Shown: piece by piece, positions 1 to 64,000 of the stretch
Position numbering within the stretch: the stretch's first letter is position 1
How the letters are laid out: each line of letters begins with the position of its first letter
Assembly (NCBI RefSeq): GCF_023015805.1
Contig: NZ_JALKBA010000003.1
Location: 124,001-188,000 of the forward strand
Length of the DNA stretch: 64,000 bases
From: Cellulophaga sp. F20128
GTDB taxonomy: Bacteria > Bacteroidota > Bacteroidia > Flavobacteriales > Flavobacteriaceae
Reading direction: 5' to 3'
The notes under the pieces: model-generated
Database searches by the model: none
What the model was told of the DNA's origin: nothing
The model's input: the letters and a program-made list of their open reading frames with translations, nothing else
Translations under genes and position numbers: made by a program

Positions 1-1
1 T

Positions 2-460
2 CAAAATACAGGTGATAGAGTGTTGAGTAGTGCAACTTCTGGTCCTAATGGAGAAGTAGTTTATGACAATGGTATTGTATTAGACGGTGTTAAATTAGAT
101 GGTACTCCAAATGATTATATCGCAACTAACCCTGAGTATTACAATAGTGTTTACAATTGGGGTGGACCTCAATACAGCCCTAACACACGTTATGAGCTTT
201 ATATTAAAGAGAATACCTATTTTAAAATGAGAGATATTTCTTTAACCTATAGTTTGCCAAGCAAAGCCTTGGATCAAATAGGTATTAAAAAGTTAGATTT
301 CTCTGTGTATGCTAGAAACTTATTCTATATCTACAGAACAATAAAAGATATGGATGCAGAAGCTACTACGGCAGGTTCAAGATGGACTCAGAATGTTAAT
401 AATACGGGTACCAACCCGTCTACCAAATCATTTGGTTTATCATTACGTGCTAGTTTATAA
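2..460 (+). CDS. SusC-like TonB-dependent receptor, C-terminal part only
   Basis: The reading frame is open from the first bases of the window, so only about 152 C-terminal residues are present and the start lies outside. The segment has the look of the last beta-strands of a SusC/RagA porin: alternating polar and aromatic residues, a YFKMRDISLTYSLP strand, a YARNLFYI strand, and an end in FGLSLRASL, an amphipathic last strand typical of the family. It would form an outer-membrane barrel that imports glycan oligomers with energy from TonB. A SusD-like lipoprotein follows within 35 bases, as expected for a SusC/SusD pair. Substrate cannot be read from this fragment; the GH92 gene downstream suggests a mannose-containing glycan or glycoprotein. 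Confidence 0.9.
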   Translation, partial: QNTGDRVLSSATSGPNGEVVYDNGIVLDGVKLDGTPNDYIATNPEYYNSVYNWGGPQYSPNTRYELYIKENTYFKMRDISLTYSLPSKALDQIGIKKLDFSVYARNLFYIYRTIKDMDAEATTAGSRWTQNVNNTGTNPSTKSFGLSLRASL

Positions 461-494
461 TAAGAATATAATGAATTATTTAAAAAAATATTTT

Positions 495-2078
495 ATGAAA
501 AAATTGTCAATAATACTTGGCGTTGTATTCGTTATGACATTCAATGCCTGTAGTGAAAGTGATTTTGCGGATAATTATGCAAATCCCTCTAAAATCTCTG
601 ATGCTACTGTAGAGAAACTATATTCTGGTTTTTTATATGCAAACCAAGGATATGTATTACCAGATTACTGGAACTATTTTGTTGTTTTAAGAACAACAAT
701 AACTAGATATACCCAAGCTGTTGGTTGGATTAATACTGCAGCTCAATATGTACCTGGAGAAGCAGGTATTGGTGGAAGATGGGGTAGCTATTATGGATTT
801 TTAGCGCACTACAGAGAAATGGAAAAAGTATACAATGCTTTACCTACTGAAGAGCAAGCTAAATTGAGAATCTTTATGCTTACGGCTACTATCTACCTTT
901 ACGATCATACACAAAAAGTAGTTGATTTACATGGTGATATTCCATTTTCTGAAGCTGGAAAATTAAGTCAAAATGGAGGCGATTATCAAGCTTCTTTACC
1001 AGCTTATGATACAGCACAAGAAATATACACTACAATGTTAGATGGTTTGCAAGGTTTTGCAGATGAGTTAAATAGCATTAGCTTAGACCCAGCTGTTGCG
1101 GCAAGTTTAGAAACTCAAGATTTTGTAAACAATGGTGATTTGGTTCTTTGGAAAAAGTATTGTAATTCACTTCGTTTAAGAATGTTAACAAGAGTTTCTG
1201 CTTCAGCAGATTTTTCAGCGAGATCGCAATCTGAGATTGCTAGTATTTTAGGTAATGCAGTGCAGTATCCTTTGGTTGATGATAATTCTGAAAACATTCA
1301 AATAGATGTTGTAGATATAGATTCACCGATACACTCAAAAAGTTTTCAAGGTGGTTTGGAAGATTGGGATGGTAATTTAGCAGGTAAAGCAATGATAGAT
1401 CATATGAATACCAATGCTGATCCTAGATTACGTGCAATGTTTGAAGAAGGTGAAGATGCAGTTCCTGGTGTTTTTATAGGTATAGACCCTTTAATGAATG
1501 AAGCTGATCAAACAGCTTTGTTTAATACAGGTACAGTATCTATTTACAACAGATCATCATTATCTCGTAACCAATATTTCCCTGGTTTATTAATTACTGC
1601 GGCGGAAGTAAGTTTTTTAAAGGCAGAAGCTTATGCAGCTACTAATGATGCAATGGCTAAGGCTAGTTATGAAGATGGTGTTACTCAGTCTACTGAGTTT
1701 TACTATGGAGTTCGTGATTTAAGTGCAGATGAGATTTCTGGACCTTTAACTCCTTTAGTACCTGCTGAGATAACTGCTTACTTAGGTAGTGCAGATGTTA
1801 ATTGGGATAATGCAGCTACTACTGCCGATAAATTAGAGTTAATTGCAACTCAAAAATGGATTAGTTTTAGTGTATTGCAAATGCCAGAAAGTTGGGCAGA
1901 AATGAGAAGATTAGATGCTCCAAGTTTATCTTTTCAAGTAGATAACTCTAACCCACAAACACTTCCACCAACAAGATGGATTTATCCAAGTAATGAAAGT
2001 GTGTACAATACTGATAATTATAATGCAGTAAGTGGATCGGATAATTTAACAACTAAAATTTTCTGGGACGTTAATTAA
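495..2078 (+). CDS. SusD-like surface lipoprotein (SusD-like_2 type)
   Basis: Predicted outer-membrane glycan-binding lipoprotein that caps the preceding SusC barrel. The start at 495 gives an N-terminus with a hydrophobic stretch and a lipobox (MTFNAC) near residue 20; an ATG at 471 adds eight residues and is also possible. The helical, TPR-like body contains the ATIYLYDHTQKVVDLHGDIPFSEA segment (split here by eye), and the C-terminus has the pattern of the SusD-like_2 group: a QKWI helix, ESWAEMRR, an R-WIYPSNE motif, and an end in FWDVN. This group differs from classical RagB/SusD proteins such as the one at 34640-36358. The gene follows the SusC stop closely and is followed by a strong terminator, so it closes its operon. 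The sugar bound is unknown. Confidence 0.88.
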   Translation: MKKLSIILGVVFVMTFNACSESDFADNYANPSKISDATVEKLYSGFLYANQGYVLPDYWNYFVVLRTTITRYTQAVGWINTAAQYVPGEAGIGGRWGSYYGFLAHYREMEKVYNALPTEEQAKLRIFMLTATIYLYDHTQKVVDLHGDIPFSEAGKLSQNGGDYQASLPAYDTAQEIYTTMLDGLQGFADELNSISLDPAVAASLETQDFVNNGDLVLWKKYCNSLRLRMLTRVSASADFSARSQSEIASILGNAVQYPLVDDNSENIQIDVVDIDSPIHSKSFQGGLEDWDGNLAGKAMIDHMNTNADPRLRAMFEEGEDAVPGVFIGIDPLMNEADQTALFNTGTVSIYNRSSLSRNQYFPGLLITAAEVSFLKAEAYAATNDAMAKASYEDGVTQSTEFYYGVRDLSADEISGPLTPLVPAEITAYLGSADVNWDNAATTADKLELIATQKWISFSVLQMPESWAEMRRLDAPSLSFQVDNSNPQTLPPTRWIYPSNESVYNTDNYNAVSGSDNLTTKIFWDVN

Positions 2079-2110
2079 TAATCCAGATTAATTTTATTAA
2101 ATATTAGTGT

Positions 2111-2143
2111 AAAGAGGAGGGATTTATCCCTCCTCTTTTTTTT
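2111..2143 (+). terminator. Rho-independent terminator after the SusC/SusD pair
   Basis: Perfect 9-bp stem (GAGGAGGGA at 2114-2122 and TCCCTCCTC at 2127-2135), four-base loop, an upstream A run and a downstream run of eight T. It separates the SusC/SusD unit from the GH92 gene, which therefore probably has its own promoter. Confidence 0.93.
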
Positions 2144-2232
2144 GTTTAAAAAAACAATGGGAAATAACCAAATTAGACCTTAATTTAGGGGTTCGTTTTA
2201 CCAATGAATAAAGGAATTTAAAAAGAAATAAA

Positions 2233-4533
2233 ATGAGATTACTAAAATTACTAGTGCCTTTCCTTGTGTTGATACATACAGCGGTATCAGCTCAAAATAA
2301 AACAACTGTTTCCTATGTAGATTATGTAAATCCTTTAGTAGGTTCAGATTCTGAATTTGCCTTATCCAATGGAAATACTTATCCTGCCATTGCAACCCCT
2401 TGGGGTATGAACTTTTGGACACCCCAAACAGGTAAAATGGGTGACGGTTGGGGCTATACCTACGATGCCTTAAAACTTAGAGGTTTTAAACAAACTCATC
2501 AACCAAGTCCGTGGATTAATGATTATGCCGCCTTTTCTTTGTTTCCAGAAACCGGAACACTTAAAATAGATGAAGATGAAAGAGCAGCTTGGTATTCTCA
2601 TAAATCTGAAATAAGTAAGCCGCATTACTACAGTGTTTATTTGGCAGACTATGATGTAACTACAGAAATAACACCTACAGAAAGAGGAGCGCAATTTCGT
2701 TTTACATTTCCTGAATCTAAAAAATCACATATTCTAATTGATGGATTTTTTAAGGGGTCTATGGTTAAAGTGATTCCAGAAGAGCGTAAAATAATTGGAT
2801 ATTGCCGAAACAACAGTGGTGGTGTACCTGAAAATTTTCACAATTATTTTGTTTTGGTCTTTGATAAAGATTTTGATGAAATCCTGACTTGGCAAAAAGA
2901 AGAAGGAGGAAACCTACAAACAACATTCGCTAAAGAAGCAGAAGGCTATCACGTTGGAGCAGCTATTAGTTTTACAACTAAGGATGGGGAACAGGTTACG
3001 GCCAAAGTAGCTTCTTCTTTTATTAGTTTGGCGCAGGCTGAAATTAATCTAGAAAGAGAGATTGGAGACGATACGTTTAATCAGACCAAAGAGAAAGCGG
3101 CAACAGCTTGGAACAAGGAGTTAGGTCGTATGGAGGTCGCTGGGGGAACGGTAGAACAATACAGAACATTTTATACGGCTTTGTACCGAGTACTGTTGTT
3201 TCCTAGAAAGTTTTATGAACTTAATGCCGCTAATGAAATAGTACATTATAGTCCCTACAATGGTAAAGTGCTACCAGGGTATATGTTTACTGATAATGGC
3301 TTCTGGGATACCTTTAGAGCTGTTTTTCCTTTCTTTACTATAATGTATCCAGAGTATTTAAGCAATGTAATGCAGGGCCTTGTAAATACGTATAATGAAA
3401 GTGGTTGGTTGCCAGAGTGGGCTAGTCCTGGGCATAGAGATTGTATGATAGGGTCTAATTCTGCCATAAATATTGCAGATGCATACCTCAGAGGTATTCG
3501 TGGATTTGATGTAGAAACCTTATATGAAGCTGTTGTTAAAAACTCAAAAAGTAAGGGGCCCGTTAATTCGGTTGGTCGTTTTGGAGCCGAATTTTATAAT
3601 GATTTGGGTTATGTGCCCTATGATGTTGGTGTAAATGAAAATGCAGCACGTACCTTAGAATATGCTTTTGCAGATTGGAGTATTGCAGCATTGGGTGAAG
3701 CTTTAGGAAAGCCTAAAAAGGAAATTGAACTGTTTAGAAATCGATCTTTAAACTACAAAAACGTATTTGATCCAAAAATTGGCTTTATGCGCGGAAAGAA
3801 TAAGGACGGTTCTTGGGCAACAACATACACCCCAGACAAATGGGGAGATGCTTTTACAGAAGGGGCTGCTTGGCACTGGACCTGGTGTGTTTTTCACGAT
3901 CCATTGGGACTGGCAGAAGATTTTGGCGGTGTCGCTAAAATGCGCGCTAGATTGGATGATGTTTTTACGGCAGCACCAACTTTTAATGATTCGTATTACG
4001 GACAACAAATTCATGAAATTACAGAAATGTTAGTGGCAGATATGGGGCAATATGCACACGGCAATCAGCCCATACAGCACGCCATTTATTTGTACAATTG
4101 GTTAGAACAACCTTGGAAAACGCAACGGCATGTGCGTAATGTAATGGATAAATTATACTCTTCTGCTCCAGATGGTTTGTGCGGGGATGAAGATAACGGA
4201 CAAACATCAGCCTGGTATGTGTTTTCTGCGGCAGGATTTTATCCTGTAACTCCTGGCACTGGAGAATATGCCATAGGAAGCCCTTTGTTTAAAAGTGTGA
4301 AAATGCATTTGAGAAATGGCAATACATTTACCGTTAACGCCCCCGAGAATACCACAGAAAATATATATATTGATGAAGTAGAAAAGAACGGTACTATGTA
4401 TAATAAAAACTACATTACGTTTGATGATATTATGAACGGAGCAACATATAATTTTTCAATGAAGAACAACCCTAATAAAAATAGGGGTATAGCGGCAGAG
4501 GCTAAGCCGTATTCTATGTCTGTTCGTAAATAG
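2233..4533 (+). CDS. GH92 family alpha-mannosidase, secreted
   Basis: Putative exo-acting, calcium-dependent inverting alpha-mannosidase, 766 residues, the usual GH92 length. The N-terminus is a signal peptide ending near AVSAQ, with no lipobox, so periplasmic location is likely. Family landmarks are visible: YVNPLVGSD near residue 35, NTYPAIATPWGM, DNGFWDTFRAVFP, a glutamate at residue 543 in FTEGAAWHW (position of the catalytic acid), and GDEDNGQ at 651-657 with D652 and D654 at the positions of the catalytic base pair. Near residue 618 the protein reads GNQPIQH where many relatives have GNEPSHH, so linkage preference may differ. GH92 enzymes act on high-mannose N-glycans and related mannosides. 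The gene sits between two terminators, so it is probably transcribed alone. Confidence 0.93.
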   Translation: MRLLKLLVPFLVLIHTAVSAQNKTTVSYVDYVNPLVGSDSEFALSNGNTYPAIATPWGMNFWTPQTGKMGDGWGYTYDALKLRGFKQTHQPSPWINDYAAFSLFPETGTLKIDEDERAAWYSHKSEISKPHYYSVYLADYDVTTEITPTERGAQFRFTFPESKKSHILIDGFFKGSMVKVIPEERKIIGYCRNNSGGVPENFHNYFVLVFDKDFDEILTWQKEEGGNLQTTFAKEAEGYHVGAAISFTTKDGEQVTAKVASSFISLAQAEINLEREIGDDTFNQTKEKAATAWNKELGRMEVAGGTVEQYRTFYTALYRVLLFPRKFYELNAANEIVHYSPYNGKVLPGYMFTDNGFWDTFRAVFPFFTIMYPEYLSNVMQGLVNTYNESGWLPEWASPGHRDCMIGSNSAINIADAYLRGIRGFDVETLYEAVVKNSKSKGPVNSVGRFGAEFYNDLGYVPYDVGVNENAARTLEYAFADWSIAALGEALGKPKKEIELFRNRSLNYKNVFDPKIGFMRGKNKDGSWATTYTPDKWGDAFTEGAAWHWTWCVFHDPLGLAEDFGGVAKMRARLDDVFTAAPTFNDSYYGQQIHEITEMLVADMGQYAHGNQPIQHAIYLYNWLEQPWKTQRHVRNVMDKLYSSAPDGLCGDEDNGQTSAWYVFSAAGFYPVTPGTGEYAIGSPLFKSVKMHLRNGNTFTVNAPENTTENIYIDEVEKNGTMYNKNYITFDDIMNGATYNFSMKNNPNKNRGIAAEAKPYSMSVRK

Positions 4534-4553
4534 CATTTTTACTTTGAAATGAG

Positions 4554-4593
4554 AAGCGGGTGTAACCTATCTTAGATAGGTTACACCCGCTTT
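4554..4593. terminator. Bidirectional terminator between GH92 and the efflux operon
   Basis: Perfect 18-bp inverted repeat (arms 4554-4571 and 4575-4592) with a three-base loop, lying between the convergent ends of the GH92 gene and the outer-membrane factor gene. The T run is short on each side, but stem length and position support a shared terminator. Confidence 0.85.
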
Positions 4594-4649
4594 ATAAATT
4601 AAACACTAGTGTTATAAAACTTTGTCGTCTTAAAAGTGTTTTCAAGACA

Positions 4650-6068
4650 CTATTTCCATCCACCACCAAGGGCTTCGTATAAATTAACAATGGCTAGTAA
4701 TTGTTGTAGTTTATTATCTACAACATTGAGTTCGGCACTTAAAGCACTTTGTCTAGCTGTTAACAAATCCAAATAGGTTGCATAACCATTTTTAAGGAGT
4801 TCTTCGGAGTTTGCTTCTGCATTGCGTAATGCAGTTACTTCGTTTTCCCTAAATTCAAATTTCTTAGTTTCAGATGTAAACGTGTATAAGGCATTGGATA
4901 CTTCACCACCAGCTATTAAAAGTGTCTTCTTAAAGTTTAATAGTGCTTGCTCTTGTTGTGCTATAGCAACTTCTTTTTGTGTTTTTAATTTCCGCTGATT
5001 TAATAAAGGTTGCGTTAAGCCTCCAATTATTGTTGCAAATAAAGAGTTTGCATCTAATAATTCATCCAAGTCTAAACTTTGAAGACCTCCAGATGCTGTT
5101 AATTTTAGCGAGGGATAAAAACTGCTCCTCGCTATATTTGTAAACTCAAAAGATTGAATTAGACCATATTCTGCGGCCATCACATCAGGTCTGTTACGCA
5201 GTAAAGTTGCGGGTACTCCTAGCGTTAAATCTGATGTAATATTTTGTGTTTCTAGCGTGCTTCTTTCAAATGATTGTGGAGACGCACCCAACAAGATGCT
5301 TAGGGTGTTTTCTGCTTTAAAAATTGCAACTTCTAAATCTACCTGTAATGCTTTTGCATTATTGTATTGTGCTATATTTTGGTCTACCGCTACCTGTGTT
5401 ACAATACCAGCATCTTTTAAAGCTTTAATAGTTGCTACACTACTTTCTCTTGTTTGTATTGTTTTTTTTGTCACCTCTAACTGTGCATCTAAAGCAACTA
5501 AAGTATAATAGGTAGATGCGATATTGGAAATTAGTTGTGTTTTAACAGCCTGATGGCCAGCAACGTTTTGTAAGTAAGCTGCTTGTGTAGCTCTTTTGTT
5601 GCTTCTTATTTTTCCCCAAATATCTGCTTCCCATGCTAAGTTTGCAGTAATATCATACTGGTCTGTAGATGTATTGGTTAAAAAGGATCCAAATTGGCTA
5701 TTTTTAGATAATTCCTGATGTGTATAATTTGCACCAACATTTAAGGTTGGTAAATAGCCAGCCTTACCTTGTTTAGCGTAGGCTTCAGCTGCTATCATTT
5801 GCTGAATTGCAATTCTAATATCCATATTATTCGCTAACCCTTCCGCAATGTATTCTTTTAAAATAGGATCAGTAAATAGGGTTTTCCAGGATACATCTGC
5901 CATAGAAATACTATCTGTTGGCAGATTATCTGTTCTGTACAATGTTTCGGTTTCTGGCAATTCCGCTCGTGTATAGTCCTTTGCTACAAAACAACTTTGT
6001 AGTGTTAATGTGACCAATAAAACAAGAATTGTTTTGTTGAAAAATTTAAATTTATTTGTAGCTTTCAT
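4650..6068 (-). CDS. RND efflux outer-membrane factor lipoprotein (NodT/OprM/CusC type)
   Basis: TolC-family outer-membrane exit duct of a tripartite RND pump, 472 residues. It starts with a hydrophobic signal and lipobox LQSC near residue 26, then shows two repeated OEP domains rich in alanine, glutamine and asparagine helices. The WKTLFTDPILKEYI segment near residues 60-75, LRNRPDVMAAEYGL and the C-terminal AELNVVDNKLQQLLAIVNLYEALGGGW are family features. It is the last gene of a four-gene minus-strand operon, five bases after the pump gene. The substrate is unknown; organic compounds (HAE1 group) are more likely than metals given the pump sequence. Confidence 0.94.
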   Translation of the reverse strand: MKATNKFKFFNKTILVLLVTLTLQSCFVAKDYTRAELPETETLYRTDNLPTDSISMADVSWKTLFTDPILKEYIAEGLANNMDIRIAIQQMIAAEAYAKQGKAGYLPTLNVGANYTHQELSKNSQFGSFLTNTSTDQYDITANLAWEADIWGKIRSNKRATQAAYLQNVAGHQAVKTQLISNIASTYYTLVALDAQLEVTKKTIQTRESSVATIKALKDAGIVTQVAVDQNIAQYNNAKALQVDLEVAIFKAENTLSILLGASPQSFERSTLETQNITSDLTLGVPATLLRNRPDVMAAEYGLIQSFEFTNIARSSFYPSLKLTASGGLQSLDLDELLDANSLFATIIGGLTQPLLNQRKLKTQKEVAIAQQEQALLNFKKTLLIAGGEVSNALYTFTSETKKFEFRENEVTALRNAEANSEELLKNGYATYLDLLTARQSALSAELNVVDNKLQQLLAIVNLYEALGGGWK

Positions 6069-6073
6069 AGTTT

Positions 6074-9000
6074 TTATTCTTCAATAGTTTGTATTGCTGG
6101 TTTACTCGATACTTTTTCTTGTAACCACTGAAATAAGATAAATAAAATAGGAATTATAAAAACACCTAAAACAGTTCCTATTAACATGCCGCCTGCAGCA
6201 CCCGTGCCAATAGAATTGTTTCCTTCCGCACCAACACCTTTAGCTAATACTAATGGCATTAATCCTAAAATAAAGGCAAATGAGGTCATTAAAATGGGAC
6301 GTAAACGTGCTTTTGCACCATGAATGGCAGCATCCACAATACTTTCTCCATTCTTTCGCCTTTGAAGCGCAAACTCCACAATTAAAATGGCGTTTTTAGC
6401 GAGCAAACCAATAAGCATGATTAAGGCGATTTGGAAATATATATTGTTTTCCAACCCAAAAAGCTTCGTGCTAATGTACGCTCCAAATACTCCAAAAGGA
6501 ATAGAGAATACCACGGCTAATGGCAGTAAATAACTCTCGTATTGTGCACTCAATAAGAAATACACAAACAATATACTTAAGATAAAAATAAAGGTGGTTT
6601 GGTTACCAGCATTAACTTCTTCTCGGGTTAAACCGGAATAAGCAACCGTATAATTACTAGGTAATTTTGCGACTTCTTCTTCTATAACTCTAATCGCATC
6701 TCCGGTACTATAGCCATCGTTTGTTGCGCCAGTTATCGTCGTTGAATTAAACAAGTTGAAGCGGGTTACCGATTGTGGCCCATACACACGTTTTAAGTTT
6801 ACGAACTGAGTAATTGGTGTCATTTCACCAGAATCTGTCCGAACATACATGCTGTTTAAGTCATTAACATCTGCCCTGTCATCTGGTAGCGATTGAATAT
6901 ACACTCTAAATTGTTTACCAAATCGAGAGAAATCTGAGGCATAAACACCTCCAATATACCCTTGTAATGTTGAAAAAATGCTAGTAATAGGCACTCCTTT
7001 TTCTTTTGCTAAAGGCACATTCACTTCCATTTCATATTGTGGATAATTAGTACTGAAAGGGGATTGTGCGTATTTTATTTCTGGATGCTTCATTAAAGCC
7101 ATCGAAAAGTCGGTATTGGCCTTGTCCAAATCCGTAAACTCTCCACTAAATTTATCTAATAAATTCACTTCAAATCCAGCAGAATTACCAAAACCACGAA
7201 TACTTGGAGGAGAGAAGAAAATAATTTTTGCTTCAGGGACAGATGCGGCAATTCCAAATAGTTTACCTGTAATCGCTTGTACTGAAAGAGATGGGTCTGT
7301 ACGTTCACTCCAATCGGCAAGTTTTATAATTCCAAAACCATAATTACTACCAGAACCACTAATGATACTACGGCCTTTAATAAAGTTGACTGCAACAATA
7401 CCATCAATACCATTAATTTTTGAATATAGATTTTTGGCTACTGCGTCTGTTCTATCTAAAGAAGCACCAGCGGGTAATTCTAAGTTTGCAAAAATAATCC
7501 CTCTATCTTCATTAGGTACAAATCCTGTTGGTGTTGTATTTGATGCCCAGAAAATTCCAACAACAGCTAAGGCTAATAATAAAACTGGTATCCATTTTTT
7601 CTTGTATAAAAAATGAAGCGATTTTCCATATCTATCAACGGTAGCATTAAATCCACGATTAAATAGGGTGTAAAAACGTTTTAGAGGACTTTTACCTTTT
7701 AGTTCTTCATCTTCCTTATGTGGCTTTAATAGTAAGGCACAAAGCGCAGGACTTAATGTTAATGCATTTACGGCCGAAATAAGTATCGCGATAATTAATG
7801 TTACCCCAAATTGTTCATAAAACACACCGGTTGGTCCAGTCACAAATGTTACTGGAATAAATACAGCAGCCATAACTAAAGTGATAGAAATGATGGCTCC
7901 AGATATTTCATTCATAGCTGTTAAAGTTGCTTTTTTAGGATTCTTTTCACCTTGATCTAATTTGGCATGCACAGCTTCTACAACCACAATAGCATCATCT
8001 ACTACAATACCAATGGCGAGGACTAGTGCAAATAGCGTTAACAAGTTAATAGAATACCCGAAAACACTTAAGAAAAAGAATGTTCCTATAATAGAAACAG
8101 GAACTGCAATGGCAGGTATTAGCGTAGAACGGAAATCCTGTAAGAAAAGAAAAACTACCAAAAACACCAATATAAATGCCTCCAATAAAGTCATTATTAC
8201 CTTGTCTATAGACGCATTTAAAAACAAACTTGTATCATAGGGAACAAAAATATTTAATCCTTCTGGGAGGTCTTTTTTTACAGATTCTAATGTTATTTTA
8301 ATGTTGTCAATAATTTCTTTTGCATTAGAACCTTTGGTTTGAAAAATCCCCATAAAAACAGCTGGGTTTCCTAAACTCATGGCATTAGATGCATAGGATT
8401 GAGCATCTAATTCAATGGTAGCTACATCATTTAAGCGAAGAAACTCACCATTTCCCAATGCTTTTATTATTATATCCCCATACTGTTTTTCATTTTTAAA
8501 ACGACCACTATATGTCAATGTATACGAAAACGCTTCTCCATTATTTTGACCTAAAGCACCAGCTGCTGCTTCTAAGTTTTGTTCTGCCAAAGCCGCTGAA
8601 ATATCGGAAGGGATTAGACTATATGCCGCTAGTTTTTCTGGTTTTAACCAAATTCGCATGGCATAATCTTGTTGTGAGAATACACTAACGTCTCCAACAC
8701 CGCTAATACGCTGCATAGCCGGAATGACGTTTATTTTAAGGTAATTCTGAATAAAAGTGGCATCGTAATCGTCACTTTCTGAATACATTGATATAAACAT
8801 TAGAGCACTAGTCTCTTGTTTTTGTGTAGTTACACCTGTCTGAATTACTTCTTGCGGTAGTAATGGATTAGCCCTTGATACACGGTTCTGAACGTTTACG
8901 GCAGCAATATCAGCATCCATTTCCTGGTTAAAATACACTGTAATTTCAGCGGTTCCAGTATTCGATGCTGTAGAGGTAATGTATGTCATTCCTTCTACGC

Positions 9001-9211
9001 CATTAATTTGCTCTTCAATAGGAATAATTACACTGGTTAAAACGGTTTCTGCATTGGCTCCAGGGTAAGATGCAACCACTTTAATTGTGGGGGGTGCAAT
9101 ATCTGGATACTCCTCTATTGGTAGGGTTGATATACTTATAATACCAAGAACAACGATGATAATAGAGATGACTGTTGAAAGCACAGGTCTTTCAATAAAT
9201 GTTTTTAACAT
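6074..9211 (-). CDS. RND multidrug efflux permease (AcrB/HAE1 family)
   Basis: Inner-membrane proton-driven efflux pump, 1045 residues, full length for the family. The N-terminus (MLKTFIERPVLSTVISI) begins with the classic first transmembrane helix, followed by LPIEEYPDIAPP and the porter domain. The proton-relay pair D405 and D406 lies in GIVVDDAIVVVEAV in TM4, and the second half repeats the fold with GLLAKNAILIVEF near residue 940. About 12 membrane segments and two large periplasmic loops are visible. It lies between its membrane fusion protein and outer-membrane factor, which makes a complete tripartite system. Likely substrates are hydrophobic toxic compounds such as drugs, bile-like compounds or algal phenolics; the last is inference only. 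Confidence 0.96.
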   Translation of the reverse strand: MLKTFIERPVLSTVISIIIVVLGIISISTLPIEEYPDIAPPTIKVVASYPGANAETVLTSVIIPIEEQINGVEGMTYITSTASNTGTAEITVYFNQEMDADIAAVNVQNRVSRANPLLPQEVIQTGVTTQKQETSALMFISMYSESDDYDATFIQNYLKINVIPAMQRISGVGDVSVFSQQDYAMRIWLKPEKLAAYSLIPSDISAALAEQNLEAAAGALGQNNGEAFSYTLTYSGRFKNEKQYGDIIIKALGNGEFLRLNDVATIELDAQSYASNAMSLGNPAVFMGIFQTKGSNAKEIIDNIKITLESVKKDLPEGLNIFVPYDTSLFLNASIDKVIMTLLEAFILVFLVVFLFLQDFRSTLIPAIAVPVSIIGTFFFLSVFGYSINLLTLFALVLAIGIVVDDAIVVVEAVHAKLDQGEKNPKKATLTAMNEISGAIISITLVMAAVFIPVTFVTGPTGVFYEQFGVTLIIAILISAVNALTLSPALCALLLKPHKEDEELKGKSPLKRFYTLFNRGFNATVDRYGKSLHFLYKKKWIPVLLLALAVVGIFWASNTTPTGFVPNEDRGIIFANLELPAGASLDRTDAVAKNLYSKINGIDGIVAVNFIKGRSIISGSGSNYGFGIIKLADWSERTDPSLSVQAITGKLFGIAASVPEAKIIFFSPPSIRGFGNSAGFEVNLLDKFSGEFTDLDKANTDFSMALMKHPEIKYAQSPFSTNYPQYEMEVNVPLAKEKGVPITSIFSTLQGYIGGVYASDFSRFGKQFRVYIQSLPDDRADVNDLNSMYVRTDSGEMTPITQFVNLKRVYGPQSVTRFNLFNSTTITGATNDGYSTGDAIRVIEEEVAKLPSNYTVAYSGLTREEVNAGNQTTFIFILSILFVYFLLSAQYESYLLPLAVVFSIPFGVFGAYISTKLFGLENNIYFQIALIMLIGLLAKNAILIVEFALQRRKNGESIVDAAIHGAKARLRPILMTSFAFILGLMPLVLAKGVGAEGNNSIGTGAAGGMLIGTVLGVFIIPILFILFQWLQEKVSSKPAIQTIEE

Positions 9212-9233
9212 AACTAAATAAGTTTACGGTTTG

Positions 9234-10367
9234 TTAGTTTTTAAATAAAGTAGCTATAGGTTTAATAGCATCATCAAAAGCTGTTTCCTTTGGTGTAATA
9301 GCCATACCATTTCTTAACTGACCAACTCCAGATACAATAATTTGGTCTTCTAAAGTAACGCCTGTATCAACAACATATAAATTGTCTACAGCTGTTTTTA
9401 CTTTAATAATTGAAGTGGTAACTTTATTGTCTTCCCCAAGTTTAAATACCATAATATTTCCTTGTTGTTCATAAGTTGCTTGCTGAGGAACGACAGTTAC
9501 ATCTTTAAAAATAGTAGGAATTTGAATTGTACCACTATTACCGTTTGTTACTAATTGGTTAGGATTCTCAAAAATAGCCCTGAAACTTACTGTTCCTGTA
9601 TTTTGATTGATTTGGCCCGAACTAGTTTCAATTTTTCCTTTTTCGGAGTAGGTGCTGCCGTTGGCAAGGATTAAATTTACTGGAGGAAAATTGGTAAGTT
9701 TTTCTGCTAAATTTTCACCTTCTGAATTTTGTAGAAAGTCTAAATATTGGGTTTCATTTAAACTAAAAAACGCATAAACTTGTTTAATATCGCTAACAGT
9801 AGTTAATGGTGTAGCATCACTTGGGCTAATTAATGCCCCTTCTCTAAAATTAATTTTACCAACAAAACCATCAACAGAACTTTTAATAGTTGCGTAACTA
9901 ATACTAGCAGAAACGCTACTGTAATTTGCTAAAGCTTGCGCTAAATTAGCCTTGGCAGTTTCTAATTGTACTGCACTAATAATATTTTTTTCTACTAGGG
10001 GAATTAGTTTTTTTACTTCAACTTCTGCTACATTAATTTGTGCTTTAGCAGCACCTGCATCTTGACTTAAAGATTGTGTTTCTAATTGAAATAAAATTTG
10101 ACCTTTACGTACTTTTTGGCCTTCGTCTACCAAGACTTTTTTAATATATCCAGGAGCTTTGGCTCTTATATCACTGTTTACTATGCCTTCTATATTTGCA
10201 GGGTATTCTTGATAAGCAGTTACTGTTTTTGTCTGCATTTTAGCTACCGGAAAAGTAGGGGCAGGTCCTTGCATCATGGTCGTTGCTTGTTCTTCTTTGT
10301 TGCCACAGCTTAGGACAAGGAAAAATACGCTTAGCGTTAGTAGGGAGTATAGATTATTCTTTTTCAT
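9234..10367 (-). CDS. RND efflux periplasmic adaptor (membrane fusion protein, AcrA/MexA type)
   Basis: Adaptor linking the pump to the outer-membrane factor, 377 residues. It is a lipoprotein (hydrophobic N-terminus ending VLSC at about residue 21). The order is a short beta segment, a lipoyl half-motif (SDIRAKAPGYIKKVLVDEGQ in the residue 65-85 region), an alpha-helical hairpin around residues 105-150, the second lipoyl half (TIKSSVDGFVGKINFREGAL), then beta-barrel and membrane-proximal domains with FENPNQLVTNGNSG. It is the first structural gene of the efflux operon, 12 bases after the regulator and 22 bases before the pump gene. Confidence 0.95.
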   Translation of the reverse strand: MKKNNLYSLLTLSVFFLVLSCGNKEEQATTMMQGPAPTFPVAKMQTKTVTAYQEYPANIEGIVNSDIRAKAPGYIKKVLVDEGQKVRKGQILFQLETQSLSQDAGAAKAQINVAEVEVKKLIPLVEKNIISAVQLETAKANLAQALANYSSVSASISYATIKSSVDGFVGKINFREGALISPSDATPLTTVSDIKQVYAFFSLNETQYLDFLQNSEGENLAEKLTNFPPVNLILANGSTYSEKGKIETSSGQINQNTGTVSFRAIFENPNQLVTNGNSGTIQIPTIFKDVTVVPQQATYEQQGNIMVFKLGEDNKVTTSIIKVKTAVDNLYVVDTGVTLEDQIIVSGVGQLRNGMAITPKETAFDDAIKPIATLFKN

Positions 10368-10379
10368 TTAGGCTTAAGT

Positions 10380-10883
10380 TTAAATATTGGATTTATTTGT
10401 TGATAATTTTGTTCTTAATTCTTCTATTGATAGGGTTGCTTCGTCTATAAATTTGATATAATCATCGTGGAAATTTAAATCGAATTTATCTTCCTCATTT
10501 TCGATTTTTTTATTGTTTATCGTTTCTTTGTAATTCTTCAACTCCATATGGATATCACGTTCTTCTTTCCATTTCGTTGTGATACTTTCTATGTGTTGAA
10601 TAATTATATCTTTATTTATAATAAAATATTTTTTACGATCGCCAGTTTTAGTGAAATACACAATCTTATTTAAATCTTGTAAATGATTGAGGTGGGTTGA
10701 AATTGTACTTTTACTTGCGCAAAGAATGGTAACCATATCTTCAAATGTGGTTCCTTTTTTCCCCGTAAGAATGATGTAAGCTAATATGCGAGCAGCAACA
10801 GGTGCTAATTGCTCTCTGAATTCTAAATGAACTCCTAGTTTTTCAACCAAGCGCATTTTTTCTTTGCAGATATTTTCTTTCAT
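10380..10883 (-). CDS. GbsR/MarR-type winged-helix transcription regulator
   Basis: A 167-residue DNA-binding protein. Residues about 25-85 form a winged helix: ILAYIILTGKK, then the recognition helix ASKSTISTHLNHL, then a wing ending KKYFIIN. The C-terminal third is a charged helical segment suited to dimerisation. It heads the efflux operon (12 bases before the adaptor gene), a common arrangement in Bacteroidota in which a GbsR-type regulator represses a linked RND pump until a ligand binds. A perfect palindrome lies about 75 bases upstream of its start and is a good candidate binding site. The ligand is unknown. Confidence 0.88.
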   Translation of the reverse strand: MKENICKEKMRLVEKLGVHLEFREQLAPVAARILAYIILTGKKGTTFEDMVTILCASKSTISTHLNHLQDLNKIVYFTKTGDRKKYFIINKDIIIQHIESITTKWKEERDIHMELKNYKETINNKKIENEEDKFDLNFHDDYIKFIDEATLSIEELRTKLSTNKSNI

Positions 10884-10955
10884 TTTAAATAGTTTTGCTA
10901 CTGTTTATACAACAAACGTAATCATAATACAGTAAAATTCTGCGCAAAAATAATT

Positions 10956-10981
10956 ATTAGTTCGGAACAAACCGAACTAAT
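10956..10981. promoter_or_regulatory. Palindromic operator candidate upstream of the efflux operon
   Basis: Perfect 10-bp inverted repeat: ATTAGTTCGG at 10956-10965 and CCGAACTAAT at 10972-10981, separated by six bases. It lies in the only gap upstream of the regulator-led efflux operon, the position expected of an autoregulatory site. Confidence 0.7.
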
Positions 10982-11061
10982 CGAAGTTAATTAATTGTTA
11001 AATAATTAAACGGGTAGGTGCAAACCTAGAAATAGGATGCTTAGTTTATTTGTGAGTGGCT

Positions 11062-12096
11062 TTAAAGGGATTTCCGGTAAATTAAATTAAACGGATTTTT
11101 CACTTTCCCTTTTTCGTTATCAAGAATCATATTTGCAGCCGTCATTCCCATCTTTTTAAAATCGGTTGAAATAACTGTAATTCCTAATAATTCCTTAAGT
11201 GGAGTTTCATTGTAAGAGATTATCCCAATGTCTTTACCTAATTGAAGATTATTGTCTCTAACTTGTTTTATTAAATTTACAAGATCTGATTCTTCAATGG
11301 TAATAAATAAATCTCCTTTTTTAAGGATTATATCCTCGTATATTTCATCTAGAACCTCAGATTCTATTGAAAATTCTGCGCAAAATTTACGGAACCCATG
11401 CAGAATTCTACGAGGGTATGGGTACACTATACTTTCGGGATAGGCTAAAATTAATCTGTTGTATTTTTTTATTTTGGACAAGCCTCCTTTTAGTCCATTA
11501 TAGATATCGTTCTCAAAATCTTGGTAAACTTCGATGGCAGCCCCTTTAAGGTTGAGATTGTTATTGTCCATTATGACCAATTTTTCCTTTGGAATCTTAT
11601 TTATCGTTGCTAGTATTTTGTTAGAAAAACTAATGTGTTTAAGATTGTCAGTTTTAAAATGGGGCATAATTATATAATAATCATAGGCTCCAAGGTTTTT
11701 GTCAATAGTGTTTATAAAGAGTGATTCGTCACAATGGTAAATGTGCAGGTCTGTATGAGAATTGTTGCCAATATTATTAATAAACGAATTGTAAATATTC
11801 ATTTTATAGGAACTCAATTTATTTATCAAGAACAAAATATTAATTTTTGAAATTAACTTCGTCCGAGTAACATAATATCCTTTCCCTCGAATGGAAGAAA
11901 TTATTTTTCGTTCCTTCAATATATTGTAGGCCTTTTCTACCGTATCTCTTGACAGATCAAAATCTTCACTAAGTCCATTTATTGACGGAATTTTTTGATC
12001 TATTTTTAACGTTCCAGTACGGATGTTGTCAATGATCGAATTTACAATTTGCTGGTATTTAGGAATTCTTGAATTTGTATTTATTTTTATAATCAT
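11062..12096 (-). CDS. GntR-type transcription regulator with LacI-like sugar-binding domain
   Basis: A 344-residue regulator with an N-terminal GntR winged helix (residues about 1-75: IPKYQQIVNSIIDNIRTG, LSEDFDLSRDTVEKAYNIL, and a wing with GKGYYV) joined to a periplasmic-binding-protein-like domain of the LacI/AraR kind. DIGIISYNETPL and a C-terminal MGMTAANMIL helix are typical of that domain. The architecture matches AraR-like sugar-responsive repressors. It is divergent from the L-rhamnose operon, with 221 bases between the starts, so it most likely responds to L-rhamnose or a phosphorylated intermediate. A 12-bp-arm palindrome and a 21-bp element lie in that gap. Effector and sign of regulation are inferred, not seen. 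Confidence 0.87.
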   Translation of the reverse strand: MIIKINTNSRIPKYQQIVNSIIDNIRTGTLKIDQKIPSINGLSEDFDLSRDTVEKAYNILKERKIISSIRGKGYYVTRTKLISKINILFLINKLSSYKMNIYNSFINNIGNNSHTDLHIYHCDESLFINTIDKNLGAYDYYIIMPHFKTDNLKHISFSNKILATINKIPKEKLVIMDNNNLNLKGAAIEVYQDFENDIYNGLKGGLSKIKKYNRLILAYPESIVYPYPRRILHGFRKFCAEFSIESEVLDEIYEDIILKKGDLFITIEESDLVNLIKQVRDNNLQLGKDIGIISYNETPLKELLGITVISTDFKKMGMTAANMILDNEKGKVKNPFNLIYRKSL

Positions 12097-12174
12097 AATT
12101 AGTTCCTCTAAATTCCCAATACTTTATTTGCCTAAAGTCGTCATTATACTATTGACTTTACAAAAATAGACAAC

Positions 12175-12202
12175 ATAATTGATTTTAAGAAAAATCAATT
12201 AT
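12175..12202. promoter_or_regulatory. 12-bp-arm palindrome between the GntR and rhamnose genes
   Basis: Perfect inverted repeat with arms ATAATTGATTTT (12175-12186) and AAAATCAATTAT (12191-12202), spacer AAGA. It overlaps the likely promoter of the rhamnose operon and lies 79 bases upstream of the divergent regulator start. It is an operator candidate for the GntR-type protein. Confidence 0.65.
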
Positions 12203-12209
12203 TAGTTTG
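12179..12209 (+). promoter_or_regulatory. Candidate Bacteroidota-type promoter for the rhamnose operon
   Basis: A TTG at 12179-12181 is followed after 20 bases by TTAGTTTG at 12202-12209, one base from the Bacteroidota -7 consensus TAnnTTTG. The spacing fits the known -33/-7 arrangement. The predicted transcript start would fall near 12215-12220, upstream of the 21-bp element. Confidence 0.4.
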
Positions 12210-12241
12210 CAATTTCTCATTTATTTTATTAAAAATGTATA

Positions 12242-12262
12242 AAAACAGCACAGTACAGGATA
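12242..12262 (+). promoter_or_regulatory. 21-bp element shared with the SusC promoter region
   Basis: AAAACAG, one variable base, then ACAGTACAGGATA. The same sequence occurs in gene-relative orientation upstream of the SusC gene (39645-39625) with 20 of 21 bases identical. It lies 55 bases before the aldolase/dehydrogenase start codon. Within it ACAG recurs at 5-base steps and it contains an AGTACA core. Confidence 0.65.
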
Positions 12263-12317
12263 GAATGTTGTTATAGCTATATTACATTAGCAAATATTAA
12301 TAAACAAGATTCATATT

Positions 12318-14423
12318 ATGATTAACCCCGTTAAGAAGTTTAGCCACGTAAATTACTTGTGGAATAAGAAAAAGGAAGAAGAGTTAGGTGATGATCAAAT
12401 TGCATTATTTTTATACAGGTCAAATATTCTTGGAGCAGATTTAAGAATCACGAATTATGGAGGAGGAAATACCAGTTGTAAAACCGTTGAAAAGGATCCC
12501 TTAACCAATGAAGAAGTTGAAGTAATGTGGGTAAAAGGTTCTGGGGGTGATATAGGAACGCTTACAAGGTCGGGAATAGCGGGTTTGTATACAGAACGAT
12601 TACGTAATTTAAAAAATGTTTATGGAGGCTTGAATGATGAAGATCGAATGGTTGGACTTTTTAACCATTGTATTTATGATTTGGATAGTAAAGCACCTTC
12701 AATAGATACACCATTACATGGGTTATTACCTTTTAAACATATAGATCATTTGCACCCCGATGCCTTAATAGCTGTGGCAGCGGCCAAGGATAGTGAAAAA
12801 GTAACCAAAGAAATTTGGGGCGGTACTATGGGATGGGTGCCTTGGCAACGTCCTGGTTTTGATTTGGGACTTCAATTGGAAAAATGTTTGAATGATAACC
12901 CAGGTATTAGGGGAATTGTTTTAGGAAGTCACGGGTTGTTTACTTGGGGTGATACTTCGTATGAGTGTTATATGAATAGTTTGGAAGTTATAGAAACAGC
13001 TTCTGAATATATTGAGAAAAAGATAAAAGAGAAAGGAGCAGTTTTTGGGGGTCAGAAAATAGAAAGTCTACCTAAAGAGGAACGTTTAGAGAAAGCAGCA
13101 CAATTAATGCCGTTGTTAAGAGGTTTGTGTTCTTCAGAAAATAGAATGATAGGTCACTTTAGTGATGCCGAAGTTGTGTTAGAGTATATAAATAGTAATG
13201 ATTTAGAACGATTGGCTCCTATGGGAACTTCTTGTCCTGATCATTTTTTACGTACAAAAATTCAACCCTTGGTACTTACGCTTACTACTGCGGAAGATAT
13301 ATCTGATACAAAAGGGATTTTAAAGAAGCTAGAGCCTGCTTTTGCAGCATACAGAGATGAATATAAAAACTATTATGATACCTGTAAGCGCTCTAATAGT
13401 CCAGCGATGCGAGATCCTAACCCAGTAATCATTATTTACCCAGGTGTTGGGATGTTTAGCTTTGCTAAAAATAAACAAACAACGCGGGTAGCCAGTGAGT
13501 TTTATATTAATGCTATAAATGTTATGCGTGGTGCTGAGGCAATTACGGCATATACTTCATTACCAAGGCAAGAAGCTTTTGATATAGAATATTGGCTGTT
13601 GGAAGAGGCTAAATTATCTAGAATGCCAAAAGAACAGCCTTTGTCTAGAAAAGTAGCATTTATTACTGGAAGTGGAGGAGGAATAGGTAAAGCCATTGCT
13701 GATAAATTAGCAGCAGAAGGGGCTAATATAGTATTGTCTGATATTGCTGAGGATAGATTAAAAGAAGGTGTAAAAACATACAAGTCAGATGTAGCTACCT
13801 ATGCAGTTTGTGATGTTACCAATGCTGCCTCAATTGCTGACGCCTATAAAAAAGCGTGTTTAGAGTTTGGAGGTGTAGATATCGTAGTTCACAGTGCCGG
13901 ACTAGCAATATCGAAACCAATTGAAGAAACTACGGAGAAAGATTGGGATATTCTACAAAATGTGCTGGTTAAAGGCCAGTTTGAATTGGCAAAACAAATG
14001 GTTGGAGTTATGCGTAAGCAAAACTTAGGAGGAGACTTTATTAGTATAGCCAGTAAAAACGGATTGGTTTCAGGACCAAACAATGTAGGTTATGGAACGG
14101 CTAAAGCAGCGCAACAACATATGGCCAGGTTGTTAGCGGCGGAATTAGCAGGAGATAAGATCCGCGTAAACACTGTTAATCCAGATGGTGTAATTGTGGG
14201 TAGTAAAATTTGGGAAGGTGACTGGGCAGAAGGCCGTGCTAAAGCTTATGGAATAACTGTAGATGAGTTGCCAGCACATTACGCAAAAAGAAATTTATTA
14301 AATGAAATTATATATCCAGAAGATATCGCAAACGGCGTATTTTCTTTGGTTGCTATTTTGGATAAAACCACTGGAAACATTATTAATGTAGACGGTGGAA
14401 TGGCGAATGCATTTGTACGGTAA
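12318..14423 (+). CDS. Bifunctional rhamnulose-1-phosphate aldolase / lactaldehyde dehydrogenase (RhaD-SDR fusion)
   Basis: Cytoplasmic 701-residue fusion. Residues about 1-420 form a class II aldolase domain that splits L-rhamnulose 1-phosphate into DHAP and L-lactaldehyde; GGGNTSCK, the metal-site motif HLHPD (H144, H146) and GSHGLFTWG are visible. Residues about 445-701 form a short-chain dehydrogenase with the nucleotide-binding motif TGSGGGIG and catalytic Y592 and K596 in YGTAK, expected to act on lactaldehyde. Such fusions (RhaEW type) are known in L-rhamnose pathways of several bacterial phyla. It is first in an operon with the isomerase and kinase. Fucose and rhamnose aldolases are related, but the isomerase partner supports rhamnose. 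Confidence 0.92.
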   Translation: MINPVKKFSHVNYLWNKKKEEELGDDQIALFLYRSNILGADLRITNYGGGNTSCKTVEKDPLTNEEVEVMWVKGSGGDIGTLTRSGIAGLYTERLRNLKNVYGGLNDEDRMVGLFNHCIYDLDSKAPSIDTPLHGLLPFKHIDHLHPDALIAVAAAKDSEKVTKEIWGGTMGWVPWQRPGFDLGLQLEKCLNDNPGIRGIVLGSHGLFTWGDTSYECYMNSLEVIETASEYIEKKIKEKGAVFGGQKIESLPKEERLEKAAQLMPLLRGLCSSENRMIGHFSDAEVVLEYINSNDLERLAPMGTSCPDHFLRTKIQPLVLTLTTAEDISDTKGILKKLEPAFAAYRDEYKNYYDTCKRSNSPAMRDPNPVIIIYPGVGMFSFAKNKQTTRVASEFYINAINVMRGAEAITAYTSLPRQEAFDIEYWLLEEAKLSRMPKEQPLSRKVAFITGSGGGIGKAIADKLAAEGANIVLSDIAEDRLKEGVKTYKSDVATYAVCDVTNAASIADAYKKACLEFGGVDIVVHSAGLAISKPIEETTEKDWDILQNVLVKGQFELAKQMVGVMRKQNLGGDFISIASKNGLVSGPNNVGYGTAKAAQQHMARLLAAELAGDKIRVNTVNPDGVIVGSKIWEGDWAEGRAKAYGITVDELPAHYAKRNLLNEIIYPEDIANGVFSLVAILDKTTGNIINVDGGMANAFVR

Positions 14424-14451
14424 TTAAGTAGAGTTAGTTGGAAGAAAGTTT

Positions 14452-14475
14452 CTATGGGTTGGTTACAACCCATAG
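14452..14475 (+). terminator. Intercistronic hairpin between the aldolase and isomerase genes
   Basis: Perfect 10-bp stem, CTATGGGTTG (14452-14461) and CAACCCATAG (14466-14475), with loop GTTA. The following stretch is CGGCTTCTTTG rather than a clean T run, so partial termination or transcript processing is as likely as full termination. The isomerase gene begins 52 bases later. Confidence 0.55.
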
Positions 14476-14527
14476 CGGCTTCTTTGTTTAAGAATTTGGT
14501 TATTTTACGATACAAAAATAAGTATAT

Positions 14528-15808
14528 ATGAAAATAGAGAAAAGTCAAATAGGAGATGTAAATAAGGCAGCTGCAATAGTTCATAAAGAAGGGTTTGATT
14601 TTTTGGGACATACATTGACTAGAAACAATACCAATGTAGAAGCTGTTATTGAAAAATTGCAAAAATTTCAAGTTGCTATTCCAAGCTGGGCTTTAGGCGC
14701 CGGTGGCACGCGGTTTGGTAGGTTTGGTTTTTATGGAGAACCTTCTAGTCTAGAACAGAAAATTGATGATGTTGGGTTGCTGCATGCATTAACAAAAACA
14801 GCGGGAGCTGTTTCCTTGCATATTCCTTGGGATGTTCCTTCAGATTATACGGCAATTAAAGAATTAGCAAGTTCACATGAAATTCTTTTTGATGCTGTTA
14901 ATTCTAATACTTTTCAAGATCAAAAAGGAACTTCAAATAGTTATAAGTTTGGTTCTTTAAGCAATCAATCTAATGATTCAAGAGCACAGGCTATACAGCA
15001 TAATATTGATGTCATCAATATTGGGAATAAACTTGGTTCCAAAAGTCTTACAGTATGGTTAGCAGATGGTGCTTGCTTTCCTGGGCAGAGTAATTTTCAA
15101 ACGGCTTTACAACATACACAAGATAGTTTAAAAGAAATATATAAAGAACTACCTGAAGATTGGAAGATGTTTATAGAATACAAGCCCTACGAACCTAATT
15201 TTTACAGCACCGTTATTCAAGATTGGGGAACTTCCTTTATGCTTGCTAACGAATGTGGAGATAAGGCCTTTACGTTGGTTGATTTAGGACACCATTTGCC
15301 CAATTCTAACATCGAACAAATTGTTGCAACTTTAATGTTAAAAGGGAAGCTTGGTGGTTTTCATTTTAACGATAGTAAATATGGAGATGATGATCTTACG
15401 GTTGGAAGCATAAAGCCGTATGCCTTGTTTCTTATTTTTAATGAGTTGGTTTATGGGATGGATAACAATCCGCAAAACCCGTATCCAGCTTGGATGATAG
15501 ATGCAAGTCATAACGTAAAGGATCCTTTAGAGGATTTAATACAATCTTTAGAGGCCATTCAAGAAGCGTATGCAAAGGCACTTTTGATAGACCAAAAAGC
15601 GTTGAAAATTGCGCAGCAAGAGCATGATGTTGTAAAATGTCAAGAAATTTTGCAAAATGCTTATCGAACAGATGTTAGGCCTCTATTAAGAGAAGCGAGG
15701 TTAAGAGTTGGTGGAGCGTTGGAGCCAATTCAGGCATATAGATCCTTAAAAATTAGGGAAGGCCTAATTAAAGAAAGAGGAAAAAACAGTATTGCAACAG
15801 GCTTATAA
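14528..15808 (+). CDS. rhaI: L-rhamnose isomerase (RhaI type)
   Basis: Cytoplasmic metal-dependent TIM-barrel isomerase that converts L-rhamnose to L-rhamnulose, 426 residues, close to the Pseudomonas stutzeri-type and Gram-positive-type RhaI rather than E. coli RhaA. Visible landmarks are WALGAGGTRFGRF near residues 55-67, SLHIPWDVP, the metal-ligand region FIEYKPYEPN near residue 219, LVDLGHHLPN near 257, and GFHFNDSKYGDDDLTVGS near 285-302. It sits between the aldolase/dehydrogenase and kinase genes, only nine bases before the kinase start. RhaI-type enzymes often accept other aldoses, so substrate range could be broader. Confidence 0.92.
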   Translation: MKIEKSQIGDVNKAAAIVHKEGFDFLGHTLTRNNTNVEAVIEKLQKFQVAIPSWALGAGGTRFGRFGFYGEPSSLEQKIDDVGLLHALTKTAGAVSLHIPWDVPSDYTAIKELASSHEILFDAVNSNTFQDQKGTSNSYKFGSLSNQSNDSRAQAIQHNIDVINIGNKLGSKSLTVWLADGACFPGQSNFQTALQHTQDSLKEIYKELPEDWKMFIEYKPYEPNFYSTVIQDWGTSFMLANECGDKAFTLVDLGHHLPNSNIEQIVATLMLKGKLGGFHFNDSKYGDDDLTVGSIKPYALFLIFNELVYGMDNNPQNPYPAWMIDASHNVKDPLEDLIQSLEAIQEAYAKALLIDQKALKIAQQEHDVVKCQEILQNAYRTDVRPLLREARLRVGGALEPIQAYRSLKIREGLIKERGKNSIATGL

Positions 15809-15816
15809 AATTGAGA

Positions 15817-17190
15817 ATGAAAAAGGAAGTAACGGCTGTTTTTGATATTGGAAAAACGAACAAAAAGTTTTTTTTATTTGACACTGACTTTAAGGAAGTG
15901 TATCGAGAATATAAAAAATTTGATCTTATAGCCGATGAAGATGGTCATCCAACTGAAAATCTACTCGCACTTCAAAATTGGTTAAAAGATGTTTTTGACA
16001 GTATCTTAAAAGCGGAAGAGTATGATGTAACAGCTATTAATTTTTCTACCTATGGGGCTAGTCTTGTCCATTTAGATGAAAATGGAGAAGTTGTAACACC
16101 TCTTTACGATTATACGAAACCACTTGATACAGAAATTACCCAATCTTTTTATGAAAAATATGGCCCAGAGTTAGAATTTTCAAAGGATACCGGGTCTACA
16201 AATTCAGGAATGTTGAATTCAGGAATGCAGTTATATTGGTTAAAATATGCCAAACCAGAGGTCTTTAAAAAAATTAAATATTCCTTACACCTTCCTCAAT
16301 ACATCAGTTATATTTTTACGGGAATACCGGTGAGTGAGTATACCAGTATTGGGTGTCATACAGCTCTGTGGGATTATACCAAGAAAGACTATCACGACTG
16401 GGTGTATCAAGAAAAAATTGATGTTAAATTACCGCCAATAGTTTCTACAGAGACCAGTATTAATATGAATTACAATGGAAAACGTATTAAAATTGGTGTT
16501 GGTATTCACGATAGTTCCTCGGCCTTATTGCCTTATGTGCGCAGTATAAAAAAACCTTTTGTACTTGTGTCTACAGGGACTTGGAGTATCACTTTAAACC
16601 CTTTTTCAAAAACACCGCTTTCGGCTACCGAAGTAAAAATGAATTGTATTAATTACATGCGTATTAATGGGAAGGCTGTAAAAGCATCACGTTTGTTTTT
16701 AGGTAACGAATATAAAATGCAACTTAAAGAACTCACAGCATATTTTAAAGTTTCAAAGGATTATCATAAGGAGATTCAGTTTAATTATGAGACCTATACC
16801 GAAATTAGGAAGGATTTTAAACACCTGTTTACTTGGTATGGTATTGAAACTGAAAAAGCACCTGAAGTAACAAAGATACCCTATGATACTTTTGAGTGCG
16901 CCTACCATCATTTGATGATAGAATTGGTATTGCTACAAGTGAAGAGTGTGGAACTTGCTGTAGGTGATATGGAAATTGGGCGTTTGTATATAGATGGAGG
17001 TTTTACAGATAATGATGTGTATATAAAACTATTATCTCATTATTTAAGAAAGATGAAATTACGAACAACAAACGCTTCTTTAGGATCAGCACTAGGAGCG
17101 GCAATTTCCATTTCAGATAGTAAATTAAATTCAAAATTTTTAAAGAAAAATTATTCCTTAAAAAAGCATGTTCCCTTTATTATTAAATAA
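15817..17190 (+). CDS. L-rhamnulose kinase (FGGY carbohydrate kinase)
   Basis: Phosphorylates L-rhamnulose at O1 with ATP. The ATG at 15817 is preferred over an in-frame TTG at 15811 and gives about 457 residues beginning MKKEVTAVFDIGKTNKK, the N-terminal phosphate-binding strand. GVGIHDSSSALLPY near residue 230 holds the likely catalytic aspartate, VLVSTGTWS is the second ATPase motif, and LYIDGGFTDN with LGSALGAA marks the adenosine site. Together with the isomerase and aldolase it completes the isomerase-kinase-aldolase route. FGGY kinases differ in substrate with little sequence change, so the assignment rests largely on the neighbours. Confidence 0.88.
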   Translation: MKKEVTAVFDIGKTNKKFFLFDTDFKEVYREYKKFDLIADEDGHPTENLLALQNWLKDVFDSILKAEEYDVTAINFSTYGASLVHLDENGEVVTPLYDYTKPLDTEITQSFYEKYGPELEFSKDTGSTNSGMLNSGMQLYWLKYAKPEVFKKIKYSLHLPQYISYIFTGIPVSEYTSIGCHTALWDYTKKDYHDWVYQEKIDVKLPPIVSTETSINMNYNGKRIKIGVGIHDSSSALLPYVRSIKKPFVLVSTGTWSITLNPFSKTPLSATEVKMNCINYMRINGKAVKASRLFLGNEYKMQLKELTAYFKVSKDYHKEIQFNYETYTEIRKDFKHLFTWYGIETEKAPEVTKIPYDTFECAYHHLMIELVLLQVKSVELAVGDMEIGRLYIDGGFTDNDVYIKLLSHYLRKMKLRTTNASLGSALGAAISISDSKLNSKFLKKNYSLKKHVPFIIK

Positions 17191-17235
17191 GTGGAAAGAG
17201 TGATAACCAATGAAAAACCTTTAACCTGAAATCTT

Positions 17236-18648
17236 ATGAGTCAATACCCAATTGAAGAAGAAATTATTGAAGACATTGCAGGAGGTGAGTTTGAAAGAGA
17301 ACCAGTTCCCCAGTCTAAATTAAAAAGTTGGAAAAGCTTTTTAGGGATGTATGCCGGTGAACATGCTGCTGGAACTGAATTTATGATTGGCCCACTATTT
17401 TTAACGGCAGGAGTAAGTGCATTTGATCTTATCATAGGGTTGTTGTTAGGGAATTTATTAGCGGTGTTGAGTTGGAGATTCCTAACGGCTAAAATTGCTG
17501 TTAAAAACCGTTTAACACTTTATTTTCAATTGGAAAAAATTTGTGGAAAAAAATTAGTCACTGGGTATAATTTGGCCAATGGTATCTTGTTTTGCTTTTT
17601 GGCAGGTTCTATGATTACGGTTTCAGCAACAGCAGTAGGGATCCCCTTTGATATGCCTATGCCACAATTATCGGATACCATGCCAAATGGTATTACATGG
17701 GTAATTATTGTTATTTTAATAGGAGCTGCTATTTCAATAATTGCGGCCCGCGGTTACGATACCGTTTCTAAAGCAGCAAATTGGATGTCGCCTTTTATTG
17801 TATTGGCCTTTTTGGCGTGTGGTATTGTTGCGTTAAATCAATTAGGCGTAAAAAGTTTTTCTGATTTTTGGAATATTTGGGGAGAAGGTTCAGAACCATT
17901 TCCTGGTCAAATAAAATATACTTTTTGGCACGTAGTTATTTGGTCTTGGTTTGCTAATGCAGCCATGCATGTGGGAATGTCAGATTTATCCGTTTTTAGA
18001 TTCGCGAAAAAAGCGAGTTCAGGATGGACAACCGCTGCAGGAATGTATGTTGGACATTATATGGCGTGGATTGCAGCAGCTTTACTGTATGCAGTCTATT
18101 TAAAATCTCCTGAAGCACTTGCATTTTTATCTGATGGGCAAGCACCACCAGTTGCTCCAGGACCCTTAGCGCATAATGCTATCGGTATTTTTGGAATTAT
18201 TGCGGTAGTCCTTGCGGGTTGGACCACTGCTAATCCTACTATCTATAGAGCAGGATTGGCTTTTCAAGCGATTCTACCAAAATTGTCAACTGCAAAAGTT
18301 ACTTTGCTTGCAGGGGCAATAGCTACAATTGCGGGCCTTTTCCCTGCATTTGCGATGAAATTATTGGGTTTTGTTGCGTTATATGGATTTATCCTAGCTC
18401 CATTTGGAGCCATTATTGTGTTTGAACATTTCTTTCATAAAAAAGTGGGTATTGTAAAAAACTATGCAGAAGTCGCTAATTTATCATTTAATAAATCCGT
18501 GTTTTGGGCTTGGGCAATCAGCTTTGGAATCTTTTACTTTATTTCTGTCCAATTTGATGTCTTCCTCTCTTTTGTAACTTTACCTGCTTGGCTGCTTTGT
18601 GGTGTTTTGTTTTTGTTTTTAAGTAAAGTATCGCAGAAAAAAAATTGA
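17236..18648 (+). CDS. NCS1-type permease (purine/cytosine permease family), candidate sugar importer
   Basis: Inner-membrane protein of 470 residues with about 12 hydrophobic segments after a charged 35-residue N-terminus. The start of the membrane domain (MYAGEHAAGTEFMIGPLFL), the ARGYDTVSKAANWMSPFIV segment and GWTTANPTIYRAGLAFQ agree with the nucleobase:cation symporter-1 family, which usually imports nucleobases, allantoin or hydantoins. Here it lies inside the L-rhamnose operon, 45 bases after the kinase, and no RhaT or MFS fucose/rhamnose permease is present. The simplest inference is a role in importing L-rhamnose or another monomer of the same glycan. No member of this family known to me is proven for sugars, so the substrate is open. 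Confidence 0.75.
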   Translation: MSQYPIEEEIIEDIAGGEFEREPVPQSKLKSWKSFLGMYAGEHAAGTEFMIGPLFLTAGVSAFDLIIGLLLGNLLAVLSWRFLTAKIAVKNRLTLYFQLEKICGKKLVTGYNLANGILFCFLAGSMITVSATAVGIPFDMPMPQLSDTMPNGITWVIIVILIGAAISIIAARGYDTVSKAANWMSPFIVLAFLACGIVALNQLGVKSFSDFWNIWGEGSEPFPGQIKYTFWHVVIWSWFANAAMHVGMSDLSVFRFAKKASSGWTTAAGMYVGHYMAWIAAALLYAVYLKSPEALAFLSDGQAPPVAPGPLAHNAIGIFGIIAVVLAGWTTANPTIYRAGLAFQAILPKLSTAKVTLLAGAIATIAGLFPAFAMKLLGFVALYGFILAPFGAIIVFEHFFHKKVGIVKNYAEVANLSFNKSVFWAWAISFGIFYFISVQFDVFLSFVTLPAWLLCGVLFLFLSKVSQKKN

Positions 18649-18663
18649 TAAAAATTATCAATT
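18643..18663. repeat. Inverted repeat over the permease stop codon
   Basis: Perfect 9-bp arms, AATTGATAA (18643-18651) and TTATCAATT (18655-18663), spacer AAA. It overlaps the TGA stop of the permease gene and shares the AATTGAT/ATCAATT half-sites with the palindrome at 12175-12202, with a shorter spacing. It could be a weak hairpin or a second regulator site. Confidence 0.45.
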
Positions 18664-18696
18664 AAGAGATAAAGAAAATGAGAAAAATAACAATAT

Positions 18697-19464
18697 ATGG
18701 CATTGAAAAATAATATTAACCATAGTGTTTGTAGGTGGTGTTATGATGATATCGCACTGGAAGATTTCTTGAAAATACTAAACAATATAGGTGTTAAGGC
18801 TATAGATCTAGTTGGACCAAGTGACTGGGACTTGTTAAAGAAATACGGTCTAGACTCCTCCATGTGTAATGGGGCAGAAATAAGTCTTGAAAAAGGATGG
18901 AATAACAAAGAATACCACAGTACGTTAATAAAAAATTATACAGAAATGATTCCGTTGGTTGCAGAAGCAGGCTATACCAATTTAATTTGTTTTAGCGGAA
19001 ATAGAGACGGGATGGATGATAAAACTGGAATGCAAAACTGTATTTCGGGTCTTAAAGAAATTTTAGCTTTGGCAGAAAAGCACCAGGTAGTGTTGCAAAT
19101 GGAACTTTTCAATCAAATAGATCATCCAGATTATATGTGTGATTCCTCTGCTTGGGGTGTAGCGCTATGTAAGGAACTATCTTCTGATAGTTTTAAGCTG
19201 TTGTATGATATATACCACATGCAAATCCAAGAAGGCGATATTATTCAAACAATAAGAAACAATCATCAATATTTTGGACACTATCATACCGCAGGTGTTC
19301 CTGGGAGAAATGAGATTAATAACACCCAAGAGCTTAATTATCCTGCTATTATGTGCGCTATAGTAGAAACAGGCTATCAAGGCTATGTGGCTCAAGAATT
19401 TTTGGCACTTCAGGAGGATAAAATAAAGGCGCTTACAGAATCTATTTTAATATGTGATGTATAG
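18697..19464 (+). CDS. Hydroxypyruvate isomerase-like TIM-barrel sugar isomerase/epimerase
   Basis: Cytoplasmic 255-residue protein of the AP endonuclease 2/xylose isomerase-like TIM-barrel fold, similar to Hyi. A HSVCRWCY opening, LQMELFNQIDHPDYMCD with a metal-ligand glutamate, LLYDIYHMQIQEGD, GHYHTAGVPGRNEI and a final GYVAQEF glutamate give the expected metal-site pattern. It closes the rhamnose operon, 48 bases after the permease. The true reaction is not clear: hydroxypyruvate isomerisation, an epimerase or mutarotase step on a glycan-derived ketose, or recycling of an uncommon sugar are all possible. A dedicated L-rhamnose mutarotase (RhaM) is absent from the operon. Confidence 0.78.
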   Translation: MALKNNINHSVCRWCYDDIALEDFLKILNNIGVKAIDLVGPSDWDLLKKYGLDSSMCNGAEISLEKGWNNKEYHSTLIKNYTEMIPLVAEAGYTNLICFSGNRDGMDDKTGMQNCISGLKEILALAEKHQVVLQMELFNQIDHPDYMCDSSAWGVALCKELSSDSFKLLYDIYHMQIQEGDIIQTIRNNHQYFGHYHTAGVPGRNEINNTQELNYPAIMCAIVETGYQGYVAQEFLALQEDKIKALTESILICDV

Positions 19465-19901
19465 TTGCAACCCAGCCTATACTCATTGAAAGTCTACATT
19501 ACCCCATTAGAAAACTGAAGCAAATGACATCCTTAGGTTATTTTTAGTTTCCTACGCTAATTCAATATTTATTTTCTATTTTACAACTTTAAATTTAACC
19601 GTATATTCAAGAGAGTTGCGAAGGTGCTAGGTTTTCCGTAACCTAGGATAATTTCTTCACCCTCGCTTTTTGTGATTTGGTTTTAAATTGTGTTTAATAT
19701 CTTTTTAATTTTATATTTATAAGTTAGTAAGTTGTTCCGTTTTTTAGTTTAAAAATATTTTATTTCTAATAGTTTATAATTAATTATTTTATGTAATCAA
19801 TTAAAATACAGTTGCTTGTGTAGTTGTTATTAATTTAAATAGTATTGTCATATATATTAAAAAGTTATTTTAATACCTTTGAAAAGTTAATATTTGATAA
19901 T
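19465..19901. other. 437-base gap upstream of the ROK/sulfatase operon
   Basis: No coding signal is evident. It contains a 7-bp inverted repeat CTAGGTT / AACCTAG at 19627-19646 with a six-base spacer, followed by AT-rich DNA that probably carries the promoter of the ROK-led operon. No strong terminator for the rhamnose operon was found here. Confidence 0.5.
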
Positions 19902-21152
19902 ATGAAAAAGGAATACGCTAAAATGGATGCTGGTTTGTTGCACTTAGTAAATAAAAAGGTTGTACTAAAACTTATAAACCATAATAAGCAAATCAGTCGG
20001 TCTGCTTTAGCAAAAAAGTCGGGATTAACGCCACCCTCGATTGCTAGAATTGTAGATGAATTAATTCAAATAGATGGTTTAGTAGAGAGTCTTGGTGTTG
20101 GTGATTCTAGTGGAGGAAGGCCTCCTATGATTGTTAAATTTAAAAACGAAAAGAACTGTATTATTGGAATAGATTTAGGAGCCACCTATATAAGGGGTTG
20201 TCTGGTAGATTTAAATGCCAATTTTATTTCAGAGATACAAGTGCCAACCGAATTGGAAAAGGGATTTGCAAGTATCGTTGATAAAGTAGTAAAGGTCATA
20301 CGCAAGCTTCAAAAAAGAAAAGATCCTAATGCAAAAATATGGGGTGTTGGTATCGGTGTTGCTGGTCTTGTAAATAGTGAAACAGGAATCATTGAGTCTT
20401 CCCCTGATTTTGGATGGTCTAATATTGATTTGCGAAAGGAATTGGAAAAATACTTAGATCTACCGTTCTTTTATGATAACTCTACCCGTTTGATGGCCTT
20501 GGGCGAATTGAAGATGAGTGGTAAAGAGGGGCAAAGAAACTTTACATTTATCAATATAGGGTATGGTATAGCTTCGGGGATTGTAGTAGAAGGGAATCTA
20601 TTAAAAGGATTTTCCGGATTCGCTGGTGAATTTGGACATATTTCAGTCGATACAGATAGTGATGTACGCTGTAAATGCGGAATGTATGGCTGCTTAGAAG
20701 CCTTAGCTTCGGGGCATAGAATAGCGTCATTAGGAAAGGAAATATTAAAAAATAAAGGCTCAGAATTGTTGGAAGAATTATGTATGGGGAATCAAGATTT
20801 GATCACTGCAGAACTAGTTGCAAAAGCAGCCAAAGATGGTGATGCAGCTTGTCTTAAAATCTATGACGAAGTAGCCGAATATTTATGTAAGGGAATCGGA
20901 AACATATCCAATTTACTGAACCCAGAAACCGTATATATTGGTGGTGGTATTTCATTAAGCGGGGATTTGTTATTCAATCTAATTGAAGCAAAAAGAGATA
21001 AGTATTTATTGTCTGCCAATGTAAAGGTCAAAATTAGTCCATCTACTTATGGAGATCAGGCCACAACCATTGGGGCGGTATCCTTAATATTAGAAAAAAT
21101 ATTAAACTTGGAATTATCGGGAACAAAAAGCAGTGATATGACTATTGTTTAA
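19902..21152 (+). CDS. ROK-family transcriptional repressor
   Basis: A 416-residue sugar-responsive regulator. The ATG at 19902 (MKKEYAKMDAG) is favoured over a start 57 bases upstream because the extra residues are not conserved in character. Residues about 8-75 form a winged helix (ISRSALAKKSGLTPPSIARIVDEL). The rest is a ROK sugar-kinase-like domain: a phosphate-binding motif IGIDLGATYIRG, EFGHISV, and the zinc motif CKCGMYGCLE with C257, C259 and C264. It lies 34 bases before the first sulfatase gene, so it probably controls the sulfatase/peptidase operon and its own expression. The effector could be a monosaccharide or sugar phosphate from the glycan. Confidence 0.9.
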   Translation: MKKEYAKMDAGLLHLVNKKVVLKLINHNKQISRSALAKKSGLTPPSIARIVDELIQIDGLVESLGVGDSSGGRPPMIVKFKNEKNCIIGIDLGATYIRGCLVDLNANFISEIQVPTELEKGFASIVDKVVKVIRKLQKRKDPNAKIWGVGIGVAGLVNSETGIIESSPDFGWSNIDLRKELEKYLDLPFFYDNSTRLMALGELKMSGKEGQRNFTFINIGYGIASGIVVEGNLLKGFSGFAGEFGHISVDTDSDVRCKCGMYGCLEALASGHRIASLGKEILKNKGSELLEELCMGNQDLITAELVAKAAKDGDAACLKIYDEVAEYLCKGIGNISNLLNPETVYIGGGISLSGDLLFNLIEAKRDKYLLSANVKVKISPSTYGDQATTIGAVSLILEKILNLELSGTKSSDMTIV

Positions 21153-21186
21153 GGATAGAGACACTACAGAGATTAATATTACATAA

Positions 21187-23040
21187 ATGAGAAAATTAAA
21201 ATATAGTTTAGCAATACCACTAATTGCTTTGTTTTTTTTTAGCTGTAAGGATGCTTCTAATAGAAAAATTATTCAACCTGACCGCAAAAAACCTAACGTT
21301 ATTCTAATCATGACCGATGATCAGGGTTATGGGGATTTGGGTAGACACGGTAGTCCCTATGTAAAAACACCTGCTTTAGATGCCTTGTATGATGAAAGTG
21401 TTCGACTTACAGATTTTCATGTAGATCCATCCTGTTCGCCTACGAGATCCGCCTTATTAACAGGGAATTATTCTGCAAGGGCAGGGGTGTGGCACACCAT
21501 AGGAGGAAGGTCTTTACTGAAAGAAGGAATGCCGACTATGCCCGAAATATTTGCGGCTAATGGTTATGAAACGGGAATTTTTGGTAAATGGCATCTGGGA
21601 GAAAATTATCCATTTAGGCCAATGGACAGGGGTTTTAAAGAGTCTATTGTACACGGTGGAGGTGGTATTGGCCAGAACCCTGATTATTGGGGAAATAACT
21701 ATTATGATGATACCTATAAGCATAACGGTGCATTTGAAAAATATGAAGGGTATTGCAATAATGTATGGTTTGGTGAGGCTATTAATTATATAAAAGAGAA
21801 TAAGGATAAACCTTTTTTTTGTTATATCCCTACAAATTTACCCCATGCGCCATTATTGGTAGATGAAAAGTATGTAGACCCATACAAAGGGCAAGTTTCA
21901 GATCGCTTGGCTAAATATTATGGGATGATTAGCAAGATGGATGAAGATGTTGCGACCTTGCTGAATGAAGTTAAAAAGATGGGATTAGAAGAAAATACCA
22001 TCGTAATTTTTATGACAGATAATGGACCTTGCCCATGGTTCGGAGGTGTTGTGATTGATTTTGAAACTGGATTTGCAGAAGAGGGCTATACCGACGGATT
22101 AAGAGGTGGTAAGATTTGGGGGTATGAAAATGCGCATCGCGTACCCTTTTTTATGCGCTGGCCTAATGGTGGTATAGAAGGAGGTAAAGATTTAGATATG
22201 CTTTCTGGACATATTGATGTGATGCCAACCTTACTGGAACTATGTGGTTTAGAATTACCAAAAGAGTTGCAAATTGATGGCCGTAGTATTGTGCCATTTT
22301 TAGAGGGTGAAACTAAAGAATGGAAAGATGATAGAACTTTTTTCACGCATAACCAACGGGTAGAATATCCTGTAAAGGATAAAGAATACGAAGTGCTTAC
22401 TGAAAAATGGCGACTGGTTAAAAGAGCGGAAAACGAGTTGTATGATATCGATAATGATCGAGAGGAAAAATTTAATATTGCAGATCAACATCCAGAAGTT
22501 GTAAAAGAACTTTATGGAAGATATGATGAATGGTGGACAGATGTCTCTGTAGATTTTGATAAATACGCTGCAATACATGTGGGCACACCTTTTGAAAATC
22601 CAGTGAAATTATATTCACATGATGCGCATACGCGTAAAGGAAAGAAGGTTTGGGTTATTGATGTGGCCAAAACAGGGAAATATAAAATTGAAGTAAATCG
22701 TTGGCGGGCAGAATCGGGCAAACGAATGGTAGAAAATTACGCTGGCGATAAAGAAATTGCAATAAAAGACGCCTGGTTAAAAATTGGAAACTTAGAACAG
22801 TTGAAAACAGTTGATCATAAAATGAAAGCAGCAACATTTGAGGTTGCTTTAAAAGCAGGTACAACATGTTTTGAGGCTGCTATCAACCTTATGGATAATG
22901 GAAAAATAGTTAGTCCAGAATGTATTTATGTTACCTATTTAGGAGATGCTAAGGAAGACGAATTAGGCGTTTATGTTGCTTCCGTGCCAGACGAGCGATT
23001 AAGAGAAGGTTATGAACAGAAAGTAATTCCTTTCGATTAA
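21187..23040 (+). CDS. S1-family sulfatase, lipoprotein (arylsulfatase A-like with extra C-terminal domain)
   Basis: Hydrolyses a sulfate ester, probably on a sugar of the target glycan. The N-terminus has a lipobox (FFFSC, cysteine 20), so cell-envelope attachment is likely. The metal site begins PNVILIMTDDQGYGD; the formylglycine residue is C83 in CSPTR, followed by SALLTG. GKWHLGENYPFRPMDRG, PHAP and MTDNGPC supply further active-site residues. At 617 residues it is 100 or more longer than a minimal S1 sulfatase: residues about 480-617 form a beta-rich C-terminal domain. The decayed sulfatase at 40086-40375 resembles this protein in both its middle and C-terminal parts. Maturation needs a formylglycine-forming enzyme, which is not in the window. 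Confidence 0.94.
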   Translation: MRKLKYSLAIPLIALFFFSCKDASNRKIIQPDRKKPNVILIMTDDQGYGDLGRHGSPYVKTPALDALYDESVRLTDFHVDPSCSPTRSALLTGNYSARAGVWHTIGGRSLLKEGMPTMPEIFAANGYETGIFGKWHLGENYPFRPMDRGFKESIVHGGGGIGQNPDYWGNNYYDDTYKHNGAFEKYEGYCNNVWFGEAINYIKENKDKPFFCYIPTNLPHAPLLVDEKYVDPYKGQVSDRLAKYYGMISKMDEDVATLLNEVKKMGLEENTIVIFMTDNGPCPWFGGVVIDFETGFAEEGYTDGLRGGKIWGYENAHRVPFFMRWPNGGIEGGKDLDMLSGHIDVMPTLLELCGLELPKELQIDGRSIVPFLEGETKEWKDDRTFFTHNQRVEYPVKDKEYEVLTEKWRLVKRAENELYDIDNDREEKFNIADQHPEVVKELYGRYDEWWTDVSVDFDKYAAIHVGTPFENPVKLYSHDAHTRKGKKVWVIDVAKTGKYKIEVNRWRAESGKRMVENYAGDKEIAIKDAWLKIGNLEQLKTVDHKMKAATFEVALKAGTTCFEAAINLMDNGKIVSPECIYVTYLGDAKEDELGVYVASVPDERLREGYEQKVIPFD

Positions 23041-23123
23041 CCATTTTAGAATGAATTATTTTTCAGCGGTCCTCTGAGAATAAAAAAATAGTAATAAGTA
23101 AAGAATTTATAATGATACAAAAA

Positions 23124-24524
23124 ATGAAAAAAATTAAAGGGATAGCACTTATCCTTTTTTTAGTAGGCTTAATTGGTGGATGTGCAGAGAAGAAACAAGC
23201 ACAAGACGAGGTTAAAGAAACGCAAAAGCCGAATATTATATTTGTATTAACCGATGACCAACGCTGGGATGCCCTTGGATTTTCTGGAAATTCTATTATT
23301 AAGACACCCAATATGGATCAACTGGCAGGGGAAGGGGTGTACTTCAAAAACGCATTTGTTACCACACCAATTTGTGCAGCCAGTAGGGCAACCATCCTTA
23401 CGGGATTGTATGAAAGAACGCATGATTTTAATTTTGGAAAGCCTAATTTGAAAAATGAGTATATGAATCATAGTTACCCAGCCTTACTAAAGAACGCAGG
23501 GTATACAACAGGGTTTGTTGGTAAATTTGGCGTTAAAGTAAATGGTGGTATTGAAGGCGGAATGTTTGATACAATTATTAAAACCTATTATCCATATTTA
23601 AAAAATATTAATGGTAAAGAAGTTCATCTGGCAGACATCAATGGGAACCATGCAATAGATTTTATTAAAGCAAAAAAAGATGCGCCATTTTGTTTGTCAT
23701 TATCCTTTTGGTCTCCGCATGCAGACGATGGATCTGAGGAACAATATTTTTGGCCTAAATATATGGACAGCCTATATGTTCAAGATGAAATTCCTACACC
23801 TACTACAGCAGACCCTGCTTTTTTTACTGCCTTACCAGATTTTATGAAACATTCTATGAATAGAAAAAGATGGTACTGGCGTTATGATACCCCTGAAAAA
23901 TTTCAAAAAATGGTAAAAGGGTATTATAAAATGATCAGTACGGTAGATAGTGTGTTGGGGCGTTTAAGAGCAACATTAGAAGCGGAAGGTATTGCCGATA
24001 ATACCGTTATTATTTTTATGGGAGATAATGGATATTATTTAGGCGAACGTGGTTTTGCTGGCAAATGGCTTATGCATGAACAATCGCTTCGTGTTCCTAT
24101 GATGATTTATGATCCAAGGGCCGATGTAGCCATGCAAGGAAAAACCTTTGATGAAATGGTTCTAAACTTAGACATAGCACCTACAATTTTAGACTTGGCG
24201 GGTGTTGCCATTCCAGAAAGTTACCAAGGTAAAAGTTTGTTGCCGTTTTATAAAGGAGATACCCAAGGTTGGCGTACTTCTGGGTTTTTTGAGCATCAAC
24301 GTGCCGGTGAATCGTTATTGCCAAAGACAGAAAGCATTAGGGATGATACTTGGAAATTTATCAGGTATGAAGCTAACCCAGAATTTATAGAATTTTACAA
24401 TCATAAGGAAGATCTTAATGAGGTGAATAATTTGGCACTTGATCCCAAGTATAAAGACCAAATAGAAATCTATGCCCAGAAATGCGATTCAATTGTTGCC
24501 AGTCTTATGGCACAACGGAAATAA
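23124..24524 (+). CDS. S1-family sulfatase with CxAxR maturation motif, lipoprotein
   Basis: Putative secreted sulfatase. The ATG at 23124 (MKKIKGIALILF) gives a clean lipoprotein signal ending IGGC; an in-frame ATG at 23112 adds four residues. PNIIFVLTDDQRWDALG provides metal ligands, and the formylglycine cysteine is in CAASR (residue 84), the less common C-x-A-x-R form instead of C-x-P-x-R. GFVGKFGVKVN replaces the usual GKWHLG segment, and FMGDNGYYLGERGFAGKW carries later metal ligands. Length is about 466 residues. It follows the first sulfatase by some 80 bases and is likely in the same transcript. Confidence 0.92.
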   Translation: MKKIKGIALILFLVGLIGGCAEKKQAQDEVKETQKPNIIFVLTDDQRWDALGFSGNSIIKTPNMDQLAGEGVYFKNAFVTTPICAASRATILTGLYERTHDFNFGKPNLKNEYMNHSYPALLKNAGYTTGFVGKFGVKVNGGIEGGMFDTIIKTYYPYLKNINGKEVHLADINGNHAIDFIKAKKDAPFCLSLSFWSPHADDGSEEQYFWPKYMDSLYVQDEIPTPTTADPAFFTALPDFMKHSMNRKRWYWRYDTPEKFQKMVKGYYKMISTVDSVLGRLRATLEAEGIADNTVIIFMGDNGYYLGERGFAGKWLMHEQSLRVPMMIYDPRADVAMQGKTFDEMVLNLDIAPTILDLAGVAIPESYQGKSLLPFYKGDTQGWRTSGFFEHQRAGESLLPKTESIRDDTWKFIRYEANPEFIEFYNHKEDLNEVNNLALDPKYKDQIEIYAQKCDSIVASLMAQRK

Positions 24525-24547
24525 TTAGTTTGTCTTTATGTAAACAT

Positions 24548-24570
24548 AGTACAGTATTCGGATAATTTTG
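24548..24570 (+). promoter_or_regulatory. Candidate promoter with AGTACA core upstream of the M64 peptidase
   Basis: AGTACA at 24548-24553 is followed by TAATTTTG at 24563-24570, an exact match to the Bacteroidota -7 consensus TAnnTTTG. The gap before the peptidase gene (124 bases) leaves room for an internal promoter. A -33 element is not convincing. Confidence 0.4.
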
Positions 24571-24648
24571 TAGTATAAGATGGAGTGCTGATACGTTACT
24601 TTTACCTCTGAGTAAATTCGTTTATTAATTAGAACTAAAAAAGGTAAT

Positions 24649-27600
24649 ATGAGGAGATTGTTTGGCACTATTTTTTTTGTTTTGGGTGTGATTTTTTGTG
24701 CCCATTCACAATCCAACAATAGATCAAAAATAGCGTGGAGTGAAAAGGAGTTGGATGCTTTTATTGAAAAATCTGAACTGATTCCTATTCAAATTACTGG
24801 TGATAAAGATAATAGAATTAACATCGTTATAATTAATCAGTGGACTTCAAAAGAAAAGGCGCCTTATAACACTCCTGAAATGAGAGGTGAGTTTGTAAAG
24901 GATATAGAAGAGTCATTGTTTGCAGCTTTAACTTATGGCGATGAAAGAGCACAAACAGCATATGCTAATTATAAGGAGTTTTTTAATGTGTACGGGTTTT
25001 GGGCGCCGCATACACCAGAATTTAGAAATGGAATAGAAATTGAAAACATCGATGCTATTCGTGAGAAATTATTTTTGCCGTGGAAGGATGAACATAAAGG
25101 TTGGGTAACATTCCTAATTATGCCTAACTTGGAAAATGGAGGTGGTGGAGCTGCCAGAAATTTAGAGGCAAGAGTAGGGAATGCCGTAATTGCTGGAAAT
25201 GGAATAGGGAAAATGTTGCACGAAATTTCTCATACGTGCATGAGTTTGGGGGATGAGTATACCACACACCAAACCGGGACAGATGCTTTTCCTACCTATT
25301 CTGCTGATATAAATTATGAAAGAAATAAAGTAAAATGGAGAAAGTGGATAGAGCCAACAACTCCTGTCCCAACTCCATATGAAGCAGAATATTTAGATAA
25401 AATAGGTGCGTTTGAAGGAAATCAATATCATTTGGTAGATTACTTTAGATCAACGGCTCAGGGTTGTATAATGGGGGCTGGCATTTTTGATAATACTGAA
25501 GAAATGTGTCCACCGTGTAACCAAAGAGTATCTATGCGTGTTTACGATTTGGTAGATCCAATAAATTCTTTTGTTCCAGAGAATACTTCAATTGAAATAA
25601 ATGGGCAGGAAAAAATAAAGTTTTCAGTAGATCATATTAAGCCAGAACCTAATACTCAGGTTGTTCGATGGTTTTTAAATGAAAAATTAATAGCTACGGG
25701 AGTAGATGAATTGGAGGTCGAATTCGGCGCAATTTCTAAGTATAAATTGGTGTGTGAAATTACAGATGAAACCCCAAATATTAGACCTGATCCGCCATAC
25801 GCCAGGTTCCCTAAATTTGAAGTGAAATGGAATGTTAATAATAGCGCCCCTACTTCTAACAGTAATAAACAGCTCTCTGTAAAACTAAACCCGAAACAAA
25901 AGGATAAGAATGCTACGTTTTCCCATTCCATTGAATCTAAAGTAATAGGAGGTGTGCCACCTTATAGTTATAAGTGGTCTAATGGATCAACAGAAAATAG
26001 TTTAAACGAAGTGGGTGTTGGTGTGTACGACCTTACAGTAATAGATAGCGAGTATAGCACTGTAACAGCAAAAAGCGCTATTTATAAAAGTAGTGTTAGT
26101 GGAAAATTAAGCAAGCCTAAAAAAACAGCTAAAAATAAATCAGATATTCAGGTAGTTACAAATGTTAAAGCATCTGAAATTGGTAAGGGTAATGGCTCTT
26201 TGGTATTGGATGTAAAAGGAGCAGTAGAACCGTATAAAGTGCAATGGAAAAATGCCGACTATACCTATGGTGAATCTAGAATTTACGAAGCGGAAAATGG
26301 TGTTTTTGATATTTCAGGTTATGAAATGAAATCACTTTCTAGCGCTAGTAATAACTCCTATGTTTCTTTTAAAGGAAATGAAGGTGAAGTCTCATGGAAT
26401 ATTGAGGTGGGCAATAGTGGTATATATCCTATAGATATCATATATGGGGGTATACAAATGAATGGATCTACAGTTCAGCTAAAGGTTAATGGTAAACTGA
26501 TGGATAAAAACATACAATTTGCCAAAACACTTCCATTGTATACCGGGTGGGCAGCTGCATCGGTAAATGTGTTTTTAACGGAGGGAGAAAATAAATTAAG
26601 CTTACAATCTATAGGAGAATCTATCCCAAATATTAACTATTTAAGAGTGCCTACTAGTGTTACAGCTAATACATTAAATCAGAAAGAATTAATTAATCTT
26701 AAAGGCGGCGATTATGACTATGTTGTGATAGATGCTGACAATAACACGCTTCAAGGTTCAGTACAGGTCCCAGAGGTATATCCTTTTAAAATTAATGATG
26801 TAAAAATAAAGAGTGACACTAATGGTACAATTAGTATTGTAGCTCCGATAGATGGGTATACCTATAAATGGTACGCAAATGATGCTCCTTTAACAAAGGG
26901 TGAAACTTATGAGAAGCCATTAAAAATTGGAACTTCATTTAAGCCGCAACAAAGAGGTAATTATTATGTGTCGGCACAAAATAAACTTTCCAAAGCAGAA
27001 AGTAGCAATAGAATTGGTATTGCGATAGATGATGTTTCTAATAAAAGAGCAATTGCAATTTCACCATCTGAAATAGGTAATAGAAGTGTAAAATTATGGC
27101 TTGATGCTAGTGATATTGATGGAAATGGGAGTGAAGACTCGGTTTTACCACTAAGAGGGCCGGTTAAAGCATGGAAAAGTAAAACTTGGCGTACACCAAA
27201 CGACCTATTTATTAAATACGAGCCTAACACCTTGAATGGTAAAGGAGTTGCTGCTTTTGATAAGGTGTGGGTAGAATCTATGGAAAACGAAATAAAGGAT
27301 TTTCATACCGTTATAATGGTGTATAAGGAAAGTAGTGTTTCCACTCCAGGAACTAGTCTTTATAGAGGCTTAAATCAATTTATAGGAAAAAGTAAAGATC
27401 ATAAAAAGTCGATGTTTGATATAGAATCGATAGATGATCGAACAAAAAATGGTGAAGTATACCTTAATGGCGAAAAAATAAACCCATTTACAACTCCAAA
27501 CCCAATGGACTACTGCATATTAACTGTGCAATTGGCTTCCCCATCAGACGTAGGCTTAAAAAGAACAGAAGGTTTGTGGGAAGGTGCTATTGCAGAATTG

Positions 27601-27699
27601 ATTGTGATTGATAGAAAATTAACAGAATGGGAGCGAAAAGGTATTGAAGAATACCTGAGAAGAAAGTGGTTTTCTACCATTGATATTGAATTTAAATAA
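24649..27699 (+). CDS. Secreted M64-type zinc metallopeptidase with carbohydrate-binding-like modules
   Basis: A 1016-residue secreted protein with a signal peptide ending near CAHSQ. The peptidase domain (residues about 50-300) resembles IgA peptidase M64: the zinc motif HEISH at 191-195, with GDEY at 201-204 supplying the third-ligand region, and a cysteine pair MCPPC near 287. It is followed by an Ig-like segment (about 305-395), two SprB-like repeats (GGVPPYSYKWSNGS near 435 and GAVEPYKVQW near 524), a CBM6/35-like module (about 545-667, YEAENGVFD... LKVNG... NYLRVP) and a C-terminal LamG-like domain (about 815-1010, VKLWLDASDIDGNG). It lies between sulfatase genes, so a glycoprotein or protein-linked sulfated glycan is a plausible target. 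Module names other than the peptidase are by appearance. Confidence 0.82.
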   Translation: MRRLFGTIFFVLGVIFCAHSQSNNRSKIAWSEKELDAFIEKSELIPIQITGDKDNRINIVIINQWTSKEKAPYNTPEMRGEFVKDIEESLFAALTYGDERAQTAYANYKEFFNVYGFWAPHTPEFRNGIEIENIDAIREKLFLPWKDEHKGWVTFLIMPNLENGGGGAARNLEARVGNAVIAGNGIGKMLHEISHTCMSLGDEYTTHQTGTDAFPTYSADINYERNKVKWRKWIEPTTPVPTPYEAEYLDKIGAFEGNQYHLVDYFRSTAQGCIMGAGIFDNTEEMCPPCNQRVSMRVYDLVDPINSFVPENTSIEINGQEKIKFSVDHIKPEPNTQVVRWFLNEKLIATGVDELEVEFGAISKYKLVCEITDETPNIRPDPPYARFPKFEVKWNVNNSAPTSNSNKQLSVKLNPKQKDKNATFSHSIESKVIGGVPPYSYKWSNGSTENSLNEVGVGVYDLTVIDSEYSTVTAKSAIYKSSVSGKLSKPKKTAKNKSDIQVVTNVKASEIGKGNGSLVLDVKGAVEPYKVQWKNADYTYGESRIYEAENGVFDISGYEMKSLSSASNNSYVSFKGNEGEVSWNIEVGNSGIYPIDIIYGGIQMNGSTVQLKVNGKLMDKNIQFAKTLPLYTGWAAASVNVFLTEGENKLSLQSIGESIPNINYLRVPTSVTANTLNQKELINLKGGDYDYVVIDADNNTLQGSVQVPEVYPFKINDVKIKSDTNGTISIVAPIDGYTYKWYANDAPLTKGETYEKPLKIGTSFKPQQRGNYYVSAQNKLSKAESSNRIGIAIDDVSNKRAIAISPSEIGNRSVKLWLDASDIDGNGSEDSVLPLRGPVKAWKSKTWRTPNDLFIKYEPNTLNGKGVAAFDKVWVESMENEIKDFHTVIMVYKESSVSTPGTSLYRGLNQFIGKSKDHKKSMFDIESIDDRTKNGEVYLNGEKINPFTTPNPMDYCILTVQLASPSDVGLKRTEGLWEGAIAELIVIDRKLTEWERKGIEEYLRRKWFSTIDIEFK

Positions 27700-27737
27700 G
27701 TCACCAATACGTAAAGTATACCCTTTAAATATTTTAG

Positions 27738-29297
27738 ATGAAACAAATAATTTATACCTTGATACTGTGTTTTTTACTACTGCTTAGTGGTATTGCCTGT
27801 AAAGACAAACCTGTAGAAGTTAAGAAACAAGCGAAACCAAATATAGTTTATATTATGACCGATGACCACGGTTATCAGGCAATAAGTAGCTATAATGGAG
27901 AGCTAAATCAGACGCCAAATATAGATAGGATAGCAACTGAAGGTGCTAAGTTTACGCGTAGTTTTGTAACCAACTCTATCTGTTCACCAAGTAGGGCCGT
28001 AATGTTGACAGGTAAATTTTCTCATTTAAATGGGCAGCAAATTAATAGCCAAAGGTTTGACGGGAGTCAGGTTACCTTCCCTAAAATTTTACAACAAACC
28101 GGCTACCAAACAGCAATGATTGGCAAGTGGCACTTAGGGAGTGATCCTACTGGTTTTGATTATTGGAATATTTTACCAGGTCAAGGAGATTACTACAATC
28201 CCGATTTTAACGAAATGGGAGAAAAGAGCAGGGTAGAAGGGTACGTCACGAGTCTTATTACGGAGTTTAGTTTAGACTGGTTAAAAAATAGAGATACTGA
28301 GAAGCCATTTGCGTTGCTAATGCACCATAAGGCACCTCACAGATGTTGGATGCCAGATACTACCTACTTGGAAAAGTACAACGATGTTAAATTTAAACTG
28401 CCAGAGAATTTTTATGATGACTATGAAGGGCGTACGGCTGCAGCCAGTCAAAAAATGCATATCAAAGATTTTTGTCCGGTAAACGATTTAAAAATGTATG
28501 ATAAAGAAGGCGAAATTGATGGGCCTCTTCGTAAATATTTTGAAAATCAGATCAACCGTATGAATCCTGCCCAACGGGCTGCATGGGATAAGGCCTATGA
28601 AAAGGAAATTACCTATTTTAAAGAAGCAGGTTTAGAAGGTAAGGAATTGATGGAATGGAGGTACCAGCGGTATTTAGAAGATTATTTAAGATGTATTGCT
28701 TCTGTTGATGATAGTGTAGGTGAAGTGTTAGATTATTTGGAAGAAAATGGATTGGCAGAAAACACCTTGGTTGTATATACGTCTGACCAAGGATTTTATT
28801 TGGGAGAACACGGCTGGTTCGACAAGCGTTTTATGTACGAAGAATCTTTCCGTACCCCATTGTTGATGAAATTACCATCTAGATTTAAAAATAAAACCAT
28901 TCCAGATTTGGTTCAAAATATTGATTATGCACCAACCTTTTTAGAACTTGCAGGGGCAGAGATTCCTATAGATATGCAAGGAAATTCGTTGCTTCCTTTG
29001 TTAGAAGGTGAAGCCGCGGAATGGAGAGATGCGGTCTATTATCATTACTATGAATATCCAGGACCACATTCGGTTAAAAGACATTATGGGGTTAGAACGG
29101 ATCGCTATAAGTTAATTCATTTTTATGAGGATATTGACCAATGGGAGTTGTATGACCTTAAAGAAGATCCTACTGAAGTAAACAACCTTTATGGAAAAGA
29201 AGGATATGAAGAAGTAACACAAACTATGTATACAGAATTGCTTAAACTGCAAAAACAGTATAAAGATACTACCGTTACAAATGTTAAATTAAACTAA
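27738..29297 (+). CDS. S1-family sulfatase, lipoprotein
   Basis: Putative surface or periplasmic sulfatase of 519 residues, with lipobox SGIAC at cysteine 21. Metal-site start PNIVYIMTDDHGYQA, formylglycine cysteine C82 in CSPSR followed by AVMLTG, then IGKWHLGSDPTGFDYW, HHKAPHR and YTSDQGFYLGEHGWFDKRFMYEES. These last segments resemble sulfatases annotated as acting on uronic or deoxy sugars of algal glycans, but the subfamily cannot be fixed without a search. It lies 38 bases after the M64 peptidase and shares its transcript. The C-terminus ends in the common YDLKEDPTEVNNL segment. Confidence 0.94.
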   Translation: MKQIIYTLILCFLLLLSGIACKDKPVEVKKQAKPNIVYIMTDDHGYQAISSYNGELNQTPNIDRIATEGAKFTRSFVTNSICSPSRAVMLTGKFSHLNGQQINSQRFDGSQVTFPKILQQTGYQTAMIGKWHLGSDPTGFDYWNILPGQGDYYNPDFNEMGEKSRVEGYVTSLITEFSLDWLKNRDTEKPFALLMHHKAPHRCWMPDTTYLEKYNDVKFKLPENFYDDYEGRTAAASQKMHIKDFCPVNDLKMYDKEGEIDGPLRKYFENQINRMNPAQRAAWDKAYEKEITYFKEAGLEGKELMEWRYQRYLEDYLRCIASVDDSVGEVLDYLEENGLAENTLVVYTSDQGFYLGEHGWFDKRFMYEESFRTPLLMKLPSRFKNKTIPDLVQNIDYAPTFLELAGAEIPIDMQGNSLLPLLEGEAAEWRDAVYYHYYEYPGPHSVKRHYGVRTDRYKLIHFYEDIDQWELYDLKEDPTEVNNLYGKEGYEEVTQTMYTELLKLQKQYKDTTVTNVKLN

Positions 29298-29446
29298 GGA
29301 ATGGCCCTTAGGATTGTAATTTTATAGAAATTATATCGCTGATAAAAATTTCAAAACTGGAGTTTTGTTCTCGATATATTTTCTGTTTAATATCAAATTG
29401 AAAAAACCCTAGGAGTGTATGAATCTTATGATTTTATTAAATTTTA

Positions 29447-30277
29447 ATGTTACCCAAACTTATGTTGTATAAAAATTCTTTAGTGTTGTTTTTAATTATT
29501 GTTCTTTTTACTGTTTCTAGTAACGGCCAAAGCAAACAAGATCAATTACCGGTTAAAGTTTTTATTTTAGGTGGCCAATCCAATATGGATGGTACCGGAA
29601 AATCAGAAGAACTTCCTGAGAAATACCAAACCCATTCAGACAAGATTATGATGTGGGACAATAAAGAAAATAAGTGGATGGCTTTGGGAACAGACTCTTT
29701 TGCAAGCCGAAGAAAATTTAAATTTGGGCCTGAAATTGCATTTTCACATTTAATGGCTAAAAAGTTTCCGAAGCACAGAATAGCGGTAGTAAAGACTTCT
29801 GCAGGAGGAACAAAATTATGGAAACATTGGCTTCCTAATCAGCCAATGTATAGCCGATTTCTTAAAAACATGAACAATGCATTAGAAAATCTAGAGCAAT
29901 CTGGAGCTACCTATGAAGTTGAGGGAATGTTATGGATGCAGGGGGAGTCAGATGCTGAAACCATAGAATGGGCCAATGATTACGAGAAAAATTTAAAAAT
30001 CTTCTTCAAGGACGTACGGATCCAAATTGGTAAACCGGACTTTCCCATTGTAATGGGACGAATATCAATAGGGCTATTGCGTGAAACACCTTGGGTTTTT
30101 GATTATACTGCTACGGTACAAGCCGCTCAAGATACGGTAGCTGCACAAGACAAAAACGTTTTTATTATCAATACAGATAAACTGGAAACGCTTAAGGACA
30201 ATACTCATTTTAATTCTGAATCTAATCTTTGGTTGGGGAAAAAAATGGGTAAATTAATGATAAAAGCAATTAAGTAA
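29447..30277 (+). CDS. SASA-family carbohydrate acetylesterase, secreted
   Basis: Putative sialate O-acetylesterase-like SGNH hydrolase of 276 residues; in this context it would remove O-acetyl groups from the glycan. A signal peptide ends near SSNGQ. The nucleophile S45 is in LGGQSNMDG, the oxyanion-region glutamine is in LWMQGESD, and the Asp/His end is DNTHFN. A second ATG at 29462 gives a start five residues shorter. The gene is 149 bases after the preceding sulfatase and 29 bases before the DUF1080 gene. It is a stand-alone domain, unlike the fused SASA in the protein at 48505-51117. Confidence 0.9.
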   Translation: MLPKLMLYKNSLVLFLIIVLFTVSSNGQSKQDQLPVKVFILGGQSNMDGTGKSEELPEKYQTHSDKIMMWDNKENKWMALGTDSFASRRKFKFGPEIAFSHLMAKKFPKHRIAVVKTSAGGTKLWKHWLPNQPMYSRFLKNMNNALENLEQSGATYEVEGMLWMQGESDAETIEWANDYEKNLKIFFKDVRIQIGKPDFPIVMGRISIGLLRETPWVFDYTATVQAAQDTVAAQDKNVFIINTDKLETLKDNTHFNSESNLWLGKKMGKLMIKAIK

Positions 30278-30306
30278 TTATATAATATTGTACTAAACTT
30301 AAATTA

Positions 30307-32184
30307 ATGAAGAAAATACTCGTTTTTCTTGTAGTTGCTCAACTAATTGTAATTAGTTGTACAAATAAAAATAAAGAAACAAAAACCGATTTGGTTGATG
30401 TACCTGTATCATTTTTACCATTTAAAACCATTGACTTAAACGATAAGTCTGGGTTTTTAAAAAATGGTGACAATTGGCAAATTGTTGAAGATGCTTATGT
30501 GGATAGAAAAAAAGACAAATCACTTTCTGGCACTCCAGGTACAGGTGTTTTAATAAACTTACCTACTCCAAACTCAAAAGACCATCTTTTTACAGCCTTT
30601 GAACATGGAGATATAGAAGTTGAGGTTGATGTTATGATGCCGGTAAATTCTAATTCAGGTTTGTATTTTCAAGGGAGATATGAGATTCAATTATTTGATA
30701 GCTGGGGTGTTTTAAATCCTACCGCTGCAGATATGGGTGGTATTTACCAGCGTTGGGATAATGAGAGAGCGGAAGAAAAGGGGTATGAAGGCCATGCGCC
30801 TCATTTAAACGCAGCTAAGGCGCCAGGTTTATGGCAACATTTTAGGATTGTATTTCATGCGCCGAAATTTAATCCTGAAGGTGAAAAAATCAAGAATGCA
30901 GTGTTTAAAGAAGTTTGGCTAAATAATCAGTTACTACATGAAAATGTAGAAGTTACGGGGCCAACAAGAGCCGCAGCTTTTACAGATGAAAAACCATTAG
31001 GACCATTTATGATTCAAGGTGATCATGGGCCTGTAGCCATTAAAAATTTAAAGTATAAATTGTATGGAGAAAATAGGGTAACTTTAACTAATCTTAAAAT
31101 GACCGAGTATGATAGTAAGTCAGAAACACTACCTGGTTTGGATACCATTACCTCGCTTCGTACCCTAGACACAGATTCTATTTCAGCTTTGATGGCAACA
31201 GGTGAGCGTCCTCGAAAAATTCTTGAATACAAGGGAGAGTTAGAAGTGCCAACTACTGGGGATTATGTTTTTAATTACAAAGTAAATGTGGCTGGAGGCT
31301 TCTTATTACTAAATAATGATACAATAATCAAGCTTGATCAGAATTTTAATGGCTATGCCAAAATAGCGCTTCAAAAAGGGAAGACACCATTTGCGTTAAT
31401 CTATAATAAATACAATGGTAGAACTAGTGGATTAGGGCTATCTGTTGAAGGTCCTGAGATGGAAAAGCACGATTTACATGCTAAAAATTCATTTGTACCT
31501 AGGAGGAGAAACCCAAAAAATGATGTCATTATAGAGGTTAAAAATGAGCCAGTTACACAACGTAGTTATTTAATGCATAAGGGGGAGAAACGTACCCATG
31601 TAATTTCGGTTGGTATGCCAGAAGGCGTTAGTTATGCCTACGATTTAGAGTTAGGATCGCTGTTAAAAGTTTGGGACGGACAATTTTTAGACGCAACCCA
31701 TATGTGGTATGTTCGCGGAATTGAACAACTAGGGGTTCCCAATGAATTTAATATTTCTTTTACCGGAAATCCAGATTTTGCTTTTTTAGAAGATGAAAGA
31801 ACGGTTTGGCCAGATAGTATTGCTAGCACTATAATCCAAAAGCAATTGGGGTATGAGTTTGATGCCACTGGAATTCCTACTTTTTCCTATCAAATGAACG
31901 AATCTACCATCGCCAATAAAATAGAGGCATTAAAGAATGGTAGAGGGTTTAAAAGAGTAATTTCAATTGCAGGAAGTCAAGAGATTTGGTTTAAAATGGC
32001 AGACGGTAAAGAAATTAAAAAATTACCAGATGGGACATATGTGATTCGGGACGAGAACTACTTTATAGATTTTTCTACTTCTGATGGCATAACCCCGATA
32101 ATCAGAAATGTGAATGGTAAAGATGAGTTATTGGTAAAAATAGCTCCTGGAAATAAAAGTATAAATTATAATATTATCTGGTAA
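30307..32184 (+). CDS. DUF1080 (3-keto-disaccharide hydrolase-like) lipoprotein with PA14-like module
   Basis: A 625-residue lipoprotein (VISC lipobox at cysteine 18). Residues about 35-250 match the DUF1080 concanavalin-like fold (NSGLYFQGRYEIQLFDSWG, GGIYQRW, LWQHFRIVFHAP, IQGDHGPVAIKNLKY). Some DUF1080 proteins hydrolyse 3-keto-glycosides after an oxidoreductase step. Residues about 300-390 look like a PA14-type module (LEVPTTGDYVFNY). The remaining 230 residues, with VISVGMPEGVSYAYDLELG and FKRVISIAGSQEIWFKM, are not recognised but are beta-rich. It overlaps no gene and is nine bases before the propeller/cupredoxin gene, which suggests that the two products act together. Confidence 0.82.
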   Translation: MKKILVFLVVAQLIVISCTNKNKETKTDLVDVPVSFLPFKTIDLNDKSGFLKNGDNWQIVEDAYVDRKKDKSLSGTPGTGVLINLPTPNSKDHLFTAFEHGDIEVEVDVMMPVNSNSGLYFQGRYEIQLFDSWGVLNPTAADMGGIYQRWDNERAEEKGYEGHAPHLNAAKAPGLWQHFRIVFHAPKFNPEGEKIKNAVFKEVWLNNQLLHENVEVTGPTRAAAFTDEKPLGPFMIQGDHGPVAIKNLKYKLYGENRVTLTNLKMTEYDSKSETLPGLDTITSLRTLDTDSISALMATGERPRKILEYKGELEVPTTGDYVFNYKVNVAGGFLLLNNDTIIKLDQNFNGYAKIALQKGKTPFALIYNKYNGRTSGLGLSVEGPEMEKHDLHAKNSFVPRRRNPKNDVIIEVKNEPVTQRSYLMHKGEKRTHVISVGMPEGVSYAYDLELGSLLKVWDGQFLDATHMWYVRGIEQLGVPNEFNISFTGNPDFAFLEDERTVWPDSIASTIIQKQLGYEFDATGIPTFSYQMNESTIANKIEALKNGRGFKRVISIAGSQEIWFKMADGKEIKKLPDGTYVIRDENYFIDFSTSDGITPIIRNVNGKDELLVKIAPGNKSINYNIIW

Positions 32185-32193
32185 ATTAAAAGA

Positions 32194-34158
32194 ATGCATA
32201 TGTATCATAGTATAAAAATATCATTAGTACTAGTTTTTATAATTTTCAGCACTTTGCTCAGTGCGCAAGCTCCTTCTGAAATGGCTCAAAAAGAAGCTGT
32301 TTACTATGAAATTGTAGATGTTGCAATTCCCAAAGATGTTATTTTGGAAGTTGGTGGTTTAGTGCTAACCAATGAGGATAAGCTTGGCGTATCTACAAGA
32401 AGAGGAGAAGTATGGGTAATAGATAAGCCTTATAGTGATAATCCTATTTATAAAAGATTTGCGCACGGGTTGCATGAGTCTCTCGGACTTAATTTTAAAG
32501 ACAATAGTTTTTACCTTGCCCAAAGGGGAGAATTAACACGTTTAACGGACACCAATGGCGACGGAAAAGCAAATTTGTACAAGACCATTTATTCTTGGCC
32601 GTTATCCGGTAACTATCACGATTACTCCTATGGACCTAAATTCACGGCCAATGGAGATATGTTGGTTACCCTTAATTTGTCATGGACGGGCCACGGTAAC
32701 AGCTTGGTTAAATGGCGTGGATGGTTATTGAAAATTACACCAGAAGGCGAAATGGAACCTATTGCAACTGGTTTGCGTTCGCCATCTGGTTTTGAAATAA
32801 ATGAAGAAGGCGATGTTTTTTATACTGAAAATCAAGGCGATTGGGTAGGTTCTGGACGAATGACGCATTTGGAAAAAGGTGATTTTGCAGGAAATCCAGC
32901 AGGATTAAAGTGGTCTTCAGATCCTAAATCTCCTATAAAATTAAAACAAAGTGATATAGAAGATGATTCTGGGCTTACACTTTATGAGTATTCTAAAAAG
33001 TTGCCAGCACTTAAAGCACCAGCCATTTGGTTTCCACATACCGTTTTGGGGATCGCTACTTCAGATATTTTGTACGATACTACGGCAAGTAAGTTTGGTC
33101 CTTTTGAAGGACAAATGTTTATCGGTGATCAAGGTCACAGTAAGATTACCCGAGTATTTATGGAAAAGATAAACGGCGTTTACCAAGGTGCAGCTTTTCC
33201 TTTTAGGGAAGGTTTTTCTTCCGGAGTTTTACGTATGATTTGGGGAAGTGATGCAAGTATGTTTGTTGGGATGACAAGTAGGGGATGGGCTTCTACTGGA
33301 AAAAAACAGTATGGACTACAACGATTAAAATGGACAGGGAAAATGCCTTTTGAAATAAAAACAATGAAGGCTTTAAACGACGGGTTTAAACTTGAATTTA
33401 CTAAGCCTGTAAATAAAAAATTGGCTGCTGATGTGTCTTCGTACAACCTAACTACATTTACGTATAATTACCATAGTACATATGGGAGTGATATCATTGA
33501 CAAACAATCGGCAATGATTCATGCGGCACAAGTTTCAGAAGATGGGCTTAGTGTAACCCTAAAAATCCACGGTTTGCGTTTGGGGTATATTCATCAATTA
33601 GAAGTACCAGGTGCAAAAGCAACTTCAGGGGAATTACTATTACACAATACAGGGTACTACACCCTAAACGAAGTGCCTGGAGGAAAATTAAATTCTCCAT
33701 CCATGACCGTAGTTTCGAAATCCGATAAAAAGGTTAATCAACCAAAACGCACTAATACGATGCCTGCAACATGGAACAATAAGGTTGATCAAAAACTGGC
33801 TATAGGTACCAAACCAGGGTTAAAATATGATGTTGAAGAAGTAACTGTAAAAAGAGGAACTAAGGTTGAATTAACATTTAATAATAATGATGATATGCTT
33901 CATAACCTTGTGATTACAGAAAAAGGGAAAGCAGCTGTAGATGAAGTAGGTAAAATGGCATTATCACTTGGTTTAGATGGTGCAGATTACAATTATGTTC
34001 CGGATACCGATTTGGTATTGTACCACACTGGAATACTTCAGCCAGAAAGTTCTGAAAAGATATATGTTCAAATTCCTGATACTCCAGGTCAATATTGGAT
34101 AGTTTGTACCTTCCCAGGACACTCTTCGGTAATGCGAGCCAAATTAATTGTGGAGTAA
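32194..34158 (+). CDS. Secreted beta-propeller (sugar dehydrogenase-like) with C-terminal azurin-type copper domain
   Basis: A 654-residue exported protein (signal ending LLSAQ). Residues about 35-400 form a beta-propeller of the kind found in soluble PQQ-type or PVC-type dehydrogenases (GLRSPSGFEINEEGDVFYTENQGDWVG, split by eye; PHTVLGIATSDILYD; FIGDQGHSKITRVF). After an Ig-like linker, residues about 545-654 are a cupredoxin with likely type 1 copper ligands H570, C638, H643 and M647; the spacing C-x4-H-x3-M equals that of azurin. The copper domain would carry electrons from oxidation of a sugar by the propeller to the respiratory chain. Partner gene is the adjacent DUF1080 lipoprotein. The cofactor of the propeller is not visible. 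Confidence 0.83.
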   Translation: MHMYHSIKISLVLVFIIFSTLLSAQAPSEMAQKEAVYYEIVDVAIPKDVILEVGGLVLTNEDKLGVSTRRGEVWVIDKPYSDNPIYKRFAHGLHESLGLNFKDNSFYLAQRGELTRLTDTNGDGKANLYKTIYSWPLSGNYHDYSYGPKFTANGDMLVTLNLSWTGHGNSLVKWRGWLLKITPEGEMEPIATGLRSPSGFEINEEGDVFYTENQGDWVGSGRMTHLEKGDFAGNPAGLKWSSDPKSPIKLKQSDIEDDSGLTLYEYSKKLPALKAPAIWFPHTVLGIATSDILYDTTASKFGPFEGQMFIGDQGHSKITRVFMEKINGVYQGAAFPFREGFSSGVLRMIWGSDASMFVGMTSRGWASTGKKQYGLQRLKWTGKMPFEIKTMKALNDGFKLEFTKPVNKKLAADVSSYNLTTFTYNYHSTYGSDIIDKQSAMIHAAQVSEDGLSVTLKIHGLRLGYIHQLEVPGAKATSGELLLHNTGYYTLNEVPGGKLNSPSMTVVSKSDKKVNQPKRTNTMPATWNNKVDQKLAIGTKPGLKYDVEEVTVKRGTKVELTFNNNDDMLHNLVITEKGKAAVDEVGKMALSLGLDGADYNYVPDTDLVLYHTGILQPESSEKIYVQIPDTPGQYWIVCTFPGHSSVMRAKLIVE

Positions 34159-34205
34159 GGATATTTAGGAATTAGCGTAGGGAAACGCAATTAAGTTATA
34201 GGATA

Positions 34206-34245
34206 AAAGCCATTGTAAATGAAAACATTTACAATGGCTTTTTTT
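34206..34245 (+). terminator. Rho-independent terminator of the plus-strand sulfatase operon
   Basis: Perfect 16-bp stem (34206-34221 and 34226-34241) with loop AAAA, followed by a T run to 34245. It closes the ROK-to-propeller operon. Confidence 0.93.
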
Positions 34246-34574
34246 AGGTAATCTAAACAAGAATGTACTCTGGTCTCCCTATAGATTAGGTTTATGTATA
34301 ATTGTCATTCCCAAAAGCGAGGGTAAGCAACTTGGTGGAAACTAATTTTAGTTTATAGGTGCTGACTTTAGATAGATGAGGGAATTGCTTTCTAAGTAAT
34401 AAAGTGACTTACAAGGTTTTTGTGGCTAGAATGATGTTTTAACTAAGACTTAGCTGATTCTATTAAAAAAAATCTCTCACTAGTGCTTAAAAGACGTATA
34501 GCAGGTGAATTTGTGGCAAACATACTGCTTAGTAGAAATGGGTAACTAAATGCCGATTGGAATACGTGATAACA
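34246..34574. other. Gap between convergent operons
   Basis: About 330 bases between two terminators. No coding region, repeat or RNA gene was recognised; short degenerate frames only. Confidence 0.5.
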
Positions 34575-34612
34575 TAAAAAAAGAGCCGGTCTCTATTTTG
34601 ACCGGCTCTTTT
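34575..34612 (-). terminator. Terminator after the minus-strand SusD gene
   Basis: Nine-base-pair stem GAGCCGGTC (34583-34591) and GACCGGCTC (34600-34608), eight-base loop. Read on the minus strand the stem is followed by seven T. A four-T run on the plus side may let it act in both directions. Confidence 0.9.
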
Positions 34613-34639
34613 GTAATGGGTGTTAATGATATTTTAATT

Positions 34640-36358
34640 TTACCAATTAGGGTTCTGATCTATTTTGTTGTTTAAGGTTATCTCCGTTGATGGTATTGGT
34701 AATAAATAGTCTCTTGTAGGGTCAAATCCATAAGTTCCTGTATTTAAGTAATCCCTGAATGGATCAAGGAAGCCATCGTTATTAACCACTAAATTAGGAA
34801 ACTCTGCTTCAATATCAGCGGTGTACGTTGTTCCTGTTGGCCTTTTGTCTACAAAGAGCTTATGCGCTCTCCATCGCATTAAATCATCTAGCCTATTTCC
34901 CTCACCAAATAGCTCTACAACACGTTCTCTTCTAATCTCGTATAAGTAATCTGGCATTGCATATCCATAATCTGGCCATTCCGGATCAACCGTTATGTTT
35001 GTTATATCTAAATCTGGCATCCCAACTCTATCTCTTAATAAGTTAATTGACATATTAACATCAGCTTGGGTTATAGTTCCTAGTTCTGCTTTAGCCTCCG
35101 CGTATATTAAAAGAGATTCCGCGTATCTAAAAATAATATAACCAATGTCTCTAGTTCTTTGATTGTTTAATTCTGCAAACAATTGTTTTGATCTCCATTT
35201 TTCAATGGAATATCCTGTAGGATTACGCGTCATAAAAGGAACTGAAAATAAAACTTCATCACCGTTTATACCAATAAAATCTAAATCCCCAGGTGCCATT
35301 ACGGATTGTGCTAATCTTGGATCGCGATTTTCTTGTATTTCAGCAAGAGTAGCATCTCCTGTAAATTCAGGACTCACAGCTATGGGTAATCCATCTGAAG
35401 CTAGATAGTATTTAGTCATTTCCCGTGTCATTCCATGTGCATTGGGTTGGTTCCACAACGAATTCTGGATGTTGTAGGTTAAATAATCATACTGTTTGTA
35501 CAACATAACTTCTGGATGCCCACTGTAGTCTGTTTGCACAAATAAATTATAATAAGCCTCATTTACATTTCCTGTAGCTAGTGAATAATTTTCAGCATCC
35601 ATTACACTTTTTGCTGCGTCGGCAGCTTGTTGTAAAAAACCTGCTCCATTAGTGCTTCCTGCAAAATCAGTTCCTTGGTGGTATTTTTCCCATGTACCTT
35701 CATACAAGGCAACCCTAGCTTTAAATTGTAAAGCTATATCTTTATTTAATCGTGATGGTTCTTGTAATTCGCTAGCATCCTTCATCTTAGAAATGGCCAA
35801 ATCCAATTCAGCTAAAATAAAATTTGCAACCTCTGTTCTAGGGCTACGCTCACTGTATAAAATGTCATTATCCTCAACATTTAATACTTTAGTAATTATG
35901 GGAAGGTCTCCAAAATTTCTCATTAAATTATAATAAAAGTAAGCTCTAAAAAAGTGACCTTCTCCGATATAATGTTCTACTAAATCACCACTTTCCGCAC
36001 GCGCTGCATTTTCAAGAAAAAAGTTGATTTCACGAACATTTCCCCAGTTCCAGCCTCCGCCAGTTGCTGGTACATTAAGCGTTCCATCTAAACGAGGAGT
36101 TGAAGATCCTCCAAACCACTCAGAAGATTCAATAACAATATCGGTTCCTAAATCTGGCGATGGTGCCGCACCTCCACCAGCCCAGCCTGGAAACTTGCCA
36201 TAAAGGTCATTTAAATACAATTGTAAATCACCTTCTGTCTTCCAAAAATCAGCATTTGAAATTTCATCTAGTGGATTTTTTTCCAATAAATCATCGGTAC
36301 AGGAATTAAAAAATATTCCTATTGTGAATATCAAGAATATATAATATATATTTTTCAT
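34640..36358 (-). CDS. SusD/RagB glycan-binding lipoprotein
   Basis: Outer-membrane lid of the SusC at 36369-39554, 572 residues, classical RagB/SusD type. The lipobox FFNSC gives cysteine 20. The N-terminal region (DDLLEKNPLDEISNADFW) and the TPR-like helices (GEGHFFRAYFYYNLMRNFGDLPIIT) are characteristic. The C-terminal half includes DIGYIIFRYAESLLIYAEAKAE, YEIRRERVVELFGEGNRLDDLMRW and the end YLLPIPSTEITLNNKIDQNPNW (split by eye). It is the last gene of the long minus-strand run, ten bases after SusC, and is followed by a strong terminator. It should bind the sulfated rhamnose-containing glycan inferred from the neighbours. Confidence 0.96.
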   Translation of the reverse strand: MKNIYYIFLIFTIGIFFNSCTDDLLEKNPLDEISNADFWKTEGDLQLYLNDLYGKFPGWAGGGAAPSPDLGTDIVIESSEWFGGSSTPRLDGTLNVPATGGGWNWGNVREINFFLENAARAESGDLVEHYIGEGHFFRAYFYYNLMRNFGDLPIITKVLNVEDNDILYSERSPRTEVANFILAELDLAISKMKDASELQEPSRLNKDIALQFKARVALYEGTWEKYHQGTDFAGSTNGAGFLQQAADAAKSVMDAENYSLATGNVNEAYYNLFVQTDYSGHPEVMLYKQYDYLTYNIQNSLWNQPNAHGMTREMTKYYLASDGLPIAVSPEFTGDATLAEIQENRDPRLAQSVMAPGDLDFIGINGDEVLFSVPFMTRNPTGYSIEKWRSKQLFAELNNQRTRDIGYIIFRYAESLLIYAEAKAELGTITQADVNMSINLLRDRVGMPDLDITNITVDPEWPDYGYAMPDYLYEIRRERVVELFGEGNRLDDLMRWRAHKLFVDKRPTGTTYTADIEAEFPNLVVNNDGFLDPFRDYLNTGTYGFDPTRDYLLPIPSTEITLNNKIDQNPNW

Positions 36359-36368
36359 TGTTTTAGTT

Positions 36369-39300
36369 TTAGAAGTTAATATTTAAGCCTAATGAGTATA
36401 CCTTGCTCAACGGATATTGGTCACCAGTACGACCTGTTCTTCCATTAAAAGCTTCAGGATCATAGATCATTAAATCTGTAAACGTTAATAGATTCTCTCC
36501 AGACAAATAGATTCTAGCCTTAGAAATTTTTAATTTTTCAGTTACGTTAGTGGGGAGTGTAAACCCTATTTGAAGATTTTTAAGTCTAGTATATGCTCCA
36601 TTTTGAAGGAATCTAGTTGTTGTAAAACGATAGTTTTTATTATTTTGCCCCGTAAACTGAGAATATGAATTTGGAAAATAAGCATCTGTATTAGGGCCTA
36701 AGGGGTTTGTTGTGTCTTCTGGCCTGAAAAAATCTAAGTGCTCTTCATATACATTAGCGTGTAAAGGTCCGTTTGCTGGTCCTCTAAAAGTTCCAAGTCC
36801 CCTAAGATCCAAATCTCTTTTGGCTACACCTTGTACAAGGAATGAAATGTCAACTCCTTTCCAGGATGCATGACCACTTAAACCAAATTGAAATCTAGGC
36901 GTACTATTTCCTATGATTTTTCTATCCCCTGGATTATCTCTTGTATTGTCTCCGGTATTAATTATGTCGTCACCATCCAAATCTACATATTTAACATCAC
37001 CAGGAAACCAATTTCCAGAGTATATAAACGATTGATCTATGGGATAGTTTGTAACTTCATCTTCTGTCTGGAAAAGACCTGCAGTTTCCATACCCCAAAT
37101 TTCTCCCAATTCTTGTCCAATGTGGTACGCATTTAGAAGTTTTGTTGGATTATTGTATTCTGTTACTCGTCTTCTATAATCAGATAAAACACCTTTTACA
37201 CCGTAAGAAAAATTATCTGAAGTATTTTTCCAGGATACTTCAACTTCCCATCCCTTTGTAGTTATTTCTCCTGCATTGGTTAGTGGAACGCTAGTTCCTA
37301 ATAGTGCTGGGGCTGTAAGACCGGGACCAACAAGGTCGTTATTTACAGTTTTATACCATTCAAAGGTAATGCCTAGTCTTCTGTCTAGTGCCTGTAAGTC
37401 TAACCCTAAATTTAATGTATTCACTTTATCCCATGTTAAATCAACACTAGATAGATTTGGGATTCCCACGGTCCATAACCGTTCTCCACCAAACAACCAA
37501 TTGGACTCCCTTGTTGGTAAATTGGGAATGTATAAATAATTGGCAACGTTTTGGTTTCCGACAGAACCATAAGACCCTCGGAATTTTAAGAATTCAATTT
37601 GATCTTTTAATGGGTAAAATGATTCTTTTGAAACTACCCATCCAGCTGATGCAGAAGGAAAGGTTCCCCATTCCTTGCCTGGCTCAAACCTTGAAGATCC
37701 ATCTCTTCTAATATTCATTTCCAGTAAATATTTTTCATCAAAATTATATTTAAACCTTCCAAAAACACCTTGAGTAGACCAATGTCCTTTTCCATCAGAA
37801 ACTGTTGATTCACCTACTGCTGTACTAATTGAAGGAATGGCATCTGTTAATAAATGAAAAGCTTGGGCATTTAAATTAAAGTAGTTATATACTTCTTGCT
37901 GGTAACCAGCCATTATGTTGAAGTTATGCTTGCCAAAACTCTTTGAATAGTTAGAATAGATGTTTGGAGATAAATAGGTGTTTGTATTAGTGCTCGCTTG
38001 GTAACGCGTATTTAATCGGCTAGTAGAGCTAACTATTGATCCACCTAGACCATCTGGTATTGCAGTTGGTACTGTTGGAAATTCAGATTGACTGCTATTG
38101 TCATTTGTCCTGTAGTTAAGATCAATGTTTGTTACCCAATCTTTGATTGGTTCTAGTGTTAATCTAGGAGAAATAACTAATTGTCTACTTTTATCCATAG
38201 CCCTGTGTAATTCTTGTTCTCCAACTCTTCCGGTCCATACATCTGTGCCAGGGTAAAATGCAGGTTTCGTTGGTTTTAACCTAGTCATAAGTAACATCAC
38301 AAAGGATCTGCCATTACCAGCATGATCTGGATATTCTTGCTTTTCGTACTTATATTTTGCCAAAAAGGAAATATTTGCCCAAGGGGAAATCTTTGCATCA
38401 ATTTTTGCATCAATATTATACCTGTCATATAAATCATCGCCTTGTTTTAATAACCCTTCCTCTTGATAAAGACCACCAGAAAGGTAAAAAGTTAAATCTT
38501 CACCACCACCACTCATACTAAGGTTGTGTTTTAGTCTGGATCCAGAACTTTTAAATAAAAGTGATTCCCAATCTGTAGCTGCAGAAGCATTAAGTCCGTC
38601 TACTCCAAGGTTCCAAGCTTGTCCATTAGGTGTTGGCAATACTTCAGGAGCACTTCCAGGATTTGCTAGATTTTGTGCAATTCTGTCGAGCGCATCATCA
38701 TTAAAGTAAGGACCTGCTCCCATATTAGCCCTTGCTTGGTTCATAGTATGTGCAAATGAAAGTGCATCTGCATTTTGTGGCATATTCAATAAGGAGTTAA
38801 GTGCATAGTTGGTAGAATATGAAAATTTAACACCACTATTCTTTTTACCTCTTTTTGTGGTAATTAAAATGACACCGTAGGCTGCTCTTGCACCATATAT
38901 GGCAGAAGAAGCTACATCTTTTAGTACTGATACAGACGCAATATCATTTGGGTCAATATCGTTTATCCCCATAGGAATACCATCAACTAATACCAAAGGA
39001 GAGGTACTTCCTCCAGCAAATGAACTTAACCCCCTAAGGTTAACATTCATCCCTGCGCCAGGTTCGCCAGTCGCATTTGATGTTGTGATTTGTAAATTTG
39101 GTGCAGCTCCTTGCAAAGCTTGCATCGCATTAGCAACAGGCCTGTCTTCTAATACTTCACTGTTTACAATTGAGATGGCACCTGTTAAATTTGATTTTTT
39201 CTGAGTACCGTAACCTACAACGACTACTTCATCTAGACCAGCTGCATTTTCTTCTAAATTCACAACAATGTTTTTGCGGCCTTTAAGAGGGATTTCTTTA

Positions 39301-39554
39301 GTAGCATAACCTACATAGGATATGATCAATATAGCATTTTCATTGGTGACTTTGATTGTAAATTTACCATCAAAATCTGCTTGTGTTCCATTAGTTGTTC
39401 CTTTTTCTAGAATACTGGCACCTAATAGGGGACCATCGATACTGGAAACTGATCCAGTAATTGTTTGAGCTAAGGCAAAGGCCGTACTAAACAGAAATAG
39501 TAAGACAACAACACCAAGCTTTAACTTACTGTTCATTGGTTCATTTTTTTTCAT
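36369..39554 (-). CDS. SusC-like TonB-dependent glycan transporter
   Basis: Full-length outer-membrane transporter, 1061 residues. A signal peptide ends near FALAQ, followed by a carboxypeptidase D regulatory-like domain (residues about 30-100, ITGSVSSIDGPLLGASI), a TonB-box region LDEVVVVGYGTQ, a plug domain with LVLVDGIPMGINDIDPNDIA and AIYGARAAYGVILITTK, and the barrel ending PLSKVYSLGLNINF. It lacks the N-terminal STN domain seen in the transporter at 61094, so it is probably not controlled by an ECF/FecR pair. An ATG six codons downstream is an alternative start. The upstream region carries a 21-bp element shared with the rhamnose operon and a palindrome. Confidence 0.96.
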   Translation of the reverse strand: MKKNEPMNSKLKLGVVVLLFLFSTAFALAQTITGSVSSIDGPLLGASILEKGTTNGTQADFDGKFTIKVTNENAILIISYVGYATKEIPLKGRKNIVVNLEENAAGLDEVVVVGYGTQKKSNLTGAISIVNSEVLEDRPVANAMQALQGAAPNLQITTSNATGEPGAGMNVNLRGLSSFAGGSTSPLVLVDGIPMGINDIDPNDIASVSVLKDVASSAIYGARAAYGVILITTKRGKKNSGVKFSYSTNYALNSLLNMPQNADALSFAHTMNQARANMGAGPYFNDDALDRIAQNLANPGSAPEVLPTPNGQAWNLGVDGLNASAATDWESLLFKSSGSRLKHNLSMSGGGEDLTFYLSGGLYQEEGLLKQGDDLYDRYNIDAKIDAKISPWANISFLAKYKYEKQEYPDHAGNGRSFVMLLMTRLKPTKPAFYPGTDVWTGRVGEQELHRAMDKSRQLVISPRLTLEPIKDWVTNIDLNYRTNDNSSQSEFPTVPTAIPDGLGGSIVSSTSRLNTRYQASTNTNTYLSPNIYSNYSKSFGKHNFNIMAGYQQEVYNYFNLNAQAFHLLTDAIPSISTAVGESTVSDGKGHWSTQGVFGRFKYNFDEKYLLEMNIRRDGSSRFEPGKEWGTFPSASAGWVVSKESFYPLKDQIEFLKFRGSYGSVGNQNVANYLYIPNLPTRESNWLFGGERLWTVGIPNLSSVDLTWDKVNTLNLGLDLQALDRRLGITFEWYKTVNNDLVGPGLTAPALLGTSVPLTNAGEITTKGWEVEVSWKNTSDNFSYGVKGVLSDYRRRVTEYNNPTKLLNAYHIGQELGEIWGMETAGLFQTEDEVTNYPIDQSFIYSGNWFPGDVKYVDLDGDDIINTGDNTRDNPGDRKIIGNSTPRFQFGLSGHASWKGVDISFLVQGVAKRDLDLRGLGTFRGPANGPLHANVYEEHLDFFRPEDTTNPLGPNTDAYFPNSYSQFTGQNNKNYRFTTTRFLQNGAYTRLKNLQIGFTLPTNVTEKLKISKARIYLSGENLLTFTDLMIYDPEAFNGRTGRTGDQYPLSKVYSLGLNINF

Positions 39555-39624
39555 AGTTTTCTTTTAAATTATGTATTGAGTTTGTTTGCAATGGGCTCAA
39601 GGTAAAACTTCAACTGTTAAAATG

Positions 39625-39645
39625 TATCCTGTACTGTCCTGTTTT
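39625..39645 (-). promoter_or_regulatory. 21-bp element shared with the rhamnose operon promoter
   Basis: Read on the minus strand: AAAACAG, one variable base, then ACAGTACAGGATA, matching 12242-12262 at 20 of 21 positions. Its near end is 70 bases upstream of the SusC start codon, in the same orientation relative to the gene as the other copy. Confidence 0.65.
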
Positions 39646-39701
39646 AGTTAAAAAAATGTTAAGAAAATAAGTGTATTTAAAGTCGATTTTACGCTTTATA
39701 C

Positions 39702-39718
39702 ATGTACTGTTAGTACAT
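39702..39718. promoter_or_regulatory. Palindrome ATGTACT-N3-AGTACAT upstream of SusC
   Basis: Perfect 7-bp arms with spacer GTT, 147 bases upstream of the SusC start codon. The arms contain the AGTACA core also found in the 21-bp elements. AraR-like GntR regulators bind GTAC-centred sites, so this could be a second operator. Confidence 0.5.
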
Positions 39719-40085
39719 TATGATTGGCTTTATTTTGATCGAAACAACCTATTTTTTATATGTAAAATAGTGATAATGAGTGTTTTATTGAGAATAGCGA
39801 GGAAGGTATTTTATTTCAAAACAAATTTTTTATATCTATGGATACTGTTTTTTGGTTGCCAACAAATTCTTAAAAAATTCTTAAAAAAATAAAGAAATTT
39901 TTTAAGTAGAGCCTTAACTTTTTTGTAGAATTCTAAACGCAAGCAATAAAAATTGATCGTTTTTAGCGGCTTTTAGAGAGAGAAAAGTAATGTTTTAGCT
40001 CTGGAGGAATTCTTCCTTGAAGGAAATAGGATAGGACTTAAACAGTGGTTAAACAATAGCAACTAAAGGTAGATTGGGTTAACGC

Positions 40086-40375
40086 TTATATAGATTCAAT
40101 TTTGACATAAAAAGGTTTTATGTAAAACCCTTTTTCTTCTGGAAGAAATGGCGTTAATCTGGTTGTTGCTTCCTCTAGTTTTAAAGCGTCAATAGTAATT
40201 ATATCGTCATTGATGGAATTCATTGCAACATCTGTAAATACATCAGAACAGTAACCCTCACTTTGTATCATTTGTCCATTTTTTCGTGTGGATTTACACA
40301 ATACCCTAAATCCCCAAAACCTTGATCGTCTGTTCCAATTAGAATGACATTTGGTTGGTTTTGTGCATTTGGATT
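40086..40375 (-). pseudogene. Decayed S1 sulfatase remnant
   Basis: Two fragments of a sulfatase in different frames. At 40268-40375 the minus strand encodes the metal-site start ([20 protein letters not shown]) and then runs into a stop. At 40086-40301, in another frame, it encodes [20 protein letters not shown], which corresponds to the middle of the sulfatase at 21187-23040 (KHNGAFEKYEGYCNNVWFGEA there), joined directly to a C-terminal piece LEEATTRL... PFYVKI that matches the C-terminal domain of the same paralogue. The formylglycine region and most of the catalytic domain are missing, and the upstream signal-like frame contains two stops. Internal deletions plus a frameshift explain this. 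Confidence 0.8.
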
Positions 40376-40509
40376 CTAAGAATGGAAAGAAAATAAAACA
40401 AAATCTAGAGCCTATAAAAGAATGTTGTTATTATGGTTCATTTTAATGTTTTAAAGTTGTGTTCAAGCCACTTCGGTTATGTTGTATAACGGAATTAATT
40501 TAAATGTAA

Positions 40510-41979
40510 TTAATGAGTATATGGAATAGTCCCTGTTTTATCCACTGTATACCCCCATTTTTTAATGTATTCGGGGCCAGGTAGGAATTGGTCATTATTG
40601 GCTTTCAATTTTTGATCTAATTGCTTGTCTAATGTAGCTTGTACGCTTGTATACTTTTCGTTTCCAATAAGATTATTTTCTTGGTATGGATCTTCTTGGT
40701 TATCGAACAAAAGCCACGGGCCTTTTAAATCTCGAGCATAGGTAAATCTAGGGGTCTTTAACCCTCTGTATTCGCGTCCGCCTCGACCTCTATTCCATGA
40801 GCCGAAAGGTTGTATGGACCTAATAAGACCTGCATTTTCTATATCCTCGTTATTTGTAATAAGAGCACTAAAGTCGGTACCTTCTATGGTATTGGGAATA
40901 GCAATTGAGGTAAGGCCTAATAGTGTTGGTAAAATATCTTCTGAGTTAATAACTGTTTGTTTTATACTCGGTTTAATGTCAGCATTGGAAGGTAATTTCA
41001 GTAAAAAAGGAACTCCAATTGATTCATCATAGGGTTGTTGTTTTTTTAATTCACCATGAGAACCAAGGAGATCACCATGATCCGAAGTGAATAGGACAAT
41101 GGTGTTATCCCATTGGCCATTCTCTTTGAGTTCTTTTTTTATTTTACCGATCATATCATCCAAAGCGGCTATATGAGCATAATAACCAGCGAGATCTTTT
41201 TTGGCTTTTTCTTTTAGGTTGTCCGGTACATTTTGTCGAAGTTGTATCTTTTCTGGGTCAAACCGATTTCTATAGGCCTCCGGTGCTGTATGATAGGGGC
41301 CATGGGGTGTACCATACGAAAGGACCATCAAATACGGGTTGTCGGCGGTTTTATGTTCCTTGATAAAGTGTAATGCAGCATCGGTCTGATCAAAAGTATC
41401 ATAATTCTCCCATATTTTCCTGTTGGGATCGTCATTGTCATAATATACAGAATGGTTATAATCATGGGTACATTCATTTCCGTTCCAAAATTGAAAACCC
41501 TGTCTTCTGGGACCTTCTGGTACATTCTGTAACCTACCATGACCATCTAAATGCCACTTGCCAATATAGCCCGTGTTATAATCCTGCTCTGCAAATATTT
41601 CAGCCATAGTCAAGGCATTGGGGTTCAGTTGCAGGTCGTTCATAAAAATACCTGTAGTTAATGGTAACTGCCCTGTTAAAAGAGCGGCTCTAAAAGGCGT
41701 ACAAACGGGAGTGCCAGAAATGGCATTTTTGAAGTTGATGCTTTCGGAGGCTAAATTGTCAAGGTTGGGTGTTACAGCGTTAGGGTCACCAGCATATCCC
41801 GTGGCTTGGGCGCGCCATTGATCGGTTAATATAATAAGAACATTGGGTTTCGTGGTATGCTTAACAATTGTATTTTTTTTAGGTGTTTCTTTGCAAGAAA
41901 CACCTAAAAAAAACAGGCTAACAATGAGAAGGCGTACGTACAGTAAGGGTTGAAATCTTCTGGTAATTGTAAGTTTCAT
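40510..41979 (-). CDS. S1-family sulfatase, lipoprotein
   Basis: Putative sulfatase of 489 residues with lipobox GVSC (cysteine 29). PNVLIILTDQWRAQATGYAGD opens the metal site with a DQWR type of start, seen in choline-sulfatase-like and several glycan sulfatases. The formylglycine cysteine is C93 in CTPFR followed by AALLTG. YIGKWHLDGHG, SYGTPHGPYH and FTSDHGDLLGSHGELKKQQPYDES complete the site; the DHGDLLGSHG form is typical of the subgroup with GDxxGSH. It precedes the remnant and SusC/SusD genes in the long minus-strand run. Confidence 0.94.
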   Translation of the reverse strand: MKLTITRRFQPLLYVRLLIVSLFFLGVSCKETPKKNTIVKHTTKPNVLIILTDQWRAQATGYAGDPNAVTPNLDNLASESINFKNAISGTPVCTPFRAALLTGQLPLTTGIFMNDLQLNPNALTMAEIFAEQDYNTGYIGKWHLDGHGRLQNVPEGPRRQGFQFWNGNECTHDYNHSVYYDNDDPNRKIWENYDTFDQTDAALHFIKEHKTADNPYLMVLSYGTPHGPYHTAPEAYRNRFDPEKIQLRQNVPDNLKEKAKKDLAGYYAHIAALDDMIGKIKKELKENGQWDNTIVLFTSDHGDLLGSHGELKKQQPYDESIGVPFLLKLPSNADIKPSIKQTVINSEDILPTLLGLTSIAIPNTIEGTDFSALITNNEDIENAGLIRSIQPFGSWNRGRGGREYRGLKTPRFTYARDLKGPWLLFDNQEDPYQENNLIGNEKYTSVQATLDKQLDQKLKANNDQFLPGPEYIKKWGYTVDKTGTIPYTH

Positions 41980-42039
41980 ATTATCAAATTTCTATGAGCT
42001 ATTAATTATTTTTTTTCTATTGTGTTTATCCGTAAAGTT

Positions 42040-43461
42040 TTACTCTACTTCCCAGGCATCTGTTCTAAAAGAAGATGCAGGCAAACCTTCTGTATTGTGT
42101 AATTCCCCAATTACAAAGTCGTCAAAGGCATAGCGAACTGCTACGGGCTCTTTTACAAAGGCCGAAAACAACGTAATTCCTTGCCAATTAATAGTGGCGT
42201 TAGCTGGATAAAAACGCTTGTCTTTCCCTGCAATTTTAAAATTAACAAGTGGTTTTCCAAAGGTGTTTAAGCCATTTTTGGCATGATCAAAGGATAATTT
42301 GACAACAGACCCTTCAATTTTCATTTCTTTTAAAACAGGCCCTGAATAGGCAATGCCCTTAAGATTGTATGTTTTAGCTAAGGCTAGATATGCCAATCGT
42401 TCACCCCCTACTTGTTTGTTAGCAGGGTGAATAATATGCTCTTCGCCAATATCCATTAAACTCACCATACCTGTATTGGTCGTCTGGCTTAAGGTTTGTA
42501 GTTGTGCCTCTCTTAATAAGGCAGAATTTAAACCGGCAGTTCCATAGTTATAGGGAGCAATTTGCACATAATAGAAAGGGAATTCGCCAATGTTCCATTC
42601 GTTTCGCCAATTGTTGATCATACCAGCTAACAATGCACTATACTTTTCAGGATTATTACGATTAGACTCTCCTTGGTACCATAAAACGCCTTTCATTGCA
42701 AAGCCTTTCATTGGATGTATCATACCATTAAAGAGAGCCGCAGGAATCCTTTGAGTTACTCTCCCTTTAGCATCTAGTCCAGGTTTTGGCACCCAATCAA
42801 AAGATTGAAGACCACTCTCGCTAATCCATGGTTCAATAGCCGTTCCACCCCAACTTGAGCTTACGATGCCCACGGGTACTTGTAATACTTCTTGAAGCAT
42901 TTTTGCAAAATGATAGGCCGTAGCACTAAAATTAACGGCATTTTCGGGATTACTAGCTAACCACTCTCCTGAAAAATCATCTAGTTTCTCAAGGCTAGCC
43001 TTTAATTTTACATTGAAAAATCGAATCTCATTATTGGTAGAAGTCGCAATAGTTTTATTGGCATCCAATACAGGTTGGTTTACAAGACCTTTTAATCGCA
43101 TATACATATTAGACTGTCCAGAGCAAACCCATACTTCTCCAATTAAAATATCGGTTAGTGTTATTGGAGTGCCGTCTGTGATTCTAATATCATAAGGGCC
43201 ACCTGCACTAGGAGTTTTAACTTTTAAGTGCCACTTTCCTTTTCTGTCCGCCTTTGTGGTATAGGATTTACCATCCCAAGAAGTGGTTACTTCCACATTT
43301 TTATTAGGGTCTGCCATACCCCAAATTGCGGCATCTGTCTGTTGTTGCAATACCATATGACTTCCAAAAATAGAAGGTAGTTTTATTTCTGCAGTTGCCA
43401 TATGGGTAATGCAGAATAGCACAATCAGTAAGAAACTATTTGGTATTGATTTTTTAAACAT
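42040..43461 (-). CDS. Sialate O-acetylesterase-like SASA esterase, secreted
   Basis: A 473-residue exported esterase (signal ending MATA). Residues about 25-105 are an N-terminal beta domain typical of the long SASA type (LPSIFGSHMVLQQ). The SGNH core has S117 in SGQSNMYM, GWLxG replaced by SSSWGGTAIEPW, WYQGESN in block III, and DIGEEHIIHPANK with the Asp/His pair. It probably removes O-acetyl groups from hexose or deoxyhexose residues. It lies 60 bases from the sulfatase downstream and 33 bases after the clan-D-like protein, within the same run. Confidence 0.92.
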   Translation of the reverse strand: MFKKSIPNSFLLIVLFCITHMATAEIKLPSIFGSHMVLQQQTDAAIWGMADPNKNVEVTTSWDGKSYTTKADRKGKWHLKVKTPSAGGPYDIRITDGTPITLTDILIGEVWVCSGQSNMYMRLKGLVNQPVLDANKTIATSTNNEIRFFNVKLKASLEKLDDFSGEWLASNPENAVNFSATAYHFAKMLQEVLQVPVGIVSSSWGGTAIEPWISESGLQSFDWVPKPGLDAKGRVTQRIPAALFNGMIHPMKGFAMKGVLWYQGESNRNNPEKYSALLAGMINNWRNEWNIGEFPFYYVQIAPYNYGTAGLNSALLREAQLQTLSQTTNTGMVSLMDIGEEHIIHPANKQVGGERLAYLALAKTYNLKGIAYSGPVLKEMKIEGSVVKLSFDHAKNGLNTFGKPLVNFKIAGKDKRFYPANATINWQGITLFSAFVKEPVAVRYAFDDFVIGELHNTEGLPASSFRTDAWEVE

Positions 43462-43494
43462 ACTTAATATTTTTAATTAAAAATAGAATTCGTT

Positions 43495-45906
43495 TTACTC
43501 CCTGCTTAATGTTAGTTTTATTTTTTTAAAGGGTTGTGGATAAGCCGTAATCCATAATTCAGGATTAAAACTGAGGTTTTCTTTATCATACCCCATCACA
43601 AAAACATCAATTTCTTTTCCTACCATACTAGCGTCAAGTGGAATATAATAGGTGTAGTTACTGTCTCTGCGGGCGGTCATAAACTCCCAGTTATTCGCTG
43701 GGTAAGACGATGCTCTGTCTGGTGCGCCAATATAAGTATCTCCCATTTTGGCAGCAGCATAGGCGCCTTCTACACCGTGTTTTCCGTTTAACGCAATACA
43801 GAGGTAACTTCCTTCAGCAATTTCGTCTAAAACTATTTTAGACTTCCATACTTTTTGTGCCTTTTTTTTGCTTGGATGAGCGAACAAGTTAGACGCTCTC
43901 CATAAGCTTCTGTCTACTTTTTTTCCGTTGGCGATTCCTTCAATTTCTACCAATTGCTGTGGACTATTTTTAAATCGTAGGTAACGTACTTTTTTTCCGA
44001 TGCTTATTTCTGATTTTATCGCAGCTAAATAGGTTAATTCTTCCCAGTGTACCAAATCGGTAGATATTTCAACAAAATTTCCTTCGCCGATTAATAAAGG
44101 CTGTAATCCAAACTCATTAGGAACACTGATTAGAAGTTTATCTAAAAAAGTGATTTCTCCTAAATCTAAGCGAAAAGCTCCTCCTTCAATACGAGTATCT
44201 ACGCGATACCGCTTAGAAGGCCAAAACCCAGTGTCTAAATCTCCATCAAACAAATTTTTATCCCAGATACCTCTATTCACAAATGCATCTTGATTGAAAA
44301 ATGCATCTCGTGCAGCTTTAACCGCTGGTATTGTGGTTTCGCCAGAACGTTCTAAAGAACGTACTTCTAAGGCATTGTTGTCTGCAGCAAACATGCTTGC
44401 TTCGTAGATGGCTTCAACATCAACCGGAATGGTTGTTTCTGCAAATGAATTAAGTTTGCGGTGATAGTTGTTTTTTAATTTGGTTCCTGAAAAATTAACT
44501 TTTAATTTTTTTCCATCCGCTAATTTTTGGGTGTTTTTTCCATTGATTTTAGCGGAACTAAATAAATTGTTGTTAAGGAGCTCAATGTTTGCAGTAGTTC
44601 CAGGCATTCCTAAAATTTCAATTTCAATTGGAGAACCAGGGATATTTTTAACGGTTTGGAAATTTGTTCCAGCTAAAATAGGATCGTTATCGGCTTCGGT
44701 AGTAGCAATAAATAGAGCTGATCTAAACGGAAGCACATCCACAGGAATGGTCTCACCTTTTGAAAATGTACCAATTAATTTTTCACTAGGATGTACTTGA
44801 AGTAATGTAATTTTTCCATCAGCTTTAAGTCCAATTTCTTCATCCAACTTTACAGAATACGTTGAAGTTTCCCAATTTAAGTTTCTAAGGCTTATTAATT
44901 GGGTTTTTCCATTTCCTCTAGACACAGCATTTGGTCCATAGGATTTATCTAACACCATACCATCTAGAAGGATATCTCTATACTTTTTGTGTAAATTATA
45001 GATGTATGCTAATTTTGAAAATTCATTCTCATTTAGTAACCAAGGGTTGCCATATATTTCTGGAGAAAGAATTAGGGCCCTGTTAAATGCCTGTAATATT
45101 AAATCATCTTCCCAATAATCGATACAAGACGAAATACATACCCCATGGTCTTCTGTTAAACGTTGTAGTTCTGGTACAAGTCCTCTAGACAATGCAGCAG
45201 CTCTGTTGTGAGGAGCTGTTACATTATTAGTCATGTGAATGTCTATATACGTTTCATTGCCTCCAAATAAGAAAGTTGTGGCATACGGTTTTGCTTTATC
45301 AAGACCCAGTCTGTGGTTTAATAAAATTAAATCAGGACTATGCACACGCGCTTCTTTCATCATCTTTATAAAAGCATCTTCTTTTTCTGGTCGTAATGGG
45401 CCGCAAACGGCATCAAATTTAAAGAGTGCAAATTCATAATCTCTACACAACTTAACCATTTCGTCAATACGCTTTTTTTCTTCTTCAGGCGTGTCTCCAA
45501 AACCATCAGGTCCACCCCAAACTCCTAAGCGTATACCAAGATCTTTTGCTTGCTTGTAAATAGGGTCAAAACCATTGGGGAATTGCTTTTTAAATCGATC
45601 TGAATAAATACTGCCATAGAAATTCTTACCATCAATAGCGCCGGCATCCATAGCATAAATGTCTAATTGCATCCCATACTCACTTTTAAGCCAACCAAAG
45701 AATTCTAGGTTAATTCTTGTGTGTTCATCAGTGGGCCCTTCATTTGTATTGTTGATCCAGCTAAAATATTGTGCTTTAGATGGTGTTCTTTCATCAGCAC
45801 CAGGGAAAACTTTTTCTTGCGCGGTTAAGCTTAAAAAAGAAATAAATACAAGTAAAAAAAGAAAAGGCTTCTTGTTAAAAAAGGACTGTAATGTTGTTTG
45901 TGTCAT
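43495..45906 (-). CDS. Putative secreted glycoside hydrolase, clan-D-like (alpha-galactosidase-like barrel) with discoidin-like module
   Basis: An 803-residue exported protein (signal ending SLTAQ) not assignable by eye to a named CAZy family. Residues about 45-330 look like a GH27/GH36-type TIM barrel: MQLDIYAMDAGA, LGIRLGVWGGPDGFGD, and FALFKFDAVCG with D165 at the position of a clan-D nucleophile. SSCIDYWEDDL (D263, D267) is a candidate acid/base region. Then come a beta domain (about 340-400), an unclassified middle, a discoidin/F5-F8-like segment (about 555-660, LDTGFWPSKRYR... RLDLGEITFLDKLLISVP) and another beta module. It lies beside the GH78 gene, so cleavage of a galactoside or deoxyhexoside of the same glycan is likely. 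Confidence 0.7.
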   Translation of the reverse strand: MTQTTLQSFFNKKPFLFLLVFISFLSLTAQEKVFPGADERTPSKAQYFSWINNTNEGPTDEHTRINLEFFGWLKSEYGMQLDIYAMDAGAIDGKNFYGSIYSDRFKKQFPNGFDPIYKQAKDLGIRLGVWGGPDGFGDTPEEEKKRIDEMVKLCRDYEFALFKFDAVCGPLRPEKEDAFIKMMKEARVHSPDLILLNHRLGLDKAKPYATTFLFGGNETYIDIHMTNNVTAPHNRAAALSRGLVPELQRLTEDHGVCISSCIDYWEDDLILQAFNRALILSPEIYGNPWLLNENEFSKLAYIYNLHKKYRDILLDGMVLDKSYGPNAVSRGNGKTQLISLRNLNWETSTYSVKLDEEIGLKADGKITLLQVHPSEKLIGTFSKGETIPVDVLPFRSALFIATTEADNDPILAGTNFQTVKNIPGSPIEIEILGMPGTTANIELLNNNLFSSAKINGKNTQKLADGKKLKVNFSGTKLKNNYHRKLNSFAETTIPVDVEAIYEASMFAADNNALEVRSLERSGETTIPAVKAARDAFFNQDAFVNRGIWDKNLFDGDLDTGFWPSKRYRVDTRIEGGAFRLDLGEITFLDKLLISVPNEFGLQPLLIGEGNFVEISTDLVHWEELTYLAAIKSEISIGKKVRYLRFKNSPQQLVEIEGIANGKKVDRSLWRASNLFAHPSKKKAQKVWKSKIVLDEIAEGSYLCIALNGKHGVEGAYAAAKMGDTYIGAPDRASSYPANNWEFMTARRDSNYTYYIPLDASMVGKEIDVFVMGYDKENLSFNPELWITAYPQPFKKIKLTLSRE

Positions 45907-45965
45907 TGTTTTTAATTCTAATGATTCGGTATTGTTAAGTGTAGCGCACTAATATGGGTATGTAC

Positions 45966-48422
45966 TTATTTTGGTGCTATAACAATGGTGTAATTGCCTT
46001 CGTTGAGTTCAAAATCAGCCGTTTTTAGCTCTTTATTAAAGGGTGCACCATCTTTGATAATGTTAATTTCTTGAGTAGTATTGAATTCCAATTGAATCAA
46101 AGCACTACTCGCTGCAGGAATTACAAAGGTGTATTCATATGAGTTAGGGGCAAGCTTCTTCCAATTGGATACAATGGTTCCATAAGGTGAATTGTATTTT
46201 GTATTCACAAATTCAAGTCCTTCAGGGGTGGCCGGTGTTAAAAAGAATCTTTTAAAACCAGGGTTTTCAGGATCGGGTTGTATACCACCTAACCATCTGT
46301 AAAACCATTCAGTTACAGAACCAAACATAGGGTGGTTGTTAGAAAATACGCCATCACTTTCTTTCCAAGTTTCCCACAGGGTGGTGGCTCCATTATCTAC
46401 CATAAACCCCCATCCTGGGTATGTTCTGCTATTTACAATATCAAATACAGTATCGGGTGAAATGTTTTTAGAAGCGGCTTCTAAAACGTATTTGGTGCCA
46501 AAAATGCCTGTATTGAAATGTCCGGAAGGGCCGTTGTTTATTGCTTTTTGTAAAGAATCTTTGGCAGCTCCAAGTTCAGCTTCTGGTATAATATTATGAT
46601 AAAGTAAGGTAGAAAATAAAGTCTGACGGTTTATTTTATTGGTTATAGGAGTGTCCCAAAATTTTGTTTTAATCAATCCTCTTAAATGTTTAGCAAGATC
46701 CCTATATTTAGATGCATTTTCTTCGTCGTTCATGACCTTAGCAAAGGTTTCCATAATTTCAGCACTTTGCAGGTAATGAGCTGTACCTGTTAATTGGACA
46801 GGCACGGGTTCTAAAGACTCATGATCGCTCAAACCTTTTTCAACCAAACCGTCAGGGTGAATTCTGGCTACTTTTTCCATCCACGTTTTATTCTTTTCAT
46901 ACATTTCCTTTACAAAATCGGTGTCATTGTAATAGAGGTATAAGTAGTACTGCGTGGTTAAATAAGCAGACTCCCAGCTGATACCACAGTATTGAACTCC
47001 TGCAAAAGGGGCAGTATCTACAAAGGAAGAATCTTTCATCGCGTCTACCCAGTCATAAACTGTTTTGCGGTAAATTCCGCGCATATCATAGTTGTTGATA
47101 TAGGCTTCGCTGGTTGCATTTAAATCGCCCCCATAACCAAATTTTTCTCGGGCAGGGCAATCAGACTGTACACTGATTAGATTTGATAAAAATGACCTTT
47201 GTGTGATATCTTGGATGTTATTCAGTAAGGCTGATGAACTGTTAAAACTATTGGAAGTATCAACACTAGTATTAAAGAAAAGACCTTGGATGTCTTGTAG
47301 TTTTGGTTCTTTTTCTAAGCCGATAATTTCCATATATCTGTAAGTATGGTATGTAAATTGGGGTTGAAACCAGGCTTCTTTAGAATCACCAATAATATAG
47401 CTATCAGTTTGCCAAGCGATATCTGGAGCACCAGGTCCGCCCACACCTTTTCTTTTAATTTGTCCTATAACAGTGGTCATTGGGTTTAATGTTCCGTCCT
47501 CATAAATACGCTCCCCAAACCTGAAATTGATACTATCTCCAGGCTTTCCGCTTAGTTTAATTTTATAAGTACCCGTAAAATTAACACCCATATCTACAAT
47601 ATAAACTCCCTTTTCAGGACTAGTAATGCCAGTGGGTTTTATAGTTTGAGTGACTTGTACTGGTGGAAAAAATGCCTTCTGTAATTCGCCGCCTGGGCCA
47701 TCGCTAAGTTTGGCAAAAGTCCATTGCTTATCGTCATAACCAACGGTGTTCCAATCTGCTATTTCTTGTCGTGCATCATAAACAGTCCCAATATAAACAC
47801 TGTTTTTTTGAATGGGACCATACGTGTACTTCCATGTGTTGTCTGTACTTATTTCTTCAGTTTCTCCATTAGCATACTCAATTAATAGTTTTGCCGTAAG
47901 TGTAGGTTTTCCTACTGTAAGGTCTTTCCTTAAGTTTCTGCGTCCCCACTTTCTTAAAGGAAGAGGATTGTAAAAACCATTCCCAAGGCTAACTCCTAAA
48001 CAGTTGGCGTTCTTGGTTATTTGGGCTGTGATATCGTACTCAGAAAAATAAATACGTTTGCTAAAATTGGTCCAAGCAGGGTCTAGAATGTTTTTTCCTA
48101 TTGGCTCACCGTTTATGGTAGCTTGGTAGTATCCAGCCGAAGTTATTAATAAACGAGCTGATGAAATTGAACTCTTTGGAGTAAACTCTTTCCGAAACAA
48201 TGGAGCAGGATGCGTTAAGTAAAACAAAGAATCAGTTTCTGGTAATTTTCTGTCGTACGTAATCCATTTGGCATCCTCTAATTTTAATTTTGCCACTTCA
48301 TCGCTCAGGGCAAGTAAAGGTTTTTGAGGTTCTGAACTAAAAAATGTTGGTACTATGAAACCAATAAGTACTACGACAACCAGTAGTAAAATTATGAGCG
48401 ATAATCTGTTTTTGTTTTTCAT
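45966..48422 (-). CDS. GH78 alpha-L-rhamnosidase
   Basis: Inverting exo-alpha-L-rhamnosidase, 818 residues. The N-terminus is a single hydrophobic helix without an obvious lipobox, so it may be secreted or anchored in the inner membrane facing the periplasm. Domains in order: N-terminal beta domains (about 45-330, with LLITSAGYYQATINGEPIG and YDARQE), an (alpha/alpha)6 barrel (about 400-740) and a C-terminal beta domain. The family signature DCPAREKFGYGGD gives D421, E426 (general acid) and D433; E684 in TLWETWKE is the general base. GSVTEWFYRWLGGI is a further signature. This enzyme links the run to the cytoplasmic rhamnose operon. Confidence 0.95.
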   Translation of the reverse strand: MKNKNRLSLIILLLVVVVLIGFIVPTFFSSEPQKPLLALSDEVAKLKLEDAKWITYDRKLPETDSLFYLTHPAPLFRKEFTPKSSISSARLLITSAGYYQATINGEPIGKNILDPAWTNFSKRIYFSEYDITAQITKNANCLGVSLGNGFYNPLPLRKWGRRNLRKDLTVGKPTLTAKLLIEYANGETEEISTDNTWKYTYGPIQKNSVYIGTVYDARQEIADWNTVGYDDKQWTFAKLSDGPGGELQKAFFPPVQVTQTIKPTGITSPEKGVYIVDMGVNFTGTYKIKLSGKPGDSINFRFGERIYEDGTLNPMTTVIGQIKRKGVGGPGAPDIAWQTDSYIIGDSKEAWFQPQFTYHTYRYMEIIGLEKEPKLQDIQGLFFNTSVDTSNSFNSSSALLNNIQDITQRSFLSNLISVQSDCPAREKFGYGGDLNATSEAYINNYDMRGIYRKTVYDWVDAMKDSSFVDTAPFAGVQYCGISWESAYLTTQYYLYLYYNDTDFVKEMYEKNKTWMEKVARIHPDGLVEKGLSDHESLEPVPVQLTGTAHYLQSAEIMETFAKVMNDEENASKYRDLAKHLRGLIKTKFWDTPITNKINRQTLFSTLLYHNIIPEAELGAAKDSLQKAINNGPSGHFNTGIFGTKYVLEAASKNISPDTVFDIVNSRTYPGWGFMVDNGATTLWETWKESDGVFSNNHPMFGSVTEWFYRWLGGIQPDPENPGFKRFFLTPATPEGLEFVNTKYNSPYGTIVSNWKKLAPNSYEYTFVIPAASSALIQLEFNTTQEINIIKDGAPFNKELKTADFELNEGNYTIVIAPK

Positions 48423-48504
48423 GTATTCCGTATTGAAATTATTTTTTTATACTCCTACTCAGGGTAGTCATTGTTGCTATCGATCTGTTGTAAAACAGTC
48501 TTTA

Positions 48505-51117
48505 TTAATTAGAAATTACCTTGGTATCTCCCCAGTTTCCAAACACTTTTTTACCAGAAAAATCTAGTAATATAAAGTTTAACCCGCTAACATCGATATC
48601 TATTTTAACAGGAGCATCTCCTTTTTTCATAGGGCCACTATCAAAAAGTACACGTCCTCCAAACTTTTCTTCAACCATAACTTGAAAACGGCCTGTTGCT
48701 CCTTTGGGTGAATTTTTACCCAAAGAAACCACGGCTTTAAAACGATCGGCTTTTCCGTTCAGGTTATACATCATTTCTGAATTGCTTTTAACCCCAAACC
48801 CTTTTTTATATTTCTTACGACCTATTTTCAGATGCTTTCCATGAAAATTTTTATCTTCAACTGGGGCATTTCCTTTTTTAAGCATATAATAGATATCACT
48901 TAAATAGGTGATTCCTGACTGGGTTACTGTATATTTTTCCTCAGACACTGGGATTGGCCCGCCTATAGGTGTACTGCCAACTGTGCCAATTTTAAGTAAT
49001 AGGTGTTCGTGTTTACCAAGGTTTTTAGTTGTAAAGGATCCATTAAATTCTCCAAGGTCTTTTTCTAACCAAAGGTCTCTTACATTTTGTGAACCCATTA
49101 CGCCAATTTGTTCCCAAAGAACGGTTATAGCTGCTATTTTTTCACTCTTGTTTAATAGTAAAACAGCTGTAGTACCATCGGCTAGCGGCTTATTGTAGAT
49201 TTCAATACTATCTTTATTGTAGACTCTATATCCTTGATGTGCCCTTGTGTCTTGATTGATAGCGATAACTTCAGAGGCAGTAAGAATATTTTTAACGTCA
49301 TCAGACATCACGCGTAAATCATTACCCGCCATAATTGGTGCTGCTAAAATACTCCATAGGCTAAAATGTGCTTTATCTTCTACAGTACTTTTTAGGTTTC
49401 CAACCTGCAACATATCAGGATCATTCCAACTATCGGGCCCAGCAAATTGCCACAAACCATTAAAGGCAGGGTGAATGGCACCATCCCCTCCAGAGGTTTC
49501 AGCACATCGGTACACAGATTGGATTCTTGGAAAAATATCACCTGAAGTACGCCAAAGTTGTCCGTAGTTTTTTCCGCCCCAAGCCCAAGCACCACTTCCA
49601 AAATCGGAAATACTCAAAATCATAGGTCTGCCAGTGTTTAAGATTGCCTTGTGGTATACATCAAAATCCTCTGTAGACAGTCTCCCGTTTTTTCTAGCAA
49701 AACAAGCATCTAATTTAATATAATCTACGCCCCACTCAGCAAAAGAATCCATATCTGTTTGTTCGTGTTCAAAACTACCCGGTAAATTCTGACAGGTTAA
49801 ATCTCCTCTACATTCGTAAATTCCGTATTTAAGGCCCTTGCTATGGATGTAATCACCAATCGCTTTCATTCCACTAGGGAATTTAATTGAATCAGCTACC
49901 AACTGTCCCTTTTCATTTCTTTCTGCAGCCATCCAAGCGTCGTCTAAAACCAAATATTTATAGCCTGCATCTCGCATACCAGAACTCACCATAATATCGG
50001 CAATTTCCTTTATTTTGTTTTCGTCGATATCCTTTTCAAAGGCATTCCAGCTATTCCATCCCACGGGTGGGGTAGGAGTTAGGTAGTTGTTGTCATAGCT
50101 GGCAACAGTTCTAGTTTTTTGAGAAATATTTTGAGCAGTTTGTGCCTTTTTTAAGGCTACCATAGCTTTGCCCATACCTTCTCCAATTTGAAGGTAAGCT
50201 TCCGCATTTCTATTCCAGTGATAAAATTGGTTTGCAGGTGAATTAGCGCTGTCAATATAAAAATCTCGTGTGTCCACAACCGATACGTTATCCTTAAATT
50301 CCGGGTAGTTCGTCATGGCCAACTGTGCATTCATTATGGAAAGTGCTCTTGGGTCCTTGTCTGCCCAACCCTTCATTCCTGTAGTTGCAATTACTACAGG
50401 GAGATTAGGTGTTCCTAGATCCTTGCGAACATCTTTAATAAAATGCACCAAATTTTCTTCATAGTATGGGTTTGCACTTTTTGTAACCCTATCATTCCAT
50501 CCTTGATGCCAGCCAAAGCCTGAAATTTCATAGCCTTCGCCTTTGTAGCCAGGAACATAATTTTGCAGACTGTCTAATACTTGATAAATGTTAGAAAGCA
50601 TTTTAACATAATAATAGCCAGTATCCTTTTCTTTAGCAGGCAATTTATGATACCCATTTGGGCCTACCGCGCTAGGGGAACGAAAATCTACCGCTATGGT
50701 TTTGCCACCCCAAGAAGTTTTAATAAGTAGGACTTTAGACCCATATTGATCACCTACTACGTTTCCAAATTCTAACTCGGGTCCAATTGTATGGTCCAAT
50801 GCTCCGTAACCGGCACTTAATTTTCCGGTTTTTAATTTTTCAAATTTGTCTTGGGTGTAAATAAAAACATCATCTCTTTTTGCCCAATCCCCATTGTCTT
50901 GGCGTAGGTGCTTGTAGGTACCCGTTTTATCGTTGTTAACTACCCAATTAAGATTGCCTTTCGCTCCTTTTTCCATTTCTCCGTGCCCTTGCATGTTCGA
51001 TTGCCCAGCCAAAATAAAAACCTTAATTGGTTCTTGTGCGTTGGCTTTTAAACCAAACAAGAGGGTGATTAGCAATAAAAAACAATGCTTGAAATAGGAT
51101 GTAGTTTGTCTGTTCAT
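48505..51117 (-). CDS. SASA esterase - GH27 alpha-galactosidase - NPCBM fusion, secreted
   Basis: An 870-residue bifunctional enzyme with a signal ending KANAQ. Residues about 30-335 are a SASA-type esterase (S40 in AGQSNMQG, GWHQGWND). Residues about 345-715 are GH27: PPVGWNSWNAF, LDDAWM, nucleophile D470 in YIKLDACFA, and D568 in WNDPDML as acid/base, then LAAPIMAGNDLR. The C-terminal 150 residues resemble an NPCBM-type galactose-binding module (KKGFGVKSNSEMMYNLNG, FKAVVSLGK). It would deacylate and remove alpha-D-galactose (or a related alpha-sugar) from the same oligomer. It lies between the triple-hydrolase and GH78 genes in the long run. Confidence 0.92.
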   Translation of the reverse strand: MNRQTTSYFKHCFLLLITLLFGLKANAQEPIKVFILAGQSNMQGHGEMEKGAKGNLNWVVNNDKTGTYKHLRQDNGDWAKRDDVFIYTQDKFEKLKTGKLSAGYGALDHTIGPELEFGNVVGDQYGSKVLLIKTSWGGKTIAVDFRSPSAVGPNGYHKLPAKEKDTGYYYVKMLSNIYQVLDSLQNYVPGYKGEGYEISGFGWHQGWNDRVTKSANPYYEENLVHFIKDVRKDLGTPNLPVVIATTGMKGWADKDPRALSIMNAQLAMTNYPEFKDNVSVVDTRDFYIDSANSPANQFYHWNRNAEAYLQIGEGMGKAMVALKKAQTAQNISQKTRTVASYDNNYLTPTPPVGWNSWNAFEKDIDENKIKEIADIMVSSGMRDAGYKYLVLDDAWMAAERNEKGQLVADSIKFPSGMKAIGDYIHSKGLKYGIYECRGDLTCQNLPGSFEHEQTDMDSFAEWGVDYIKLDACFARKNGRLSTEDFDVYHKAILNTGRPMILSISDFGSGAWAWGGKNYGQLWRTSGDIFPRIQSVYRCAETSGGDGAIHPAFNGLWQFAGPDSWNDPDMLQVGNLKSTVEDKAHFSLWSILAAPIMAGNDLRVMSDDVKNILTASEVIAINQDTRAHQGYRVYNKDSIEIYNKPLADGTTAVLLLNKSEKIAAITVLWEQIGVMGSQNVRDLWLEKDLGEFNGSFTTKNLGKHEHLLLKIGTVGSTPIGGPIPVSEEKYTVTQSGITYLSDIYYMLKKGNAPVEDKNFHGKHLKIGRKKYKKGFGVKSNSEMMYNLNGKADRFKAVVSLGKNSPKGATGRFQVMVEEKFGGRVLFDSGPMKKGDAPVKIDIDVSGLNFILLDFSGKKVFGNWGDTKVISN

Positions 51118-51135
51118 AGTGGAAATTATAATATT

Positions 51136-53706
51136 TTATTTGTTGCTATAGAAATAGCGGATTCTACAAGCGTTGCCTACCCTTTGTGAAGGATCTTCAT
51201 TTTCTATAATTTTAATCTGTAGCTTGTGTTTTGTATTTTTTAACCCACTAGCTAATGTAAAAAACCAAGGCAAATGTAAACTTCTACTCCAATTGGTTAG
51301 TAGGTCTAATTTTTGCCAAGTACCACCATCAATTCTGTAGCTAATTGTGCCAGAATCTGGTCCCGCGGCAACGGCTATTCCAACTGTATTACCAGTGAAA
51401 GTTAAAGTAGCCTTGCCTGAATTAATTTGTTCACTGATGAGCATGGGTACATCGGTGTAGTTATGTCTTGTTCCTTTACCGTCTTGAGGTTTCCAATTTT
51501 CTACTATTCTCCAATCGCCACTTAGTTTTGCAGTGTTAATATCTATGAGCATGCCTTTGTCATAATTAAACGGATCTATGGGGTCTGGTAAGTGGTAGCT
51601 GCCAATTTTATCATCTTCAGCCATAGGTCTGGTCCAAGCATTGTCTAAAAGGGTAAGCATGGAATGTGCATAGATACCTTGCCCAAATGGAGAGGGATGA
51701 AGGTTTTTAAAATCCTTGGTCCAGCTAAATTCACCAGCATCTATTCTATCTGTAACTTCCTTAGCTAGGTTTATTGTGGGAATGTTGTAGTGTTTTGCCA
51801 CTTTTTCGTGGTTTTGTATGACCTGTGGAATGATGCCGTTGCGATACGATTTCATTTTCCCTGGATCTACAAAATGCATGATGACAATATCAGTTGCAGG
51901 GTTTTTATAGCGGGCATGGCGCACAATACCTTCCATAGCGCGTATTTGCTCTTCGTTTGTTCTGCCATTTGTGTCATCATTTACGGCGGCTTCTTCAAAA
52001 AGTAAATCTACAGGGCCTCCTTTAAAAAGATCACGTTCCATTCTAAAAGCAGCTGGAGTACTACCTGTTGAAGGAATTCCTGCAGCGATAAACTCAAATT
52101 TTGTCTCTGGGAATTTAGTTTTTAAATAGTTTGTAATACTATCGCGCCAACCCCCATTATAGGTGATAGAACCTCCTAAAAAAGCCACTCGGCCCGTTTT
52201 TTCTCGCTGAAATTTAAGAAAGCTGTTTTGCAAACCACCCCTTAGGTTGTGATAGGCTGCTGAGTTCAAAATTGTAGGCTCCTTTTTTGTGTGGTATTTT
52301 ATAAAATCGGCTCCCAAGCGTGGTGTTTCAATGGGAAAATGATGGCCGTGTAAGGTTTGCTTTCCTTCGGTACAAGTAACTACAGTGGCTATTCCGCCCA
52401 GTTCAATATATTTGTTTATCAAGGGGAAGGTGTTCTCTTTTGGGGGTACCACAGAATCTGTTAAACTAATCATATGTAAGATGGGTACTTTTGCTTTGGC
52501 CAAGGCCTCAAGATTGTCTATAGGATTGTCCGCATATTGCTTGGCTTCAGCATCGGAAGAAAATCCATATTCTTCCTTTAAAATTTTCCAGTTCCTTTCA
52601 GAGCCAATACCGGTACCAAATCCGCCTGGCCAACTTGTAAAATCACATACAGGAGCTTCTGCATAGATACAACTTACAAGTTCTGGGTTTTTCTTGGCCC
52701 AGTTGTAAACAAATAAGCCACCACGACTAACGCCTTCCAAAGCAACTTTTACGCTAAAGTCATGAGACCTTATAAGGTATTTATAAAAACTATCCCAAGA
52801 TTTAACAGCTTTTGGGCTACCAAATTGATCGTCTGTATTTAGATAAGCAATATGATATCCTTCTGAAAGTAGAATGCTATCCATTTCAGTATGCCAACCA
52901 GGAAAACGTGCTCTCCATACCCATGGTTTACCACTGAGTGCGTTTGTAGGTTCAATAACAAAAGCATTTGTCTTGTTAAATTCAAACGTATATTTGGTGA
53001 ATCCTTTCCAATCGGATTTTTTCCCAGGGAAATTTTGTTCTACTAGAGTGGCTTTGTTTCCTGTAATTCCAGTGTAAACTAATTTTGCGATCTCACTAGC
53101 TCCTTTGGCATTCGGGTGGATATCATCCGGGAAAAAATCACCCTTTCTTAGCATTGGAGTATAAAGGTCAATTAAATTCAAATTTTGAGTGCGGGCAATT
53201 TCTGTAATTTTTGGATTAACCTCTTTTTCAACAATATCTGCACTAATTTTTTTGCCTCGTTGGTAGACTGGAACAGCTAGGCATAAATGAATTGTAGGTT
53301 TTGATGGTAAACTTTGAAAAGATTTAATTAATTTCAAATAATCAGCAGTAAACTCATCTTTATAAATCCAATTAAAGTCCTTGCTATCATTAGTACCTAA
53401 TTTAATTAGGATGATGTCTGGGTTGTAAGCTAAAGCTTGTTTGTAAGCACCTGTTTCAATATAAGGAGAATTTCCTTTGCTTAAAAGTGTTCGACCGCTG
53501 ACACCAAAATTTTTAACCTCATAGTCTTCTCCTAACATGCGTTCTAATTGTACAGGGTAGGCATCTTTAAGTCGGTCTTTAATACCATGGCCAACAGTAA
53601 TACTATTGCCAATACAAGCCACTTTTATTTTTTCTTTTTTCTGAGCTGTTCCAAAGGTGATAGCCAGTATAAAAAGCAAGGTAAATATGAATTTCATTTG
53701 TTTCAT
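51136..53706 (-). CDS. Three-domain hydrolase fusion: SGNH - alpha/beta hydrolase - SGNH
   Basis: An 856-residue secreted protein (signal ending FGTAQ) with three hydrolase domains. Domain 1 (about 25-215) is SGNH: S35 in CIGNSIT, LGTND, and DDIHPN. Domain 2 (about 225-475) is an alpha/beta hydrolase with nucleophile S327 in GVSRGG, an aspartate in SLTDSVVPP and a histidine in LHGHHFP. Domain 3 (about 490-715) is a second SGNH with S513 in LGGSIT and DPGK, but its last block reads FKNLHPSP, lacking the aspartate three residues before the histidine. A C-terminal beta domain follows. Expected activity is removal of different acyl groups (acetyl, methyl or aromatic esters) from the glycan. It lies 18 bases before the esterase/GH27 gene. 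Confidence 0.85.
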   Translation of the reverse strand: MKQMKFIFTLLFILAITFGTAQKKEKIKVACIGNSITVGHGIKDRLKDAYPVQLERMLGEDYEVKNFGVSGRTLLSKGNSPYIETGAYKQALAYNPDIILIKLGTNDSKDFNWIYKDEFTADYLKLIKSFQSLPSKPTIHLCLAVPVYQRGKKISADIVEKEVNPKITEIARTQNLNLIDLYTPMLRKGDFFPDDIHPNAKGASEIAKLVYTGITGNKATLVEQNFPGKKSDWKGFTKYTFEFNKTNAFVIEPTNALSGKPWVWRARFPGWHTEMDSILLSEGYHIAYLNTDDQFGSPKAVKSWDSFYKYLIRSHDFSVKVALEGVSRGGLFVYNWAKKNPELVSCIYAEAPVCDFTSWPGGFGTGIGSERNWKILKEEYGFSSDAEAKQYADNPIDNLEALAKAKVPILHMISLTDSVVPPKENTFPLINKYIELGGIATVVTCTEGKQTLHGHHFPIETPRLGADFIKYHTKKEPTILNSAAYHNLRGGLQNSFLKFQREKTGRVAFLGGSITYNGGWRDSITNYLKTKFPETKFEFIAAGIPSTGSTPAAFRMERDLFKGGPVDLLFEEAAVNDDTNGRTNEEQIRAMEGIVRHARYKNPATDIVIMHFVDPGKMKSYRNGIIPQVIQNHEKVAKHYNIPTINLAKEVTDRIDAGEFSWTKDFKNLHPSPFGQGIYAHSMLTLLDNAWTRPMAEDDKIGSYHLPDPIDPFNYDKGMLIDINTAKLSGDWRIVENWKPQDGKGTRHNYTDVPMLISEQINSGKATLTFTGNTVGIAVAAGPDSGTISYRIDGGTWQKLDLLTNWSRSLHLPWFFTLASGLKNTKHKLQIKIIENEDPSQRVGNACRIRYFYSNK

Positions 53707-53750
53707 TCTGTATGTTCTTAAGACATTAAATTGTGTTCAAAAAAAAAGGT

Positions 53751-55205
53751 TTAGTTCAAAGGGGCTTTTTTAACAAACTCCTTTGGAAATTTGGCATTAA
53801 CTTCATCCCACCAGTCGAATAATTTTTTATACAAATGGTTTGTTATTTCAGGTAATTCTGAAGCTAAATTATGGCGCTCACCAATATCATTCTTTATGTT
53901 GTACAATTCTAGTTTGTTGTCGTCTAGAAAAATAATAAGCTTGTAGTCTCCGTCGCGGATGGCACTACTAGGGCCTCCTTTTTGATTGGAACGATGTGGG
54001 TAGTGGTAATAAGTGACATCGTGTACCTTTTTAGATTCATTTTTAAGTAGCGGTACTAAACTTTTTCCATCCATATGCAAATCTGGACGAAGTGGTTGCC
54101 CTGTCATTTCAAGGATGGTTGGGTAAAAATCCATACTTGTAATTACAGCATCAGACACTGTTCCTGGTTGTATTGTTCCTGGCCATTTAATTATTGCAGG
54201 TTCTCTAATTCCTCCTTCGTACAACCAACCTTTTCCAGCTCTCAATGGAGCATTAGAGGTGGGTGTCCCTTCAGACGTAGATAAGCCTCCATTGTCGGCG
54301 AAAAATATAACAACCGTATTGTCGGCTATTTTCTTGTCCTTAAGTTTATTAAGAATTTTGCCTACGGCCATATCCATAGATTCTACCATAGCAGCATAAG
54401 TAGGATGATCTTGTGTTGTTCTATAGGTGAATGGTTTTCCTCCATTGTCTTCTTCCGCAAATCGTTGTTGATCCGTAAGACCTAATTTCTCCTTCTTTTT
54501 AGTGTATTTTGCAACTCTATCAGCAGGAGCGTCAAACGGAGCGTGTACTGAGTACAATGAGAAATAAAGTAGGAATGGGTTTTTATCGTTTTTGTCAATA
54601 AAATTAACGGCTTCATTAGCCAGTCGGTCTGTCATATATTCACCCTCAGGACCGTTTTCTAGGTTTGGTATATTCCAAGGTGAAAAGTATTTGTTTTTAA
54701 TATAAAGTCCCCCCCTAAAATGGCCAGCGATATTAATATCAAAACCTTGCTTGTTGGGCCAAAATTTTTCTTCACCTGCCACATTATTTAAATGCCATTT
54801 ACCTAAGAAGATTGTTTTGTACCCCGCTTCTTGTAACACTTCAGGGAATAAAACTTCTTCAAGCGGTAAATTTCTTTCGTAATCTGGGTTTCCAGGACCT
54901 CCAATCCATTGGGTAAGATTAATTCTAGCTGGGTTTTTACCTGTTAAAATAGAAGCTCTAGCTGGGGAGCAAATGGGAGATGCAACATAAGCCTGCGTAA
55001 AACGAACACCTTCTTTTGCCAATTGGTCAATATTTGGGGTTTCGTAAAAAGAACTACCATTGGCACCGATATCCATCCAACCTAAATCATCTACTAAGAT
55101 GAAAACTACATTCGGGTTTTTTGTGTCTTGAGCAGATAGACTAAAGCAAAATAAGGCTACTACTGCAAATAAGGATACTTTTTTAGAAATTTGATGAAAT
55201 TGCAT
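53751..55205 (-). CDS. S1-family sulfatase, secreted
   Basis: A 484-residue sulfatase with a non-lipoprotein signal (FSLSAQ), so probably soluble in the periplasm or surface-released. PNVVFILVDDLGWMDIGANG opens the active site, and the formylglycine cysteine is C79 in CSPAR followed by ASILTG. FLGKWHLN, YSVHAPF, FFADNGG and GWLYEGGIREPAIIKWPG are typical of the arylsulfatase A-like group widespread in marine Bacteroidota. It is 44 bases before the triple-hydrolase gene. An AGTACA core and an ATACAGTAC segment lie 24-35 bases upstream of its start. Confidence 0.94.
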   Translation of the reverse strand: MQFHQISKKVSLFAVVALFCFSLSAQDTKNPNVVFILVDDLGWMDIGANGSSFYETPNIDQLAKEGVRFTQAYVASPICSPARASILTGKNPARINLTQWIGGPGNPDYERNLPLEEVLFPEVLQEAGYKTIFLGKWHLNNVAGEEKFWPNKQGFDINIAGHFRGGLYIKNKYFSPWNIPNLENGPEGEYMTDRLANEAVNFIDKNDKNPFLLYFSLYSVHAPFDAPADRVAKYTKKKEKLGLTDQQRFAEEDNGGKPFTYRTTQDHPTYAAMVESMDMAVGKILNKLKDKKIADNTVVIFFADNGGLSTSEGTPTSNAPLRAGKGWLYEGGIREPAIIKWPGTIQPGTVSDAVITSMDFYPTILEMTGQPLRPDLHMDGKSLVPLLKNESKKVHDVTYYHYPHRSNQKGGPSSAIRDGDYKLIIFLDDNKLELYNIKNDIGERHNLASELPEITNHLYKKLFDWWDEVNAKFPKEFVKKAPLN

Positions 55206-55228
55206 ATATAATATTTTCCGGATTATTT

Positions 55229-55240
55229 TGTACTGTATAA
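55229..55240. promoter_or_regulatory. AGTACA-type motif upstream of the sulfatase at 53751-55205
   Basis: TGTACT at 55229-55234 (AGTACA on the minus strand) followed by GTATAA. It lies within a T-C-C-G-G-A-T-T-A-T-T-T-T-G-T-A context that resembles 24556-24572. The function is inferred only from recurrence. Confidence 0.3.
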
Positions 55241-55326
55241 AAGACGATTAGTAAAGGGTGTTACCCTATGTTGACGAGTAAAAGAATTATAATTTTCTGT
55301 ATCTGTTCTGGTTGGTTATTTAATTT

Positions 55327-56886
55327 TTAAAATTCATTCTGAAGTTGTTCCGAAAGTTCTTGTAATGCTTTTGAATTTTCTGGGTTATGCGCTATATTAT
55401 TATTTTCTTGTGGATCAGTGTAATGATTGTAAAGTTCGCTAGTTAGGTAGGCACCTTTCTTTTTTAATTCTTTATTCCAATCATACCATTCTATATATCG
55501 GTATTGATCTGTTTTAACGGAATAACCCATTCTTTCCTTTTTTCGTGTTTCTGCGGCACCAAATCTTCCCAATAGGTATTGGCTATACACGGCAGTTTTC
55601 CAGCTTGTATCTGGGTTTTCTAATAAGGGAACAAAACTTTTGCCTTGTAGATGATCAGGCACAGCTAAACCTGCCATTTCACAAAGGGAAGGGTAGATGT
55701 CTATCAGTTCTGTAAGAGCATTACTTTTTCTGCCTTTTGCTTTTACCTTTGCGCCACTTATAATCATAGGAACATGTGCGTCTATGTCGTAGTTAGACAT
55801 TTTGCTCCATCCGTTGTGTTCTCCCAGTTTATAGCCATGGTCACCCCAAAGGACAATAATGGTGTTATCCATCAGGTTTAATCGTTCTAATTCGTCAATC
55901 AATTTTCCAATTTGTGCATCTGTATAGGATACACTTGCGTAATAACCATGCTTTAATTCGCGTTGTCTATTTTCGTCCCAAGGCCCTTCATGTGGTTTTG
56001 TTAAATCATGGCTGTCGTCATAATTTCTAAGTTCTTGGTCGCCATGTACGGCAAATTCAGGGCTGCCAACTGGAACAAATTGGTTGGTAGCCAAGGGAAT
56101 AGAATCTCTAGTGTATAAATCCCAGTATTTTTTGGGAGCATTAAAAGGTAGGTGTGGTTTATAGTAACCCACAGATAAAAAGAAAGGTTCCTTTTGTGTG
56201 GCAAGTTTTTGCAACCTTTTTATAGCATAGGAAGTTTGAGCGCCATCATAATAAGCATCGTCGTCTACCTCTGCACTTTCTACGGCATTTGCTTTTAAGT
56301 ACCATTGGCCCAAAGGATCTATTCTGTTTTTGCCCTCAGCTATTAATTTTTGTTTTTTATTTTCAAGAATTTCAAGATTTACGGCATCTGCGTATACGGC
56401 ATCTGGGTCATATGGGAAACCTTTAAGATGTGGTCTTTCTGTCCAGGATATAGAATCAGGGATGTCATTATGAAATGTTTTTCCGATTCCTATTGTTGTA
56501 TAACCATTTTGTTTAAAATATTGGGGAAGCGTTACTACATCAGGTAGATTGTCTCTAAATTTTGTGGCTAAGTCCCAAACCTGAATTGAGTCTGGCCGTA
56601 ATCCTGTAAGTAAGCTTGCTCTAGACGGGTTACAAACGGCTTGTTGGCAGTAGGTTCTAGAGAAAACTACACCTTGTGTGGCTAGTCGGTCTATGTTTGG
56701 TGTTTTTATAAAGTCGTTTCCATAACATCCCAATTCTGGACGTAAATCATCAACTGGGATAAAAAGTATATTTGGAGGGGTTTGAGCTACAATTTTTTCT
56801 TTAGTATTATCCGATTTGCAAGAAAAAATAAGGACAAGCGAAAAAATTAAAACGAAACTCCTAAGTGTATTACTATTAAACTCCAT
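55327..56886 (-). CDS. S1-family sulfatase, iduronate-2-sulfatase-like lipoprotein
   Basis: A 519-residue sulfatase. The ATG at 56886 (MEFNSNTLRSF) is preferred to one 111 bases upstream because it places the lipobox IFSC at residue 23. PNILFIPVDDLRPELGCYG and C85 in CNPSR, then ASLLTGLRPDSIQVWDL, are hallmarks of iduronate-2-sulfatase-like enzymes; GIGKTFHND, SVGYYKPHLPFNAPKKYWDLY and LWGDHGYKLGEHNGWSKM fit the same group. It is the first gene of the long minus-strand run. A 2-sulfated uronic acid or deoxyhexose is therefore a candidate substrate; relatives differ widely in specificity. Confidence 0.94.
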   Translation of the reverse strand: MEFNSNTLRSFVLIFSLVLIFSCKSDNTKEKIVAQTPPNILFIPVDDLRPELGCYGNDFIKTPNIDRLATQGVVFSRTYCQQAVCNPSRASLLTGLRPDSIQVWDLATKFRDNLPDVVTLPQYFKQNGYTTIGIGKTFHNDIPDSISWTERPHLKGFPYDPDAVYADAVNLEILENKKQKLIAEGKNRIDPLGQWYLKANAVESAEVDDDAYYDGAQTSYAIKRLQKLATQKEPFFLSVGYYKPHLPFNAPKKYWDLYTRDSIPLATNQFVPVGSPEFAVHGDQELRNYDDSHDLTKPHEGPWDENRQRELKHGYYASVSYTDAQIGKLIDELERLNLMDNTIIVLWGDHGYKLGEHNGWSKMSNYDIDAHVPMIISGAKVKAKGRKSNALTELIDIYPSLCEMAGLAVPDHLQGKSFVPLLENPDTSWKTAVYSQYLLGRFGAAETRKKERMGYSVKTDQYRYIEWYDWNKELKKKGAYLTSELYNHYTDPQENNNIAHNPENSKALQELSEQLQNEF

Positions 56887-57246
56887 ATGTGTTGTTTTTG
56901 TGCTAGCTAAATGTTTTATGTTAAGGGTGAAAATTAAAAAAACACAAGACTTTTTAAAAATATGTTTAAAAGTATATTTTTTTATTGATTTTATCAAAAT
57001 GATGGGCTATTAATTATTATTTTATTTTTTTAATTAAAAAATAACTAATTTTTAATATACTGATTATTAGTACAATACAGTAATTTGTTCTTCCCAACTA
57101 AAAATTTGTATATATATGAAAGTTATTTTAATATCTTTATGGCGAATAATAGTCTTTATTACGAGTGTTGTTTTTGGTATAATGATCTAAAGTGTATAAA
57201 TAGATTTAATTAAGAGTTTTGGTAACATAGTATATTGATACGAATT
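56887..57246. other. 360-base divergent promoter region between two sulfatase genes
   Basis: Very AT-rich DNA between divergent sulfatase starts. It contains AGTACA at 57069-57074, within TTAGTACAATACAGTAA, an imperfect dyad. It probably holds the promoters of the long minus-strand run and of the plus-strand sulfatase. No small gene or RNA was recognised. Confidence 0.45.
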
Positions 57247-58872
57247 ATGAGGTTTAGGAAAAATAATACATCATTAGTTTTTAATAGAGCGTTCTTTTTT
57301 ATTTTGATCGTAATTTTAAGTGGTGGATGTTCAGGTTTGGTGAAAGATAAAAAGAAAGGTGATGATCAGGCGTTGACTGTCCAAAAACCAAATGTGATCT
57401 TTATTTATGCTGACGACTTGGGTAGAGGTTTGCTTTCTGTGGAAGGTCAGCAAATTATTAAAACTCCCAACATTGATAAACTAGCAAAAGAAGGAATGCG
57501 TTTTGAAAATGCATACGGCAGTATGTTTTGTGCACCAGCGAGGGCTAGCCTTATTACGGGTTATCATGATGCCCATGGTGATAAGTGGAAGATTACTGGT
57601 GGTGGGGCTTATAAAAATATATCATCGGGTAGATTTACTCAAAAAGAAATTGAGGATAAGTTGAATGCTCAAATTGGTGAAGTTCCTAAAGAAGAAGTGT
57701 TTTTAGCAGAAGTTATGAAGAGTGCCGGCTATGTAACAGGGGAGGTTGGAAAATTAGAATGGGGATTTTCTACTACTGATAAACAAATGAAAAGACATGG
57801 TTGGGATTATTATTATGGCTTTTTAGATCACGTAAGATGTCATGGGTTTTATCCTGCCTTTTTATTTGAAAATGGTACTATGGTGAACATAGCCGGAAAT
57901 ACTAGAAGTGATAGTGGTAAGAGTATAGAGTTGGAAACTGAAGAAACCTATAAGAAAAGGTGGGATATGGAAGGGAAAACAACCTATTCTCAAAATATCT
58001 TCTTAGAAAAAATAGTAGGCTTTATTCGCGAGAATAAAGATCGACCATTTTTTCTGTACCATCCTACACAGTTGCCTCATGGGCCGGTTTCAATTCCAGA
58101 AGTCCATAGTGATTTTGTACATGATAATAGGTTAACTCAGATTGAAAAAGAATACGCTTCAATGGTACGGATGCTAGACGACCATGTTGGAGTAATCATG
58201 CAAGAGCTGAAAGATTTAGGTATTGATGACAATACTATGGTGGTTTTTGGATCAGATAATGGGCACGAGATATACTATACCCAAGAAGGTAGGGTGTTGA
58301 AGCCTGTGAGAAATATGGAAACCGGTGAGTTTTTTGATGATGTAGAGACCAAGTATTACAGTGATATTGGAGGAGATGTTTTTGATGGTAATGATGGTAT
58401 GGCCGGTGTTAAAAGAAGCAATTGGGAAGGTGGTGTTAGAGTGCCATTAATTGTTAGATGGCCAGGGAAAATAAAAGCAGATGTTACTTCTGAAGCTTTG
58501 GTTGCCAATTATGATTTTATGGCAACTCTGGCCGATTTGGTTGGCTATGATTTGCCAAGTAATAAAGATGGTTTGTCTTATTTGCCAGAATTACTAGGAC
58601 AAAAAGAAGCTGGGCATCAATATGTGGTTTATGCGTCATTTTTTGGTCCGGCAATAGTTGCAAAGGATGGATGGAAACTTAGATATTTTGCGGAAAAAGA
58701 TATTTATCAGTTGTATTACTTACCTAATGATTATAAAGAGAAGCATAATGTATTAGCGAGTAATCCTGAGAAGGCGGAAGAATTAAAGCGGCTATTAATT
58801 ATGGAATGTGATGGAGATATTAAAAATGGCAGGTTTGCCGTTAGAACATCCATCTTGAAAGGCATAAAATAA
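57247..58872 (+). CDS. S1-family sulfatase, lipoprotein
   Basis: Putative sulfatase of 541 residues from the ATG at 57247; an in-frame TTG at 57235 is less likely. Lipobox SGGC at cysteine 28. PNVIFIYADDLGRGLLSVEG starts the site; the formylglycine cysteine is C95 in CAPAR followed by ASLITG. The segment after it contains inserts (GKWHLG is replaced by GEVGKLEWGF), then HPTQLPHGPV and FGSDNGHEIYY, and SNWEGGVRVPLIVRWPG near residue 395. The gene stands alone between a divergent promoter region and the ECF sigma gene, so it may be regulated with either neighbour. Confidence 0.93.
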   Translation: MRFRKNNTSLVFNRAFFFILIVILSGGCSGLVKDKKKGDDQALTVQKPNVIFIYADDLGRGLLSVEGQQIIKTPNIDKLAKEGMRFENAYGSMFCAPARASLITGYHDAHGDKWKITGGGAYKNISSGRFTQKEIEDKLNAQIGEVPKEEVFLAEVMKSAGYVTGEVGKLEWGFSTTDKQMKRHGWDYYYGFLDHVRCHGFYPAFLFENGTMVNIAGNTRSDSGKSIELETEETYKKRWDMEGKTTYSQNIFLEKIVGFIRENKDRPFFLYHPTQLPHGPVSIPEVHSDFVHDNRLTQIEKEYASMVRMLDDHVGVIMQELKDLGIDDNTMVVFGSDNGHEIYYTQEGRVLKPVRNMETGEFFDDVETKYYSDIGGDVFDGNDGMAGVKRSNWEGGVRVPLIVRWPGKIKADVTSEALVANYDFMATLADLVGYDLPSNKDGLSYLPELLGQKEAGHQYVVYASFFGPAIVAKDGWKLRYFAEKDIYQLYYLPNDYKEKHNVLASNPEKAEELKRLLIMECDGDIKNGRFAVRTSILKGIK

Positions 58873-58999
58873 TGTCAGAATTTTTAGAAAATGCATGTGA
58901 CGGGAAACATTAGATGAATGTTGTTGATATGGGTTTTTAATGCGCTAACCTCAAAACCCCATACTTGTAAGCGTAAGTGTTATTAAAACTAAATTTAAA

Positions 59000-59596
59000 A
59001 TGGTAGTCAAAGAATTTACTTCAGATGATTTTTTAATCTCTGAACTACAGAAAAGTAACGAAGCTGCTTTTGATTATTTGTTTCGTAAATATTACAAAGG
59101 ACTTTGTGTTAACGCAAAAAGTTATGTGCATGATATGGATAAAGCTCAAAGTTTGGTTCAAGATTGCTTTGTTAAATTATGGTCCTCCAGGGAGAACATC
59201 TGTGAAATAAGCAACCTATCGGCTTATTTAGCGTTTATGGTACGCAACAGATGTATAGATCACATTCGTAAAACGAGAGCCCAAGAAAATGTTTACGAAA
59301 AATTAGAAAAAAAGGAAGCGGTGTCAAATACTGATGAACACTTGCTGCATAGTGAATTTGAAGAGAAGTTGAGATGTGCAATTTCGGTTTTGCCAAAAAG
59401 AAGCAAGTTGGCCTTTGAATATAGTAGGTTTGAAAATCTTACCTATAAAGAAATAGGAGATAAAATGGATATTTCAGGAAAAGCAGTTGAGGCGCTGGTT
59501 AGTAGGGCGTTGCGCTTATTGCGGAATGATTTAAATGGCTATTTTTATACTGTTACCATCGGATTGTTGGTCTTGTGTAAATTCTTTCAGGCCTAG
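59000..59596 (+). CDS. ECF-type RNA polymerase sigma factor
   Basis: A 198-residue sigma-70 family ECF protein of the Bacteroidota SusC/FecR-linked group. Region 2 (AFDYLFRKYYKGLCVNAKSY, AQSLVQDCFVKLWSSR) and region 4 (LPKRSKLAFEYSRFENLTY, KEIGDKMDISGKAVEALVSRAL) are clear. The last 18 residues are hydrophobic (TIGLLVLCKFF), a feature seen in some members of the group. Expected role: activation of the downstream SusC/SusD operon when FecR releases it after glycan transport. It is followed by a 298-base gap and then the FecR gene. Confidence 0.93.
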   Translation: MVVKEFTSDDFLISELQKSNEAAFDYLFRKYYKGLCVNAKSYVHDMDKAQSLVQDCFVKLWSSRENICEISNLSAYLAFMVRNRCIDHIRKTRAQENVYEKLEKKEAVSNTDEHLLHSEFEEKLRCAISVLPKRSKLAFEYSRFENLTYKEIGDKMDISGKAVEALVSRALRLLRNDLNGYFYTVTIGLLVLCKFFQA

Positions 59597-59894
59597 GATT
59601 TAGGTTGTAATTCACATAGTTTTCCTTTCCTTTTATAATCTATTTTATAAGTTACCTTAAATGGTTATACAGATGAACAAGCAATACTTATAATCTTGTC
59701 ATTCCCTTTATAAAGGCGTTTTAGTTCAAATCCTCTCGTTTAGAAAACTTTCTAATTAATAGTCCTTTTGTAGAGGTTTGTACCTTCAATTCTATGAAAA
59801 ATGGAATAAATATGTTAAAATTTAAAATAATTTTAAGAAGCACATAGGGTGTGTCTGGGTGAGATACGTCTACTAGTTAAAGAAGTCATTTATT

Positions 59895-60947
59895 GTGAAG
59901 AAAAAAGAGATTCAACGTTTAATTGCCAAGTCATTTGATGGCACCTTAACTGCGTCAGAAAAAGTGTTTTTGGATGGTTGGCTATTAGACTCCATAGAAA
60001 ACGAGAAAAAGTATGAAGAGTACACGGAATTATGGAAAAAAACAGAATCCTTAGCTTTAATAGAAGCTATTAATGTGGAATCTTCGCTTGTAGCAACAAA
60101 AAAGAGAATTAATAAAAATAGAACCCAGCGAAAAGTTCTTTTTTATGCAGGCCGCTTGGCAGCAGTTTTAATTTTGGCAATATTTCTGTCATTTACATTG
60201 AATTACTTCGTTGGAGATGATGTTGTAGGTAGTGCTGAAAAGGAAATAGTGTACCAAGAAGTACGGGCCGCATATGGAACTAAAACCAAATTTGTTTTAA
60301 ATGATAGTACAGTTGTTTGGCTTAACTCGGGAAGTACACTTCGTTTTCCAATTTCTTTTGAAGGTATGGATGAGCGAAAAGTAGCATTGGAAGGGGAGGC
60401 GTATTTTGAAGTAACAAAGAATGTAAATAAGCCATTTATTGTAGATACCAAAAAATTAGATGTAAAAGTATATGGCACTTCTTTTAATGTGAATGCATAT
60501 GACGATTATAATTCATTGTTAGTTGTATTGGTTGAAGGTAAAGTGAGTTTACTTCAAGATGGAAATGACGGACAAAAAGAAGTTATGGTATTGCGACCAA
60601 ATGATGTTGTATCCTATGATGTGGATTCTGAAATACTAAGGCGTTCAAGAGATTCGAGATTAGAAAAGTACACGGCTTGGAAAGAGGGTTCCATTTTATT
60701 TTATAATGATCCAATTGATGCTGTCATCAAGCGATTGGAAAAATGGTATAATATTGAAATTCAAATTGAAGATGCGGCATTAAAAGAGTATCGGTTTACG
60801 GCCACCTTTAATAATGAATCCTTAGAACAAGTTTTAGAATTATTGAGTTTATCATCGGCAATGGACTATGAAATTGTGATGTCTGAAAACCAAAGCAATG
60901 ATGATAGCGGCAAACGAAAAATTCTGTTACGAACCAAAAATAACTAA
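59895..60947 (+). CDS. FecR-family anti-sigma factor
   Basis: A 350-residue single-pass inner-membrane regulator. Residues 1-80 form the cytoplasmic sigma-binding part (KKKEIQRLIAKSFDGTLTASEK), one transmembrane helix lies at about 84-105, and residues about 115-350 are the periplasmic FecR domain: TVWLNSGSTLRFP, LEGEAYFEV, KLDVKVYGTSFNVNAY, VLVEGKVSL, and a C-terminal DUF4974 half (AWKEGSILFYNDPIDAVIKRLEKWYNI). The only start near the expected N-terminus is GTG at 59895. It would pass a signal from the STN domain of the next-door SusC to the ECF sigma factor. Confidence 0.93.
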   Translation: MKKKEIQRLIAKSFDGTLTASEKVFLDGWLLDSIENEKKYEEYTELWKKTESLALIEAINVESSLVATKKRINKNRTQRKVLFYAGRLAAVLILAIFLSFTLNYFVGDDVVGSAEKEIVYQEVRAAYGTKTKFVLNDSTVVWLNSGSTLRFPISFEGMDERKVALEGEAYFEVTKNVNKPFIVDTKKLDVKVYGTSFNVNAYDDYNSLLVVLVEGKVSLLQDGNDGQKEVMVLRPNDVVSYDVDSEILRRSRDSRLEKYTAWKEGSILFYNDPIDAVIKRLEKWYNIEIQIEDAALKEYRFTATFNNESLEQVLELLSLSSAMDYEIVMSENQSNDDSGKRKILLRTKNN

Positions 60948-61093
60948 CCTCAATGTGTAACTAATAGTAATGCGAATGAAGAAAAACTAGAATAAATAAA
61001 AACAGGAAAGTGTTGGAGCACTTCCCTGAATGTTTAAACCTGACGTATGAAATCAGGGAATTAATTAGTATTAACAAATACCATATCAAAATT

Positions 61094-64000
61094 ATGAAAA
61101 AAAAATTAACGGATGGGAAATCTAGCAATAGGTTTTCGCTCTCTAAAATGTTCTTGATTATGAAATTAATGATCATTATCGTCTGTCTGTCATCATTTGG
61201 GGTAATTATACCTTCAAATTCGTATGCCCAAAGCAAAAAGATTACAATGAATGTAAACAATACCTCTATAAAAGAAGTATTGTTGAAAATTGAAAACGAA
61301 AGTAAGTTCTTCTTTCTGTATAACAACAACTTAGTTGATGTGGAAAAGAAAGTAAGTCTGAATTTTAAGAAGAGAAAAATAGCACACATACTTGATGCTC
61401 TTTTTAAAAATGAAAACATAGCTGTTTCCTTAAAAGACAAACAGATTGTACTTTCTCCTAAACTTTCAAGTGCTGCTCCTTCAACTACTATTCAAAATAT
61501 GGTAGAAGGTATTGTGCAAGATGAGTTTGGAGTACCCCTTTTAGGGGTAACCGTAATGGTAAAAGGTACTACCAATGGGGTAACAACAGATTTCGATGGT
61601 AAATATGCAATTGCAGCAAAAACTGGAGACACTTTGGTATTTTCTTACCTAGGGATGAAATCTCAAGAAATCACAGTTGGGAGTCAAGCAAAAGTGAATA
61701 TTAGCCTTGAAAGCGATGCCATTGGCTTGGATGAGTTTGTTGCTATTGGGTATGGTGTATCCAAAAAGAGCGATTTAACAGGGGCAGTTGCTAGTTTTAA
61801 TGTTGATGATATAGAAGAAATACCCAATGTATCAGTAATACAAGCATTGCAAGGAACTGTAGCAGGATTAAATGTTGGTGCGGTAGATGCTGCGGGAGAA
61901 AATCCTTCAATTACGGTTAGAGGGCAAACTTCATTGTCTAGTGGCGCTGCAGCAAATGCACCATTAATTGTAGTTGATGGTATTATTTATCGTGGTAGTT
62001 TGGTTGATTTGAACAAGGCAGATATTGAGTCTATTGATGTGTTAAAAGATGCTAGTTCGGCTGCTATATACGGATCTCAGGCTGCTAATGGTGTAATTTT
62101 AATTACTTCTAAAAAAGGAAAGACTATTGGTAAACCAGTAATTAGTTATTCTGCAAGTTACACGGTCCAAACTCCTACAGGTAATGCATTGGAACCTATG
62201 GAGTCTGCGGAGTTAAAAGAGTTTTTGGCGGATGCGTATCCCGGTGAGGATGTGCAATCATTATTGAATACACAGGAAATGAAGGATGGTTATGCCAGTG
62301 GATTTAATAACGGTTTGTGGGACATTATAACAGGAGATGGTTATATAAATACTCATAATTTAAGTGTTAGAGGAAGGTCAGAAGATTTTGGCTATTTCTT
62401 TTCTGGAGGTTTTACGGATGTTGAAGGTTTTGTTATTAATGATAATTATAAAAAGGTTAATTACCGGATGAACTTGGATGCTAAAATTAACAATTGGTTA
62501 GATGTTGGTACAGAAGCTTTTGTTACCACAAGTGATTATTCTGGTGTTACTCCAAGATCAGACTTATCTTCTTTAGTGCACCCATGGACACCTATATATG
62601 AGGCGGATGGAACAACACCAAGACAAGTGCTTCAAAATACATGGTTAAATCCACTTTTGGATTTGGAAACATTAGATAGCGATAAAAGATTGAATTTGTT
62701 TGCCAATATTCATGCAGATGTTAAACTGCCTATAGATGGTTTAAATTACCGTGTTAATTTTTCTCAAAATTACAGAACAACTAATCGTGATAATTTTGAT
62801 CCTAATGCAGCTAATGAATTAGGTTATGCGTATAAGAATTCTTCCATTAATTACAATTGGACCCTGGATAATATTCTAACGTATACTAAAACCATTAATA
62901 ATAAGCATAATATTAATGCAACCTTAGTATACGGTGTTGAAGAGATTATAACCTCTTTTACCAATGCAAATGCTACAAATTTCACCAACGATTTATTAGG
63001 ATACAATAGATTACAAGCTGGTGATGCTGCGCTTAATGGTGTTAGTTCTGGTAAGGAGAAAGAGACCAGTTTATATACTATGGGACGATTGCAGTATAGT
63101 TTTGATAACAAATACTTGCTTACTGGTACAGTAAGGCGCGATGGGTTTTCTGGTTTTGGATCTGAAGAAAAAATCGGAGTTTTTCCTTCTGTTGCTGCTG
63201 GTTGGGTTGTAAGTGAAGAGAATTTTATGACCGGTGTTGATACCTGGTTAAATTATTTGAAATTCAGAGGTTCTTATGGTACTACAGGAAGAAGAGCCGT
63301 AGGTAGGTATGATACTCAAGCCGTAGTAGCTGCAGGTGATAGTTATGTTTTCGGAGATGGCGGAGCAACCGTTATCGGTCAAGATATTTCAAGCTTAGCC
63401 AATAATAGTTTGGGTTGGGAAACAACAACAGGACTTAATGTGGGTATGGACTTTGCTTTTTTAAACTCTAGGTTAAGGGGTAACGTTGAGTATTATGATA
63501 ATGAATCAAAAGATATACTTTATGCAATTCAAATACCTTATGCTACCGGTTTTACAAGTATCAACACAAACATCGGAAAATTTGCCAACCATGGACTTGA
63601 ATTTACGGTAACAGGGCAAGTAATCAAGAGTCAAGATTTTCAATGGGAATCATCTATTAATTTTTCAAGAAATAGAAATGAAATTGTTTCCATTTTAGGA
63701 GCAGATGAGGATGGTGATGGTATAGAAGATGATTTGGTTAATAATAGATTGTTTATTGGTGAGCCAACGGGCGTAATCTATGATTATGAAATTCTTGGCA
63801 TTTGGCAACAAACAGATGCCGATGCAGGTATTATTCCCGATAGATTTAATGTGGGCGAATATAGAATTGCAGATTTAGACGAAAGTGGTGACTTTTCTGC
63901 AATCAGTGATAAAAAAATATTAGGCTATACAGATCCTGGTTTCCGTATGGGAATTGCCAATACCTTTAAGTATAAACAGTTAAGTTTATACACTTTTATC
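61094..64000 (+). CDS. SusC-like TonB-dependent receptor with STN signalling domain, 3' end outside the window
   Basis: Open from ATG 61094 through the window edge with no stop (969 codons present). The signal peptide ends near SYAQ (about residue 46). Residues about 50-105 are an STN domain (ITMNVNNTSIKEVLLKIEN, DALFKNENIAVSL), followed by a carboxypeptidase D regulatory-like domain (about 120-195, VEGIVQDEFGVPLLGVTV), a TonB-box region LDEFVAIGYGV, a plug domain with LIVVDGIIYRG and AIYGSQAANGVILITSKKG, and most of the barrel. The STN domain interacts with FecR, so with the two preceding genes it forms a trans-envelope signalling set that starts another PUL. Ligand unknown. Confidence 0.95.
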   Translation, partial: MKKKLTDGKSSNRFSLSKMFLIMKLMIIIVCLSSFGVIIPSNSYAQSKKITMNVNNTSIKEVLLKIENESKFFFLYNNNLVDVEKKVSLNFKKRKIAHILDALFKNENIAVSLKDKQIVLSPKLSSAAPSTTIQNMVEGIVQDEFGVPLLGVTVMVKGTTNGVTTDFDGKYAIAAKTGDTLVFSYLGMKSQEITVGSQAKVNISLESDAIGLDEFVAIGYGVSKKSDLTGAVASFNVDDIEEIPNVSVIQALQGTVAGLNVGAVDAAGENPSITVRGQTSLSSGAAANAPLIVVDGIIYRGSLVDLNKADIESIDVLKDASSAAIYGSQAANGVILITSKKGKTIGKPVISYSASYTVQTPTGNALEPMESAELKEFLADAYPGEDVQSLLNTQEMKDGYASGFNNGLWDIITGDGYINTHNLSVRGRSEDFGYFFSGGFTDVEGFVINDNYKKVNYRMNLDAKINNWLDVGTEAFVTTSDYSGVTPRSDLSSLVHPWTPIYEADGTTPRQVLQNTWLNPLLDLETLDSDKRLNLFANIHADVKLPIDGLNYRVNFSQNYRTTNRDNFDPNAANELGYAYKNSSINYNWTLDNILTYTKTINNKHNINATLVYGVEEIITSFTNANATNFTNDLLGYNRLQAGDAALNGVSSGKEKETSLYTMGRLQYSFDNKYLLTGTVRRDGFSGFGSEEKIGVFPSVAAGWVVSEENFMTGVDTWLNYLKFRGSYGTTGRRAVGRYDTQAVVAAGDSYVFGDGGATVIGQDISSLANNSLGWETTTGLNVGMDFAFLNSRLRGNVEYYDNESKDILYAIQIPYATGFTSINTNIGKFANHGLEFTVTGQVIKSQDFQWESSINFSRNRNEIVSILGADEDGDGIEDDLVNNRLFIGEPTGVIYDYEILGIWQQTDADAGIIPDRFNVGEYRIADLDESGDFSAISDKKILGYTDPGFRMGIANTFKYKQLSLYTFI

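Follow-up and report, generated by a model that had tools for sequence, protein, structure and literature searches.

Known sugar regulators of GntR/LacI build, such as AraR of Bacillus and FucR of Bacteroides, are repressors, and Bacillus AraR combines a LacI-like sensor domain with operators that have GTAC cores. AusR, a GntR-family protein that represses alginate catabolism in Zobellia galactanivorans, has a sensor domain of the FadR type (FCD). In Bacteroides thetaiotaomicron, FucR (BT1272) is described as a GntR-family fucose regulator with a single predicted target operon, and ManR is likewise of the GntR type (PMC3878776). The rhamnose operon of the same species is controlled by RhaR (BT3768), an activator of the AraC family (PMC3870299; PMC3878776), and the families named for rhamnose regulators in PMC3870299 are AraC, DeoR and LacI; in a word search the main text of that paper lacks the string 'Flavobacteri', and 'GntR' was not found in it. 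The Zobellia alginate repressor is recorded by title in the reference list of PMC9296495. The open literature, with subscription papers and RegPrecise outside the scope of the search, yielded neither a GntR-type rhamnose regulator of Flavobacteriia nor a motif of the kind described below.

The locus described here lies in a 64-kb stretch of DNA from Cellulophaga sp. F20128, the whole of which was analysed and is called the window. Its rhamnose operon (12318-19464, + strand) begins with rhaEW (12318-14423), the gene termed rhaD in the preliminary description, which encodes a bifunctional rhamnulose-1-phosphate aldolase/dehydrogenase (NCBIfam, above cut-off). The genes that follow on the + strand encode an L-rhamnose isomerase-like protein (14528-15808; best NCBIfam match TIGR02629, below its cut-off), an FGGY kinase that is probably a rhamnulokinase (15811-17190; Pfam, with NCBIfam below cut-off), an NCS1-like membrane transporter that is a candidate rhamnose transporter (17236-18648; weak NCBIfam match, with orthologues of 76-91% in the rha loci of relatives) and, at the end of the operon, a sugar isomerase-like TIM barrel (18697-19464; Pfam). 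At some distance, on the - strand, lie genes for a SusC-type TonB-dependent transporter (36369-39554; Pfam, NCBIfam) and, 10 bp 3′ of susC, a SusD-type lipoprotein (34640-36358; Pfam, ORFs), which are presumably co-transcribed. Three other proteins of the window deserve mention: a ROK-family regulator with a MarR-like HTH is encoded between the rha operon and sulfatase genes (19845-21152); an 803-aa protein without a Pfam match at E 0.001, inside the sulfatase/rhamnosidase block (43495-45906), is a candidate for a new glycan-active enzyme; and a protein of 1016 aa (24649-27699), which matches peptidase M64 and, weakly, SprB/Ig-like domains, is an odd neighbour for the sulfatase genes that surround it.

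Divergent from rhaEW is the gene of a 344-aa regulator, here called RhaR-G (11062-12096, - strand), for which Pfam and an AlphaFold2 model give a GntR winged helix followed by a LacI/periplasmic-binding-protein-like sensor. The N-terminal winged helix is clear (PF00392, E 1.5e-12, residues 13-76), and the C-terminal PBP-like sugar-binding domain just exceeds its cut-off (PF13377, 26.6 bits against 26.5); neither an FCD sensor domain nor an AraC HTH domain is among the Pfam matches. The model has a mean pLDDT of 89.4 and a pTM of 0.69, and its best PDB folds are LacI, SghR, RbsR, PurR and CcpA (TM 0.5-0.6 of the query). The recognition helix hardly varies, covariation having been judged by eye. 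The predicted LacI-like sensor domain fits a small sugar ligand, and the obvious candidate for the effector is L-rhamnose or an early intermediate of the pathway. The same genome encodes a GntR-type paralogue, 39-41% identical, beside galK/galT (G000:C81:13549-14538, in locus L091), and the GntR/LacI-type build therefore seems to be reused per sugar within one genome.

Two matching elements precede rhaEW and susC. The 21-mer AAAACAGCACAGTACAGGATA lies at 12242-12262 on the + strand, with a gap of 55 bp to the ATG of rhaEW (12318), and AAAACAGGACAGTACAGGATA lies at 39645-39625 on the - strand, with a gap of 70 bp to the ATG of susC (39554). They differ only at position 8 (20/21 identical), are separated by 27.4 kb and have the same orientation relative to the gene. 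The preliminary description, which had reported such a near-identical pair at 55-70 bases from the start codons and more than 27 kb apart, with ACAG at 5-base steps and a GTAC core, is thus accurate on each of these points. With up to 3 mismatches to the 21-mer, only these two matches occur in the window, and shuffling of the window gave a mean of 0.01 matches and two matches in 0 of 100 shuffles. The entire 4.17-Mb genome holds no further copy with up to 2 mismatches; two extra matches, each with 3 mismatches, are both within ORFs. The sequences flanking the two copies differ. The whole 21-mer was rejected as the conserved unit, for its left AAA varies among relatives and conservation is limited to a 17-bp core, which reads CAGCACAGTACAGGATA in the rhaEW promoter (12246-12262, + strand), where it is conserved in the rhaEW promoters of relatives, and CAGGACAGTACAGGATA in the susC promoter (39641-39625, - strand). 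A position weight matrix (PWM) was built from 21 of the 23 rhaEW sites inspected, the degenerate sites of G037 and G081 being left out and no site being available from G054 and G041 (none at rhaEW) or G019 (contig end). The rhaEW site of the window, which is one of the 21 training sites, scores 28.2, and the susC site, which is outside the training set, scores 27.3; the best score per sequence in 60 simulations of 64 kb (first-order Markov), confined to windows that have GG at the two fixed positions, was 11.6 on average and 22.7 at maximum. Exactly 20 bp past each core stands a predicted -7 box of the form TAnnTTTG, namely TACATTAG at 12283-12290 (+ strand, 1 mismatch) and TACCTTGA at 39597-39604 (- strand, 2 mismatches). 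These boxes predict transcription starts at about 12295 (+ strand) and 39592 (- strand). A role as an RNA leader element was rejected, because the site is upstream of the predicted -7 box.

The element is found at rhaEW or rhaT beside orthologues of the regulator in Flavobacteriaceae and in Lewinella/Neolewinella. In a survey of 198 genomes, including that of the window, regulators of at least 52% identity (close regulators) number 31 copies in 22 genomes, and the next group is at most 46% identical. The rhaEW gene occurs in 26 of the 198 genomes, that is, in all 22 genomes with a close regulator and in 4 of the 176 others, whose regulators are 40-44% identical. Regulator and rhaEW share a contig and lie within 9 kb of each other in 18 of the 22; the exceptions are G078 and G088, where they are far apart, and G012 and G019, where they are on separate contigs. 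When the rhaEW promoters of the window and 21 regions were compared, 20 of the 22 had an 18-base core, ACAGNACAGTACAGGATA, with up to 4 mismatches, upstream in the orientation of the gene. The G012 promoter has 1 mismatch to this core; G037 and G081, whose regulators are 43-44% identical, have 6 and 5, and no site was found directly before rhaEW in G054 and G041 (regulators 40-44% identical), nor anywhere in the 20-kb region of G041. A composite pattern, CAGNAYAGTACAGGATR-N20-TANNTTNG with up to 3 mismatches, matched 179 times (reversed pattern used as control: 4) across the 22 genomes that have a close regulator, each of which holds 1 to 20 matches, and 23 times in the other 176 genomes (control 14). 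At least one match is present in 22/22 of the former vs 21/176 of the latter (Fisher p 1e-17, uncorrected for relatedness). A looser composite pattern gave 67 matches in the genome of the window vs 36 in the control.

The same picture emerges from 80 named loci of Zobellia, Arenibacter, Polaribacter, Maribacter, Flavobacterium, Lewinella, Neolewinella and others, which were retrieved via the regulator gene. In 68 of them, the 600 bp on the divergent side of the regulator contain a site scoring at least 11.5; 45 of these sites have a -7 box (up to 1 mismatch) at 20 bp, 1 has it at 21 bp and 22 at neither distance, all but one of the last being in Flavobacterium loci (21 of 22). The region upstream of rhaEW is readable in 67 loci, the other 13 having no readable rhaEW start, and contains a site scoring at least 13 in 46 of the 67, at least 4 of which share contigs with PWM training sites; in 44 of the 46 a -7 box (up to 1 mismatch) stands at +20. 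Two more loci, L280 and L258, have weaker rhaEW sites (12.1 and 11.8) with the -7 box likewise at 20. The remaining 19 are Flavobacterium loci in which rhaEW (63-65% identical) lies 53-69 bp after rhaT, and in 21 of the 24 loci of this genus the site stands before rhaT, on the divergent side of the regulator; RhaT was identified by Pfam in one of them (L240). In a set of 28 regulator loci, a site lies within 300 bp of the regulator in 12 of the 17 that have rhaEW in the stretch; among the 11 without rhaEW, 3 have such a site and 6 have none anywhere in the stretch. Some paralogues of the regulator may therefore read other sites. A lack of conservation upstream of orthologous rhaD and susC genes had been named beforehand as a result that would speak against a common operator. 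As far as rhaEW is concerned, the counts of 20/22 and 46/67 argue for conservation, and the motif search over upstream regions of this genome and its relatives, proposed at the same time, shows by PWM and pattern scans that the element recurs at rha promoters.

The outcome for the susC site is different. Under a search of the 198 genomes at E <= 1e-200, in which the best 3 candidates per genome were scored, seven homologues of the window SusC were found, at 40-48% identity, and these are probably not true orthologues. None of the seven (L310-L316) has the element upstream, and the best-scoring match near them, 14.7 in L315, is located behind the gene. Conservation at orthologues of the window susC was accordingly rejected. 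Because the seven homologues lack the site although four of their genomes (G028, G047, G066 and G111) carry a close regulator, the element at the window susC looks like a local acquisition. The joining of SusC genes to the rhamnose regulon via the element is nevertheless recurrent with SusC proteins other than that of the window. In G014, of the same genus, a SusC gene (L007) whose product is 35% identical to the window SusC has the site, and so do genes for four SusC proteins that are 75-88% alike in Arenibacter troitsensis, Maribacter antarcticus, a Maribacter MAG and Zobellia barbeyronii. Tandem copies of the element, overlapping in one case, were seen at the promoters of these four orthologous genes (L233:9422, L259:9104, L271:9943 and L284:8115).

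The main feature missed in the preliminary description is the rigid 20-bp spacing between the element and the -7 box. A scan of 145 loci with just the 17-bp matrix, at a score of 13 or more and with the spacing left free, gave 63 rhaEW sites, PWM training sites among them (spacing played no part in training), and 116 sites upstream of other ORFs. A TAnnTTTG box with up to 1 mismatch stood at exactly +20 in 58 of the 63 and in 58 of the 116, against a mean count per other offset (5 to 40) of 0.54 and 1.46, respectively. Sites without an ORF have the box at +20 in 5 of 19 cases. Perfect boxes before other genes were counted 16 times at +20 and once at any other offset between 12 and 28. At non-rhaEW sites scoring at least 20, the box stands at +20 in 37/60 with up to 1 mismatch and in 49/60 under the loose criterion of up to 2. 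Of the 11 high-scoring exceptions, the 9 that were inspected comprise 4 SusC promoters with tandem copies, in all of which the nearer copy is 20 bp from a -7 box, 1 site inside a gene and 4 unexplained sites; the other two are a register-shifted reading of a counted site (L014) and a site inside an ORF (L022). The sequence of the 20-bp spacers is not conserved; in Lewinella/Neolewinella it is GC-rich, and the spacing still holds.

The promoter geometry is thus unusually rigid, with the site over the slot of the -33 box at a fixed distance from the -7 box, as for a class II activated promoter. TTG is the -33 consensus; at spacers of 17-23 bp it was found in 0 of 116 sites, the fixed bases of the motif nearly forbidding such a TTG. 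Across 116 sites selected for a box at 20, positions -49 to -33 and the box carry high information content, with low values between and outside them, and the asymmetric GGATA end of the element, at -37 to -33, is among its best-conserved parts. In this numbering the core spans about -49 to -33, with its centre at about -42/-43, because the -7 box occupies -12 to -5 in Flavobacterium psychrophilum (PMC9723704) and the spacer is 20 bp long; for the -33 site as such, see PMC12632263.

Overall, a sugar-sensing regulator very probably docks at the element and in this way joins rhamnose breakdown with the uptake of rhamnose-rich glycans. We consider it probable that RhaR-G binds the 17-bp core and acts by class II activation, with one rhamnose regulon for catabolism and uptake; adjacency and co-occurrence point to the GntR-type protein as the putative binder, and the geometry suggests the activating sign. 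In this model, the 17-bp core CRGNAYAGTACAGGATA, as a rule exactly 20 bp before TAnnTTTG, would fill the slot of the -33 box; a RhaR-G dimer with bound L-rhamnose or a close metabolite would occupy the core and touch RNA polymerase (sigma region 4), substituting for the missing -33 contact; and catabolism and outer-membrane uptake would be switched on jointly, as class II activation. As part of the same explanation, and with the same degree of confidence, the regulon of this genome would probably take in, besides the rha operon, susCD in the polysaccharide locus and, elsewhere, a gene for a GH78-like rhamnosidase. For a stronger form we see an even chance: RhaR-G, acting as an obligatory class II activator, would bind in place of the -33 box, at one rigid distance from the -7 box, at up to ~20 promoters per genome in Flavobacteriaceae and Saprospiraceae-type Bacteroidota, coupling rhamnose catabolism, SusC uptake, ulvan/rhamnan-degrading enzymes and, in some genomes, gluconeogenesis (FBPase).

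The near-constant distance to the promoter box points to an activator. The predicted -49 to -33 footprint, at one helical phase to the -7 box in most promoters and without a -33 TTG, which the motif itself nearly forbids, matches class II activation; a repressor would have no need of such an arrangement. It is counted against activation that the 21 Flavobacterium rhaT sites have no box with up to 1 mismatch at 20 or 21, 2-mismatch boxes being present at both distances, that the box of the window susC has 2 mismatches, and that half of the non-rhaEW sites (58/116) are without a box of up to 1 mismatch at +20. The same regulator and regulon could work in the opposite sense, the apo-protein blocking sigma at -33 until rhamnose or a phosphorylated metabolite releases it, which we regard as unlikely. 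The site does overlap the -33 region of the predicted promoter, where blocking would occur, the fold of the sensor domain resembles that of the LacI repressor, and AraR and FucR both repress; PDB entry 4egy, the DNA-binding domain of AraR, is itself named 'Arabinose metabolism transcriptional repressor'. A GntR-family repressor is also on record for alginate catabolism in Zobellia (PMC9296495, title in the reference list). However, a repressor does not need one exact distance, and yet 20 bp dominates in rhaEW and unrelated promoters alike; the element leaves no room for a -33 TTG, so that the promoters would be weak without help, and conservation is among the best at the asymmetric GGATA end. 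The preliminary description had called the element the operator of a GntR/LacI-type protein: comparative genomics supports the link to that protein, and an activator, favoured by the phasing with the -7 box, is more likely than the repressor that the term suggests.

Whether RhaR-G is the binder is a separate matter, on which the symmetry of the motif bears. GntR regulators with a LacI/PBP-type sensor domain recognize a pseudo-palindromic GT-Nx-AC site, and the motif includes an GTNNNNNAC dyad, G(T)N5AC, centred on core position 7, in addition to pentamer direct repeats. Symmetry scores are 5.1 and 4.3 for 5-bp and 10-bp direct repeats vs 2.9 for the palindrome. A GntR dimer would be expected to prefer a palindrome, and the stronger direct repeats count against RhaR-G; they would suit another co-inherited activator, for example of the AraC type, with a different role for the GntR-type protein. 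The rhamnose activators of Bacteroides and E. coli are of this type (PMC3870299). Because regulator and rhaEW are nearly co-distributed, some other protein inherited along with them would show much the same co-occurrence, which by itself does not single out the regulator. Such an activator is nonetheless quite improbable, given that the GntR-type gene is beside the site in 68 of the 80 named loci, which were retrieved via that gene, and, in 18 of 22 genomes, no farther than 9 kb from rhaEW. The ROK protein of the window was rejected as the binder, as it has no match near rha in 40 regions of relatives.

That the element is instead the -35-like part of promoters read by an alternative sigma factor, with no activator involved, is highly improbable. 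Rigid spacing is typical of sigma contacts and ECF sigma genes are among the targets, but 17 conserved bases reaching up to -49 are too many for the contact of sigma region 4, the element is tied to the regulator gene, and the downstream box is the TAnnTTTG of the primary sigma factor (PMC9723704). Chance likeness, or recent copying of one promoter into another, has a negligible probability: the window does hold only two strong copies, but two matches arose in 0 of 100 shuffles, the flanks differ, including the 20-bp spacers, the element is conserved across families, and chance similarity is refuted by the shuffles, the composite-pattern counts and the conservation in named loci.

The putative regulon of RhaR-G extends beyond rhaEW and susC. 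Targets were annotated from the composite matches listed, with up to 2 mismatches (plus two with 3), the 20-bp spacing thus being imposed. G018, G078, G088, G111, G117, G123, G177 and G190 are outside these matches, though other retrieved loci contain some of their sites; 20 sites without an ORF were excluded from annotation, and 88 non-rhaEW entries became 87 after removal of one duplicate. Among the matches listed, these 87 targets include 15 with SusC-type plug domains, 9 sulfatases, 6 GH78, 3 GH106 and 3 GH88 proteins, 4 PL28 ulvan lyases and 2 proteins with sigma-70 region 4, together with single examples such as rhaM (L-rhamnose mutarotase), RhaT, UxaC (glucuronate isomerase) and a sugar kinase; the element also stands before a second regulator copy in locus L064. 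The set reads as a predicted rhamnose-glycan (ulvan/rhamnan) regulon. Because rhamnose-glycan genes are among the other targets, the tie between glycan uptake and rhamnose catabolism, first suggested for the window, appears to recur. In the genome of the window itself there are three composite matches, at rhaEW, at susC and on another contig, where the site, found by the pattern alone, lies 114 bp before a gene for a protein with a GH78 catalytic domain; in the sulfatase/esterase/GH78 block of the window (40510-56997), the PWM scan found no site scoring at least 11.

Some of the targets are of interest in their own right. The element precedes proteins with sigma-70 region 4 in two genomes (L024:692-1252, an ECF sigma factor, and L207:384-944), hinting at a cascade from rhamnose to further promoters via such proteins. 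A class 1 fructose-bisphosphatase is encoded behind the element at L068:8348-9346, and a protein with a similar start is likewise placed near position 2312 of L289, suggesting that gluconeogenesis is co-regulated with rhamnose genes. In L017, an FGGY kinase and a glucuronate isomerase (1-1380 and 1683-3020) have two divergent elements in their shared intergenic region, and these enzymes would handle other ulvan sugars.

With a 17-bp word and a fixed 20-bp spacer, rhamnose-responsive transporters and enzymes can be predicted from sequence alone, including SusC genes distant from the rhamnose operon and PL28 ulvan lyases. Such predictions can help to assign substrates to SusC proteins, and they allow one to test whether the end-product sugar, rather than an oligosaccharide, induces ulvan and rhamnan loci. 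If RhaR-G does activate, the rigid geometry would also illustrate clearly how promoters are activated when the primary sigma factor is the unusual one of Bacteroidota.

The regulon would be new, as far as the open literature searched shows, and its parts are ordinary and of known kinds. FucR, too, is of the GntR family and governs a deoxyhexose pathway within the phylum; it differs in that one operon is predicted for it vs catabolism, SusC transporters and glycan-degrading enzymes here. RhaR (BT3768) shares control of a rhamnose operon in Bacteroidota, but it belongs to an unrelated protein family and serves a single operon, and RhaR-G has no AraC domain. AusR, likewise of the GntR family, controls how a marine flavobacterium uses a polysaccharide; it differs in its FCD sensor and in being a repressor by title, vs the LacI-like sensor and the inferred activating role here. 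AraR has the GntR DNA-binding domain in common with RhaR-G, the sequence match being confined to the HTH, whereas it represses arabinose genes in another phylum. The paralogue beside galK/galT is also GntR-type, similar in length and associated with sugar genes, but its operon is one for galactose. Finally, LacI-type rhamnose regulators are alike in that they, too, join rhamnose genes with rhamnose-oligosaccharide genes (PMC3870299).
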